A stretch of 64,000 nucleotides of DNA from contig JAMPIQ010000009.1 of assembly GCA_024699855.1 (NCBI GenBank), positions 1 through 64,000 on the forward strand. Direction: 5' to 3'. Made by a program: the position numbers and the translations under genes. Shown here in pieces: positions 1 through 64,000 of the stretch. The notes below the pieces were generated by a model. It did no database searches and was not told where the DNA came from. It worked only from the letters and a program-made list of their open reading frames with translations. This DNA comes from Aphelenchoides besseyi. Its lineage: Eukaryota > Nematoda > Chromadorea > Rhabditida > Aphelenchoididae. Positions within the stretch are counted from its first letter, which is position 1. Each line of letters begins with the position of its first letter.

Positions 1-380
1 GCACCCGATGGTAGCAATCTTTAGGAAACAAACGATTAGAACTGATTGTGATAACCTTGCGCGTCAACAACCAATTAATCGAAAAATCATATACGCTAAG
101 TTTAACAATCAACATTTACGCACTTAAGTAGCGAACCGAAACCTCAGTTCGTTGATCATCACAATACGAATCTTCAATCGACAACCTTTAACACAAACAA
201 CCTCAAAGTTTCAAACTTCACGGCAATTTTAGATATAAAGAAATATGCGAAAGTAGCGATATTCAAATTATGGACCGTAAAGTGGCGACATGTATACTAT
301 AATACACTGTAAGAACCGAATATAGGCTGTAAGAATTGAATATACACTGTAAGAATTGAATAGAATCAAAAACTACTCAG

Positions 381-660
381 CCATACACTCAAACAATCAA
401 TTCCCCCACTGCACAATCAAATGTCAGCGAGCGGGATCGAACTTTCGACCCCCGTTTTTCGGGAGCTCATTGTGACGGGAAGTATTTTATTGGGGTGTGG
501 TTTAGTTATAGAGGTGACAAGACGGTCGCTTCGCTCCCGTCTTTTTGCCGTTAGTGGCGTTGGGTTAGTGGCGTTGGGTTTGTAGCGTGGGTTGGAGGGG
601 AGTTGGAGTTGATAAAGTTGACTACCTGGCGTTTGGGGCCTTCAGCCCGAAAAGTGCAAG
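381..660. repeat. Block R copy 1 (internally deleted)
   Basis: This is a shortened copy of the roughly 400-bp block also found at 9531-9928, 10805-11227 and 19989-20343. It keeps the left end and the box-B-like half of the tRNA-like module (about 426-455). It then jumps straight to the GAGCTCATTGTG part, losing the box A half and the following 130 bases or so. The hairpin with arms AAGACGG and CCGTCTT is present. Confidence 0.7.
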
Positions 661-930
661 ACGGTCAACGGACTTTTGAATTGTGTTCGAAACAGTTTTG
701 ATACGATAAGAATATTGAAGATGAGTTGGGAAGCGAAACATAAAGTTGTGAAAATAAACGGTTCGAGCAGAGTCCTAATCGGCGCAAAAATCGTTTGTAA
801 TGTAAGCGGATTGACTCTTAGTTGAAAAGCCACTTCACGTACGCCAACGTGATCAATCCATCGAAGTGGTGCTTTCGTTTTGAAGGAAGAAAGCGTAAGA
901 AACCTATTTGTGTCAAAGAATGAACGACAA

Positions 931-3900
931 TTAAACATCCATTGAATCGTCGTCATCGGCTGTCGGATTGGCCGGTGGATTGACGGGAGCAGTTGTGGTA
1001 ACGACATTGGAGTTAACTGCGTTCGCGTCAGCTTCCAATTGTGTCACGAATTTCGTGACTTCCGGATTGACAACATTCAACATGAACTTGCTTTGCTGCT
1101 GTTGTGCTTTGGGATCGGTTTGCACATTATCCGGGTTGAAAATGTAGATGTCAGATGCGCGACGAACACGCGACAAAGCCACATACAACTGACCGTGCGC
1201 AAAGACCGGCGAGTTCAAATACAACCCGATTCGCTCCATTGTTTGGCCCTGGGCTTTGTTGATGGTCATTGCGAATGCCAATTTCAAAGGAAATTGAACA
1301 CGACGAAAAGCCACCGTTTGGCGTTGATCGTAGTTGACTTTGCGATCGAAAACTCGACGAACAACGTCGATTTCTTCGCCAGTCAAACCATCGGACTCGA
1401 TGCGGCGAACAGTCACGACGTCCGGTTGCAAATCGGTGACAACTGCCGGAGTGCCGTTGCAGAGTCGGTAGGAGGTGTCGATGTTCGAAATGAACATGAC
1501 TTTTGCGCCGATCTTCAGCTTCAATTGCTGTTGAGCCAAGCCGGTCTCTTCGATTTGACCCAAATACTCGGTCATTGCGTCGACGGCCGAATCGTCCAAC
1601 GGATCGATGGCATTCTCGTCTTCGATCGTGTTGATGGCCTCGTAGACAATCGTTTGTCCGGGCAATTTTTTCAGCAACTCTTCGTTGATCGAGTTGACGG
1701 TCACATTCAACGGTGCAACAATCGCCGAGTTGGACGTGATGTTTCCGCTTTGCAAAAGTGCCGACGGAAACACTCGATCTTGGAGTTCCTGAAGATCGTT
1801 GACCAAATTGAAGTCCGACAAAGCAAGTACTGTCGAGTAGTAGTCGTTTTGTCGCACGATCGGTTTGTTGGCAATTCCGACGTCGCGCAAAAATGAGCGG
1901 AACCGAATCTGATTCGCGTCAGTTCGGTGGTTTTGACGCAGGCACAGGAATTTGATTGTACCCTTGTCATGCTCGGCAATCAGACTTTCGTCGAAGCCGG
2001 AAGCCACGTTTCCGTTTCGAACGATCGGCAGAATTTGTCGAAAGTCGCCGCCAAAAACGATCACCAATCGTCGTTTGACGTACGGACCTTGGCGAACGTC
2101 TTGAATCACACGTTTCATGTAATTGTAGACGTTTTGATGCATTGCCGACGCTTCATCGATCAGAAGAAGTCCCCAGCGGCGAATCGCTTCGGCAGCCCGA
2201 CAATGTTTGTTCATTCGTGATTCCGAGTCCGAAGCGAGGTCTGTTGGAATCATGAATCGGGAATGAACGGTTTGTCCTTGGAACAAAAGCGACGCGGCGA
2301 TTCCCGTCGTTGCGCTAGCGGCAAATGGAATGCCGTGCTCATTGCATTGTCGAATCAACTGATTGTACAATGTCGTCTTGCCAGTTCCACCTTCACCGTG
2401 TAAGAAGAACATTAACGGTGGCGGAATCGGTTGGCCATTTGGAAGTTCGGACTGTTGAATGGAGTGCCAGATCAGGTCGAACGCTTGTTGCTGATCGGAA
2501 CCCAAATTGACGTGCGGAATTTGATTGACGTCATGATAGCGCGTTTGATCGTCGCCGTCCAAAAAATCAACAGCCATTTCGCCGTAAAATTCCGGATTGA
2601 ACGCAGTGACCGTTCCATCCGGTTGTGGCAAATCGAAATCACTCAAAGTGAAATCTCGATTATTCAGATGCCATTCCAAAATACGCAGCGCGATTTGTTC
2701 GGCTCGTTGTTCACGCATACTGTCACTCAAATGTGCGAAACGATTTCCGATTGGTGGTCGCATGAACGGCAGATAATCAAAGTAGAGTTGACGTGGACTT
2801 TGCAACAACTCGGCGCCGTTAATCAAAACCTGTGCGCGAGAAGGAAAATGAATCGACGAATTGGATGACCGGCACGATGATCGAGTGCGTTTCTCCAAAT
2901 CAAATCCGATTCCATTAGACCTATTTGTTGGGCCGCGGTGACAAAGTCTAATTCGCCGAAACCTTTCGGATCGAATTGACGGTAAGTGATTCCGTTCACT
3001 GTCGCCAACTGTTCGAAGTTTTGAACGCACTTCATTCGTAAAACAATTGTTCGCAAAGCCAGCAATTGACGATTTTTGACATTCACTTCATAGATTGCAA
3101 CTACACGTTTACGTTTCAATTGCAATTTCTTGAATGTACGTTTACGCTTATCGTAGTTGTACTCGTAGTAGAAGTCTTTGTACGTCAAATCGGCCGTCTC
3201 ATTCGGATTTTCACGGCAGAATTTCATGTATGCTGTGAAACGCGAATGGACTTCGCTTGTCGAGTTGGCGCGACGAACAATGTCTTCGGCTCGATCACCA
3301 TTTGCGACAATCAAATACGATTCGTTTGGCAAATGGACTCCAATCATGATCACAACATGAGAGAAGTAGAACGGGCCTTTCGACAGCAGATTCATAACTG
3401 CTTCGTAGTCACTACAGTACATCAAAGACATTTGATATCGTGCTTCATTGTAGTTGACCGTTTTATCATCGTTGATTTCGATGAACGGATTGTTTTGAGC
3501 GCCTTTGCTCACAACTTCAATGAACGCCGTCGACATCTGTCCTTTCATGATGTATTTGATCGCGTAGCCGGTGGTGTTTCGCGTGACCACCGCTTCCAGA
3601 TTGGCGTGTCCGTTCCACGTTTTCAATCCATAAGGATTGTAGGGAACGACGTCTTTGTCCGTCAAAACTTTTCCACCCTTTTTCGGGACTGTGAAAGAAC
3701 CCAAATTGGCGGGCAAACGTGCATACTGAATGAATCCGTAATGCACTTGTGTGGTCAGTGATTCACGCATCGGAAAACGGCGTTTGCACGGTGTTTTCGT
3801 TGGATTGGCCGGATCTCGACAAACGCTTTTCTCATTACAATCGTGGAGCATAAATGAAGCTACCAGGTCGTAAAGGCGTTTGTCGATCTTTGGATCGGGA

Positions 3901-6900
3901 ATTCGTGCCGAAATGAATTGATTGACGAATTCGGCGGTTGTTTCCTGTTCGTTCTTATCGATCCAAACCAAAATGTGGGCGTGTGGATTGCCACGTTTTT
4001 GGAATTCGATCGAAAGCAGTGAAGCAGCAAACTTCCCGAAGATGCCTTCACTTTGTTGACCGTACTGAGTTTTCCGGTAATTCGTGCCACGAATCTCGTG
4101 CATCAACATGTTCAACTTGATGATGAAGATCCGCGTCAAAGTGAAGGAGTCCGTTTCCGGATCGGTGCCAAGCATTCGGCATGAGGCAATATGGTCGGGC
4201 CAATTTTTGTTTGCGGTGACCGTGTAGAAGAACGTCGGTGCACCGAGTTCGTGGGCCATTGCCATTCCCTTCGCGTAAGCCCGCTGATTGTATTGCCACG
4301 ACAACTTGTGATGGGGCGGGAATCGGTAAATTTTGCCCAATTGATGACCGGGCAATCGTTTCGCGCAAAATCTTGTCGTAGTGAGTAATCACGTACTGAC
4401 ACGAAACGATTCGTTGATTTTGTGGAACTTTGAAATTGTACCAATCAACTTCCCGACGAACAACCTCGTGGTGGTTCTTGATCAAAAGAATTCGACCGGG
4501 TTTTCCGGTGCTCCAAATTCGATGGATCATTTTGTCCGATTTGCGATGTTGCATTCGATACAGCGTTTGTTCGCGGATCGACGCATACATACGTTGACCT
4601 TTTCGAGTGACCGGATTGTTGTGGTCGATCTCTTCAGGTTCGATGTCTTTCGCATCCAAATCCTCAGCATCCGACTCACAATCCTCATCAAATCCAATTT
4701 CCAGAGCATCGTCCATTGGATTTGGCGAATCGCCGGTATCGGCTTTTTGTGGTGCCGCTTGGAGTTTCAAGTCCATCGTGTACCACAGCTCACCGTATGG
4801 AAACACAATCGGGTTCATGATTGCATCGAGTTGAGGCAAATGAGTCATGAACACCGGCGATTTTTTCATTCGCGGATGCAACCAAACACCTTTGGGAATG
4901 TCCGGTATTGGCACGTTGCGATCTCGCGGTGTGAACAGAACCGCAACTTCCGGTGCTTCGGGTGCGTTCTGTTGACGTTCGTGCAACTGCGGATCGCGCA
5001 AATGATTGGGAGCTTGGCGTTCATCAATGAAGCTCACAATGTAGCGCGGAAACGCAATTCCGTCCGCCATGAGTTCATTGATACGTTCCATGCACATTTT
5101 ATAGCCCTTTGCTATTTGATTATGGTCGGTTAGGAAAGCAATCCATTTTGTGAGGAATGCATTCCGATAGCGAATGTCCAGTCGTTTATAGACTGGATTA
5201 TTGCGCATATTCTCCATGATCATATCCGGAGCTTCGAGCGTGTACTGCTGACCGAAAATTCGAACGGCATCAGCTCGTGACTGAATGTACGAAAGATTAT
5301 TCTGTACAATGCCGTTGATCAGTTGAACCGGTGCTCCGGCAACTCCACTATCGCGTTTTTGAAACGATCGTGAACCAAATGCGGTCAAATTATTGATTTC
5401 GGGAATGTGGGCTTGAAACCATTTTGACATTTCACGCTCATACGCATTGTTTTGGTTCTGATTGAATTTGCCAATGTACAGTAGACGTTCCATCCAATCC
5501 GGATAGCGACGAAACTCGGGCATTTCAATCGTACCATTCGCACAACACTTTGAACTGTTTTTCGGCGTGAAACAAAAACGCCCTACAGTACTTGCACTCG
5601 TAAACCGGCAATCCGACGTCATAAGCGTTCGTGATTGCTTTACGACAAATCGCCGCAGCACACGCCAATGTCGGTCGACCGCGAGATCGATTGGGCAATG
5701 GTGGAAACGAACGTTTCGGCAAATTCTGCATGACTCGCAGTCCACTTCGCAAATTTCTTGATCGACCGACGATTTCGGGATCGAGTCGCGGGCTTGGACC
5801 GTCGGGCAACTTTTTCGACTTGTGTGTTATTGATTGAATCAAATTCAACTTTTTGGCCTTTGATTCTTCGTCTGAATCAATTGGATTGCTGATTGAACTC
5901 AATGACGCGAACGATTTGTTCAATTCGTCCATTTCTTTATCCTCATCAGCTTGAACAACTCCATGGACTTCCAACTCAGCAAATGTGAGTGGCATTTTTT
6001 GTTGACTCGGAGCGCGAGTTTGTTGTTCGATTTCATCATCTTGAAATTGGAAATCCAATAATGCGGCGTCAAAATCGGCTTCTTTGTGATTCCAGTGGTC
6101 GACAAAATCAGTTTTATCATTCGCTTCAGTTCCAGACATCGAGTCTTTGTCACTGTGCGAATCACTGTTGACCTCATGAACTACAGGCAACTCGTTGAAT
6201 GGCACAGCAAAAGGCGAATTATCAAAGAGAACCAAAAGTTGCTCTTTCAGCCATCGACGACGCTGTTCACCGTCCAGATTGTTGCGCGAAAAAATTTTGG
6301 TCTTTGCTTTTTGGTTGTTCAAAAAGTCAATTGTGTTATAGGCGGCGAACGCTGCACAACTATGACCGTCGGTTTGCGGGTCCGAATATTGACTGATATC
6401 GCGGGTGTATGTTCGACAATGTGGCGAAACATTTGCGAGTGGACGAAAAACGTTCAGATCAATCAACGCCAAACGGCTTTCGTACTGAGTCGAATCCGAT
6501 AATTCGGTAAACGAATCGCAATAGAAAAGAACCTCCGTTTGAGAACCGTTGTCGTAATGAAAAATCGTCATAATGAAATGATTTCCGGTAAAAATTGGAG
6601 CCACCAAATACTCGAGTGGTTTGTTTCGTGGTGCCGCAATTAGAAAACTGAGTGGATTGTTGCCAGCAGCGCCTAATTGTTGTCGACTTTGCTCGTTCCA
6701 AAACGATAAGTCCAAGTAGCCGATTGCTCGACTATCGTTCTTGATATAGTTCAAAACACAAAAAGTAATCACTTCGCCTTGAAGATATTGCGGTAGGTCA
6801 ATATCATTGACAAAATCTAACGGCAAAATGGGATTGTATCGACATTTTTGTAATGAAGCTCAATATACTTTTCACGCAAAACATCTTTGACTTCAACAGC

Positions 6901-7727
6901 AGTTGTTTGATAATCGGTTGTCGTGTAGCGCTCGAAATCTTTGTCAATTGCCTTTTCTGGTTCTTGTTCTTCCGCCGATTCAGAATCGTGTGCTGACTCG
7001 ATTGGGAAGTCAGTTTTTCGTTTTTTCGGTCGTCTTGGACCTCCACGGCGTTTTTTTTGGGTGGTCGACCTTTCGGTTTTCCTGTGGGGCGGTTCGAACG
7101 TTGAGTGTCAATTTTTGGCCGTTTAACACCACCACCACCACGCAAACTGTTTCCTTTAAAAGGTAGTGCCGTTTGATTTCCCTTTCCAAAAGGTACTCGC
7201 AGCAGCTTTCCCTTTCCATTAGGTACTCGCAGCAGCTTTCCCTTTCCATTAGGTACTCGCAGCAGCTTTCCCTTTCCATTAGGTACTCGCAGCAGCTTTC
7301 CCTTTCCATTAGGTACTCGCAGCAGCTTTCCCTTTCCATTAGGTACTCGCAGTGGCTTTCCCTTTCCAAAAGGTACTCGCAGCAGCTTTCCCTTTCCATT
7401 AGGTACTCGCAGTGGCTTTCCCTTTCCAAAAGGTACTCGCAGCAGCTTTCCCTTTCCATTAGGTACTCGCAGTGGCTTTCCCTTTCCATTAGGTACTCGC
7501 AGTGGCTTTCCCTTTCCAAAAGGTACTCGCAGCAGCTTTCCCTTTCCATTAGGTACTCGCAGCAGCTTTCCCTTTCCATTAGGTACTCGCAGCAGCTTTC
7601 CCTTTTTCATAGGTACTTGCCGCAAATTTTGCGGTAACTCTAACCACAACATTTGCCGCTCACTCCAAATGTTATGGTCCTCGGCATCGGAGCCCGAGGC
7701 GCTCAAATCGCTGAATTGCGAGTTCAT
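931..7727 (-). pseudogene. Helitron C48-protease/Rep/helicase polyprotein, copy 1, frameshifted
   Basis: This gene encodes the Helitron transposition protein, which nicks and unwinds DNA for rolling-circle transposition. The order from the N terminus (7727) is: a variable start containing a Lys-rich 10-residue repeat (7190-7612), an AT-hook-like GKPKGRPPKK stretch, a Ulp1-like cysteine protease domain, a Cys-rich Helitron N-terminal region, a Rep domain, and a SF1/Pif1-like helicase. Rep shows FYTVTANKNWP, the metal-binding PHAH motif and the two-tyrosine GYAIKYIMKG. The helicase shows GEGGTGKT, LLIDEAS and YVALSRVR. Comparison with copy 2 places frameshifts near 6850, 5563, 4360 and 2838, mostly one-base homopolymer changes. 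The frame is read from ATG at 7727, which follows a TTTTTCAG acceptor-like site. Either the copy is dead or the assembly has errors. Confidence 0.85.
7188..7612. repeat. 30-bp minisatellite inside the Helitron gene, about 14 units
   Basis: The unit is GGTACTCGCAGCAGCTTTCC followed by CTTTCCATTA. It has two linked variants, AGCAGC or AGTGGC at one site and CATTA or CAAAA at another. Because 30 is a multiple of 3, the array stays open in several frames. In the polyprotein frame (minus) it encodes a basic decamer, GKGKLLRVPN or GKGKPLRVPF. Copy 2 has only about four degenerate units of the ancestral type (VPFKGNQT) at the same place, so the array expanded in copy 1. Confidence 0.95.
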
Positions 7728-8126
7728 TTTCTCTGAAAAATAACAATGAAAACGATAAAAGGAAAGAATCGCCACGACAACTCGAGTAGAAGAATTCACG
7801 TCACGATTGATAATTCGCACGCGCCAAACTAAGGATCGAAACGCGGGATCGGGAAAAGCGCAGATTTGCGCGAAATGAAGAGGTCGAACAACGTACTGAA
7901 CGATCAAAAGGCCATTGGTAAATGAGTTGGCATTTAAGATCGAAGCAGAAAATCAAAGATTCCCCGCCTCTTACGATCGCGTTTGTTTTCGTTTGTTCTC
8001 TTTGAAGTTGCCGAAAGGCATTCGTTCGTTTCATACAAATGGCCAATAACCAACAATAATTTAAGTTTATTGAATACCAAATAAAAACAACATTAAATAC
8101 CAAAGAAACAACAATTACACTAATCA

Positions 8127-8566
8127 TTAACGTTGGGGCGGTGGTGTTGTGACGTTCAAACGTTCTTCGAGTTGTGTTCGAAGTTTCTGTATTTCCAATC
8201 TTTGAGCTTCGTTTTCGCGCTTCTGTTGACGAAGTTCTTCTTCGTTATCGCGGTTCACTACTGGTTTGGTGGCCCGTGATTGTTGGGACTTTCCAATTTG
8301 TTGTCGCAAATTTGCGGCTTTTTGCCGACGATTCCTGAAATGAAATGTTCAGTTTGTGTCCTCATTTCACAACTTACGTTTTCCGTTTGTTTTTGCGTAT
8401 TTCCTTCGAAGGCTTCTTTCTTGTTTTTCATTTCCATAATTTCGATTGTTTCCACCATTCCGATGGTTTCCACCATAGCGATTGTGGCTTCCGGCGGTTT
8501 CGTGAAAGTGAAAGTCTGAAATCCTCATGAACAATGATTTCACATTAAGCACTCACCGATCTTCAT
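8127..8566 (-). pseudogene. Helitron accessory basic coiled-coil protein gene, copy 1
   Basis: Three exons are inferred by comparison with copy 2: 8557-8566 (MKI plus one base), 8378-8515 and 8127-8334. Introns are 41 and 43 nt with GT-AG ends. The protein starts MKIDFHFHETAGS and has a Gly/Asn/Arg-rich segment (about residues 12-35). It then has a basic stretch ending near NRRQKAANLRQQ and a C-terminal heptad-like coiled coil rich in Glu, Gln, Arg and Leu. Exon and intron positions and phases match the copy 2 gene exactly, although the nucleotide sequences are strongly diverged. One base appears to be missing in an A-run near 8417, which shifts frame between the Gly/Asn part and the basic part. 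Function is unknown. The basic-plus-coil layout resembles a bZIP-like DNA-binding dimer, but that is inference. Confidence 0.6.
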
Positions 8567-9530
8567 TGTCACAGTTGAATGGAAACCTGAAAAATCATAG
8601 GATTATAATCGTAAAATACACAAAGCACGAAAGAACTAAAAACGATAACAACGAAACCACCGAGACGACCAAGCAACCAATCGTTATTACAATTGCCGAT
8701 GAACGAAGTTGTGCTGTAAAAATTGCGGAGATGTTTGCCATTGAATTCTCTACAAATCATTACGTATCCAATCGGTATTCAGAAGAAAAAGAAAACGAAC
8801 CTCGTGTGCAATCGACAATACACTTTAAACTTCGAATTGGTTTTATCGGCTTTACACTCGTGAATAGTCCGCTTTACGTCAAATACTTAACCGTCGGGCC
8901 AATTGTACGCAACGGTTCGAAACGTACGAACGTGAATTCAAAATAAACTACGGTGTTTTTGAATCGATAAGTCGACTTCAACATACTTCTCCTCGATTAT
9001 GAAGGTTTCATTTTAACGCATATACGTTTTAACGCATATACGAATCTAGTTAACGTCAATTTGTAATGTAAAAAAAACCGAATACAAACACATGAACTCA
9101 AACGAAAACTCGACTTTCAATACAATGGACCCTCAACTTTGAATTGGTTCGCTGGTGTTGTACTTGTTGGAAAACCGTTGATTGTTGGAAAACCGTTGAT
9201 AATGATGATGATGCTAATTGTATACAATGTTTAATTTAACGGATTTAACAAAATTCTATGGATTCAGTTTTATGGAAAATCCTAACTCTATGTTACAGTA
9301 TGTCATTGGTCAAACTGAGAGAATTGATGAGTTTGAAATGAAGAATAGCACTTCCTACAACACACACACAACAACTTTGATTTTCGTTCGGGGAGAAGTG
9401 AAATCGTCGGACGTTTGAATTGAACGAAATGATAAAAGTAGTGATTTTGAAGATTTGAAAATCGAAGTTGTAATTCCAAACTGTAAAATACCATTCGATA
9501 GCACTGAGTAGCACTCGATATTACACTCAA
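8567..9530. other. Helitron copy 1 upstream region, no supported gene
   Basis: This AT-rich stretch lies upstream of the accessory gene. It contains short direct repeats: TTTTAACGCATATACG twice near 9012-9043, and TGTTGGAAAACCGTTGAT twice near 9164-9200. The plus-strand open frame at 8527-8946 has no recognisable domain and overlaps the accessory gene's first exon, so I do not call it. Confidence 0.5.
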
Positions 9531-9928
9531 ACAATCAATTCCCCCACTGTGCACAATCAAATGTCAGCGGGCGGGATCGAACTTTCGACCCCCGGCGCCA
9601 AAAATCCGGCGCACTCACCACTCGGCCAAAAAATGTTGACTTTTGAACGACCGCAAAAGGTGCATTTTTTCGGTATGTTTTTGTAGACGATGATCAGAAT
9701 TTTATTTGAAATTTGGAATCTGGAAGAAAAGTTGCTGGGAGAGTTGTTTTTTTTGGGAGCTCATTGTGGCGGGAAGTATTTTATTTTGGTGTGGTTTAGT
9801 TATAGAGGTGACAAGACGGTCGCGTCGCTCCCGTCTTTTGCCGTTAGTGGCGTTGGGTTGGAGGGGAGTTGGAGTTCATAAAGTTGACTACCTGGCGTTT
9901 GGGGCCTTCAGCCCGAAAAGTGCAAGAC
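9531..9928 (-). repeat. Block R copy 2, with tRNA-like Pol III module
   Basis: This block is shared with 10805-11227. On the minus strand, about 9566-9629 reads like a tRNA. It has a box-A-like TGGCCGAGTGG followed by a GCGCC/GGCGC stem-loop in the anticodon-arm position, then a box-B-like AGTTCGATCCC. The acceptor stem is absent, so it resembles a tRNA-derived SINE head more than a functional tRNA. The copy ends at GTGCAAGAC, where it diverges from the copy at 11227. Confidence 0.75.
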
Positions 9929-10420
9929 CAACGACTGCTTTGCCAACAAAAACACTCAAAATCCACAGGCTGTCACTCTCCAAATGGCTTAAAAGACTCC
10001 TCCACGATCGCCCTTCGGTCGATCGTTCCCCCGCTTTTTCGTCCCTTTGGATCGCTCCGGGTTTTGAGGATACGATTCCTCGGATTCAGAGGCTGTCATT
10101 CACCGAATAGCTCAAAAGACTCCTCCACGTTTTATTGTGGTGTGGTTCAATTATGGGAGTGATCGAAAACAGATTATCAATGTACGTCACCGAAGCCGCA
10201 TTGGAAATACTCCAAACTCAGTGAATTCAGTAGACATATTCGTTTATCATACATTTTATCGAGCGCAAATCACCATCCTGAGTATTAACCAATGAGCTGA
10301 AACAACAAAAGAAGTCAGTCCAACAACCTACAAAACCACATGAACTCGACTTCCATAGCGAAATCAACATTCAATCCAGGACGATGAACCCAAAATTAAA
10401 TAGCGACGCCAAATCTTTGC
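9929..10420. other. Spacer between Helitron copies
   Basis: No gene is supported. A 39-bp segment, GGCTGTCACTCTCCAAATGG onward (9968-10006), is repeated in diverged form at 10091-10129, a period of 123 bp. Confidence 0.5.
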
Positions 10421-10804
10421 ACCCAATGGTAGCAATCTTTAGGAAACAAACGATTAGAACTGATTGTGATAACCTTGCGCGTCAACAACCAATTAATCGA
10501 AAATCATATACGCTAAGTTAACAATCAACATTTACGCACTTAAGTAGCGAACCGAAACCTCAGTTCGTTGATCATCACAATACGAATCTTCAATCGACAA
10601 CCTTTAACACAACAACCTCAAAGTTCAAACTTCACGGCAATTTTAGATATAAAGAAATATGCGAAAGTAGCGATATTCAAATTATGGACCGTAAAGTGGC
10701 GACATGTATACTATAATACACTGTAAGAACCGAATATAGGCTGTAAGTAAGAATTGAATATACACTGTAAGAATTGAATAGAATCAAAAACTACTCAGCC
10801 ATAC

Positions 10805-11227
10805 ACTCAAACAATCAATTCCCCCACTGTGCACAATCAAATGTCAGCGGGCGGGATCGAACTTTCGACCCCCGGCGCCAAAAATCCGGCGCACTCACCA
10901 CTCGGCCAAAAAATGTTGACTTTTGAACGACCGCAAAAGGTGCATTTTTTCGGTATGTTTTTGTAGACGATGATCAGAATTTTATTTGAAATTTGGAATC
11001 TGGAAGAAAAGTTGCTGGGAGAGTTTTTTTTTTTTGGGAGCTCATTGTGGCGGGAAGTATTTTATTTTATTTTGGTGTGGTTTAGTTATAGAGGTGACAA
11101 GACGGTCGCTTCGCTCCCGTCTTTTGCCGTTAGTGGCGTTGGGTTTGTAGCGTGGGTTGGAGGGGAGTTGGAGTTCATAAAGTTGACTACCTGGCGTTTG
11201 GGGCCTTCAGCCCGAAAAGTGCAAGAC
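10805..11227 (-). repeat. Block R copy 3, with tRNA-like module and hairpin
   Basis: This is the most complete block. The tRNA-like module lies on the minus strand at about 10845-10908, with box-A-like TGGCCGAGTGG and box-B-like AGTTCGATCCC. It is followed toward the gene by a GAGCTCATTGTGGCGGG segment and a hairpin with arms AAGACGG and CCGTCTT near 11098-11124. It then runs into the 3' flank of the polyprotein gene. Confidence 0.8.
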
Positions 11228-11494
11228 GGTCAACGGACTTTTGAATTGTGTTCGAAACAGTTTGATACGATAAGAATATTGAAGATGAGTTGGGAAGCGA
11301 AACATAAAGTTATGAAAATAAACGGTTCGAGCAGAGTCCTAATCGGCTCAAAAATCGTTTGTAATGTAAGCGGATTGACTCTTAGTTGAAAAGCCACTTC
11401 ACGTACGCCAACGTGATCAATCCATCGAAGTGGTGCTTTCGTTTTGAAGGAAGAAAGCGTAAGAAACCTATTTGTGCCAAAGAATGAACGACAA

Positions 11495-14400
11495 TTAAAC
11501 ATCCATTGAATCGTCGTCATCGGCTGTCGGATTGGCCGGTGGATTGACGGGAGCAGTTGTGGTAACGACGTTGGAGTTAACTGCGTTCGCGTCAGCTTCC
11601 AATTGTGTCACGAATTTCGTGACTTCCGGATTGACAACATTCAACATGAACTTGCTTTGCTGCTGTTGTGCTTTGGGATCGGTTTGCACATTATCCGGGT
11701 TGAAAATGTAGATGTCAGATGCGCGACGAACACGCGACAAAGCCACATACAACTGGCCGTGCGCAAAGACCGGCGAGTTCAAATACAACCCGATTCGCTC
11801 CATTGTTTGGCCCTGGGCTTTGTTGATGGTCATTGCGAATGCCAATTTCAAAGGAAATTGGACACGACGAAAAGCCACCGTTTGGCGTTGATCGTAGTTG
11901 ACTTTGCGATCGAAAACTCGACGAACAACGTCGATTTCTTCGCCAGTCAAACCATCGGACTCGATGCGGCGAACAGTCACGACGTCCGGTTGCAAATCGG
12001 TGACAACTGCCGGAGTGCCATTGCAGAGTCGGTAGGAGGTGTCGATGTTCGAAATGAACATGACTTTTGCGCCGATCTTCAGCTTCAATTGCTGTTGAGC
12101 CAAGCCGGTCTCTTCGATTTGACCCAAATACTCGGTCATCGCGTCGACGGCCGAATCGTCCAACGGATCGATGGCATTCTCGTCTTCGATCGTGTTGATG
12201 GCCTCGTAGACAATCGTTTGTCCGGGCAATTTTTTCAGCAACTCTTCGTTGATCGAGTTGACGGTCACATTCAACGGTGCAACAATCGCCGAGTTGGACG
12301 TGATGTTTCCGCTTTGCAAAAGTGCCGACGGAAACACTCGATCTTGGAGTTCCTGAAGATCGTTGACCAAATTGAAGTCCGACAAAGCAAGTACTGTCGA
12401 GTAGTAGTCGGTTTGTCGCACGATCGGTTTGTTGGCAATTCCGACGTCGCGCAAAAATGAGCGGAACCGAATCTGATTCGCGTCAGTTCGGTGGTTTTGA
12501 CGCAGGCACAGGAATTTGATTGTACCCTTGTCATGCTCGGCAATCAGACTTTCGTCGAAGCCGGAAGCCACGTTTCCGTTTCGAACGATCGGCAGAATTT
12601 GTCGAAAGTCGCCGCCAAAAACGATCACCAATCGTCGTTTGACGTACGGACCTTGGCGAACGTCTTGAATCACACGTTTCATGTAATTGTAGACGTTTTG
12701 ATGCATTGCCGACGCTTCATCGATCAGAAGAAGTCCCCAGCGGCGAATCGCTTCGGCAGCCCGACAATGTTTGTTCATTCGTGATTCCGAGTCCGAAGCG
12801 AGGTCTGTTGGAATCATGAATCGGGAATGAACGGTTTGTCCTTGGAACAAAAAAGCGACGCGGCGATTCCCGTCGTTGCGCTAGCGGCAAATGGAATGCC
12901 GTGCTCATTGCATTGTCGAATCAACTGATTGTACAATGTCGTCTTGCCAGTTCCACCTTCACCGTGTAAGAAGAACATTAACGGTGGCGGAATCGGTTGG
13001 CCATTTGGAAGTTCGGACTGTTGAATGGAGTGCCAGATCAGGTCGAACGCTTGTTGCTGATCGGAACCCAAATTGACGTGCGGAATTTGATTGACGTCAT
13101 GATAGCGCGTTTGATCGTCGCCGTCCAAAAAATCAACAGCCATTTCGCCGTGAAATTCCGGATTGAATGCAGTGACCGTTCCATCCGGTTGTGGCAAATC
13201 GAAATCACTCAAAGTGAAATCTCGATTATTCAAATGCCATTCCAAAATTCGCAACGCGATTTGTTCGGCTCGTTGTTCGCGCATACTGTCACTCAAATGT
13301 GCGAAACGATTTCCGAGTGGTGGTCGCATGAACGGCAGGTAATCAAAGTACAGTTGGCGTGGACTTTGCAACAACTCGGCGCCGTTAATCAAAACCTGCG
13401 CGAAAAGGAAAATGAATCGACGAATTGGATGACCGGCACGTTGATCGAGTGCGTTTCTCCAAATCAAATCCGATTCCATTAGACCCATTTGTTGGGCCGC
13501 GGTGACGAAGTCTAATTCGCCGAAACCGTTCGGATCGAATTGACGGTAAGTGATTCCGTTCACTGTCGCCAACTGTTCGAAGTTTTGAACGCACTTCATT
13601 CGTAAAACAATTGTTCGCAGAGCCAACAATTGACGATTTTTGACATTCACTTCATAGATTGCAACTACACGTTTACGTTTCAATTGCAATTTCTTGAATG
13701 TACGTTTACGCTTATCGTAGTTGTACTCGTAGTGGAAGTCTTTGTACGTCAAATCGGCCGTCTCATTCGGATTTTCACGGCAGAATTTCATGTATGCTGT
13801 GAAACGCGAATGGACTTCGCTTGTCGAGTTGGCGCGACGAACAATGTCTTCGGCCCGATCGCCATTTGCGACAATCAAATACGATTCGTTCGGCAAATGG
13901 ACTCCAATCATGATCACAACATGAGAGAAGTAGAACGGGCCTTTCGACAGCAGATTCATAACTGCTTCGTAATCACTACAATACATCAACGACATTTGAT
14001 ATCGTGCTTCATTGTAGTTGACCGTTTTATCATCGTTGATTTCGATGAACGGATTGTTTTGAGCGCCTTTGCTCACAACTTCAATGAACGCCGTCGACAT
14101 CTGTCCTTTCATGATGTATTTGATCGCGTAGCCGGTGGTGTTTCGCGTGACCACCGCTTCCAGATTGGCGTGTCCGTTCCACGTTTTCAATCCATAAGGA
14201 TTGTAGGGAACGACGTCTTTGTCCGTCAAAACTTTTCCACCCTTTTTCGGGACTGTGAAAGAACCCAAATTGGCGGGCAAACGTGCATACTGAATGAATC
14301 CGTAATGCACTTGTGTGGTCAGTGATTCAGGCATCGGAAAACGGCGTTTGCACGGTGTTTTCGTTGGATTGGCCGGATCTCGACAAACGCTTTTCTCATT

Positions 14401-17400
14401 ACAATCGTGGAGCATAAATGAAGCTACCAGGTCGTAAAGGCGTTTGTCGATCTTTGGATCGGGAATTCGTGCCGAAATGAATTGATTGACGAATTCGGCG
14501 GTTGTTTCCTGTTCGTTCTTATCGATCCAAACCAAAATGTGGGCGTGTGGATTGCCACGCTTTTGGAATTCGATCGAAAGCAGTGAAGCAGCAAACTTCC
14601 CGAAGATGCCTTCACTTTGTTGACCGTACTGAGTTTTCCGGTAATTCGTGCCACGAATCTCGTGCATCAACATGTTCAACTTGATGATGAAGATCCGCGT
14701 CAAAGTGAAGGAGTCCGTTTCCGGATCGGTGCCAAGCATTCGGCATGAGGCAATATGATCGGGCCAATTTTTGTTTGCGGTGACCGTGTAGAAGAACGTC
14801 GGTGCACCGAGTTCGTGGGCCATTGCCATTCCTTTCGCGTAAGCACGCTGATTGTATTGCCACGACAATTTGTGATAGGGCGGGAATCGGTAAATTTTGC
14901 CCAATTGATGACCGGGCAATCGTTCGCGCAAAATCTTGTCGTAGTGAGTAATCACGTACTGACACGAAACGATTCGTTGATTTTGTGGAACTTTGAAATT
15001 GTACCAATCAACTTCCCGACGAACAACCTCGTGGTGGTTCTTGATCAAAAGAATTCGACCGGGTTTTCCGGTGCTCCAAATTCGATGGATCATTTTGTCC
15101 GATTTGCGATGTTGCATTCGATACAACGTTTGTTCGCGGATCGACGCATACATACGTTGACCTTTTCGAGTGACCGGATTGTTGTGGTCGATCTCTTCAG
15201 GTTCGATGTCTTTCGCATCCAAATCCTCAGCATCCGACTCACAATCCTCATCAAATCCAATTTCCAGAGCATCGTCCATTGGATTTGGCGAATCGCCGGT
15301 ATCGGCTTTTTTTGTGGTGCCGCTTGGAGTTTCAAGTCCATCGTGTACCACAGCTCACCGTATGGAAACACAATCGGGTTCATGATTGCATCGAGTTGAG
15401 GCAAATGAGTCATGAACACCGGCGATTTTTTCATTCGCGGATGCAACCAAACACCTTTGGGAATGTCCGGTACTGGCACGTTGCGATCTCGCGGTGTGAA
15501 CAGAACCGCAACTTCCGGCGCTTCCGGAGCGTTCTGTTGACGTTCGTGCAACTGCGGATCGCGCAAATGATTGGGAGCTTGGCGTTCATCAATGAAGCTC
15601 ACAATGTAGCGCGGAAACGCAATTCCGTCCGCCATGAGTTCATTGATACGTTCCATGCACATTTTATAGCCCTTTGCTATTTGATTATGGTCGGTTAGGA
15701 AAGCAATCCATTTTGTGAGGAATGCGTTCCGATAGCGAATGTCCAGTCGTTTATAGACTGGATTATTGCGCATATTCTCCATGATCATATCCGGAGCTTC
15801 GAGCGTGTACTGCTGACCGAAAATTCGAACGGCATCAGCTCGTGACTGAATGTACGAAAGATTATTCTGTACAATGCCGTTGATCAGTTGAACCGGTGCT
15901 CCGGCAACTCCACTATCGCGTTTTTGAAACGATCGTGAACCAAATGCGGTCAAATTATTGATTTCGGGAATGTGGGCTTGAAACCATTTTGACATTTCAC
16001 GCTCATACGCATTGTTTTGGTTCTGATTGAATTTGCCAATGTACAGTAGGCGTTCCATCCAATCCGGATAGCGACGAAACTCGGGCATTTCAATCGTACC
16101 ATTCGCACAACACTTTGAACTGTTTTCGGCGTGAAACAAAAACGCCCTACAGTACTTGCACTCGTAAACCGGCAATCCGACGTCATAAGTGTTCGTGATT
16201 GCTTTACGACAAATCGCCGCAGCACACGCCAATGTCGGTCGACCGCGAGATCGATTGGGCAATGGTGGAAACGAACGTTTCGGCAAATTCTGCATGACTC
16301 GCAGTCCACTTCGCAAATTTCTTGATCGACCGACGATTTCGGGATCGAGTCGCGGGCTAGGACCGTCGGGCAACTTTTTCGACTTGTGTGTTATTGATTG
16401 AATCAAATTCAACTTTTTGGCCTTTGATTCTTCGTCTGAATCAATTGGATTGCTGATTGAACTCAACGACGCGAACGATTTGTTCAATTCGTCCATTTCT
16501 TTATCCTCATCAGCTTGAACAACTCCATCGACTTCCAACTCAGCAAATGTGAGTGGCATTTTTTGTTGACTTGGAGCGCGAGTTTGTTGTTCGATTTCAT
16601 CATCTTGAAATTGGAAATCCAATAATGCGGCGTCAAAATCGGCTTCTTTGTGATTCCAGTGGTCGACAAAATCAGTTTTATCATTCGCTTCAGTTCCAGA
16701 CATCGAGTCTTTGTCACTGTGCGAATCACTGTTGACCTCATGAACTACAGGCAACTCGTTGATCGGCGCAGCAAAAGGCGGATTATCAAAGAGAACCAAA
16801 AGTTGCTCTTTCAGCCATCGACGACGCTGTTCACCGTCCAGATTAGTGCGCGAAAAAATTTTGGTCTTTGCTTTTTGGTTGTTCAAAAAGTCAATTGTGT
16901 TATAGGCGGCGAACGCTGCACAACTGTGACCGTCGGTTTGCGGGTCCGAATATTGACTGATATCGCGGGTGTATGTTCGACAATGTGACGAAACATTTGC
17001 GAGTGGACGAAAAACGTTCAGATCAATCAACGCCAAACGGCTTTCGTACTGAGTCGAATCCGATAATTCGGTAAACGAATCGCAATAGAAAAGAACCTCC
17101 GTTTGAGAACCGTTGTCGTAATGAAAAATCGTCATAATGAAATGATTTCCGGTAAAAATTGGAGCCACCAAATACTCGAGTGGTTTGTTTCGTGGTGCCG
17201 CAATTAGAAAACTGAGTGGATTGTTGCCAGCAGCGCCTAATTGTTGTCGACTTTGCTCGTTCCAAAACGATAAGTCCAAGTAGCCGATTGCTCGACTATC
17301 GTTCTTGATATAGTTCAAAACACAAAAAGTAATCACTTCGCCTTGAAGATATTGCGGAAGGTCAATATCATTGACAAAAGCTAACGGCAAAATGGGATTG

Positions 17401-18020
17401 TATCGACATTGATTGTAATGAAGCTCAATGTACTTTTCGCGCAAAACATCCTTGACTTCAACAGCGGTTGTTTGATAATCGGTTGTTGTGTAGCGCTCGA
17501 AATCGTTGTCATTAGCCTTTTCTGGTTCTTGTTCTTCCAGCAATTCAGAATCATTTGCTGACTCGATTGGGAAGTCAGTTTTCGGTTTTTTCGGTCGTCC
17601 TGAACCTCCGCGGCGTTTTTTGGGCGGTCGACCTTTCGGTTTTCCTGTGGGACGGTTTGAACGTTGAGTGTCATCTCTCGACCGTTTAACACCTCCACCA
17701 CCGCCACGCAAACTGTTTCCCTTAAAAGGTACTGCCGTTTGATTTCCCTTTAAAGGTACTCCATAATGGTTTCCCTTAAAAGGTACTCCCGTTTGATTTC
17801 CCTTAAAAGGTACTCTCGCTTGATTTCCCGCCTGCGGTACTTTCAACACATTCGAATTTTCCTCTAAACATACCTTTTCACTTACCTCCACTATTTCGCA
17901 CCAAAAATCGTATCCATTTCCTTGCGGTCGTTTCAACGCAAACCATCGCCGCTTGCACCAATGGTTGACGTCCTCGGCAATCGAACCCGAGGCGCTCTTG
18001 TCACTTCCTTGTTGCATCAT
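11495..18020 (-). pseudogene. Helitron C48-protease/Rep/helicase polyprotein, copy 2, two frameshifts
   Basis: This is a single-exon frame of about 2,170 codons starting MMQQGSDKSASGS at 18020. Domains in order: four degenerate VPFKGNQT-type repeats (residues 60-100), an AT-hook-like motif (about 125-145), and a Ulp1/C48 protease with His293, Asp314, Gln361 and Cys367 (NHFIM, YCDSF, DPQTDGHSC). A CxxC zinc-binding segment near residue 615 (ECKYC, then KCC) and the Helitron N-terminal region follow. Rep has FYTVTANKNWP (14762-14797), PHAH (14526-14556) and GYAIKYIMKG (14104-14133). The helicase has GEGGTGKT (12943-12966), IDEAS (12709-12734) and YVALSRVR (11721-11748). Relative to copy 1 there are two-base homopolymer insertions near 15310 and 12848, the second just after Walker A. 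All catalytic residues remain, so it is either recently dead or misassembled. Confidence 0.88.
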
Positions 18021-18310
18021 AATCTAAATAGTTTTTTAATCAACCAACAGCTCGTTAGCATAAATACAAATGGCTACAAACCAAATGTTTTCGACTCAAC
18101 GTATAAAATCAAAAAATTATTTTATTCAGTCAAACTTAACAAACGTAAACATTGACAGACAAATTAATTTGGTTCAATCAAAAAGAAGGTGATCTATTAG
18201 GTTGAACAAAATGGTTTCCCATAACCGTCGAAAGTCGATGACAACATAACTCTTGATGGTACAGGAGGCAAATTAACAGACAGATAAACGGTACGAAGAA
18301 AAAAATCGAG

Positions 18311-18880
18311 TCACGATTGGATATTTGAGTTGTGAGAATTAAAACCAATCATTTCAGTTGGGACTTCTTCAACAGTTAATGGTTTTGTAATCAAAGTTAT
18401 TTGCTTTATCTGTTCCTTCAGTTGTTGAATCTCCAATTTTTGTTGTCGCAATTCTTTCGCTTGCGCTGCCACCATGATTTCTTGATCGTCCGGCCGCTTG
18501 CTGCTCACCGTTTCAACTTCATTCATCATTGTAGTCGAATTTGCAGATGGTCGAGTAGTTGGATTCGTTTTCGACTGGTTTCGAGTTGAATTGGCAGCCG
18601 GAACAATCTCGCCGGAACGTTTTAAAGCGTTCGCGATCCGATTTCTAAAAAAAAAAAACACAGATGCAAACCAAAGAAAAGTCTTCACTTACTCGCGACG
18701 ACGGTTCTTTTTCAACTCACGATTGGATTTTTTGAAATTCGTATTTTGATTGTTAGAACCCTGATTGCGACCGTTGAAACCCTGATTGCGAAAGCTGCTC
18801 TTGCCGGTACCATGGAAATGAATAGCTAAACAGCGCAGTTAATGGGCACAAACTCGATCTTACAACATACCGAGTCTCAT
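18311..18880 (-). CDS. Helitron accessory basic coiled-coil protein, copy 2
   Basis: Exons are 18871-18880, 18693-18825 and 18311-18644. Introns are 45 and 48 nt with GTATGT and GTAAGT donors and TTTAG acceptors. The total is 477 nt (158 residues), with frame kept across all joins. The protein starts MRLAIHFHGTGKSS. It has a Gln/Asn/Gly-rich stretch (about 15-35), a basic segment with RELKKNRRRENR (about 39-50), a Ser/Thr/Asn linker, and a coiled coil of Leu/Ile/Gln/Lys heptads (KELRQQKLEIQQLKEQIKQI, about 115-135). It lies about 290 bp upstream of the polyprotein start on the same strand. Copy 1 has the same gene with identical exon phases, so it looks like a conserved Helitron component. 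I do not recognise the family; a bZIP-like DNA-binding or dimerisation role is inferred. Confidence 0.7.
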
Positions 18881-19982
18881 TTCTTCGACATAGATCAGAA
18901 TCTCAAACAACCTAACTCGTTCATTCCAACATTTACAAAGCTCATTCGACTGGCCAATGAAGAATGCAACCAAACCGGCGACACGAACAAATAATGAATG
19001 AAACGACAGCCAACGGAAAAACAACACCAATACGATCGACTACAAACTCAAACGACTATCAAACAGAACAGCACTAATAATACAACGAACAGTATTTGGT
19101 GTTGGTGTCGTTTAACTTTAGGACGAATTGGGCGGAGAGAAAAACCGCCGATTCATTGGCAATCGAACGGCACAATTGAAGAAAAGAAACGCAATATGTA
19201 GTACTTGAAAACGATAGCGAGATTAAAGGGATGAAAATGAAAGCAAAATGACTCGTAGATTAGGATCAAATCGCCAGACGTTCATAAGTAAGCAAGAAGT
19301 GGCGAAATAATTATTGCGCAACATACGAACGACACAACTGTACGAAAAACAAACAAACGCAATTTGTAGTAGTTGAAAACGAACGATAGTGGGGATCAAA
19401 GGGATGAAAGTGATGAAAGCAGATAAGAATCAAATCGCCAGACGTTCATAATTGAGCAAGAAGTCACAAAATAATCAACCGCGCAACATACGAAAACTCA
19501 TCAAACAATATCATTTGTGCGTTAAACTATCGAACAGTTTCCGAGTTTCGGAGTATACGAATTTTTAACATAAAAAAAACGATTGAACTCCTATGATTGG
19601 GTATAAGGTAATCATAAAATTTGAAAATCAGTACAATCGCATAGTTTTATTTGCTAAAACTACACATTGAACAACAATGAATGATCCACGAATTCGTCGA
19701 CGAAGAAAAGAAGAAACGATCAATTTGCAACCTAAAACGAAAACAAACTTATCAGCAACATTATTAGAACTTACAGTGAATCGAAAGTGTTTTCACAAAA
19801 CCATAAAGGAAAAATAACTCTAAACTTTAACATCCGTGCAATTCACGTTTGTCCACAAACTCTTCAACAAAAACCGCAAAAAAAAACGAAATGAATCGTA
19901 TCTAAAAAAAATATGCCAATTCAAATTATGAACCGTAAAAAGTAGCGATATGTACACCGTAATATGCTGTAAGAATCGAATA
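18881..19982. repeat. Helitron copy 2 upstream region with 165-bp tandem duplication
   Basis: No gene is supported. Two diverged copies of about 150 bp lie at 19184-19333 and 19349-19497. Shared landmarks include CGCCAGACGTTCATAA, GAGCAAGAAG or AAGCAAGAAG, and GCGCAACATACGAA. Such duplicated upstream segments could be promoter or replication-end repeats, but nothing in the sequence proves this. Confidence 0.6.
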
Positions 19983-19988
19983 AAACCA

Positions 19989-20343
19989 AACAATCAATTC
20001 CCCCACTGTGCACAATCAAATGTTAGCGGGCGGGATCGAACTTTCGACCCCCGGCGCCAAAAATCCGGCGCACTCACCACTCGGCCAAAAAATGTTGAGT
20101 TTTGAACGACCGCAAAAGGGGCATTTTTTCGGTATGTTTTTGTAGACGATGATCAGAATTTTATTTGAAATTTGGAATCTGGAAGAATTTTTGGTCAGGG
20201 CTTTTTTTTTTCGGAAGCTCATTGTGACGGGAAGTATTTTATTGGGGTGTGGTTTAGTTATAGAGGTGATCAGGGCTTTTTTTTTTCGTGATCTCATTGT
20301 GACGGGAAGTATTTTATTGGGGTGTGGTTTAGTTATAGAGGTG
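19989..20343 (-). repeat. Block R copy 4, with local 72-bp duplication
   Basis: The tRNA-like module lies on the minus strand at about 20025-20088. The distal part, from TCAGGGCTTTTTTTTTTCG to GTTATAGAGGTGA, is duplicated in tandem (about 20196-20270 and 20271-20343). Unlike the other copies it stops at TATAGAGGTGA, immediately before where the AAGACGG hairpin would begin. Mariner-derived sequence starts there instead. Confidence 0.7.
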
Positions 20344-20936
20344 AAACGTGGATTCCGTATGCAAACCCGGATCCACAAAATCAATGGTTAAAAGAAAACC
20401 AACGTTCAGCAGCAGCAATTGTCCACGATTTTCGTCAGAAAAAATCTTGCTTTCGGTATTCTGGGGTCCTGAAGGCGTAATTCATTGGTTAGTCCATCAA
20501 CAGTTTTGTTTACTTTTATAATAGGGAATTCATCCAAGGAGCGGTCAATGCGGACGTGTATTGTCAACAATTACGACAAGTTTGGCAAATATTGGAGCAA
20601 TCGGGAAGAGAAAACCCTGTCATCTTTTTGCACGATAATGCACGTCCACATACCGCTAGAAAAACACAGGAGGTGTTAGAAGAATTTAATTGGGAAGTTC
20701 TTCCGCACGCTCCGTACTCACCGGACAAAGCACCTTCCGATTTCCACTTATTTCGCTCAATGAAACACCGTCTGAGAGGAAAGAAGTTCAACTTGGAAGA
20801 GGATGTCAAGACAGCAGTTCAAGAGTTCTTTGAAAGCAAACCGCCGTCTTTCTACAAGCGTGGATTTGACTTATTAGTGGATAGGTGGGAACAGATAATT
20901 GGATTTAATGGGGATTATCCAAATCAAAAAAGCTAG
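20344..20936 (+). pseudogene. Mariner transposase fragment (C-terminal two thirds)
   Basis: The remnant starts mid-protein (WIPYANPDPQNQW) and ends at TAG 20934-20936. It retains LLSVFW, then HDNARPH (second Asp) and SPDKAPSDFHLF (third Asp), 34 residues apart as in DD34D mariners. One A-run is a base short near 20440. A 37-nt insert (20488-20524) with GT and AG ends interrupts the HW-EF position and may be an intron. The N-terminal DNA-binding region and left terminal repeat are missing; the break coincides with the end of block R. Confidence 0.8.
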
Positions 20937-21987
20937 AACAGTTTGTCTGTCTGTCCGTCTGTGTGCGACCGATTTTCTCCGCGTTTATTTTCGAATGAAA
21001 AACAGAGTGCGATTCATGCCAATTTGCCTTCCTCTTTTCACTCTCCAATGGAAACAAACTCGGCTCGCTTATGCAAAATTACGACTGAACCCCGAAAATC
21101 AAAAATGAATATGGAAATTTACATCAAATCAACGCAACTTCCGTCGTCTTCACCAATCCAAAGCCGCGACTCTTCAATCCGCATCGGTAAGTCATTTTCT
21201 TTTTACATCCTACTAATCATCGTCTGTTTGCAAATTTCGGCTGGATCGCTTCATCGCCCGCATCTTCTACAGTCGGCGCACTAAATTCGGCAAGTCCATT
21301 TTAGTCTTCGTTCCTTACTTCTTTCGCTTTTAGATTTTGGTTCTAACTCTCTCTGATCTGAACGACCATTAGCCGACTTCTTCAACGGGCAGGCGGAGTG
21401 AAACGGTAAGCTCTCTTCTACTCCTCAGCTTCCACTCATCTCTTTCATTTCAGTTACAAAAGTCGTATCGTCTTCGATCAATGCGCGTGGCTGTCCTCGA
21501 AACTATTCGAGTTTCCAAATGGTAAGCGGCTTTTGCTTTACCTCAGTTAACACCTCCCTTTAGTCATCGGACCTTGAAATCGAGAACGAAACCGAACAAT
21601 CGCGATTCTTTTTTTCGCCCGATGTGCCGTCTGTTATCTTCTTTCTTCATAAACTCTTTTCTTTATCTTAAAATTTTCTTAAACTAAGCTAAACCCAAGT
21701 AGCTTCCCGCCGCGGAGCGGCGGGGAGCTGCTTGTTGTAATTAAGTAATAAACGTGTGTTTGTATACGCCGTTCATTTCCAGGTGGAAAAGATTCCTGGT
21801 TCGAAATTTCCAACCAAAAAATTTGCATAAAAACTCAGACTGTTGCAAAACTTATGGGACACTACAATAAATATAAATCTAACGTCTGAGATTCAGATTT
21901 GTAAGTTCGGTTAGAGAAGTCAAATGTGATTGAAATGTCTGGATAAGTTTTTTGCTGATTTGATGGTTTTGTGGTCGGTCGTCTTCA
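20937..21987. other. Non-coding or spliced leader region upstream of the TTR-like gene
   Basis: No protein is recognisable. Several intron-like segments are visible: GTAAGTCATTTT, GTAAGCTCTCTT to TTTCATTTCAG, and GTAAGCGGCTTTTG to CCTTTAG. A poly-A-like AATAAA lies near 21749. This suggests a spliced transcript of unknown type ending just after the hairpin at 21697-21733. Confidence 0.3.
21697..21733. other. GC-rich hairpin with 16-bp stem
   Basis: The left arm is AAGTAGCTTCCCGCCG, the loop CGGAG, and the right arm CGGCGGGGAGCTGCTT. All 16 positions pair if two G-U wobbles are allowed. It stands out in AT-rich sequence and is followed within 20 bases by an AATAAA. It could be a 3'-end RNA structure or a leftover transposon-terminus palindrome. 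Confidence 0.6.
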
Positions 21988-22523
21988 ATGGGCTTTCTTC
22001 TCGTTGTGTTGATGTTTTTTGGAGCGCCGTTTGTAGCCGCGTATACGGACGCTTTCAACCTTGAAGGTCAACTTCTATGTGAAGGCAAACCCTTTGCCAA
22101 TGCGGTAAGAGAGTGATCTGTATTCTAAGAAGTTTCTTAGCGTCTTGTTTTTTTCGAAGATGATTACTTCATGCCGGACATTTGTTTCACGACTATGACC
22201 AACAATAACGGAACTTTTCGAGCTTATGGTTATGAAAATGACGGACCGTTATATCATGCAGATCAATTGTACTTTTACATGTAAGTATTCAAATACATGT
22301 TCATTGATCGTCTTTTAGATATCATAATTGTAGAAGTGAAAAATGGGGTTGTACGGCAATGGAAGTTGACGATAATGCCTGGGCTCGTAACTCCAGATCC
22401 GCTCCGCTATACAAACTTGGAGCCTTTGAGTTGGTTGCGATTTATCAGGAACCATGTCCGTTCGACTTTATCGAAGACTATACAGTGGAATATAGCGGAC
22501 TTCCTTGTGGTAATATCTATTGA
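21988..22523 (+). CDS. Transthyretin-like (TTR) family secreted protein
   Basis: Three exons (21988-22104, 22141-22280, 22319-22523) give a 153-residue protein. Introns are 36 and 38 nt. The N terminus, MGFLLVVLMFFGAPFVAA, is a signal peptide. The mature part begins with the nematode TTR-like signature NLEGQLLCEGKPFANA. It continues with an acidic loop, a beta-strand segment NNNGTFRAYGYEND and paired cysteines (HNC, WGC, EPC, LPCG). This family is large in nematodes and lies in the extracellular space. Members are thought to bind small ligands or, as with TTR-52, bridge cell surfaces. ATG 21988 is chosen because it opens the signal peptide. An AATAAA polyadenylation signal lies near 22541. 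The specific ligand is unknown. Confidence 0.8.
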
Positions 22524-22601
22524 AAATTTCTTCGGTGTACGAATAAAAGTTGAACTTTTTTAGCTTTATGCAATGTTTTATTTGTATAAAGAATCTAATC
22601 A

Positions 22602-23314
22602 TCAACCTCGATGTTTTCGATATCCACGAGTCTTACGACGTTTTTTTTGACGAGCAAGGCTCTTTGCTTTGTAGTCCTCCTATTGTTCTTCGACAGTCTT
22701 TCCAGTCAATTGTTTCCAGGTCTTGTTGTCTTCGTATTGGTTGTTGCGAATGATTGAATCGAACTTTTTGACGATTCCACGATGTTTTGTTCAATCCAAA
22801 CCAAAAAACCGGCAGTCACCGTGTAACCGGCGTCGTACTTCTGGCCATTTGACGGGGCTGTGATTTTCCACCCAGCTTTGTTGTTTGCAACTCCAAATTT
22901 GTATCGTGCAAAGTCGGCGATTTCTTCGATTATCCAACCGCGACGATTCTTCGCGTTCTTGTAGTCTTGGACGACGTGCATCCCTTCGTGAGTCACAGCG
23001 TCGACGTCGTTTGGATGCTAAATCATATACTTGCCTCGGAACCAAATTGTATCATGACCGGTTTCGGTAATGAAATCTAGATCTTGCTCGAAAATGAATT
23101 TGACGGTGCGAACGGCTTGCGGATTGAATTCGCGGACTATCTTCGGATAAACTCGAAAGAAGACATTAATCATTCGTTTTTGAGTCAACATTGGAATTCC
23201 GGAGTTGTTGTCGGTTACTATTAGTTGAAAGCCGTTGCGGTTGATTGTACGCGACTTTTCAGCATTGATCGAAGAGACGAGGAAGATGAGAAAGAAAGAA
23301 GCTAGATCTCTCAT
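22602..23314 (-). pseudogene. Basic secretory protein (BSP)-type zinc peptidase, decayed
   Basis: The frame from ATG 23314 starts with a signal peptide (MRDLASFFLIFLVSSINA). The BSP family signature follows: the zinc site THEGMHVVQDY, then EEIADFARYKFG, then YDAGYTVTAGFLVWIEQ, and a C-terminal WKQLTGKTVEEQ. Three lesions are visible. There is a TAG at 23018-23020 before the zinc site and a frameshift near 22775 after WIEQN. A second TAG replaces the usual Trp in the late VEE-x-W-x-x-Y position near 22690. All metal-binding residues survive. It is probably a recent pseudogene. Both stops being TAG is odd, but readthrough is not otherwise supported. Confidence 0.7.
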
Positions 23315-23320
23315 TTTCAC

Positions 23321-24061
23321 AATCTAATGATTATTGGATTGAAAGTACTAATGAGTACAAAAGTTCTAAAGCCCTTCGTTTATATCCCGACTTTTGTCTG
23401 TTTAATCAGCGATGCGTGGTTGAAGGGTCGGCCAAAAGTATCATGTTACGATTTGTGACCATAAGACACGCGTTTGCGCCTTTCTTCTTCATCTTTGTGG
23501 ACGTTTCAACGAGTTTTCGGAATATCAATATACTTGGCTATTGTCGCTTGTTGGCACAGCTGTCGACAAAATACCCTCCTTTCGAAGCTGCACAGTGCAA
23601 TGCAAACGAGTTGATTCATAGGTTATGATTGTCGATTGCAAACGTTCAGCTGCGTTGTTTCAACAAAAAATTGTTGTTTAATCTTTTTGGTTGATGATCG
23701 CTTATGGTAAGTCATTAGTATGTTTACTTCAAAATTTAATCCTTCAAAACAAAGTTTCAATGAGCGAATGTGAGCTTGTAGTTTGTGAGCATTGATCGTC
23801 AACTTGTGCTCATCACTATCGTCCAGTTGAACTGAGCGCAGAAACTCTGCTTGTTTTTGGTTCGTAATTTCGCATTTCGATTACGATTTCGAAGCACCGC
23901 CAATAAGCCTAATCAGTTCGCTTGCTCTCGAGTTCGCTTCCTGAAAACCGTAAGGTGCAAATGTTCTTTGTTTGCAAGTGAAAGGAGACTTCATTTGAAC
24001 TTCTTCCATTATCTGAGCATCCTATTAAAGAACCAACGATCCTTGTCGTTCAAATGCCTTG
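23321..24061. other. Spacer between BSP remnant and P450
   Basis: No gene is supported. It would hold the divergent promoters of the BSP remnant (minus) and the P450 (plus). Confidence 0.4.
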
Positions 24062-25491
24062 ATGTTGTCTCTTTTGTTGCTCGTTGGTTTCGTTGTTTTT
24101 GTTGCTCATCAGTTTCGTTGGAGTAGACTCGGTTATCTGAATGGACTACTGTCATTGCCAATCATCGGAAATGCACACACGTTCTTGGGATTGGAACGAC
24201 GGGAAGATCAGTTTCTGGAGTAAGTGATCAGTGAATTGCCTCTAAGTGAATTCAGATGGCGTGAGCAAAATGGGAGCATATACACTTATTGGCTTGGATT
24301 GATGAAGGATGTGACAGTCAACAACTACAAAACAATGCAGAAAATGTTTGTTCAAGAGGACGAAAAATGCGCAGATCGAACGGCACTGGAGACTTTCGAT
24401 GGAGTGACTCGAAGAAGAATCTACGGTGTGTTTCGATTCGTTCAATCTGATTTATTTCAATCTCAGGAACCATTGATGCCTATTTGTTGGGTCAAGCGAA
24501 ACTAGAGAAAATGGAAGTTCAAGGTCATTGTTTTACGTGAGTTAACAATCTGTTTACTTGAAATAATTGAGGTTTAGTCGTAGGCAGTTAAGGAACGTGT
24601 GTTTCGATTTGTGGTTCGCTGGGGAAGTGGGTTGAGAGAAATACAATCGAAACTTCTTTTGTAGGAAACCACTTCAACCACTGCGACTTGGGCTTTTGCG
24701 CTTCTTATTCGATATCCGGAAGTCCGACAAAAATTGCACGAAGAGTTAGATCGGGACATTGGCTCTGATCCATTGATCACAATGCCCGACAAAAACGCTT
24801 TGCGCGACACGAATTCTGTTATTATGGTAAGAGCAATAAAGAAACTGTAATCGTAAGTCGATTTCAGGAAATTCAACGGTATTATTTAGTTTGCACTGAA
24901 ATGTCAACAACAATCCTGTAGATGTGCAAACATAGCTGGACAGAATATTTCGAGAAAGACCACATGCAAAGTCGAGGTTGGAGATTGCTTGTTGTCCAAA
25001 GAGACGGTAAGCTGCATAAACGCTTATTTGCATTATTTGTGACGTCAGGTTATTCTCGCACAAGTCTTCGTTTTAACGAGTGACGCAAAGGCAAGAGCTC
25101 TTCTGATTTCGTCCTATTGATTGCTTTGCAGGTTTTCGTCGAACCCAAGAAATTCAATTTCGATTGGTTCATCAACGAAAACAGAAAGCTGAAAAGTTGT
25201 GACGATCTAACGCCGTTTGGTTTGAACGAAATGGTGTATTTGGGTTCGTTTATGTCCATTACGCGCTCACATCTAATGGTGTTAGCAGGGTCGATGGCCC
25301 GACTGAAGTTATTCCTGCTGATCGCAAATCTGTGCAATGCGTATAAAGTGAGTGAACAAGATTCTGTGTGGACACGCAAATTCTTTCAGTTTTTCCCCGA
25401 CGAAAAAGAACCAACATTGCGCAAGATGGCAGGCGAGGCATCGCTTTTCACCGTGGTATACAAGTGCCGTGTTCAGCAACGACATCAATAG
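24062..25491 (+). CDS. Cytochrome P450 (CYP2-type), internally deleted and lacking the heme cysteine
   Basis: Ten exons keep one frame for 354 residues: 24062-24219, 24256-24425, 24467-24536, 24578-24626, 24665-24826, 24868-24878 (11 nt), 24922-25006, 25049-25090, 25132-25347 and 25390-25491. Introns are 36-43 nt; the one at 25091 has a GC donor. Visible are the N-terminal membrane anchor, LPIIGNAH, the I-helix AGEETTSTTATWAL, the K-helix segment EIQRCANI and a C-terminal FFPDEKEP. P450s of this type have about 490 residues. About 130 are missing between YGTIDAYLL and the preceding C-helix region. The heme-binding loop reads FGLNEMVYLG, with Tyr in place of the ligand Cys and a 17-residue insert. 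It should not bind heme normally and is likely a pseudogene, despite the intact frame. Confidence 0.75.
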
Positions 25492-25984
25492 TTTCAATGT
25501 TCATTCACGTTACATTGAACTCAACCACCATTTCCATACGACTATTGCAATTGAATTCACTTAAACCACTTATAACAATCTTTACCTTAACGACGTGCAC
25601 AACAGATAAAATTTCCTTGATATAACTCGGAAAGTAAATTCAAACGAAAAATTGATCCTTGCACTAAAAATGAAGTTAGAAAAAGAATCGAAGCGTTTAA
25701 CTGACCGTATGGCAATTGGTATGATAGGAAGTTCCAACTGTACATAATCCCACGTGATTTATGCAAAGCGATCATAATCGGTTGGTAATCGTTCGAACTC
25801 AGATCACAAAACAGTTGCTGCGTGGGTCGACGGCGGTGATCTGATCGAAAATCAGGAGGTTGCTGCAAATTTGCCTTCCAACCATATGCTTTTTGTTGCA
25901 TCCGGACATACACCAGGAACCAACAGTTTGATATAAAAAGACGATAGAATCGGTTTCTCTTCACACTCCAATCGTTCAATCCAA
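25492..25984. other. Spacer between P450 and cathepsin B
   Basis: No gene is supported. The antisense open frame at 25587-25979 shows no domain. Confidence 0.4.
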
Positions 25985-27265
25985 ATGTCTCTGATCGTAC
26001 TTGTGAGTCTTCTCTCCGTTGCGACAGCTCAATTAGTGCCGTCGGATAAAGGAAACCTCATCGATGTGAAGTTTCCTATCGGAAAGGATCTTGTGGATTT
26101 CATCAACTCCAAGGCCACAACATTCAAAGTTGGTCTCGAGTTCCAATGATCACCTAACCGGTTTTCAGGCCCAAGTTTATCCACGTTTCGAAAACTTGAG
26201 CATCGCAGATCTTCGTCAATTCCTTGGTGCTCTTTCGCCAACTCCCGAGCAAGCAGCAATATTCAAAAAAACAACAACCGGCCGAAGGCCCTCAATTAAC
26301 GTCGGCAGTTAGCATTCCAACTTCTTTTGACGTCCGAACCAAATGGCCGAAGTGCAATGGAACCTTCAATGCGATTCCTAATCAAGCGAGCAAGTCTTCT
26401 GCTTGTTGTCTTTATAGACACGTCATTTAAGGTTGTGGATCGTGTTGGGCTGTTTCCACCGCTAGTGTTATTCAAGATCGCCGTTGTATTCTCTACAACG
26501 GAACTGCAAAATTGCCGATCAGCTCGTGGGACATTGTCAGTTGTTGTTTCAATTGTACTCCTTCCGACAACGGGTAGTAACTGTTCAATGGAATCTTTTC
26601 TATGTTCTGTGTATTCTAGTTGCAACGGCGGCTATGTTTACAAAGCTTTCGATTGGTTCGACACTGTAGGCATTGTAACCGGAGGACAATACGGAGGTAA
26701 AGTCGAAATAGCTACTCTTCAAGAAGTCTGTTAAGGCGAAGGATGCAAACCCTACGAAGTTGCTCCAGGACAATCTCCACCAGCAAATCGAACGTGCAAA
26801 AAGAGTTGCCAAGCATCGTACACATCTCCAACTTATCCAAATGACAAGAAGAAAGGGGGATACAATAAGATTTTCTACAACAACACAGCGGCTGCTCAAG
26901 CGGAGATTTTGGCCAACGGGTCGATCGTTGCTCAATTCGATGTCTACTACGATTTCTATAACTACAAGTCGGGAATCTACCAACACGTCAGTGGCAACTA
27001 TGTTGGTGGACATGCAGTTCGAGTGAGTCGAAGAAAAAAATTTGGTTTGCTTAGTGAATTTCAGCTCATTGGTTGGGGTGTTGATAATGGAACTCAGTAC
27101 TGGCTCGGTAAGTTTTCAATCCACTATCCTGTCTAAGAGTTCTTTTTAGCTGCGAACTCATGGGGTGTTGATTGGGGAGACAAAGGTTTCTTTAAGATTC
27201 GTCGTGGAAACAACGAATGCAACTTCGAAGAGTGGTCTTTCGCGGGAAATGTCCTCAAGGATTGA
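25985..27265 (+). CDS. Cathepsin B-like cysteine protease (papain family C1A)
   Basis: Seven exons: 25985-26128, 26169-26389, 26432-26573, 26620-26696, 26736-27022, 27065-27107 and 27150-27265. Introns are 39-46 nt, one with a GC donor at 26390. The order is signal peptide ([15 protein letters not shown]), propeptide with [16 protein letters not shown], then the mature enzyme beginning near [12 protein letters not shown]. Catalytic residues are present: Cys in CGSCWAVS, His in GGHAVR and Asn in [14 protein letters not shown] and the CKPYEVAP segment of the occluding loop mark cathepsin B. It acts as a lysosomal or gut digestive peptidase. An A-run at 26267-26273 has seven bases where six would keep frame, so the gene carries either a single-base lesion or a sequencing error. 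Otherwise it is about 342 residues and complete. Confidence 0.85.
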
Positions 27266-27572
27266 ATGAAAACGTTGTGAACCAATGTGCGAACTTTTAA
27301 TAAACTAATGCATGTAATCTCATTTCGACCCGAGCTTAATAGACAGTAGCCATGTAGTCGAGAAATAGAACAAGGTAATCGATTGAACCTTCAAGTGTTT
27401 GGACCTCAATTCACTAATGATGTTAACGATGTCAAAACTTAATTTGCATATTTACGGACGTCTAGTCGTGTGTTATCCAATTAGTTTTCCTGTTATTGCA
27501 AAAATATTTTGACGAGCTAATCGAATCCGAAGGGTTCGTGGCACAGAAGCTGATTCGTTTGGGTTTGTTTTT
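27266..27572. other. Spacer after cathepsin B
   Basis: There is an AATAAA-like sequence near 27299 for cathepsin B. Nothing else is recognised. Confidence 0.4.
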
Positions 27573-29006
27573 TGGTTCAAGATGGAAACGAACTGTTTAG
27601 CGTGGATTCGAGCGGCAACGAGATCGTTCAATTTGACGATCCAGCTGTTGATCGCAACTACCTGTTGGGTGAGTTCACGTGTTTGACTTCAGATCAGGCA
27701 GTTGATTTCAGTGGTCCATGGAGTTATAACCGTTTGCACGTGCTCTCTCGGCTTTCTTGCCAATTTCCTTTTGATTTCGATTATTCTCGTCAATTCGAAT
27801 TCGCTGTCCAATTTCCGTGGAATCGTTCTCTTTGCTGCGGTGCTCGATACGTTTTACTGTTCCATTACTTTCCTGTCGATGCCCGTAGGTTCAGTAACTT
27901 TTGTCTTTGCATCAAAACAATCGAACGTCATCGGAGCACAAGTGCTCGATCAAAAATACCGTTGAACTTCGGAGTTAGTTGAAGAAACTGAAATATCACA
28001 TGTCAATTGACACATCCAATCTTGGCAACAGCCATCATTGAATGAAGGGCCTTTCAGATGCCGTACATAACCCATGGACGGTTGCTAACATTTGCGAACA
28101 ACGGCTTCCACTTCTCGAACCAATTCCTTAATTCAACGATCATAACCGCCGCATCGGTTTCAACGATCACTTGTTGGCCGTTTGCCACGTACATGTTCTT
28201 GTATCGGCTACATTTAGTCAAGAAGTGAGTTTGTTTCTGGTGAAATAATCTCCATCTTCTCAGTCGAACGCCGCCAAAGTCGTTGCCGTTCTTTCTCTAC
28301 GCTTCGGTCCCGATCTGTTCGTTTTTCCTCTACAGTTTCTCTGTTGTGAAAGGAATGAGTTTGTTCGAAACGTCGAATTCACGTACAATCGAGAATCGAG
28401 TGTTGATTCTGAAGCACGTGGGATTTCAGTTGAGCAAAACGGAAATCTTCGAAGTGCTAAGTGGACTTTCGAATTCACGTTTATCTTGGATCGTAGGACA
28501 ATAAGGTGCCTTCGCATATTCATGCAATTTTTGCGATTACAATGCTCATCGACTACTCGATCATTGTTTTCTGTGTCTTTCGAATTCGACGGGTCTTGCG
28601 ATCGGGACCAACCATTTCGACGACTACGCGTCGTTTGAACCGTGCTATGGATCGAGTGCTGATGTTCAATGTAGGAGCGAAAATAAATCTTGAAGCCACT
28701 TTATTTTCAGGCCTTCTTCCCACTTCTATCGTATATCTTCCCTTCCGGCTACACGGCCTACGCCATCAACTCTGTGCCGATTTCCCGTGGTTCGGTTTCT
28801 TGTATTCGATTCTGATGAACTTGTCCTTCATCTTCTGTCCTATTTCGACGGCCTTATTCATTCGTCCGTACAGAAGAACGGCGATGCGTTGGCTGCGATG
28901 GAATGGACGACGTCGATACAGCGTGTTCAAAATGAACGGAAGCCTGACCGAAATGAAACTGCAAAAAAATCCGATTCCACACTTTTCGTTGTCACCAATT
29001 TCATAA
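27573..29006 (+). CDS. Nematode serpentine (7TM) chemoreceptor-like gene, SRD/STR type
   Basis: Exons recognised: about 27573-27668, 27712-27883, 28058-about 28214, about 28262-28440, about 28506-28677 and about 28711-29006. Hydrophobic segments appear in order: VITVCTCSLGFLANFLLISI (TM1), IVLFAAVLDTFYCSITFL (TM2), STIITAASVSTITCWPFATY (TM3), FFLYASVPICSFFLYSFSVV, HAIFAITMLIDYSIIVFCVF followed by a basic RIRRVLR, and finally LYSILMNLSFIFCPISTALF with PYRRTAMRW. This is the topology of nematode G-protein-coupled chemoreceptors. The first codon is unclear because no in-frame ATG precedes the first exon. A one-base frameshift separates AFFPLLSYIFPSG from the last membrane segment near 28775. It may therefore be a pseudogene. 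Confidence 0.6.
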
Positions 29007-29208
29007 CATATTTCGTCGTACCATTCCTTGGCTTTTGTTTGTCAACGTTTTTGAATGTGCTGAAGCAAAATTCAATACTTCCGCTTAAGCAGCCAAAACA
29101 AGTGGATCTCGTCGTCAAACTACCGATTGCTACTTTTAGTTAAACAAGAAGCCATTCGTTAGTGTCCTCAAGCCTATGCACTATATTGTTGTGATCGAAG
29201 TCAATTAA

Positions 29209-30756
29209 ATGAATCATACAGAACTGAGAGTATTCTTTCCGCCTTACTTTCCCGCCGTTAACAGCGAATGTCGTTTGTTTCCAACATTACATCCAACAAA
29301 GCATTGCAAGTTCCCGGGCCTTCTTGTTGAGGTAGAAGTCTTTATCGTCAATAGATTCAAAGCTTCAGATTCTGAGCCTTCTAGCTCACGATGCCAATTT
29401 GAAAATAGTTCCGATCACCTATGAGTTACTGGGCTACGTGAAATCAGTAATCTCATTTGACAGTAAAACACTTCAGTTCGACTTGTAGGATGCAACTTTT
29501 GGTCTACCGGAATTAGAGAACATGCTCCTGAACAACACCTTGGATTTGATAGCAATGGGATTTCAGCGAACAGAACACCGTCAGACGATCTTCGCGTTTA
29601 CTGAAGTTATGTACTATGTAAGTTAGCACGAGCTTTGGTTCCGGCTAAATTGAATGTTTAGGTGCACACTAGGCTTCTGAGACAGAAGCGAGATCACAAT
29701 TTGACACAAATGTGGTCATTCTTCAGGACCTATGATACGAAGATTTGGCTCTTATTCGCGGCCGCAGTTTTGGCTCAATGGGCCTTCTGTGTGCTGGTGC
29801 GCCGTTTCGAAGCCTACACATTGAAAGAGAAGCCTGTCAGTGTTCTTGAGGTAGTCATTTTCGCTCGTCTTTAGACAGTTGTTGTAGTGCGGTTGGCAGG
29901 TTATTCGATTGCAATTGATTCAACCGGAAAAGGTCAATTTCCAATGTCTCTGTGGTTCATTTTCTGTTTGCTTGTATTCGATACTTCAATGCTCGATTCT
30001 ACTCGGTGTGTTCGGCTCGTTCATTTTGGCGTCCATCATTCGGCCTATGCCACATGTTGCCGATCCGATTGCTCAATTGGTCCATAGCATCGAAATTGGA
30101 GAGCATTTTCTGGTCACTAACGATCCGTTAAATTGGTTCTACGAGCGAATCAACACTTCCGATTTGTTTCCTTACGCAGAGATACGAAAGGCGTTGAAAT
30201 CGAATCCGACCAAAATCGTTCAAGATCGAGACGAAGGCTTGAATTTGGTTGTCCATGACAAGGGAGTGATGTTCCAACAAGTAAACAAGCTTGATGTCCT
30301 GAGCTTTACAATTGAATTTACAGACCGATGAAGGAAGTTTACTATCGTGCAGTGGATTACTGTAACATTCTTGCAATCGAAGAGAACATGCCGGTGATTG
30401 GCAGTCATTTAATGATACGACCATATCATCTGCTACTTCCAGTTTTGAATCGAGCGATTCTGAACAACAGACCGAAGATCCGTGTAATCACTTCGAAGTA
30501 TTTGAACTTTGCTGAATGGAACAACAAGTGCCCCAAACATACGATTTTTGCTGCTCTAAGTGAGTTCACGAGCTTTGCATCTCAATCGGGAGTTTTAGCA
30601 TTGGCACCGTACACTGGGCTCGGAATTGTCGGATTCGGTCTCTGTGGCTTCGCATTCTTCATTCTGACCGCAGAGATCGTTGTTGAGAATGTTCGACGGT
30701 ACCTTGAATGCAAACTCCAACCACTTTTACGACACAGAAAACATCGTTTGTCTTGA
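29209..30756 (+). CDS. Divergent ionotropic glutamate receptor-like channel subunit
   Basis: Exons are 29209-29331, 29363-29446, 29489-29617, 29662-29850, 29900-30280 and 30324-30756, with introns of 31-49 nt. The ligand-binding S1 lobe starts LRVFFPPYFPAV. M1 is KIWLLFAAAVLAQWAFCVLV, preceded by the typical MWSFFRTYDT. M3 is ILLGVFGSFILASIIRP, followed by the S2 lobe (GVMFQQ, ENMPVIGSHLMIRPYHLLLP). The last membrane helix is GIVGFGLCGFAFFILTAEIV. The canonical SYTANLAAF of M3 is absent. With about 445 residues and no N-terminal domain it resembles the nematode iGluR-like (IR/W02A2.5-type) group. The last exon needs a one-base shift near 30333 to stay in frame. Fragments of this exon were copied with the downstream gene at 33505 and 36643. 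ATG 29209 is a tentative start, since no signal peptide is visible before it. Confidence 0.65.
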
Positions 30757-31100
30757 CCTTATTGTTCAATAGAACCACAAGTAGACATAAACTTTTTTAT
30801 CCGAAAGACTGCTCTTAATCAATGTATAAGCAAACAAGTTATGCCCATCCAGATGTCTCAGTGGGCTTCTCAATCGAGGTTGTCATTTAGGAGTTCAGAA
30901 ACGACAAGATCTTCGTATGTTGTGATATGCCAATTCTCGGACAATTAGTTATTCGAACTTGTTTACATGCATAAGATGCAAATTCGTAGAAATTAGCGAT
31001 TCAAAAGTTGATATCCGTCCGAGATTTCAGGTTTTTGGTCATTCGAGGGCTCTTCTCTCTCAACGGACAGCAGCTCGATTCCTTGCTCTTGGGCTCTCTG
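30757..31100. other. Spacer and putative promoter of the membrane-protein gene
   Basis: This spacer is repeated in each unit (33893-34235 and 37029-37371). No gene is seen. TTTCAGG at 31027 could be a trans-splice acceptor before the ATG at 31101. Confidence 0.35.
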
Positions 31101-33122
31101 ATGTTTCTCCGTCGTCGCTGTGAGGGCTGGAGCCTCTGCTTCATGCTCTTCCTGCTCTTCAAGCCGACCGCGATCGCTACTTCGGGCAAAGAATGTCTTG
31201 AGGACGATGGCAGTTCCTTGTGAGTTCTTGACTCAAGCCTCTTGACTCCTCTTTCCAGGAATTACAACGGCAAGTGCAACAAGTTCAACGTCGACCTCGA
31301 AACCGACGATGAATCTTTGAGCATCAAGATGGATTACGCGAAGGACATTGTAGCAACTCTGGCTCCGTACTTGACGCGCTGAAAACTGTTCAATTTGCAC
31401 TTGTTTCAGGTTCACAATGACAGTCGGCGGATGTGACATCACAGGCAAGATTTCCAACAAGAATGGTGATGGCTCGTTTATTCGTGAAAGTAAACAAATT
31501 ATTCACAACACTATTACGTCTAAATTTCAGGCACCAACGCACGTCTTCCGACAACGTTCCAGGTTTCCAAGGACAAGATTACTTACGGTGCTGGCATTGC
31601 GATATCCTGTTCGGTGAAGTTCGAATCAATGGGCGAGAAAGGGGGCTTCAAGGTGGCAGTCAAATACAACCCCGACAAAGATCTTCCCGGGTTGCGACTG
31701 ACTTTCGTGAGTTCAGAATCTCGATTGTACAACTTCTGTTCTTTAGGACAACGCGAAGTTCATTGGAGATCGTGAAGAGGAAAGTGACTGGTCGTGGAGT
31801 GGATGGCGCATTTACGTTTGCATTGCCGGCGTGTGAGTTCAACACGAACTACTGGAAGGTCCATTTTGTTTCAGTCTTGCGGGTGTGCTCATCGTAGGGA
31901 GTATCATCTTTTACTTATGCTATCGCAGGCGCCAAAACATCGCGAATCGTGACGCTGCTCTACAAGCGGGCACTTCTACGACCGATCTGACGACGGCGAC
32001 TTCAAAGCTCAGCACCACGAACGCATCTCAAGTCTCGTCCAACACTACGATGGCCGCTCCGCTACCTGCTCTCAAGACTCAAAGCACGGTCGGTCAGCAA
32101 GCTGTTCCGCAACCAGCGAACGTCGGTCAGCAAGCTGCTCCGCAACCAGCAAACGTCGGCCAGGAAGCTGCTCCGGAACAACGGGCCGCTCCACCGCTAC
32201 CGGTTCAAGCGCAGGAGAGCAAGTCGACCGAACGCGACCACACTGGCGAGCTGATTGTGCAGAACATGGAAAGGCAAGCACGAGAGAAGGAAGCAGAAGA
32301 GAAGAAAGAAAAGGAAGAGAGAGAGAAGCAAGAGAAGGAGAAGCAAGAGAAGGAGAAGCAAACACCACGAGCCAAGAAGACTTCTAGCAACGATAAGCTA
32401 TCGCGGGGATCGAACACTTCGAAGGGATCGAAAAGCTCAAAGGGATCAAAGAAGCACAAGAAGAAAGATGGCAAGTTGAAGGCGGCAGAAGAGGGCGGTG
32501 CAGTGGCCAAGAAAACGACGGAAAACCAGCCGGGAACATCGAAGGAAGGAGATGGAACCAAGAACCAAGATGAGGCGTCTGTGCTCAAACTGGACAAAAC
32601 TAAATCAGAACATTCGGTGATGGGCGATTTGGAGGCCGACCCGGCTCAAAATGTGGCAAAACAAGATGTACGTGAAGAACCACGACAAGAGCCACGAGAG
32701 GAAGCACGAGAGGCAGCACCGCCGCCAGTAAGTTTCCGAAATCCCAATCAGTTAGCCGTTCAACTATTTCAGAAAGAAAACCCGAGGAGCTGGGACAGAG
32801 AGTGGCCAAAAACTGCACCAACTGAAGCGTACAAGCAATACGTTCGCGAACATTACCTTAACAATTACGAAGAGCTCGTTGAATACTCCAACAGACACCC
32901 GATCACTCAAGAAACCTTAAATGCTTTGGGTCCCTGGTACGACGAGATCAGGAAAGCTGACGCGGACTACGTAGGTTACTCAACCCGAATGCTGACAAGG
33001 GTTGTTTTCAGACGAATCCGGCAAGGAAAGCCCCGACTTTTCCCACCGACTGCTATTTCTTTGGATTCATCGGAATGCTCGCTAACGAACGTGGCTTGAA
33101 ATGGCCACCAAGTAACAATTGA
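31101..33122 (+). CDS. Single-pass membrane protein with long charged cytoplasmic tail, copy A
   Basis: Eight exons (31101-31219, 31259-31375, 31410-31489, 31531-31706, 31747-31832, 31875-32727, 32773-32970, 33012-33122) give 579 residues in one frame. One intron (31376-31409) uses a GC donor. The signal peptide is WSLCFMLFLLFKPTAIA. An extracellular domain of about 180 residues follows, with few cysteines (KECLED, GKCNKF, GGCDIT, ISCSVK). The membrane helix is VLAGVLIVGSIIFYLCY and then RRRQ. The tail carries QPANVGQ repeats, a Lys/Glu-rich coiled-coil-like stretch, a SKGSKSSKGS segment and a folded-looking C-terminal portion (SWDREWPKTAPTEAYKQYV). I do not recognise the family. The architecture suggests a surface receptor or adhesion protein. 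Confidence 0.7.
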
Positions 33123-33504
33123 CTGCTCTCCGTTTGATTGACTGTTTGAGCCCGAATAAACATGAAAATGTGAATGCTGAATTCGATTATCGTTTCTATG
33201 TTATCACACATATAAATTGAGAGTATCCAAAGATACACCTTCATTTCCGTGTCTCACAAGTCGAATCTTTTCGAGAGAAATCGTGCTGGAACATATCGAA
33301 AGGTGTTCATTGATTATCAGAAGGTCATGAGTTGATCGAAAACATTGAGAGCAAAGCTCAAGAGACATCCAAAACACAAGCACTCGACTTTGCAATCACC
33401 AGGTTAAATCAAAGAACGGAAGGTTGTAGTTCGAGATCAGAAATTGATCAGATGCAATCAAGTCACACATTGAACTGCCAATTTGTCGTGTTTTTGTTTG
33501 GATT
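33123..33504. other. Spacer at end of unit A
   Basis: This spacer is repeated at 36261-36642. It has an AATAAA near 33155 and no gene. Confidence 0.4.
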
Positions 33505-36500
33505 TTGCAATCGAAGAGAACATGCCGGTGATTGGCAGTCATTTAATGATACGACCATATCATCTGCTACTTCCAGTTTTGAATCGAGCGATTCTGAACA
33601 ACAGACCGAAGATCCGTGTAATCACTTCGAAGTATTTGAACTTTGCTGAATGGAACAACAAGTGCCCCAAACATACGATTTTTGCTGCTCTAAGTGAGTT
33701 CACGAGCTTTGCATCTCAATCGGGAGTTTTAGCATTGGCACCGTACACACTGGGCTCGGAATTGTCGGATTCGGTCTCTGTGGCTTCGCATTCTTCATTC
33801 TGACCGCAGAGATCGTTGTTGAGAATGTTCGACGGTACCTTGAATGCAAACTCCAACCACTTTTACGACACAGAAAACATCGTTTGTCTTGACCTTATTG
33901 TTCAATAGAACCACAAGTAGACATAAACTTTTTATCCGAAAGACTGCTCTTAATCAATGTATAAGCAAACAAGTTATGCCCATCCAGATGTCTCAGTGGG
34001 CTTCTCAATCGAGGTTGTCATTTAGGAGTTCAGAAACGACAAGATCTTCGTATGTTGTGATATGCCAATTCTCGGACAATTAGTTATTCGAACTTGTTTA
34101 CATGCATAAGATGCAAATTCGTAGAAATTAGCGATTCAAAAGTTGATATCCGTCCGAGATTTCAGGTTTTTGGTCATTCGAGGGCTCTTCTCTCTCAACG
34201 GACAGCAGCTCGATTCCTTGCTCTTGGGCTCTCTGATGTTTCTCCGTCGTCGCTGTGAGGGCTGGAGCCTCTGCTTCATGCTCTTCCTGCTCTTCAAGCC
34301 GACCGCGATCGCTACTTCGGGCAAAGAATGTCTTGAGGACGATGGCAGTTCCTTGTGAGTTCTTGACTCAAGCCTCTTGACTCCTCTTTCCAGGAATTAC
34401 AACGGCAAGTGCAACAAGTTCAACGTCGACCTCGAAACCGACGATGAATCTTTGAGCATCAAGATGGATTACGCGAAGGACATTGTAGCAACTCTGGCTC
34501 CGTACTTGACGCGCTGAAAAACTGTTCAATTTGCACTTGTTTCAGGTTCACAATGACAGTCGGCGGATGTGACATCACAGGCAAGATTTCCAACAAGAAT
34601 GGTGATGGCTCGTTTATTCGTGAAAGTAAACAAATTATTCACAACACTATTACGTCTAAATTTCAGGCACCAACGCACGTCTTCCGACAACGTTCCAGGT
34701 TTCCAAGGACAAGATTACTTACGGTGCTGGCATTGCGATATCCTGTTCGGTGAAGTTCGAATCAATGGGCGAGAAAGGGGGCTTCAAGGTGGCAGTCAAA
34801 TACAACCCCGACAAAGATCTTCCCGGGTTGCGACTGACTTTCGTGAGTTCAGAATCTCGATTGTACAACTTCTGTTCTTTAGGACAACGCGAAGTTCATT
34901 GGAGATCGTGAAGAGGAAAGTGACTGGTCGTGGAGTGGATGGCGCATTTACGTTTGCATTGCCGGCGTGTGAGTTCAACACGAACTACTGGAAGGTCCAT
35001 TTTGTTTCAGTCTTGCGGGTGTGCTCATCGTAGGGAGTATCATCTTTTACTTATGCTATCGCAGGCGCCAAAACATCGCGAATCGTGACGCTGCTCTACA
35101 AGCGGGCACTTCTACGACCGATCTGACGACGGCGACTTCAAAGCTCAGCACCACGAACGCATCTCAAGTCTCGTCCAACACTACGATGGCCGCTCCGCTA
35201 CCTGCTCTCAAGACTCAAAGCACGGTCGGTCAGCAAGCTGTTCCGCAACCAGCGAACGTCGGTCAGCAAGCTGCTCCGCAACCAGCAAACGTCGGCCAGG
35301 AAGCTGCTCCGGAACAACGGGCCGCTCCACCGCTACCGGTTCAAGCGCAGGAGAGCAAGTCGACCGAACGCGACCACACTGGCGAGCTGATTGTGCAGAA
35401 CATGGAAAGGCAAGCACGAGAGAAGGAAGCAGAAAGAAGAAGAAAGAAAAGGAAGAGAGAGAGAAGCAAGAGAAGGAGAAGCAAGAGAAGGAGAAGCAAA
35501 CACCACGAGCCAAGAAGACTTCTAGCAACGATAAGCTATCGCGGGGATCGAACACTTCGAAGGGATCGAAAAGCTCAAAGGGATCAAAGAAGCACAAGAA
35601 GAAAGATGGCAAGTTGAAGGCGGCAGAAGAGGGCGGTGCAGTGGCCAAGAAAACGACGGAAAACCAGCCGGGAACATCGAAGGAAGGAGATGGAACCAAG
35701 AACCAAGATGAGGCGTCTGTGCTCAAACTGGACAAAACTAAATCAGAACATTCGGTGATGGGCGATTTGGAGGCCGACCCGGCTCAAAATGTGGCAAAAC
35801 AAGATGTACGTGAAGAACCACGACAAGAGCCACGAGAGGAAGCACGAGAGGCAGCACCGCCGCCAGTAAGTTTCCGAAATCCCAATCAGTTAGCCGTTCA
35901 ACTATTTCAGAAAGAAAACCCGAGGAGCTGGGACAGAGAGTGGCCAAAAACTGCACCAACTGAAGCGTACAAGCAATACGTTCGCGAACATTACCTTAAC
36001 AATTACGAAGAGCTCGTTGAATACTCCAACAGACACCCGATCACTCAAGAAACCTTAAATGCTTTGGGTCCCTGGTACGACGAGATCAGGAAAGCTGACG
36101 CGGACTACGTAGGTTACTCAACCCGAATGCTGACAAGGGTTGTTTTCAGACGAATCCGGCAAGGAAAGCCCCGACTTTTCCCACCGACTGCTATTTCTTT
36201 GGATTCATCGGAATGCTCGCTAACGAACGTGGCTTGAAATGGCCACCAAGTAACAATTGACTGCTCTCCGTTTGATTGACTGTTTGAGCCCGAATAAACA
36301 TGAAAATGTGAATGCTGAATTCGATTATCGTTTCTATGTTATCACACATATAAATTGAGAGTATCCAAAGATACACCTTCATTTCCGTGTCTCACAAGTC
36401 GAATCTTTTCGAGAGAAATCGTGCTGGAACATATCGAAAGGTGTTCATTGATTATCAGAAGGTCATGAGTTGATCGAAAACATTGAGAGCAAAGCTCAAG

Positions 36501-36642
36501 AGACATCCAAAACACAAGCACTCGACTTTGCAATCACCAGGTTAAATCAAAGAACGGAAGGTTGTAGTTCGAGATCAGAAATTGATCAGATGCAATCAAG
36601 TCACACATTGAACTGCCAATTTGTCGTGTTTTTGTTTGGATT
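33505..36642 (+). repeat. Tandem segment unit B
   Basis: Unit B is a near-exact copy of 30371-33504, 3,138 bp long. It begins with an orphan fragment of the ionotropic receptor's last exon (33505-about 33893), which has no upstream exons and carries a two-base insertion near 33747. It is therefore a non-functional exon copy. Confidence 0.9.
34236..36260 (+). pseudogene. Single-pass membrane protein, copy B, frameshift in tail
   Basis: This copy has the same exon structure as the one at 31101. In the Lys/Glu-rich tail region near 35433 the sequence AGAAAGAAGAAG replaces AGAAGAGAAG. The frame then shifts into an Arg-rich reading that ends at 35617. Beyond this, the remaining original frame is intact from 35614 to the stop at 36258-36260. 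The intron at about 34511 also has one extra A. The lesion is in a purine-rich low-complexity tract and could be an assembly error, in which case this is a second intact gene. Confidence 0.6.
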
Positions 36643-37987
36643 TTGCAATCGAAGAGAACATGCCGGTGATTGGCAGTCATTTAATGATACGACCATATCA
36701 TCTGCTACTTCCAGTTTTGAATCGAGCGATTCTGAACAACAGACCGAAGATCCGTGTAATCACTTCGAAGTATTTGAACTTTGCTGAATGGAACAACAAG
36801 TGCCCCAAACATACGATTTTTGCTGCTCTAAGTGAGTTCACGAGCTTTGCATCTCAATCGGGAGTTTTAGCATTGGCACCGTACACTGGGCTCGGAATTG
36901 TCGGATTCGGTCTCTGTGGCTTCGCATTCTTCATTCTGACCGCAGAGATCGTTGTTGAGAATGTTCGACGGTACCTTGAATGCAAACTCCAACCACTTTT
37001 ACGACACAGAAAACATCGTTTGTCTTGACCTTATTGTTCAATAGAACCACAAGTAGACATAAACTTTTTATCCGAAAGACTGCTCTTAATCAATGTATAA
37101 GCAAACAAGTTATGCCCATCCAGATGTCTCAGTGGGCTTCTCAATCGAGGTTGTCATTTAGGAGTTCAGAAACGACAAGATCTTCGTATGTTGTGATATG
37201 CCAATTCTCGGACAATTAGTTATTCGAACTTGTTTACATGCATAAGATGCAAATTCGTAGAAATTAGCGATTCAAAAGTTGATATCCGTCCGAGATTTCA
37301 GGTTTTTGGTCATTCGAGGGCTCTTCTCTCTCAACGGACAGCAGCTCGATTCCTTGCTCTTGGGCTCTCTGATGTTTCTCCGTCGTCGCTGTGAGGGCTG
37401 GAGCCTCTGCTTCATGCTCTTCCTGCTCTTCAAGCCGACCGCGATCGCTACTTCGGGCAAAGAATGTCTTGAGGACGATGGCAGTTCCTTGTGAGTTCTT
37501 GACTCAAGCCTCTTGACTCCTCTTTCCAGGAATTACAACGGCAAGTGCAACAAGTTCAACGTCGACCTCGAAACCGACGATGAATCTTTGAGCATCAAGA
37601 TGGATTACGCGAAGGACATTGTAGCAACTCTGGCTCCGTACTTGACGCGCTGAAAACTGTTCAATTTGCACTTGTTTCAGGTTCACAATGACAGTCGGCG
37701 GATGTGACATCACAGGCAAGATTTCCAACAAGAATGGTGATGGCTCGTTTATTCGTGAAAGTAAACAAATTATTCACAACACTATTACGTCTAAATTTCA
37801 GGCACCAACGCACGTCTTCCGACAACGTTCCAGGTTTCCAAGGACAAGATTACTTACGGTGCTGGCATTGCGATATCCTGTTCGGTGAAGTTCGAATCAA
37901 TGGGCGAGAAAGGGGGCTTCAAGGTGGCAGTCAAATACAACCCCGACAAAGATCTTCCCGGGTTGCGACTGACTTTCGTGAGTTCAA
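36643..37987 (+). repeat. Tandem segment unit C (partial)
   Basis: Identity with units A and B runs through the receptor-exon fragment (36643-37028), the spacer and the first four exons of the membrane-protein gene. It stops abruptly inside the fourth intron, just after GTGAGTTCA at about 37979-37987. Beyond this the sequence is unrelated at nucleotide level. Confidence 0.85.
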
Positions 37988-38281
37988 ACACAAGAAAATA
38001 AGAATGTCAGTTTTCAGGACGCGAAGATTTTCACACCCACTGAAAAGGCCGATTACAGCTATTTCATTTATATCTTCATTGCGTAAGTTTTCATTTATTG
38101 TATCGATCACAAGTTGGCATTTAGGATAGTTGTTGTGGCTCTTGTTGTAAAACTATTGGCTATCGTTTGCTGGTATTGTCGCAAAAGACGGGCACGAGCG
38201 AGGAACCAGGAGCCAAATGCTTCTAAACCGACGATCAACGCAAACTTGGGAACTGAAGCTCAAGCTCCGAACGTTGCGTAG
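37372..38281 (+). CDS. Single-pass membrane protein, copy C, short-tail chimera
   Basis: Six exons give 237 residues in frame. The first four match copies A and B. The last two (38018-38082 and 38125-38281) are different. The signal peptide and extracellular domain are the same as in copy A. The membrane-proximal DAKIFTPTEKADYSYF segment parallels DNAKFIGDREEESDWSW of copy A. The new membrane helix is IVVVALVVKLLAIVCWYC and the tail is only about 35 residues (RKRRARARNQEPN and onward). It therefore carries the same outside with a different inside. It probably arose by recombination between two paralogous genes within the shared 5' half. Frame and splice sites are intact, so it is likely expressed. 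Confidence 0.7.
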
Positions 38282-39355
38282 CATTGTGTTTGACTTCTTG
38301 TTTACACAATAAATACGAAATACAAATAACACCACTTTCTATATTCGCTTTATCTCAACTGCCCTCTATCTTTCTCCTATACTAATGATCTCATACAAAG
38401 ATTGCCAGTTCATAACAACCGAACGGACAACTATCTCTGTGCTCATCAGACGATCTGTCACAAACGAACAAATCTTACAATTCGGTTGTTTTAGAGCGCT
38501 CAAAGAAAACTGAAGAGATTCCGAAGTGTTGGTCGTTTCGTCAAAGAACTGAACGTCGAGCTCAAGTTTTCCAACGCAGTTGATAAGCAACAAAAATAAG
38601 GTGATTACCGAGTGGTTGGGTTGTTTCTTGCAATTGAAGATAGAAATTGTTTGATGACTGGATCCCTTGCTCCTATTCCACTTGTTCGTCCTCACCTCAT
38701 GTTTGTCTTTGTTGAATGTTCATTCGTGAGCGCTCGGAAATGTTGTTAGGTTAGATTTTGTGTTAAATTTTTATTTTTTGAGAAGGATTGGTGAGGTTGT
38801 TTTGGTCAAGCAAAAGTAAAATTTGTGTTTTGAGCGACAGTATGAAGGTTGAAGTTTTGAATGGTTGGAGTGAGTTGAAAAAAAGATCTAAGGTTTTAAG
38901 GTCGTTGGTTTGAGTAGTGAGAAGAGAGATGCGATTGAAGGTGTTTAGAGGATGCGCATTTTACTTATTCGTTGATACTTGAGCGCTCAAAAAGGAAACT
39001 GAAGATGAGAACAAACGAGAAGGTTCGAATCTTTTGCGATCACACGACAGGCACTCAACTGAACGAGTCGACTAACTGCAAAGAAAAGGCGGAGTCTGAC
39101 TGCTGACTGACAACGAAATTGATCATCATTTTGCAAGCAACAACTATCGGACGGAATTGACTTCAACATCAACTCAAGGAACGATCGTGATTATAAATCT
39201 TTAAGTTTTCTTCAAGATCTTTGTTCTGCTTTGTCCAACGATCTCAACGAATGCAAAATGATTGTTCAATGAGAACCAAGATCTTGTAGGTTTTATGAGT
39301 ATCTTAGGAATTGTGAAGGATATAATGCAAGTGAGCAAAAATTACAAAAAACAAA
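38282..39355. other. Intergenic spacer
   Basis: An AATAAA (about 38310) follows gene copy C. No other coding signal was recognised. Confidence 0.4.
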
Positions 39356-40918
39356 TTAGTTGGCTTTTTCTATTTCAATTTCTTCGTGTTCCATTTCTTC
39401 GGAATAACCTTCTTCATCTTCCCATCCTTCTTCATCGTCGTAGTTTTCGTCCATGTCCTCGTCGTCGAACATGTTTTGCGCATCAATCAATTGACCAAAA
39501 CGACCCCACAAGAACAACTTCATGTTCTGACCGGTGCAGATTAGTGCAGGAGTTAGACACGATTTGCATGGGAATCGATCGTACGATGGAGTTGATTGAA
39601 AGTCCGTATCGTTCCTCATCTTCTCTTCCGTCGTTAATTCGCAGTTGAAGTCCGCAAAAATCGGCAAACGCACGAACTCTTCCATCCAACTCTTTTCGTT
39701 CTGATTGTCGTTGAGAAAGACCGTCGTGTTGATTGCGAACATGAATCGAGTTTGAAATCCACGTTCAAGTGCTTCTTTTACGTGTTTGAACATGAATACG
39801 AGGAAGTCGACAAGTTTCTGGAGCGCTGCAGTCGGCGGTTGATTCTAAATAAGAAGTTGAGAAGCTTCGAGATATTCAACAGCTTACGTAGTAGTTGTTG
39901 ATCCCACTCCGATGTGTTGAATAGAAGAGTTTCTTGAGGTTCGGCACGTGCTTGTAAAATTCCAACGGCAGAAACCACGGTTGATCCGCTTGAAAGCGAT
40001 CAGCCAAGTTTTCCAGATAGATCTCTTCGATTGATGGTTGGACGATTTCCATGTTGCTACAAACAAATCATGATTGTTTCACAACACTTCCGGCTACCTT
40101 AACACGATCATTGGAACTCGATAGCGGACGTCACGATTGTCTTCGTCGAAATCATTGTCGTCTTCGAAGCAACGCATTTGCAAGCGGATTTGACGGAACT
40201 TGTGATACAGAATTTTTGCAAAATCACGCTGCAATGATCAAGGACGTTCATTCAGAAAACCTTTGGCCTCACTGGTGCCTTGTAAATGTCGAACTCAGCC
40301 GAGAACTTCTCGATGTTCAACGGTTTCAATCCACGATCGTCAATCAAATTTCCCCACTTGCAATTTAACATCTTCAAATGGCCATCAGAACTCAATTGCT
40401 CTGCCAACTTCGCTGAATTGTCCGTGTACTCTGCATCGCTCCAGATCTCGTACTCCGAAACACCTGCAATTTGAAAGTGTGGAAGTCCGATTGTAAGCTT
40501 ACCAATGAGACGTAGAACTAGTTCCGAATCGATTGCTTTCCTCGGACCACGCGAATATTCCACTGCGATGAGCTTTTTGATCTCTGGACGTGCTAATTTG
40601 AAGACAGCGAGTGCCGTTTGTTCGGTCAGCAACGGGGTTTCGAATTCGCGAAGAATCCACATGTTCGGCTCCCTGTCACCAACAGCCGCCAATCGAACGT
40701 CAACCACCGAGTTGCGCAAAGCATCTTGAGCAGCCAAACAGAAGTTCTTCGAAACGTTCTAAAACACTAGAGATGAGAATGAAGGTTGGACCCACCATCA
40801 AACGGATCGCTCGTTTGCGTTTGTGTAGCGGCAAAACTTGACAGTCATTAGAAATGAAATGTTGAAAGAATGTTGCAGCGGCTTGTGGAAGCAGTTTCGA
40901 TGGTCGAACTTCGGTCAT
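39356..40918 (-). CDS. Uncharacterised 469-residue protein with acidic C terminus
   Basis: Five exons (40796-40918, 40261-40758, 40098-40228, 39888-40056, 39356-39844) keep one frame, with introns of 32-43 nt. The protein starts MTEVRPSKLLPQAAATFFQH and has no signal peptide or membrane segment. The body is mixed alpha/beta with repeated short hydrophobic motifs such as LPHFQIAGVSEYEIW, LKMLNCKWG and VPNLKKLFYS. These look like leucine-rich or F-box-associated style segments (compare FTH/DUF38-type nematode proteins), but no diagnostic motif is visible. The last 40 residues are strongly acidic (DDEDMDENYDDEEGWEDEEG). It is probably intracellular. The family is not recognised. Confidence 0.65.
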
Positions 40919-41503
40919 GACACTTAAACACAAGAATGACGAGACCTCACGATGGTTTCAAAAACACGTAAACAAACTATAAGGTCAAAAGCGCGAAATG
41001 GCCGACTCCTCAACGGCAACACACTTAACATCAATCGATTTCTCCGCTGTTCGCAATGAATTTAACTGTTGGCTTTGAATCGTTTTTATTCCAACTTCTG
41101 ACTATTTTGACTCACTGATCGATGCTACTGTTCTTAAGTCTCTAAGCATACTCGATGTTCAAATGATGATAACAACCGATTGCTTAACCGATGTGTTTAT
41201 TGGCCTCAAGGACAAGCGGAAACAAACAAGTTTACTACAAGGAATTTAATTTGCAATTACGCGGAAGTTCCAAAAACATTTAAACTTCTTGCAACTTGTA
41301 TTCGATAGTGTAAGACCGTTTAGTTGGAACATTAGAATACAACAATGACATTAGATTTAGAGATAATGTAGTTGTCGCGATGACACAATAACAAACTAGT
41401 CCACTGACTGATTACTCGACTAATTAGATGGATACGTGTTTATTGCGTTTGGACAGTGAGTTTATATAAGAGGCGATAATGAACTAATATTATTCATAAA
41501 CTA
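40919..41503. other. Spacer between the 469-residue gene and the mariner
   Basis: No gene was recognised. Confidence 0.4.
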
Positions 41504-42889
41504 TTGGGTTGTTACTAAAGTTTTGTCTGATTGCGTCATGAGTGACCTAAATTAGGAATGAAAGAAATTGACCGGTCGGTTGGAAGTGTGTGAACGAAGT
41601 TCGGTTGTTCAGCTGCCTACTGTCCTAAGTATGATTTTCGTTGTAGATTAGAATTCATTCATTAAAATTAACACAAATCATCAAAAATACTCGCCATTTG
41701 AGTTGATAGTTCGGCGCCACCGTACGGGCAATTGGGTGATTCCGCGCGTGTAGAAGGATCGATGACGGGAGGCGAAGAACGAGTTGAGGGACCGGCGGAG
41801 ATGATCGACGTCGTTGAATCGGCGTCCTCGTATCCACGTCTTTAGCGAACGGAAGAGATGGTAGTCCGTTGGCGAAAGGTCCGGAGAGTACGGCGGGTGC
41901 TCGATGGCCGTCCAACCCAAAGTCCTCAGGTGCTGTTGAGTTCTTCGGGCGGTGTGCGGTCGCGCGTTGTCCTGGAGCAGTAGAACGTCGTGGCGATGAC
42001 GAAGGGCGGCGGCGACTCGATCCATTTGGGCACAGTACAGTTCCGAAGTGATCGTCTGCCCGCGGTCCAACAACTCCCAGTGCACAACACCTAACCGATT
42101 CCACCAAACAGAAAGCATAACTTTTGTTTGGAAAAGATTCGGCCGGGGTGTACCACCCGGTCGCTGACTGGGACGCAACCATTGCCCACGGCGATATGGA
42201 TTGTCAAGTTGGACCCATGTTTCGTCGCAGGTTAGGAGCCGGTGGACGAACGGGTTGGCACGTTGCTGCTGGAGGAGATTTTCGGCAGCCCGGACTCGCC
42301 GTTGCTTCTGCAGGTCCGTCAACTCGTGGGGTACCCACCGTCCTCGTCGATGCCGGAGACCTAAACGAGAATAACCATTAGTGATTGTAAACATAAAGAA
42401 TTGCTTGCCCGCTCGTCTTAATGTTCTCCAAACGGTTATATGGCAACAACCATTAGCCAATTCGCGAGTTGATTGCGCAGGTCGATTGGACACAGCGTTG
42501 AGAACCGTCGGTTGATGAACCGTTGGCGGACGTCCTGCTCGTGGTTGATCGGCCAAATCCTCGAGTCCATCGTCGAACTTTTTGAACCATCGACATGCCG
42601 TCCTCTCGGTGGTCGTTCGCGTTCCATGTGCCAAGTTGATGATGGCGGCGGCTTTGGCGGGCGAGTGATGGAGACGATATTCGTTGAGAAGCAGAAGTCG
42701 CACTTGTTCACGAGTGAGACCCATTTGACGAAATTAGTCAAGGAAACAGGAGTAGCGATGTCGAGAAACAGCAGATCCAATAAATCAAATTTGACACTTC
42801 GTTTAATTTCCAATCGACCGGTCAATTTCTTTCGTTCCAATTTTAGAAAATGCATTGCGCAATCAGACAAAACTTTAGTAACAACCCAA
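41504..42889 (-). mobile_element. Complete mariner element with TA target duplication
   Basis: Perfect 32-bp inverted repeats (41504-41535 and 42858-42889, outer end TTGGGTTGTTACTAAAG) are flanked by TA on both sides. Imperfect inverted similarity extends inward to about 80 bp, including GAAAGAAATTGACCGGTC on the left and its complement on the right. The element is 1,386 bp, typical for mariner, and carries one full transposase gene. Confidence 0.95.
41681..42724 (-). CDS. Mariner transposase (DD34D)
   Basis: This is an open frame of 347 codons from ATG 42724. It has an N-terminal helix-turn-helix region (LTREQVRLLLLNEYRLHHS, and a second near STRELANGCCH). The catalytic Asp residues lie in LTCDETWV, LLQDNARPH and SPDLSPTDYHLF, with 34 residues between the last two. 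WVPHELT marks the linker before the catalytic domain. A 48-nt in-frame segment with GC and AG ends (GCAAGCAATT to GTTTAG, about 42370-42417) sits within the N-terminal half and encodes residues atypical for the family. It may be a GC-AG intron. The gene looks intact and could be active. Confidence 0.9.
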   Translation of the reverse strand: MGLTREQVRLLLLNEYRLHHSPAKAAAIINLAHGTRTTTERTACRWFKKFDDGLEDLADQPRAGRPPTVHQPTVLNAVSNRPAQSTRELANGCCHITVWRTLRRAGKQFFMFTITNGYSRLGLRHRRGRWVPHELTDLQKQRRVRAAENLLQQQRANPFVHRLLTCDETWVQLDNPYRRGQWLRPSQRPGGTPRPNLFQTKVMLSVWWNRLGVVHWELLDRGQTITSELYCAQMDRVAAALRHRHDVLLLQDNARPHTARRTQQHLRTLGWTAIEHPPYSPDLSPTDYHLFRSLKTWIRGRRFNDVDHLRRSLNSFFASRHRSFYTRGITQLPVRWRRTINSNGEYF

Positions 42890-42892
42890 TAA

Positions 42893-43178
42893 AAAGCAGT
42901 TTACGCAGATGGATAATAAATGCGAAGTTCGCGTTCGTCGCGACAATTGCCGATGGACCGTGTATTCTAAATTCTGCTGGAAAACATCCTCAATGATCAC
43001 CTACCGTTTGGTTTATTCCGAAGATTAGGATAGTAAATCCATCGGCGAAAGCGGCAACCAAGAGAATCGAACGATACAGCTTTAAACTCATAGGTGATCG
43101 TCGAAGAATCAAAAAGGTCAAAAGCACATTGGAGATACTGTCTATGATGAACGATGGAACACGATTTAACTGAAGCAC
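42893..43178 (-). pseudogene. Serpentine chemoreceptor fragment next to the mariner
   Basis: The minus-strand reading VPSFIIDSISNVLLTFLILR, then SILLVAAFADGFTILIFG, matches the first two membrane helices of nematode STR-type receptors. After a GTAGGT donor near 43005, a possible second exon (HGPSAIVATNANFAFII) runs straight into the mariner's right end. No continuation is visible left of the mariner. The receptor gene therefore appears to have been broken at or before the insertion. Confidence 0.55.
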
Positions 43179-45468
43179 AAGAGGTACAATGTTAGAATCG
43201 AAGTTAAGTGTCGTATCGTTGACCTGTGAGTTTTCGATATCATATATTTCACCGACTTATCAAATGGTCTCTATAAAGCGGCGCGGTCACATAAAACTGA
43301 AAACTTTTCTTCTAAATACAATATCTGTACACGGCTGAAAACTTGTACTTAAAGAATGCAAAACATTCGTCTCTTACATTAACGACATGGTTTTTAACTC
43401 TAATTGAAACTAAAGAGGTATTGTGATCTTAAGATGAATCTCATTTTGATAGCAATCCAGAATCCACAATTTTTCTTTATTCATTGAAGTCGATAGAACA
43501 GGTAAATGTCGAGTTAGTTGCCCACTAAGGTTCCATCACATTGACTAAATGGTAACTACAACAACTTGAAATTAAGTGTTCTGCATAGTTTGGCTGCTCA
43601 TGAACGTTGTTGTCGTTGCACTTCCACTTCTTATCGAACTTCCATAAGAAAGACTCGAAGATGATTTTTTCCGGCCCAGCAACTGATGTATTTTCGTTAA
43701 AATATTTCTTACAACTTTGCTTCAAAAACACGTTTCCCACCAATTAGGTCGAAAAATGTAATCCGATATATCGATGGACATCGGCCAACACTTATCGTAG
43801 GATTCCGCTAGGAGCTGTGGAAATCTGTGGATTAGAGAAACAATACTCATCTATTGAGAAGAGCTTTATTCCCCTTATCAGTTCACTTTTGTTTGCGCAT
43901 TTCAGTAAATCCAACTTGTTTTGTTGACCACCGGAAGAATGTGTGTCTTAGCTTGAAACTCTTCTGTCTGTTCTTCTCTTCAATTTCTAACTGTTGGTAA
44001 TTATTTCAATGTTTTTGGAAGCGCTTCTGCTTGTGTCGATTAAAGTGTGGTGATAAACGCAATTGCATCTTGTCCATTCGAGCACCATCTGTGCTAACTG
44101 TTATTCCGTAGTCCTAAATACGTTTGACGAGTTTTCTTCTCTTCGATTACCATTGATCCCTTTTTGAAGATCTCTTTCCGTGCAGCAATCGTATATTGTC
44201 TACAAATTCGAGATCGAGGAGAACTTCTTTACGCACAATAGGCAATTTCTGGGTCTTCTCGACTTCCAATAATGTTCAATTTCTTCATTTAACACAATCC
44301 GTTATTTCGAGAACGTGTTTCAGATAATCTAAATCGCACATTCTATGCCGCGAAAATAAATAAGAACCCTTGAGTCTTCCGGACTTGTGGATCGTTAAAG
44401 CTTGTACGTTGCTAGCGATCTAGTAGTCTTAATGAACGGTACCGAAACTCCAGCTGAAGTTATTATTTAAATTCAAGATTTTGCGCAAAGACTTCCATTT
44501 AGCTCAATCACATCAACTGCCTCAGCGATGTAATTTCCACATTTTTCGGCGCCTTGTTTGATTAGATGAGATAAGTTTATAGTGACTTGAGAGCTACCAA
44601 ACTCTTGTGTTCATTTGAGAATAAAACATTACCGTTGGTGCATCTTTCAAGTTTCTGTGTCATTCCGACTTCATTTATTCGCAATGGTTTTAATTTGGTC
44701 CTAACACTCTTATTTACTATATGCTAAAGATGTAATTGAACTGGAATTGCACCACCAAATGGATGCTTAACCGTTGGACTCTTAACATTCTATTATCCAA
44801 CTCACCAATAGCAACTGATGACAGCGCTCAAAAACATTTTAAGCAGAAAATAACAAGCTTTTACTATGAGATTTGGATTAAAGCCTACGAGATTTAACTT
44901 CTACGCTCAATCGTATCGATTCCTACGAATAAGATTCAACATCTAAATTTTCCATTGCACTTCAACAATCAACTCAAAGGCGTATATATCACATTGTAAT
45001 TGCATTGTCTATCGTTATTTCAACATCTCAAATCGTATATCGCATGTAAATTGCATTGAGAAATGAATTGATAGCACTTGATTGAACGGGCATTTTATTA
45101 CACTTGAACCTGAACGCTACTTCCGGACATTGCATCGCATTCAAATCAACTTTTAACGCTGAAACTCGAAAGTAAAATCAACTGGAAACTCACATTCAAG
45201 TGCAATTTACGCGCCATCAAAACGCTTATTAACCGAACAAAGATAATCCACGTCTGAGAGTCGACCAGCCGTCGTGTTTTCTGCTTTTGACCGAAACTCC
45301 TGACTGTTTCACAGAAACATGTGGACGCCATTTGAAGCGATTGCTATGATCGAAAGAAACATCCGCTTTTTGGGCAAACGAGAAGCAGCCGAGCTGCTCT
45401 CATAACAGAAAAACCGAGCTTCCAATTTGAAAACACACACCTCAGACTTCACCAATGAATTCAAGTTT
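43179..45468. other. Gene-poor spacer
   Basis: This is 2.3 kb of AT-rich sequence without a supported gene. A segment at about 44990-45075 (GCATTGTCTATCGTTATTTC and onward to GTAAATTGCATTG) recurs in diverged form at about 55583-55655. Confidence 0.45.
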
Positions 45469-46250
45469 TTATTTTGAACGAGAAAATCGACGACGAATAC
45501 GACTGAACATTCCACCGCATTTCGAAGTCGAACTGCTGATTGATCGAGAACTTGAATCGACCGTCGAGTTCTCTTGCTTTTGAGTTTGAGGACGGAAATC
45601 AGATTCCAATTCATTTTGAAATTTTGAGCAACGAAGAGCAATTTCCATTGCCAACTGTTGAGTGGGATTGGCGGATTTCAGAATCGGAAAAGCGATAACA
45701 TTCGGGACCTGCGCTGATGGGCAATAACTGTTGAGTGAAAACTCGAAGTCTCTCGGTCGTCGTGGAGGTTTCGATCCCCGCTAAACTGATTGGTTATTGA
45801 GCTCAAACAGTCAACTCACTTCAACCAACTGCGATTGGTGGTGTTTCGAATGGGTCCATCCGCCAACAGAGTGTAAAGTTCGTAGAGAACCGTAACGTCG
45901 ATATGCATTCGGAATTTGACGTTCGGACGCTTTCGAGAAGCCAAACACACGTGTTCGCTTCACGACCTGAAAATAAGATAAACAAAATTTCGATAAACAC
46001 TTACTTCCAGCACTTCAGTCGTTGGTTCGAATCGAACTCTCGACCACGAAGTCGATTTCTGACGTTGAACCAGGAATTCGGATTTTCGTCCAAAAACTTC
46101 TCCGCTGATTTCCACTGAAAAGTCGCTCAGTTGAATAGGGATTGCAGTTCGAATTAACGATACAGACTGAAAGATTCGGAAACGGAAACTGGATTGTTGA
46201 CTCACTTCTGAGTGCGCCAAATGGTCGTCTCGTTCGTCAACTTGCGGCAT
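45469..46250 (-). CDS. Uncharacterised protein with Ser/Arg-rich C terminus
   Basis: Four exons (46206-46250, 46005-46166, 45820-45966, 45469-45780) give 221 residues in frame, with introns of about 38-39 nt. Sequence features include IPIQLSDFSVEISGEVFG and RVRFEPTTEVLEVVKRTRV, which look like beta strands. The C terminus is low-complexity (SSSRSISSSTSKCGG) and ends in a basic RIRRRFSRSK. There is no signal peptide or membrane helix. ATG 46250 directly follows a GGTTAG acceptor, so either a trans-splice site or one more upstream exon is possible. The family is not recognised. Confidence 0.5.
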
Positions 46251-46510
46251 CTAACCAGGCAGCCGGGAGTTGGAATTTACAAGCGAAAGAAACTGACCAA
46301 TTTGATGCTCGCTAAAAATGAACACCACTGGTGCGTGATTTAGTTGTTAAGGCAAATTGCATGCTTGTTTGCTAGATCGCAGAGGACAAACTCATCAGCG
46401 ATATGTCACAATTAGCGATGCAATTGTTAGCCAAACATAATTTCACTCTCTCAGTTTATTTTCCACAGTGAACGCAACAACAAAACCGAGAAAAAGCCGT
46501 TAATTGGCAA

Positions 46511-47571
46511 TCAACGAGCAACCACCTCAGTTGGAATGTCTTGGGCCGTGAACTCCTAAAGTTTCTGGCAATGGTGGGCTTCCCGTTGAACTTACCTCTT
46601 GATTACGCGGCGGTGGATCTTTGTCATCTTTGCGATGAGTGGTTTTTTCATTGGGATTGCATTTAGCCGCTGCTCGTTTCTTGGTTTTTTTCGATTTCTC
46701 CTTGACCGCAGCTTCTGCCTTCTCTTTAGCCCTCTTCTTTGGATCATAATTGGGGTCGTCAACCTCTGAATTCCAAGTGTCGAGAACATCGCCCATCTAG
46801 AAAAGATTGATTAGAAAGCTGATTTGATAATCATGAAAAACTCACTAGTACATAAATGTTACTAGAAGGTGGCGCAAGAGCATTGGCTTTCGGCTTCGAC
46901 GGTTCTCCTTGTGGATTTGCAGCCGGACTTTTGTCGATCTTCTTTTTGTCCTTGCTTTCACCCTGAAACCAACAAAACCTTGTGGTCAAATCAACAAACC
47001 GCTTTTCCAACTTCTGCTGTTTTGACCTGCTTCTTCGACGCCTTCGATTGTTCTTTGACCTATAAATCAGTTGAAAATCGTTTCTTTGATTTCAACTGCA
47101 ACCTCTTTGCCGGTTTTCGTTTCCTTTTCATTCTGCTGCTGAATTGGCGCAATGTTGTAAATGGTCGTGTCGTCGTCAACGGGCATCAAAGCAACAGTTG
47201 GCGCAACGTCCTTGGTGGTGACAACCTCCTTTGTAAAAAGATCCTTCTGAACGGCTGGTTTCTGAACGGTCGGTTGTTTAGTCGGTTGTTCCGGTGCATT
47301 TTGGGGCGGAGTAGGTTTCTTGTCGTTCGACGAGCAACAACAGGAAAGAAGAACGCCGATGCCTACCGCCGCAACACATCTAAATGAAAGTACAAATCGA
47401 TTGTTTAAAGCCGAGAACTTACATGATGATTATCATAGGCAAAAATACTAATCGCCATTCCGTAAAGAACCACTCGGTAGAAGCAACCGCGGGGCTCTTT
47501 GACTTTTCGGTGCTTGTGAAACTTCCAACGAACAAAAACACAAGAACACAACAGCCGAGCAGTTTTCTCAT
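46511..47571 (-). CDS. Single-pass membrane protein with Lys-rich tail
   Basis: Six exons (47423-47571, 47103-47379, 47027-47059, 46846-46962, 46596-46796, 46511-46555) give 273 residues in one frame. The signal peptide is MRKLLGCCVLVFLFVGSFTS and the ectodomain is short (about 25 residues). The membrane helix is FLPMIIIMCVAAVGIGVLLS, followed by CCCSS (possible palmitoylation). The tail is long and Pro/Thr-rich, then Lys-rich (KPTPPQNAPEQPTKQPTVQK, EKSKKTKKRAAAK). The plan resembles the gene family at 31101-38281 in having a tiny or simple ectodomain and a charged tail, but I see no sequence homology. Function is unknown. Confidence 0.65.
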
Positions 47572-48371
47572 GCTGATCGCAAGAAAATGAACCCGAAAGT
47601 ACCCCAACTGACCTTAAGTACTCAAATTCCTGATGAAAAGAAGTTCAAATCAACGAATTTGCATAACCCATGGAACGATGTGAAGTCCAATACGATGTCA
47701 CGACCAGTGAGCAGTGCGTATGTTCTCTTGGTTGCGTTGAATACGTTTACAGATCGCAGAAGAACGGTCAAGTGAGTTCCCAAGATCTTTCTACTTGACA
47801 CAAATACGCCTTAGTTATCAGTTGAGTTTCACTTAGTCCACGAAACACCAATCGGCTATCAGAAAAATTGCCCTTCATTTCGATGTTACATACCCTACAG
47901 TGAACAGAAGCAATTTGTTCCATCGAACTCAAGCAATTCCTTTTTTTACTACAAATATCCGATTTGCGTTATCAAACTTTCCGTAGGTTTTTTGATTATG
48001 TCATCTTTATTTCTTTGGCAAACAAATCTTATATATTCATATTTTAACGTAAGTTACTGCAGAATAACGTGTTTCAAATTTCCCGTCTAAGATTAATGTT
48101 AGTGTTATGAGTCTACGAATCGGTATCAGTAAACTTTCATTTGAACTAAGTAGATGAGCATTTTGGAACAGTTGTTTTGTAGTATCCGCAGAATACACCA
48201 GCTAATTAGATGATATGGAAATCCCATTTCTCCTGTTCTTTTATGATTGGTAATTAATTCGTTTTGTCCGAACAAGCTCCGTACAGTCTTGTGCGGTGTT
48301 GTAAGTAGTGATTGAACAGCTGTATTTGCTGTTGTATGAACGAGCTGTTTATGTTTTTAAGCTTTAAGTTT
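47572..48371. other. Spacer between membrane-protein gene and LINE
   Basis: No gene is supported. It includes the minus-strand gene's promoter region. Confidence 0.4.
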
Positions 48372-50890
48372 TTATTTCGTTAACCAACAACTTTGTTTGT
48401 GAGAGAAGACAATAAATGAGTCCACTTGTCGGTTGCTACTTTCGTTCTCCATCGCTGCTTTGCAATTTCTCGAAATTCGTCCTCGTATCTTCTTGCTGAC
48501 CTTCCAGGTCCTGGTCGCTTTGGTGCAGGTGTCCAACTGAGCACTGGTACGTCCCAACGTTCTTCGTGTTGTCGGCCAGCCATTTCGCGCCCACTCCACA
48601 ACCCCCTTATAGACCCCGTTTTGTTTTCTTCTGTTTAGTTTTTTGTTTTCGCTTGGCTTCCGAATAAACCCCCTTTTGGTTTTCGGATTTGGATTTGACG
48701 GAGGTGAAACGTCAACGTCGTTGAAGTTCGTTCTTTTGCGGATCTATTCGCTTGACTTGTGATTTGGGTCTTTGAGATCGGTGTTCTTGATGTTGAGCAC
48801 TCGTCGTTCCATTTTTGTTTGGCACTGTTGAGTCCTTCGATAGTTCCGCACGGCACTCTTGTGTTTTTGGCTTTCTGATTTTCCCGGTCGGCCCGCGGAT
48901 GACCGGCCGTCCGATCTTTGTCTCTCTCTCCCCCTGCTCTGGACGACTTGTTATTTATTGTAATGGCACCCAATAAACCTTTCTAGTAACTTAGTCAGGA
49001 CACCACTCGAGCAAAACAGGCACACACGGAGTTTGACTCGCGCATCCTTATTGAGAGCCCATGTCTCGCAACCATATGTGAGCGACGGGAGGATGACCAT
49101 GTTGAAGTATCGGTGTTTGTGCTCCATCGGAACTTTTCGGTCGATCAAAAACTCACGTGCTTTGTTGAATGCCGCCCAACCGGCTCCAGTTCTTCTACCA
49201 ATTTCACGCCCATGGTTCCGTGGAAGGGTGAGAAGTTGGCCCAAGTAGATGAATTTGTCCACCGTATCCACTTGATTTCCGTTGACTTTAATTTGTGCGT
49301 TGAAGTTGGTATCTCGTCCATTAGGTGCAGTCATCAGTTTGGTCTTCTTTTCGTTGATTTCCAGTCCGACTTTTGAGCATTCTTTCGCCAGTCGGTTGGT
49401 TGCTTCTTGTAGTGAATTGATTGTTGAAGAGAAGACCACGATGTCATCGGCGTACGCTAAGTATTGGATTGGGCTTTCGTCGATTTGGATTCCACAATTT
49501 GGCCACCGGACTTTGTCCATTGCCATTTGTAGAGTGATGATGACAAGTAGTGGCGAGAGACTGTTGCCTTGTCACACTCCTCGTTGAGTTGCAAACGATG
49601 CTGACGTGTTTCCAATCGTGACGGATGAGGTACCAATGGCGTAGAGCTGCTGAATCATTCCAATGATTGGTTCGTCCACTCCATAGTGTTCCAGAGCCAT
49701 CCAAATTGAGTCGAACTTGATTGTATCAAACGCCTTCTTGAAATCGATGAAGAGCATGTGAAGTGGCCGCCTCCATTCTCTGACTTCACCATCAGAATGT
49801 TGATTGACATGATGTGGTCGATGGTTGAAAATCCCGGTCGAAACCCCGCTTGTTTCACTGGTAGCTGATGGTTGACAATTCCACGCACTCGAGCAGTAAG
49901 GACCCTTGTGACAACTTTGTAGATTGTTGTCAAGAGGCTTATTGGTCTGTAATTTGAAAGATCAAAAGCATCACCTTTCTTAAACAGAAGAATCGTCGTG
50001 GAGTGCGCAAAATCGGTTGGGAAAGTCGACGATTCGAACATCGAACTGAGAAAACTTGCCAGTTCATTCGCGATTAGTGGAACGCAGTGCTTGGCGACTG
50101 CAGATGGAATTCCGTCACATCCTGGAGCAGTATTGCCACGGATTCTTCCACATGCTGATTTCAGTTCTTCGGCGGTAATCGTTCGAATTGGACGGTTTGT
50201 TTCGTTGAGGTTGAATTAAAGTAAAAATGCGTGACCTCTTGGACCATTTCGTTGGAAGTTGTTGTTAGCGTTCCATCGGACTTCTTGACTTGTGCCATTT
50301 GTCTTCGTTTGTACGCCAACTCCATTCTTCCTCGTCTTAGTCGATTGCATTTGATCGCTCTTTCCAAAACGTTGATTTTGTGTTGTCGGAGGTCTTCTTC
50401 CAATGACTTTCTGGCAAGTTTGCAAATCGACGTGAATGAAGTTGATCCATTAGGCTGGTTTCCACTTTTGAGTCGGTTTCGCATTTCCAGAAGTTGTTTG
50501 GTGGCACTCAAAATTCGCGGAAGCGGTTGAATTGCTCGTTGTGCCAATTTCATTGCTTCTTTCATGGAGTCGGTCACTTGTTTGTAGTTGCAATCTGAAG
50601 TTAAATCGGTTAGTTGAGATTGAATTGCGACTTGTAAAGTGAGTCGATCATAATTCGGCGGGAGTTTTCTTGGTTGAACTTTGTGCCACTTAGTAGTCGT
50701 CGGAAGTCGGGGCACCACTCGGATTGTTCGATGGTCACTTTTCGCGTTGCTTCTTGCCAAAACGGAAACATCCATGATCGTTTGTTTGGAACGGGCAACC
50801 ACATAGACCAGTTCGAGCTTCAGTCGGCTGTTTGGCGATTTCCACGTCCATTTTCTTGCTCGTCGTTTGCGGAAGAAAGTTGGTCGTTGC
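48372..50890 (-). pseudogene. RTE-type LINE remnant, 5' truncated and decayed
   Basis: The minus strand keeps the end of the endonuclease domain (KWTWKSPNSR and SDHRTIRV, 50731-50890) and a linker. The reverse transcriptase follows in several frames: YRPISLLTTIYK, MLFIDFKKAFDTI, the catalytic YADDI (49455), ILPSLTYGCETWAL, and an RTE-like C-terminal segment (about 48380-48600). Stops and shifts lie near 50200, 49760, 49575 and 49030. A roughly 420-bp unrelated insert (48605-49025) separates the thumb region from the C terminus. The 5' truncation joins directly to Tc1 sequence near 50890. Confidence 0.8.
48605..49025. other. Unidentified insertion inside the LINE remnant
   Basis: RTE-like coding similarity stops after DARVKLRV (near 49025) and resumes near 48600. 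The intervening sequence has a purine-rich minus strand with low-complexity tracts and no recognisable protein. It could be a short non-autonomous element. Confidence 0.4.
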
Positions 50891-51939
50891 TCTGGATTGG
50901 TGAACGCTACAGTTGTCCTGTTGGAACACGAACTCGTCGTCGCCCATTTGTCTTCGGCACCACGGCAAAATACTCGATCGGAGATCTTCGATGTATTTAG
51001 CTGAGTTTTATCCACCGTCAACTATCGAAATTCAATGAAAGAATTAACTTTCAATGCTTTACATACCTTTATAAACAGTTTACCGTTTGACGCAATTGCT
51101 CCAAAGACCATCACTCCAATTCCACCATCTTGACGCTTCTCTCGAGCAACATTCGGTCTGTTTTTGAAGGCGTATGTGCCTAGCAAATCGGGCCCGTCGC
51201 CGTTAAACTTTTTCTCATCACTAAAAATCCATGTGCTGATGTTTGATTGCATTCTGATTTAAGTTTTTGCAAAGGCTATTCGTTTAGATCGATGTTTTGC
51301 GGTCAATTGGATTTGTTGCCGTTGGACTTCATAGACAAAAGATTCGGTTTTCAATGCTCTTTGGATTGTACGTTTTGAACATTCTAAACTCAAAGCGCTT
51401 TTGATCGAGGACGACGTAACAACATGACCGACAGTGAGCTCGTGATTGACATGTCGACGAATCTGAGAACGATGGCGTTTATCTAGCTTCTTTTTGACGG
51501 GTGGTGCTTTGCGAGCCTTTCTGGGAATATTGTGGAGATACTTCAGAACGGTGTGAATCGAATAACCAGTAATTTCAGCCACTTTGTTGCAATTCCCTTC
51601 TTCCGTGTACAAATCACGAATATGTTTTTGTTCTTCTTCGCTTAACATACTGAAGCCTGGAAATAGAAAGATTGTAACATAATGAACAATATACAAAAGA
51701 ACAAAAGTCAGAAAACATCAACAACATAGTGCAAATCTGCAAAGATATTAGACTGCACTTTTAGTTGTCGCACTCAAAAATGAAATTTGTGTCTCACATA
51801 CGCAATTTCGTATCACTACAAAATAAACGTACATCGATCTTTTTGTCCTGTACTGCTCTATAACTGGACCAAATTTCAGCTCAATCCAACAACGGAAACA
51901 TATCGAATCACTGACTGCACTTTTAGTTGTCGGGCAGTG
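50890..51939 (-). pseudogene. Tc1-like transposon remnant with IR/DR end
   Basis: The minus strand reads a Tc1-type transposase. An N-terminal paired-like helix-turn-helix starts MLSEEEQKHIRDLYTEEGNC (about 51648). A TAA follows near 51256, then the first catalytic Asp in IFSDEKKF. A probable 45-nt intron (about 51024-51068) is followed by another in-frame TAA. The second Asp lies in FQQDNCSVHQ, and the coding sequence ends at the LINE junction. The outer end CACTGCCCGACAACTAAAAG stops at a TA (51940-51941). The third catalytic residue and the other terminus are missing. Confidence 0.75.
51751..51932. repeat. Direct-repeat pair in the Tc1 terminal region
   Basis: The 20-mer GACTGCACTTTTAGTTGTCG occurs at 51751-51770 and again at 51913-51932, 162 bp apart. 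This is the arrangement of transposase binding sites in IR/DR-type Tc1 elements. Confidence 0.8.
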
Positions 51940-51946
51940 TATATCA

Positions 51947-52191
51947 TGAGCGTTAAAAGCAGCCTCTTCAATTTCCATTGGATTGCAGTGTGGGTTATTG
52001 CTAGTCTGTTACAAACCTACTGTTCGGGTCTGGGTACCGAGCAAGTAAATACAGAGTTTATGTTACGAGAACAAAACAGAGGCAACAAACAAATCGCCCG
52101 AGAAAAAAATAAAGAACCAAAAACAGCAAGCGGCTGTCTCGATCGTCGCAGTGGTAATAATCAACAATTTATTAGACAGAGATTGAAATAA
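51947..52191 (+). CDS. Possible small secreted protein
   Basis: An 80-residue open frame starts MSVKSSLFNFHWIAVWVIAS with a signal-peptide-like N terminus ending near QTYCSG. A hydrophilic Arg/Asn/Gln-rich remainder follows. It begins eight bases outside the Tc1 end. No homology is recognised and the frame could be chance. Confidence 0.2.
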
Positions 52192-53643
52192 AAGCAATAA
52201 TAACAGGGACGTCTGATCGACGCGGTGCTCTGAGAGATGAGTGAGAGTGCGAAAAGGCCTAAATCGGAAGGTGCCGCGAAGAAAAAGGGGGAAAGTTATT
52301 GATTCTTTTCGCGGTCGCGACACGGCGGAAAGCGGGACAATTGTCGAAGGGAAACGTCAATGTCGTGTCAAGGCCCACAACAAGTTCGGAACGGTATTTC
52401 CCTTAGACCCTAACACGTATAATCATAGCACTTCCGTGTATTTGATTTAGTCGAGCAAAAAAGGCGTCAAAAGTTTATTTCGCTTGAAAAGTGAGGGAAT
52501 GGCTACAACAAACGTGTGAGAACGTGGTAAGGCGCGTTGCGGAATTTCCCGATGGGAATATCCGTTTATAACTGTTTTTCAGATTATATCTCCGGTTTTG
52601 CTTTTACTCGTCGTTGTATGCTTAAACAGTTTCATGGTACTAATCATCGTATAAACTTCATTCCGTTTCAACTTTCCACGTCATTACGTTTATTTTTTCT
52701 TCCTTTCGTTATTGAATTACTTTCCTTGCTAATTGCTGCATTCAGTTTTCGTGCTTAATATGCTCTTCGTATCGTCAAAATGTTTGTCCAAAAGTAATTA
52801 ATGATCCTTTAGAGTCAAAAGACGTAACGGTATTCCGAGTTTCATAAAACCATTGTATATCAATGTTTGTTTTGTGTCCATCTACTAGTTTCAAGTCCGC
52901 ACTAGTAATTGCATTTTTATTGTTCAATTAATTTGGCAATTTAAAACCCAATCCGCGCCATTTCAAACGGCCCTTTTTCGAGCGAGGTCAACAAAAGCAA
53001 TTATAATCGACATAATCGTTATATAATTGTATATTCTGCAGTTAGATTATCGTCTTCATTGACAATAACATCTAAAAATCATTGAAAAAGGTTGATCGTA
53101 GAACACGCTCGTGTGTGTTTAGGCTTCTGAGTTACCTGAAAACCTTTGTTTATTATGGCATGTTCATTCGGTGTGTTCCGCAGCAATTGCACATGTAGTT
53201 TGACTATCATTTAATCCTTTTCTTGTCTGTAAATAGTGGGTTCATTTGGTTAAATCACAATAGAAATGGCTGTTTTTACGTACGACAAATTTCGGTCGTA
53301 AAGTGTATTTTGTATGTCGACTGGTGTTTGGAGTTAGCTACCTCGCTTGGTTAATTAGAGATTATATTTTCGTCTTACATTCTTTTATACAAACGCTTAA
53401 AATTAACTTTAGTTTTAGGTTTCTTGTTATCCTTTTTACAAAAATGTTCCTAACACTCCACCATAAACCATCAAATTTCACCGCTCCAAAAAATTTTGAA
53501 CAAAATAAAAATGAAAGAAAATTTAATCGGAAAATGCACGAGTTCTTTTGGTTAGTGGAATTTGGCCTTCTGTCTACGATAAACGATCACAATCTTAAAT
53601 CTGAAAAATTTATTTGTTAATCGAAAATATGAAAATAGAAATG
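52192..53643. other. Gene-poor spacer
   Basis: No supported gene. A 69-codon frame at 52241-52450 is rich in basic residues but unrecognised. Confidence 0.4.
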
Positions 53644-53835
53644 TTAAATAATAATCGAAAGGTAATCTCCGGGTTCTTCATACGGGTCCAAAACTTCCAT
53701 GAACTCGTCGTCACTCGCAGGATCTTGCTGTTGACTGGTTGAGGTTCCGGCTTCATTTCTTGATCGTAAAGGCTTTTTCGTCTCCAATTGATTTAAATCT
53801 GCAGTCGCAAGATTAAGTGCGTTTTCATAAGAAAT
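53644..53835 (-). pseudogene. Possible terminal exon fragment of an unknown gene
   Basis: The minus strand has about 63 open codons rich in Glu, Asp, Pro and Gln (ATADLNQLETKKPLRSRNEA, then DDEFMEVLDPYEEPGDYLS) ending at TAA 53644-53646. Composition and phase look coding, but no upstream exon was found. Confidence 0.3.
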
Positions 53836-53936
53836 TTAACGCTTTTTGTTTTTTGATTCCAATACAGTGCTGCTGAGCTATGTTGCCGATGCGATGCATC
53901 GATTCAATAGCTAAATTTAAAAATTTGATGAGCAAT

Positions 53937-54252
53937 CAAACTTCAAAAAACTCAAAAATTAGTCGACTTGTCTCTCTTCGAGTAAGAATAAGTACTCTTC
54001 AAAACGAATAGAATTCAATGTAACAAAAACTAAAATGTACTCAAGACTCTTGTGCACAAAGGTTACTGGCTCAAAAATCTTGAAAGTTTTTAAAAAAATT
54101 AATATGTGCCATCAAAGGTCAAAAAACTCAAAAATTTGTCGATTTGGTCACCTTTGATCAAGCATAAGTACCTTTTAAACTAACGTAAAAACGACGTCAA
54201 CAGAATTAAAATGTCAAGAATTTATAGGCAAACAAAGGTTACTGGCTTAAAA
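53937..54252. repeat. Two diverged tandem units of about 170 bp
   Basis: Units at 53937-54085 and 54113-54252 share CAAAAAACTCAAAAATT, AAGTAC and AAAGGTTACTGGCT. They are low-identity, old copies. Confidence 0.6.
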
Positions 54253-56463
54253 GTTGTCGCGATGCCGTGAACATTAGCTACGGCCTTAAAACGTAATCGC
54301 CCTCCTCCAAAAAAGCAGGGTGGTCGACATTCGACGGCGAAAAAGCGGCAACAAATGGGCCGATTTTTGTGCTGTTTGTTGGCGTCCATATGAAGTCAAG
54401 ACTGCTCTTTCGATTGGCAATGTTTATTTTTGCATATAACCGCGTATTAATCGAGATTTTTGCAAAGATATAGCGACAATTTCTTTTGGTCGAAGAAGAG
54501 AAATTTGACCCAATAATTTATCATTTTCGATTTTTCTTGACCACTTGCTGAGCGGTGAAATTTAACAAATTTGCACTGTTTTCTGATAGAGTGCCCTAGG
54601 ATAAGGCTTACGGGAATTCCTTAAAAATTTTTCTGTCCTTGAATCCACGTTCTTTATTCTGTTGAATTTATGCTCTTCTCGATTAGCATGACCTCGTTTG
54701 AGTTAATCTGAATCACAATTTCATTCTCGTCGCGAGGTTCTTTAATACGAGATATTATTTCCGCAATCTATTTTATCTTGTTGCTTTCTTTTATGCACTT
54801 CTAAGTAGCTGTTTGCTAAGTCGACGAATGCAAAAGACTTGTTAACGATTTTTCAAGCTTCTTTCTGTAAACACGTGCTTTGGTGTGAATTTCCTTTGCC
54901 TTACGTCGGTTGGTCGCGTTGGTTGTCGGAAGCTGCGACTTCCGACGGATCGATGGAGAAGATGAACTTGAATTGGATAAAATAACAGTCTTATTAGAAC
55001 AATAAACGGAGAGAACGGAGTGATAGGTGGCCGGATAAACATCGGAGAGGTTTATTCTTTCAGAAAAGTACAAAATTGCATTACGGTTCTGTCCGGTTCT
55101 GGACTTAGAAATAACCACTCGCCGGCTGGGGTACGATACTTTTATTCCTCGTTACTTCAATGACAACTATTCAAGAGACGAGCGAATCGGGGACTGCCCG
55201 TCTTTTTGGGATTTCAAGAATTTCGGGCGTCGTTTTAAATTTAAGAGGTAATTAATTAGAAAGCAGAGGTAAGCGCGCCCTCATTAAATTATTGGGCACG
55301 CTCTAGCAATTGGTTAGCGTCATCTTCTCGAAAACATGGGCTAGTGATTTATCCTTTTGGCGAAATCGCACAATGTGTCGAAGATTCTCGTATTCAAAAT
55401 AAACTACCGTCAAATTATAGCATTTGCTTATCGTTTTGATCGATTAATAGTTGACTCCCTGCACTACAGACGCAGATCGCTTTGAATTTGAGCATTCTAT
55501 CGTCAATTAACCAACAAAAGCTCTTCAACAGTTTTAACGTTTTCACATTCACGGCAATTGATCTCGTCATATATCGTATTATATTTGCATTGTCTATCTT
55601 TATTTCAACAGCATTCTCAAATCTTATATCACATGTAAATTGCATTGGGAAGGAATGGCATTTCGATTGAGAGGAACTGGAAGCTTCCCTGCAGTTTCAT
55701 GGAAACAAAGCCGTTGGATGAGTTGAAACATCTTCGAATTAAGAGACCTAAAATCACGAGTAAAATGAAATCTTTTTGACTGGAATATTTTCGGCAAAGA
55801 AAACCGCAGTTTCCCGCAAATCACCAGTGGAAATGAGCGTCCAACCCGAAAGCGCCAACTGCCGAGCAAGTGGACCGGAAGTCTACGGCGTCTCTTCGCC
55901 ACGCTGCTTCGAAGGCCGCACGCTTTTTGTGCGTAACTCTCGAGCCGCGAACGAAAATTTTTGACTTTTGCACGCGCTTTTTTTGTGTCGAACGCAAAGC
56001 GAATCGGAAGACGCAGAAAAATGCCGCCAAAGATCAATCAGTTGGCTAGCAGTTAAAGTGAAATCAAAATGTACATTGATGAACTAATCAATAAGTTCCT
56101 CTTACTGAACTTTATATTCGAATAGGAGACGGTCGAGTGTACTTCGTTTCAAATGAACTCGTTTAAACGTTATCCAAAGCTTATTCGCAAGCGATTTTGA
56201 TCGTTCTACGGTGAGCTGTGCAGATAGAAGCAACAAAAGAACGCACAATGACAACAGCAATTGGATCGGCCATTGAAAACTGCAGTCACCAGTCCATGTA
56301 GTGACTTATCAAAAAGAAGTCGGTTCTCCGAAGTACAAAAGGGATTTGAGCATCTCGGTGCTGATTATTGAAATTGTCGAAGACTCCACATTCAATGCTT
56401 TTTACTAACAAAAAGAGTGCCACAATAAGTTTGAATTCATAAAGGAGCTACTAAACCGCTGTT
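54253..56463. other. Gene-poor spacer
   Basis: No supported gene. The minus-strand frames at 54816-55118 and 55624-56037 show no domain. A GC-richer patch near 55820-55960 stands out, and 55583-55655 is a diverged copy of the segment near 44990-45075. Confidence 0.4.
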
Positions 56464-56841
56464 TTACGAAAGGTAGTCGTAGAACTCGACGCTCGTATCA
56501 TCAATCGAATATTCGATACCGAAGGTGTGTAGAATTGGGGTACTTAGAATATACGGTGTAGTATATTCGTTTGATGTTGCAAAAGCTACGACACATAAGC
56601 CGTCTTTAAGTTCCAAATCAATTATATAGTTGTTGGGTGGAGCGTGCAAATCTACACCATTGATTGTGAAGACAAACTCCGTAAGTTTTTCCTTATTGGA
56701 ACAAGGTGTGGTGTAAACACCCATATGATAATCAAAGTCCGGTTGAATCGCCGAATAGATAATACCAGAAAGACTCGCGGCTTCGCCGCTCGCTTTCTTT
56801 ACTTGTGTTTTGTGTGGGTTAAACTTGCGGCTTTGTCGCAT
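56464..56841 (-). pseudogene. Aspartic protease (pepsin-like) C-terminal fragment
   Basis: This is a minus-strand frame of 125 codons. It includes FVFTINGVDLHAPPNNYIID, a Cys in KDGLCVVAF, and YILSTPILHTFGIEYSID followed by SVEFYDY. These match the last third of the pepsin C-terminal lobe: the strand before the flap helix, the final WILG-like motif (here YILS), and the closing strand. The catalytic DTG motifs and the rest of the enzyme are not found upstream. It is a fragment or a terminal exon whose gene was lost. Confidence 0.55.
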
Positions 56842-56879
56842 GCTTACTTGTAAACAATAACAAAAAAATTCAACAATTA

Positions 56880-57360
56880 ACTGGTGAAAGGCACTGAAAT
56901 CAAGAAATCAGAAACTTGACATTACATCGATCGTATCTCTGCGAATAGCTGTTTTGGAGACATGTATTAAATACCGTTGTAACCCTCATTAATTGAGTTT
57001 TCTAGAATGCTAATATGCACCTGTCAAACCACGACAAAAAATTACAACAACTACCTCTCGATTCGCACTGAAACCGAAAAAAGCCGTAATCTCACATTAT
57101 ATTGATTCGAATATCTATCTTCGAGTTGCGTATTATATACTGTTGTAACGCTCATTAGATGAGCTTTCTGGATTGCTAACATACATCTGTCAATCAATGA
57201 CAAAAAGTTCAAGAATTGGCTGCCGAAGTCCACTTAAGCCCAAATTTTAAGGCCCGTATTATATCGATCGTATCTTTGTGAGTAGTCATCTTTAAACCAT
57301 GTATTATATAACATTTTAACGCTTTTTAATTGCGCTTTCTAGAATGCTAATATACATATT
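56880..57360. repeat. Three diverged tandem units of about 165 bp
   Basis: Units begin near 56880, 57046 and 57212. Shared landmarks are a TATTAxATCGATCGTAT-type block, a TGTATTAxATAC block, TAACGCTCATTA, and CTTTCTAGAATGCTAATAT. It is an old satellite-like array without coding content. Confidence 0.65.
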
Positions 57361-58053
57361 AGAGAAACATCTTAACAACCAAAATATGTGAACCCGCATT
57401 TGGAGCAAAAATGAACAGAAAATTTCTACCAAAGTTAATAACTCCATTGTGATTATTTTATATGCTGTCATATATTGCATGTCGATGAGCCCTACTGATG
57501 CGCACAACGCTATGTTCTTTCAAGGCAATCGGCTCAAGTTTCGATATGGTTTGATTAGAAAAACTGATTTCAGTGTTAATTTCAAGTCAAAAATTTACTC
57601 AGTAAAAGTTAGTATCTTGCAAAACAAACGTCAAATACGTACTCTCCATACTCAAATCTATAAGTTGGAACCCTTTGTTTTTGCTCAAACCTTCAAAAGC
57701 GTCACCCCATCACCATCATTGCCGATTAGTTAGGGATAGTTATGGGATAACTACTTGAATTATTTTCCGTGGAGTTCATCCGCTACAGGATAAAAAATTC
57801 AAGATTGGAGCAAGTAGTGTATGGCACAAATTTTCGACAAAAAATCCCAGATCTCAGCTATTGCCGCAAGCTTGTCGGGAGAGTAATTAATATACTTGTC
57901 ACTCATCAACCTCCGATCGATGCGCAAAAGCTCGCGGAGCTGTCAATCAACCGCCGCAGAAAGACTCCCTCATACAAAGCGGCAAAATTCAAAGTTATGA
58001 TTCATTTATTAATTACACAATAAAGCAATTACAACTGTGAAAATGATTAGATA
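57361..58053. other. Spacer left of the mariner
   Basis: No gene is supported. The short plus-strand frames (57449-57733 and 57769-58023) have no recognisable features. Confidence 0.35.
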
Positions 58054-59365
58054 TTAGGGTGGGGAGAAAGTTTTCGGACAGTTGCATTATGCCAAAAGAC
58101 CAAAATTTTTGTCCAATTTTTTGTTTTTGTTGGTTGTTTAAAGCTTGTGAGTGTTAAATCGTCAATTTGCAATGAATTTGAATCGCGAACAAGTTCGATT
58201 GTTGCTCCATTACGAGTTCGTACACGGTTCGTCAATCAGCAACGCGGTTCATCGAATTTGTCTTGCTTATGGAGAAGGGACAGTCACAAGAAGTACAGCA
58301 GGAAACTGGTTTAAGCGATTCAGAGAAGAAGAAGCCGAATTCAAAGACAAGAAACGAACAGGACGACCACCAAAGTTGTCGAAAACTGCCGTTATTCAAA
58401 AAATTGAAGAGAGCCCATTAATGGCTTCGCGAATGCTTGCTTACGAGTTCAATTGTGATCACAAAACAGTTCTCAAAGTACTCCACGATCATGGAAAAGT
58501 ATGGAAACTGTCGCGTTGGGTTCCTCATTTGCTCACGGCAAATCAAAAAGAGAAGCGTGTTCAAATTGCTCAACAACTACTCCGTCGACAAGCACGCTCT
58601 TCGTTTTTGGATAACTTGATCATAATGGACGAGAAATGGGTTGCTTTACGTAATCCATTTCGCGGCCATCAGTGGTTAAGTGAAGGGCAAGCAGCTGATA
58701 AAATTCCAGTTCGCGATTTTCGACAAAAGAAAGTGAGTTGCACATTATCTTTTTGTTCAAAACTTGTACTCAGGTTATGATATCAGTTTTCTGGAGCATT
58801 CATGGAGTTTACTATTGGGAATGCTTGGAACAAGGGCATACAATAAACGCGGAACGCTATTGTGAACAACTGGAACGACTGAATCTCGCACTTCTCGATC
58901 GTGAATCTCCCGTCCTCTTACATCACGACAATGCTCGGCCACACATTGCTCAAATCACTCAAAAGAAAATTCAAGAACTGAATTGGGAACTGATTCCGCA
59001 TCCACCGTACAGTCCGGATATCGCACCTAGTGTCTATCATCTCTTTCGATCAATGGAACATTTTTTGCGTGATCGTTCGTTTGATACAATTGACGAAATT
59101 CAAATAGCAATCCAACAGTTTTTCAACTCAAAAACTAGCGATTTCTACAGGCGCGGCATCCTGAACTTGATTGATCGTTGGGAAGTGGTTGTAGCATCTA
59201 ATGGCGATTATTTTGAAGATTAAATACTTAACCCTGATCTTCAATTAATTAAGACATTAATCCTCCAACAAAAACAAAAAATTGGACAACAATTGACATT
59301 TTTGGAACAAAAATTTTAGTCTTTTGGCATAATGCAACTGTCCGAAAACTTTCTCCCCACCCTAA
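58054..59365 (+). mobile_element. Full-length mariner with perfect 47-bp inverted repeats
   Basis: The left repeat 58054-58100 (outer end TTAGGGTGGGGAGAAAG) and the right repeat 59319-59365 are exact reverse complements over 47 bp. TA duplications lie outside (58052-58053 and 59366-59367). The length is 1,312 bp. Perfect repeats indicate a very recent insertion. Confidence 0.97.
58172..59223 (+). CDS. Mariner transposase with third catalytic Asp replaced by Val
   Basis: Two exons (58172-58732 and 58774-59223) around a 41-nt GTGAGT...CAG intron give 336 residues. The start ATG 58172 opens MNLNREQVRLLLHYEF, the first helix-turn-helix, and GRPPKL is an AT-hook-like linker. The catalytic Asp lies in IIMDEKWV and HHDNARPH (Asp239). 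At the third position, 35 residues on, the family motif APSDYHLF reads APSVYHLF (Val274, codon GTC at 59032-59034), one base away from GAC. Everything else is intact. The encoded protein should bind the ends but not cut. Confidence 0.9.
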
Positions 59366-59425
59366 TAGAAAGGGAAGTTTTTTGGGTTTTTGGTCTACAA
59401 AAGGTAAGTTGGGGAGACAGCTGAT

Positions 59426-59737
59426 TCACTTGTTCAAATCCCGATAAGCTTGGTTGAACGCCGCATTAGCGTCAATACACTCATTGCATAGAATTAATCG
59501 AATTTCATATGATCCATTTGACATCGGACGCATCTTTTTGCTTGTTGTGAAAAATCTGCCTTCACACGTTTTACACATGATGAAACTAAGCTCCCGCTTC
59601 AAATAAACAGCAATCCATGGAGAGGGCGGCATTTTACTGTTATCGCTCCAATCGTCGAACTCATCTAATGGCTTTTGAGTGTCTTCGTCGATGAACAATT
59701 CACCTTCTTCTCTTTCTTTTCGGCGTTTGAAAGCCAT
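59426..59737 (-). CDS. Small zinc-ribbon-like protein
   Basis: A single-exon frame of 103 residues starts from ATG 59737 (MAFKRRKEREEGELFIDEDT). Two CxxC pairs, MCKTC and LCNEC, lie about 30 residues apart around a short beta-rich stretch (GRFFTTSKKM, then SYEIRLI). This is a plausible zinc ribbon. The N terminus is acidic and basic. No signal peptide or membrane helix. The family is not recognised; it may be nuclear or RNA-related, by analogy only. Confidence 0.45.
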   Translation of the reverse strand: MAFKRRKEREEGELFIDEDTQKPLDEFDDWSDNSKMPPSPWIAVYLKRELSFIMCKTCEGRFFTTSKKMRPMSNGSYEIRLILCNECIDANAAFNQAYRDLNK

Positions 59738-59770
59738 CGTATATTTAAAAAGCGTGCAGCGAAAGTCCAA

Positions 59771-60352
59771 AAAACACCACGATATTTGAAAAACTAAGTT
59801 AACTTGCTACTGCAGGTTGAAGCAATTTGTCGTCGTGCACACAGTAAAATGACTATTAGAAGTCTTACACAGAATCGATGCACAAAAATGAGCGTACAAA
59901 TTCTGAAAGAATAAAGGAAAGAACCAATTAGACTAAACCTATGGATTCAACACAGGTCTCCAACTCAAAATCATGTTAATAAACGTTCCTATTCCATGAA
60001 TCTAAATAGAGATTGACGTTAGCGACATTCCAATGTTACCTCAATCGATGGGAGTATCATAAACAACAAGATCAGAAGAGGGATTAATGTAGTGGCAAAT
60101 ACGGATGCTTTTTGTGTGAACAACAACCGATTCATTTGATTCTACAACTCGTGTGTTTGTACTCATGAGATTCTTTATCTGAAGTTTTCGCGTCTTTTCC
60201 GACATTTCGACTTCCAATTCGTTCAGCTTACGAATTGTTTTGTAAAGTAAAAAGACAATGAATTAACAAAGGATACAACAAAGATTACAAAGATTTATTC
60301 GGTTCAATCAACAAATCAACAACAAGATAAAATGAAAGATGGTAAAAGATAG
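59771..60352. other. Spacer between zinc-ribbon gene and LINE
   Basis: No gene is supported. It includes the LINE 3' end region. Confidence 0.4.
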
Positions 60353-63239
60353 TTAATTTGTTGATGCGAATACTTCGACCGCTTTTTTCCAGTCGCTTCG
60401 GTTTTGAGCGATTTGTTGCCATCCGTTTCCCAACAGATTCAAGTCTCGGCGCCAACGGTGAGGTGGTCTTCCAATTGGTCTGGTCCAACCATAAGGCCAC
60501 CAGAAAGTTGTTCTTGTTGACCATCGGTTGTCGTTTCTTCTTGCGACATGTCCGGCCCATCGAAACTTACGTTTTAATGCGTCGTGAACGGCGTCTTTAA
60601 ACTTTGTTTGTGCTCTGATTTCAACACTTCTGACTTCATCGCGTAGTCGAATGCCAAGAGTTCTTCTTTCCATTGCTCTTTGCGTCGTTGTTAATTTGGT
60701 ACGTTCGGTTTTCCGCATCGTCCAAACTTCAGATCCATAATTGAGCGCTGGTAGTACAACTGAGTTGAAGAGTTGAGCTCGAATTTTGACGTCTTTTGTC
60801 TTCTTCAGGACTTCTTGGATGTTTTTGAATCCAAACCATCCGGCCGATCGTCGCCTTCGAATTTCCCCATCAATGGTGTGGTTTTCAGAGATTTCTTGAC
60901 CTAAATAAACGTATTTACTTACCAATTTAATAGGTGCGTCCTTGATCAAGATCCTTCCCACTTCACAACTTGGATTTGCCATGACTTGCGTCTTTTTACG
61001 GTTAATACGAAGTCCAATTTGCGATCCCACGTCATCCAGTTCGTTGAGCATAAGTTCAGCTGTTTGAAAGTCGTGCGCAAAAAGGACAATGTCATCAGCA
61101 AATCGAAGATGGTGGAGTCGTTCGCCGTCAATCCGAATTCCATAATTGCTCCAATCCAACTGACGAAAAACGTCTTCCAGTGTGGCAGTGAAGAGCTTCG
61201 GTGATATTGTGTCACCTTGTCTTACACCTCGGCTAACAGGTACTTCAATTGGTTGATAGAAGAGTTGGAATGTGGTGGAGCAATTGGTGTTGATGTTCTT
61301 GAGCGTTCGCGTGTATTTGCTGGAAATGTTCTGGTGGATCAGTGAGTTGATAACCGCGTTGATTTCCACGGAATCAAATGCCTTTTCGTAGTCTACAAAA
61401 ACTAAACAAAGTGGCATTTTTACCTCACGACAGCGTTCCATCACTTGGTTTACTGTTTGAAGGTGATCCATAGTTGAGAACCCAGAACGAAAACCAGCTT
61501 GTTCTCGCGGTTGCTCGAAGTCCAGTTGCGACGTCATTCGATTGACCAGTACTTTGGTGAAAAGTTTGTAGACAGTTGGCAAGAGCGCGATGGGTCGATA
61601 GTTTCGAAGATCTTCAAGGTCGCCTTTCTTTTGGGAGAATGACTGTTCTTGAAGTTTTCCATTGTGCTGGAACATCTTCGTGCTGCAGGCAGTCGTTGAA
61701 CATTGATGTCAAGGTGGTCCATAAAAGAAAACCACCATTTTTGAGCATCTCGTTCGTAATTCCATCGGGCCCAGGTGCTTTGTGTCGTTTTTCAAACTTT
61801 CCACGGCTGCACGAACTTCAGAGACAAGAATGTTAGAGACTGATTCTTGTTCACGATTGTCAATTTCTGGCGGAACGTCTATTTTAGATGCAAAAAGATC
61901 CGTGTAGAACTCTTTACATCGTTTCTCAATGTCCGACCGTTTTGTCAACATTGTCCCATCTTTTGCTTTTAGTGTTCGCATTGTTCCCAGTTGCTGTCGG
62001 AGTTGACGTTTGCACTTCTTCAGGCTTCGATGGTGTTGCGCAGCGTCGAGGAGTTTCTGGAGTCGAAAGTTGTCGAAGTCCTGTTTAACCTCTCGCCGTA
62101 TAAGCTTTGAAAGTTCAATGAACTCAATCGGGTTGGTGGTGGTGCGGTCCATTTCCTTCCGTTTCTTCAGCAACAAATGTGTTTGTTCCGTCAGACGAGA
62201 AGAATGTTGTGGTTTGGTCATTGAAGCGGTGTTGACGCAGGATTGAAGTTTTTCCTGAAAACAAGCAAACTTATCAGTCAACGTACCCTTCAGTTCCCAA
62301 TCCGTATTGTCGATCTTATTGCGTAGAACATCGGCGTTAAACGTACGTGCTTTGTGGACAAACTTTCTGCGCTTGCAAAGCATCGGCACATCGAGTGTAA
62401 AACGAACCGGTCGGTGATCAGATCCATTGAGCCGAGAAATAAATTCGATGTTAGTTACTAACCTTCTGTTGTTGATTAGACCGTAATCGATTTCATTTCT
62501 GTACTTGTTTCCATTGCCATCCGAGTTGCATGATTCCCACGTCCATCGCTTTGCTGGGTTCTTTTGGAAGTAGCTATTGATAATGTAGAGATGTTGTTCT
62601 TCTGCAAAGTCTGCAAACATCTCTCCATATCCGTCTTCTTTCCATTCGGTTCCGGTAAAGGTTCCCATGAAACGTTGTGTAGTTGTTCTCGGGCCAAGTT
62701 GACAGTTGAAGTCGCCTATTACCATCTTGTGAGAAGCAGGTTGGTCTAGTGCGTCTCGAAGTTCGTCGTAGAATTGTTCAATGTCGTCCAGTGCATAGCC
62801 AGAGTGTGGTGCATACGCTTGAACAATGAGCATTGTCTTCTTTTGGTCCAGTTTGATCTTCAATGTAGCAACTCGATGAGATCGTGTGTCAACTTCCATA
62901 ATTTGGTCAACAATACGCTTGTTCACAATGAATCCAACGCCTCCAATTCGTCCGTCCGCTGCTCCAATGATAAGTTCGTCGCCGGTTTTCAGTCCATTTT
63001 GTTCTTGATTCCGTGCGTGCATGTGTTTCGCAAAGTCCAATAACGTCGTACTTGAATCCAGGAAGATCTCGGAGTTGTTCCATCAGAAGATTCTTCCTTG
63101 CCGCGTTTTCGATGCCGTACTGTAGGTTGTAGGTCAAGACATGAAGCTGTTGGGAGGTACTCAATTCATGGCGGTTTTGTTCTGCAGGTCCGTTTGAAGT
63201 CCGTTGCGTCCTTGTACCCGTAGAACGCTGGTGCTCCAA
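60353..63239 (-). pseudogene. RTE-type LINE, nearly full length, frameshifted
   Basis: This minus-strand non-LTR retrotransposon starts with an AP-endonuclease domain (LTYNLQYG, VIGLCETHA, VIGDFNCQLG, NEIDYGLI, GSDHRPV). The reverse transcriptase follows ([22 protein letters not shown], catalytic FADDI near 61102, [15 protein letters not shown]) and then an RTE-type C-terminal region ([16 protein letters not shown]). Frame breaks lie near 63010 (two-base CA insertion), 61775 and 61640. Its 3' end lies close to 60300. It is a cleaner relative of the element at 48372-50890. Confidence 0.85.
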
Positions 63240-63691
63240 AACACCAGTGCGGACCCTCTTTAGTCGAGTCGTAGCGAGTTTTGTTTAAGGTCCGCTTGCG
63301 GGTTGCCAGCCCTGGAGTAGACCGGGTGTACTTTACGTCGTACCCAGACGTATCGAAGTTGGCCTACTCGGATGTTCCGAAAAACATCCGAGCGTTTCCC
63401 GCCGCACACCACGTGGAGGTCTTCGATTTGTGCAGCAATGATACCGTGTGCACGACGACAAATCTTCAGTCAACTTGAAAAGATTTTTCGACTCATCAGC
63501 TGTTGAGAATATGATTTCCAACATTGAAAGGCACTTCTGAGAAACAATATTGTTAATGGGTTTATGGTGTTTTAAGGCTTACCACCTCGCCAATAACTAT
63601 AGTTGGGTTCGCGGTTGCATTATTGAAAATAAACGAATTTGACTTGAAAAAACTATGATTTGTATACTTATAATCGAAGACTACAAATATC
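63240..63691. other. LINE 5' leader and spacer before the LTR
   Basis: This probably contains the 5' untranslated part of the RTE element, with no further gene recognised. A TATAAT-like stretch (about 63666-63673) lies just before the LTR. Confidence 0.35.
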
Positions 63692-63832
63692 TGTTGGGTA
63701 GTGGAATCTCACAACGTCTTGGCCTTCCGTTCTGACGCGGTAGGCCGTTGTTTTTTGTTTTGGACTCTCATAGGTTTTTATTGTTGTTGGTATCTTAATT
63801 CTAATAAACACTTTGTACTAAAGGACCCAACA
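63692..63832 (+). mobile_element. Short 141-bp LTR at the 5' end of an LTR retrotransposon
   Basis: The segment starts TGTTGGG and ends CCCAACA, a 7-bp inverted TG...CA terminus. It contains an AATAAA polyadenylation signal near 63802-63807. A primer-binding-site-like TTGGCGCAGTC follows two bases later. The rest of the element and the 3' LTR lie outside the window. The short LTR with this terminus resembles BEL/Pao-type elements, which is inference. Confidence 0.65.
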
Positions 63833-63913
63833 AATTGGCGCAGTCAACATCGAAAAGAACCAACTAAAAGGTGAAAGTTTTGAAGAATTGTTGTTGCTCG
63901 TGGAATTTCAGCA

Positions 63914-64000
63914 ATGGAATCGGTAATAAAGACTTGCAAGATCCAAATATCACGCTCTTCAAATACGATCCGAGAAGCAATCAAGCAAATCGATGCATTG
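63914..64000 (+). CDS. Start of gag open frame of the LTR retrotransposon (cut by window)
   Basis: ATG 63914 opens a frame that continues to the window end (29 codons: MESVIKTCKIQISRSSN, then an amphipathic Ile/Ala/Lys stretch). It begins about 80 bases after the LTR, where gag is expected. Too little sequence is present for a domain call. Confidence 0.45.
   Translation, partial: MESVIKTCKIQISRSSNTIREAIKQIDAL

Follow-up and report, generated by a model that had tools for sequence, protein, structure and literature searches.

We identified a small, intron-containing gene as an accessory gene of one Helitron family in the nematode Aphelenchoides besseyi. It is a real protein gene under purifying selection in this family; its two versions diverged long ago and are found on a common RepHel backbone. 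Both versions occur in the window, by which we mean the whole 64,000-nt stretch of contig JAMPIQ010000009.1 (positions 1 to 64,000) analysed here.

Structure of the small gene

The version carried by the Helitron H2 occupies positions 18880-18311 on the minus strand, directly upstream of RepHel and on the same strand, and comprises three exons of 10, 133, and 334 nt that encode a basic protein of 158 amino acids. Exon 1 (18871..18880) reads ATG AGA CTC G and is followed by a 45-nt GT-AG intron in phase 1 (18826..18870). Exon 2 (18693..18825) encodes a Gly/Asn-rich stretch and the first part of a predicted basic helix; beyond a 48-nt GT-AG intron in phase 2 (18645..18692), exon 3 (18311..18644) supplies the end of this helix, a disordered linker, a coiled-coil helix, and the stop codon. 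The counterpart in the Helitron H1 (8566-8127, minus strand) has its exons at 8557..8566, 8378..8515, and 8127..8334. Its second exon measures 138 nt in the window copy, where a 5-nt insertion breaks the frame, and 133 nt in three open H1-type sister copies, which also share with H2 the 10-nt exon 1 and intron phases 1 and 2. The first-pass annotation had described a three-exon gene at the same relative place and strand in both Helitrons, with identical intron positions and phases, and this description holds.

Exon 1 is 10 nt long at all 16 loci compared (L001-L008 and L039-L046). Intron lengths vary freely, intron 1 being 45-48 nt in H2-type and 41-42 nt in H1-type copies and intron 2 being 48 nt in the window H2 and 40-44 nt in other copies, while H2-type exon 2 takes lengths of 112, 133, or 154 nt, that is, in 21-nt steps. 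A public A. besseyi gene model, M3Y96_00837900, corresponds to the spliced H2-type protein from another copy, with one residue different at a site that varies between H2-type copies. The deposited H1-type model, M3Y96_01029400, begins instead at an ATG within intron 1 and omits exon 1. We prefer the spliced start for the H1-type gene because the diverged copy L046 has lost the intron-1 ATG yet keeps exon 1 and its splice sites.

The Helitrons and their ends

H2 (20269-11098), a short element E of 1.29 kb (9812..11097), and H1 (518..9811, delimited by blastn comparison and end junctions) are arranged head to tail on the minus strand; E has the same ends and lacks the small gene. The three head-to-tail junctions in the window, at 11098/11097, 9812/9811, and 518/517, read ...AAGACGGGAGCGAAGCGACCGTCTTG followed directly by TCACCTC..., with one base at 9812/9811 differing from the other two. 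The RepHel gene of H2 (11495..18020, minus strand), which combines Helitron_like_N and PIF1 helicase regions, is frame-broken in the window copy; the domain matches of RepHel are to Helitron_like_N (PF14214, 4.1e-24) and PIF1 (1.8e-21). These domains identify H1 and H2 as Helitrons, as does a 3' hairpin that directly abuts a 5'-TC end at the head-to-tail junctions.

The elements begin with TCACCTC... and end in the hairpin AAGACGG...CCGTCTTG. The 5' end of H2 (19987..20269, minus strand) begins TCACCTCTATAAC, and at its 3' end (11098..11123, minus strand) the terminal hairpin is followed by a G and then immediately by the 5'-TC of the next element. We did not find the features of a Helitron1-type end (3'-CTRR, a hairpin 10-12 nt inside, and insertion at A/T), the hairpin here lying at the extreme end, which reads ...CTTG. 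Among the 12 of 52 3' ends that were fetched, the 3' flank was T in all seven read ends without a following element, and the 5' flank was variable. The H1/H2 family is a Helitron family with non-canonical ends.

Genome-wide, there are 52 exact 3' ends, and head-to-tail arrays proceed in steps of approximately 1.28 kb (the size of E) and 9.2 kb (the size of an autonomous element). On C3, four E-sized steps in succession adjoin an H1. H1 and H2 are neighbours in several arrays, such neighbours being too few for a statistical test. By eye, we also observed that the starts of the elements, including E (20269-19987, 9811-9528, 11097-10802, and about 454-390, minus strand), contain a tRNA-like stretch, TGGCCGAGTGGTGAGTGCGCC...GTTCGATCCC, reminiscent of Pol III A and B boxes. 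Neither ARAGORN nor Rfam called a tRNA at these starts; the Rfam scan of 1-21500 and the tRNA scan of the whole window were without any hit.

Exchange of a 5' cassette

The small gene lies in a 2.2-kb 5' cassette of H2 (17816..19986, minus strand) that also contains the upstream region and the start of RepHel. Across 17816 to 19986, blastn detected no nucleotide similarity between H1 and H2. On the inner side, identity is 88% at 17815-17426 and then 97.2-100% in 400-nt steps from 17426 to approximately 11430; on the outer side, the common 5' end starts beyond 19986 and is 93.7% identical over 284 nt, and the 3' hairpin is the same. The earlier description of the two Helitrons as highly diverged in nucleotide sequence is therefore accurate for the 5' part and incorrect for RepHel and the ends, which are nearly identical.

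The type of the small gene and the type of the RepHel N-terminus are coupled at all 16 loci. Deeper in RepHel, copies are not sorted by cassette type, in a comparison of 302 columns from 15 loci that contains few differences and is correspondingly weak: six H1-type copies stand one base from the H2-type copies L002-L004, and the H2-type copies L006 and L007 stand six bases away. Two old cassette versions thus occupy one shared backbone, cassettes having been swapped between elements. An apparent proximity of the RepHel of L008 to H1-type copies was discarded, as it arose from comparing sequences of different length. A 30-nt minisatellite in the RepHel N-terminus is located close to the crossover. 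In the H1 RepHel reading frame (window approximately 7190-7620), we counted by eye about 14 minisatellite units encoding LRVPNGKGKL-like repeats, variable between copies. The upstream region of H2 contains one pair of direct repeats approximately 165 nt apart; no comparable pair was present in the H1 cassette, which has just tandem duplications of 16 and 18 nt besides some weaker pairs.

Selection and the relationship between the two versions

In five H2-type pairs, dN/dS was 0.28-0.46 in the true frame (one-sided p from 0.011 to 1.4e-5; the pairs share sequences and are hence not independent), as against 0.68-1.52 in frames 1 and 2 of the same alignment. A ratio near 1, which the first-pass annotation had named as evidence against its proposal of a genuine protein under selection, was thus not observed. 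Young pairs are near neutral (0.67 for L001-L005, and 2.53 on 10 changes for L006-L007), as expected for copies decaying after insertion. Between the H1 and H2 versions, synonymous sites are saturated, and the proteins align over their full length with a score of 131, compared with 45 +/- 7.5 for shuffled sequences, none of 5000 of which reached it.

Copies and distribution in the genome

Counting the window's own copies, DNA searches matched the H2 gene region at 12 places and the H1 gene region at 11. Six of the eight H2-type whole-gene loci are open to full length, L006 being counted among them provided that its altered intron-2 acceptor still functions, while L003 and L008 are shortened. 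Three of the eight H1-type loci are open; the others comprise three with a change in the length of an A run, the window copy with its 5-nt insertion, and L046 with several indels. Two further loci, L047 and L048, preserve the H1-type gene from exon 1 through intron 1 and partway into exon 2.

When 601 bases of the Rep region were used as a DNA query, 24 matches were returned. Sixteen of these extend across at least 569 bases with 94-100% identity, and the small gene lies 3.3-4.2 kb upstream in 12 of the 16. Three of the remaining four are truncated, their similarity ending inside RepHel at window positions 16466 (C2:7798 kb), 16092 (C3:7916 kb), and 15158 (C2:14345 kb). The fourth, L072 (C1:2816 kb), is a decayed copy with insertions that is similar to approximately window position 16344, and the small gene was not found in the 5 kb read there. 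Because the four misses are three truncated copies and one decayed copy, no intact element without the small gene was seen among the 16 well-matched Rep regions. Absence of the gene from family members, which the first annotation had set out as the other observation that would speak against it, was accordingly not what we encountered. None of the 16 Rep regions accompanies the gene loci L005, L008, L044, or L045.

Strong genomic matches to the small gene all fall in the two cassette types. A protein search additionally recovered five weak relics (E 4e-9 to 4e-8), of which four, scoring equally, are on C3 and the fifth is on C2, with about 40% identity over the C-terminal part and an internal stop; the only one with surroundings read, L053, is broken and has a third, diverged RepHel approximately 2 kb downstream, while L054 was covered across the gene itself. 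Among 5.8 billion proteins, no relatives outside A. besseyi were found and only the two A. besseyi models were returned, in a search that needs shared 5-residue words and could therefore miss fast-evolving relatives. In the genome and protein searches, the small gene is a separate gene that is conserved in its Helitron family and not found elsewhere.

A possible trans-spliced two-gene unit

In H2, an acceptor-like CTATTTAG (18024..18032, minus strand) lies 3 nt before the RepHel ATG (18020), and the stretch separating the two genes contains an AATAAA (18121..18126, minus strand), 106 nt upstream of the same ATG. Comparable signals recur among the copies. H1-type loci carry TTTTCAG 20-22 nt before the small ATG (8/8) and 5-6 nt before the RepHel ATG (7/8, lost in L046), a heptamer of which 10.5 kb of control sequence contains two instances. 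In H2-type loci, the small ATG is preceded at 21-25 nt by TTTTAG or TTTGAG (7/8, with loss in L005), and the RepHel start is preceded by TATTTAG at a distance of a few bases. AATAAA is present between the genes in 14 of 15 measured loci: it stands 106-107 nt before the RepHel ATG in six of seven measured H2-type loci (none in L007; L006 unmeasured) and at 343-350 nt in all eight H1-type loci, as compared with an operon spacing of about 100 nt.

Rfam identified 18 full-length SL1-like RNA gene matches, whose scores of 38-44 bits do not reach the gathering score (75), and in both of the SL1-like genes that were read an SL1-like leader, GGTTTATTAACCCAAGTTTGAG, and a AAATTTTGG site are legible. 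The canonical SL1 pattern had no exact match in the genome, because the A. besseyi leader differs. Since acceptor-like sites precede both ATGs, AATAAA lies between the genes, and SL1-like RNA genes are present, the layout suggests that the small gene and RepHel may form a trans-spliced two-gene unit.

Predicted features of the small protein

AlphaFold2, run with a two-sequence input, predicted a basic helix at residues 38-58 and a second helix at 99-133, both mostly confident, with the remainder disordered (pTM 0.23). The net charge is +8 over residues 35-60 in H2 and +11 over residues 35-62 in H1, and Gly and Asn make up 44-56% of residues 10-34. The second helix contains about three heptads, forming a predicted short coiled coil that is weaker in H1. 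Searches of Pfam, NCBIfam, and PDB and a fold search gave no family, structure, or fold match above their cut-offs, DUF1978 (2.4e-4) lying below its own over the basic and coiled stretch. OB-fold single-stranded DNA-binding domains were likewise not found by Pfam, predicted structure, or fold search.

The bZIP-like DNA binder suggested by the first-pass annotation was rejected as a candidate: approximately 40 disordered residues separate the basic and coiled-coil helices in H2, N-x7-[RK] with the fixed zipper spacing is absent from both proteins, and Pfam returned no bZIP match at E up to 10. Like bZIP factors, the small protein has a basic region and a later coiled coil; unlike them, it has no continuous helix.

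STPR repeats, which are of a DNA-binding kind, offer a comparison within the same genome. Among five RepHel proteins from about four families, only L051 reached the Pfam STPR cut-off (27.2 versus 27.0 bits), L050 (15.1 bits) and L052 fell below it, and the repeats were absent from the RepHel of the window's family and of L053. The L050 and L051 proteins, from the Helitron family that is most abundant in A. besseyi, likewise place basic helical repeats on a Helitron protein, but inside RepHel rather than in a separate small gene. The two members of that family that were compared become similar only from the RepHel ATG on; their upstream DNA is unrelated, and there is no such gene. This contrast, drawn across about four families, fits a small protein that has taken over nucleic-acid binding. 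Our searches found no paper mentioning both Helitron and STPR. The RepHel of L050, from the abundant family, also has a weak Ulp1-like match below cut-off, and the L050 and L051 RepHels begin with a basic stretch. Beside the L050 Helitron, positions 1-910 contain open reading frames that we take to resemble the protein-primed DNA polymerase B of Maverick elements.

Possible roles of the small protein

We hypothesize, with about even confidence, that the small protein is a nucleic-acid-binding, self-associating helper of RepHel, the binding being suggested by composition and predicted helices. The small gene would be the first cistron of an RNA that is cut into two messages by SL trans-splicing and polyadenylation. 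The Gly/Asn/Arg-rich tail and the strongly basic helix may contact single-stranded DNA or RNA, with the C-terminal coiled coil providing self-association, such that the protein might coat or present the displaced strand or assemble the RepHel complex. It could thereby fill the place of RPA in plant and some animal Helitrons. Because the gene, the upstream region, and the RepHel start travel together, the protein's own RepHel N-terminus and upstream region, and not the element ends, are its probable partners.

A role in copy control, in which binding of the protein to the upstream region of its own cassette would repress or tune a shared promoter, with H1 and H2 as regulation groups, seems to us rather unlikely. 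Small Cop repressors tune the cop-rep operons of rolling-circle plasmids, and here too a gene for a small basic protein immediately precedes a replication gene in the same orientation and may be co-transcribed with it, although the A. besseyi gene is eukaryotic and intron-containing. The gene and its upstream region diverge and move as a block while the ends and RepHel are common, and the H2 upstream region has its pair of direct repeats. However, no DNA-binding domain was recognised, H1 is without a comparable pair, and the linkage could be a mere matter of position, with crossover near the minisatellite. A more far-reaching reading, to which we assign a small probability, is that the cassette is an interchangeable identity module: the small protein would recognise its own upstream DNA or RepHel N-terminus and set copy number, so that H1 and H2 would be mutually blind groups on one freely recombining backbone within the same arrays, akin to the incompatibility or immunity groups of plasmids and phages.

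We consider it improbable that the gene is a captured host gene or a passenger without a role in transposition. Its introns would fit a chromosomal gene, it evolves fast, and Helitrons are described as capturing genes in one report (PMC6431247). Yet strong matches are confined to the two cassette types, the five weak ones carry an internal stop, the single relic with surroundings read lies upstream of a diverged RepHel (the other four being unplaced), and dN/dS is well below 1. Still less probable is that the exons merely belong to the RepHel message (as its 5' leader or an alternative N-terminus), a reading to which their strand, their position directly upstream, and the acceptor-like sites might point: an in-frame stop closes the small reading frame, AATAAA intervenes in nearly all measured loci, selection acts on the amino acids of the small gene, and the two deposited models are separate proteins. 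Least probable of all is a bZIP-like factor recognising Helitron ends, as had been proposed at first. The basic region does precede the coiled coil in both proteins, but the spacing and the domain search argue against bZIP, and the ends are common to both types and to the gene-less element E while the two small proteins are very different.

Relation to known Helitron accessory genes

Animal Helitrons typically encode one protein, RepHel, according to a published account (PMC4067079). Reported extras include RPA, OTU, SET, and Helitron-only open reading frames, again from partial texts (PMC6431247, PMC9741609, PMC5148889, PMC4067079, PMC4778049, PMC11118728). Helitron accessory genes are thus already known; in the portions of these sources consulted, the intron-bearing, operon-like, cassette-borne form was not found described, and our literature search turned up no nematode Helitron described with such a gene. 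The RPA-like proteins of plant and some animal Helitrons and Helentrons are, in the excerpts seen, likewise a second, smaller nucleic-acid-binding protein beside RepHel (PMC4067079, PMC6431247), binding being a prediction in the present case. They differ in that domain searches find their OB folds, whereas the A. besseyi protein has no domain match and consists of two predicted helices and disorder; the RPA reading frame of a mite Helentron is described without introns, and the A. besseyi gene has two. An extra upstream reading frame in FoHeli3 of Fusarium oxysporum is, as far as the accessible text describes it, also without known domains and Helitron-only (PMC5148889). As described, it lies in opposite orientation, whereas the A. 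besseyi gene is on the strand of RepHel, is split by two introns, and is spaced from RepHel much as in an operon.

A second gene that is under selection, carries introns, and sits in an operon-like arrangement would be an additional component of rolling-circle transposition. The exchange of cassettes constitutes a natural experiment in which two helper versions are combined with almost the same enzyme and ends, and the presence of open copies of both types in the genome makes the proposed role testable by swaps and removals.

Other features of the window

Elsewhere in the window, positions 31421-33099 and 34557-36237 form a direct duplication of approximately 3.1 kb containing a charged, repeat-rich reading frame, one copy of which is frame-broken. 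By eye, reading frames at 41681-42733, 58151-59223, 48951-51021, and 60353-63082 resemble mariner transposases and LINE-type endonuclease/reverse transcriptase.
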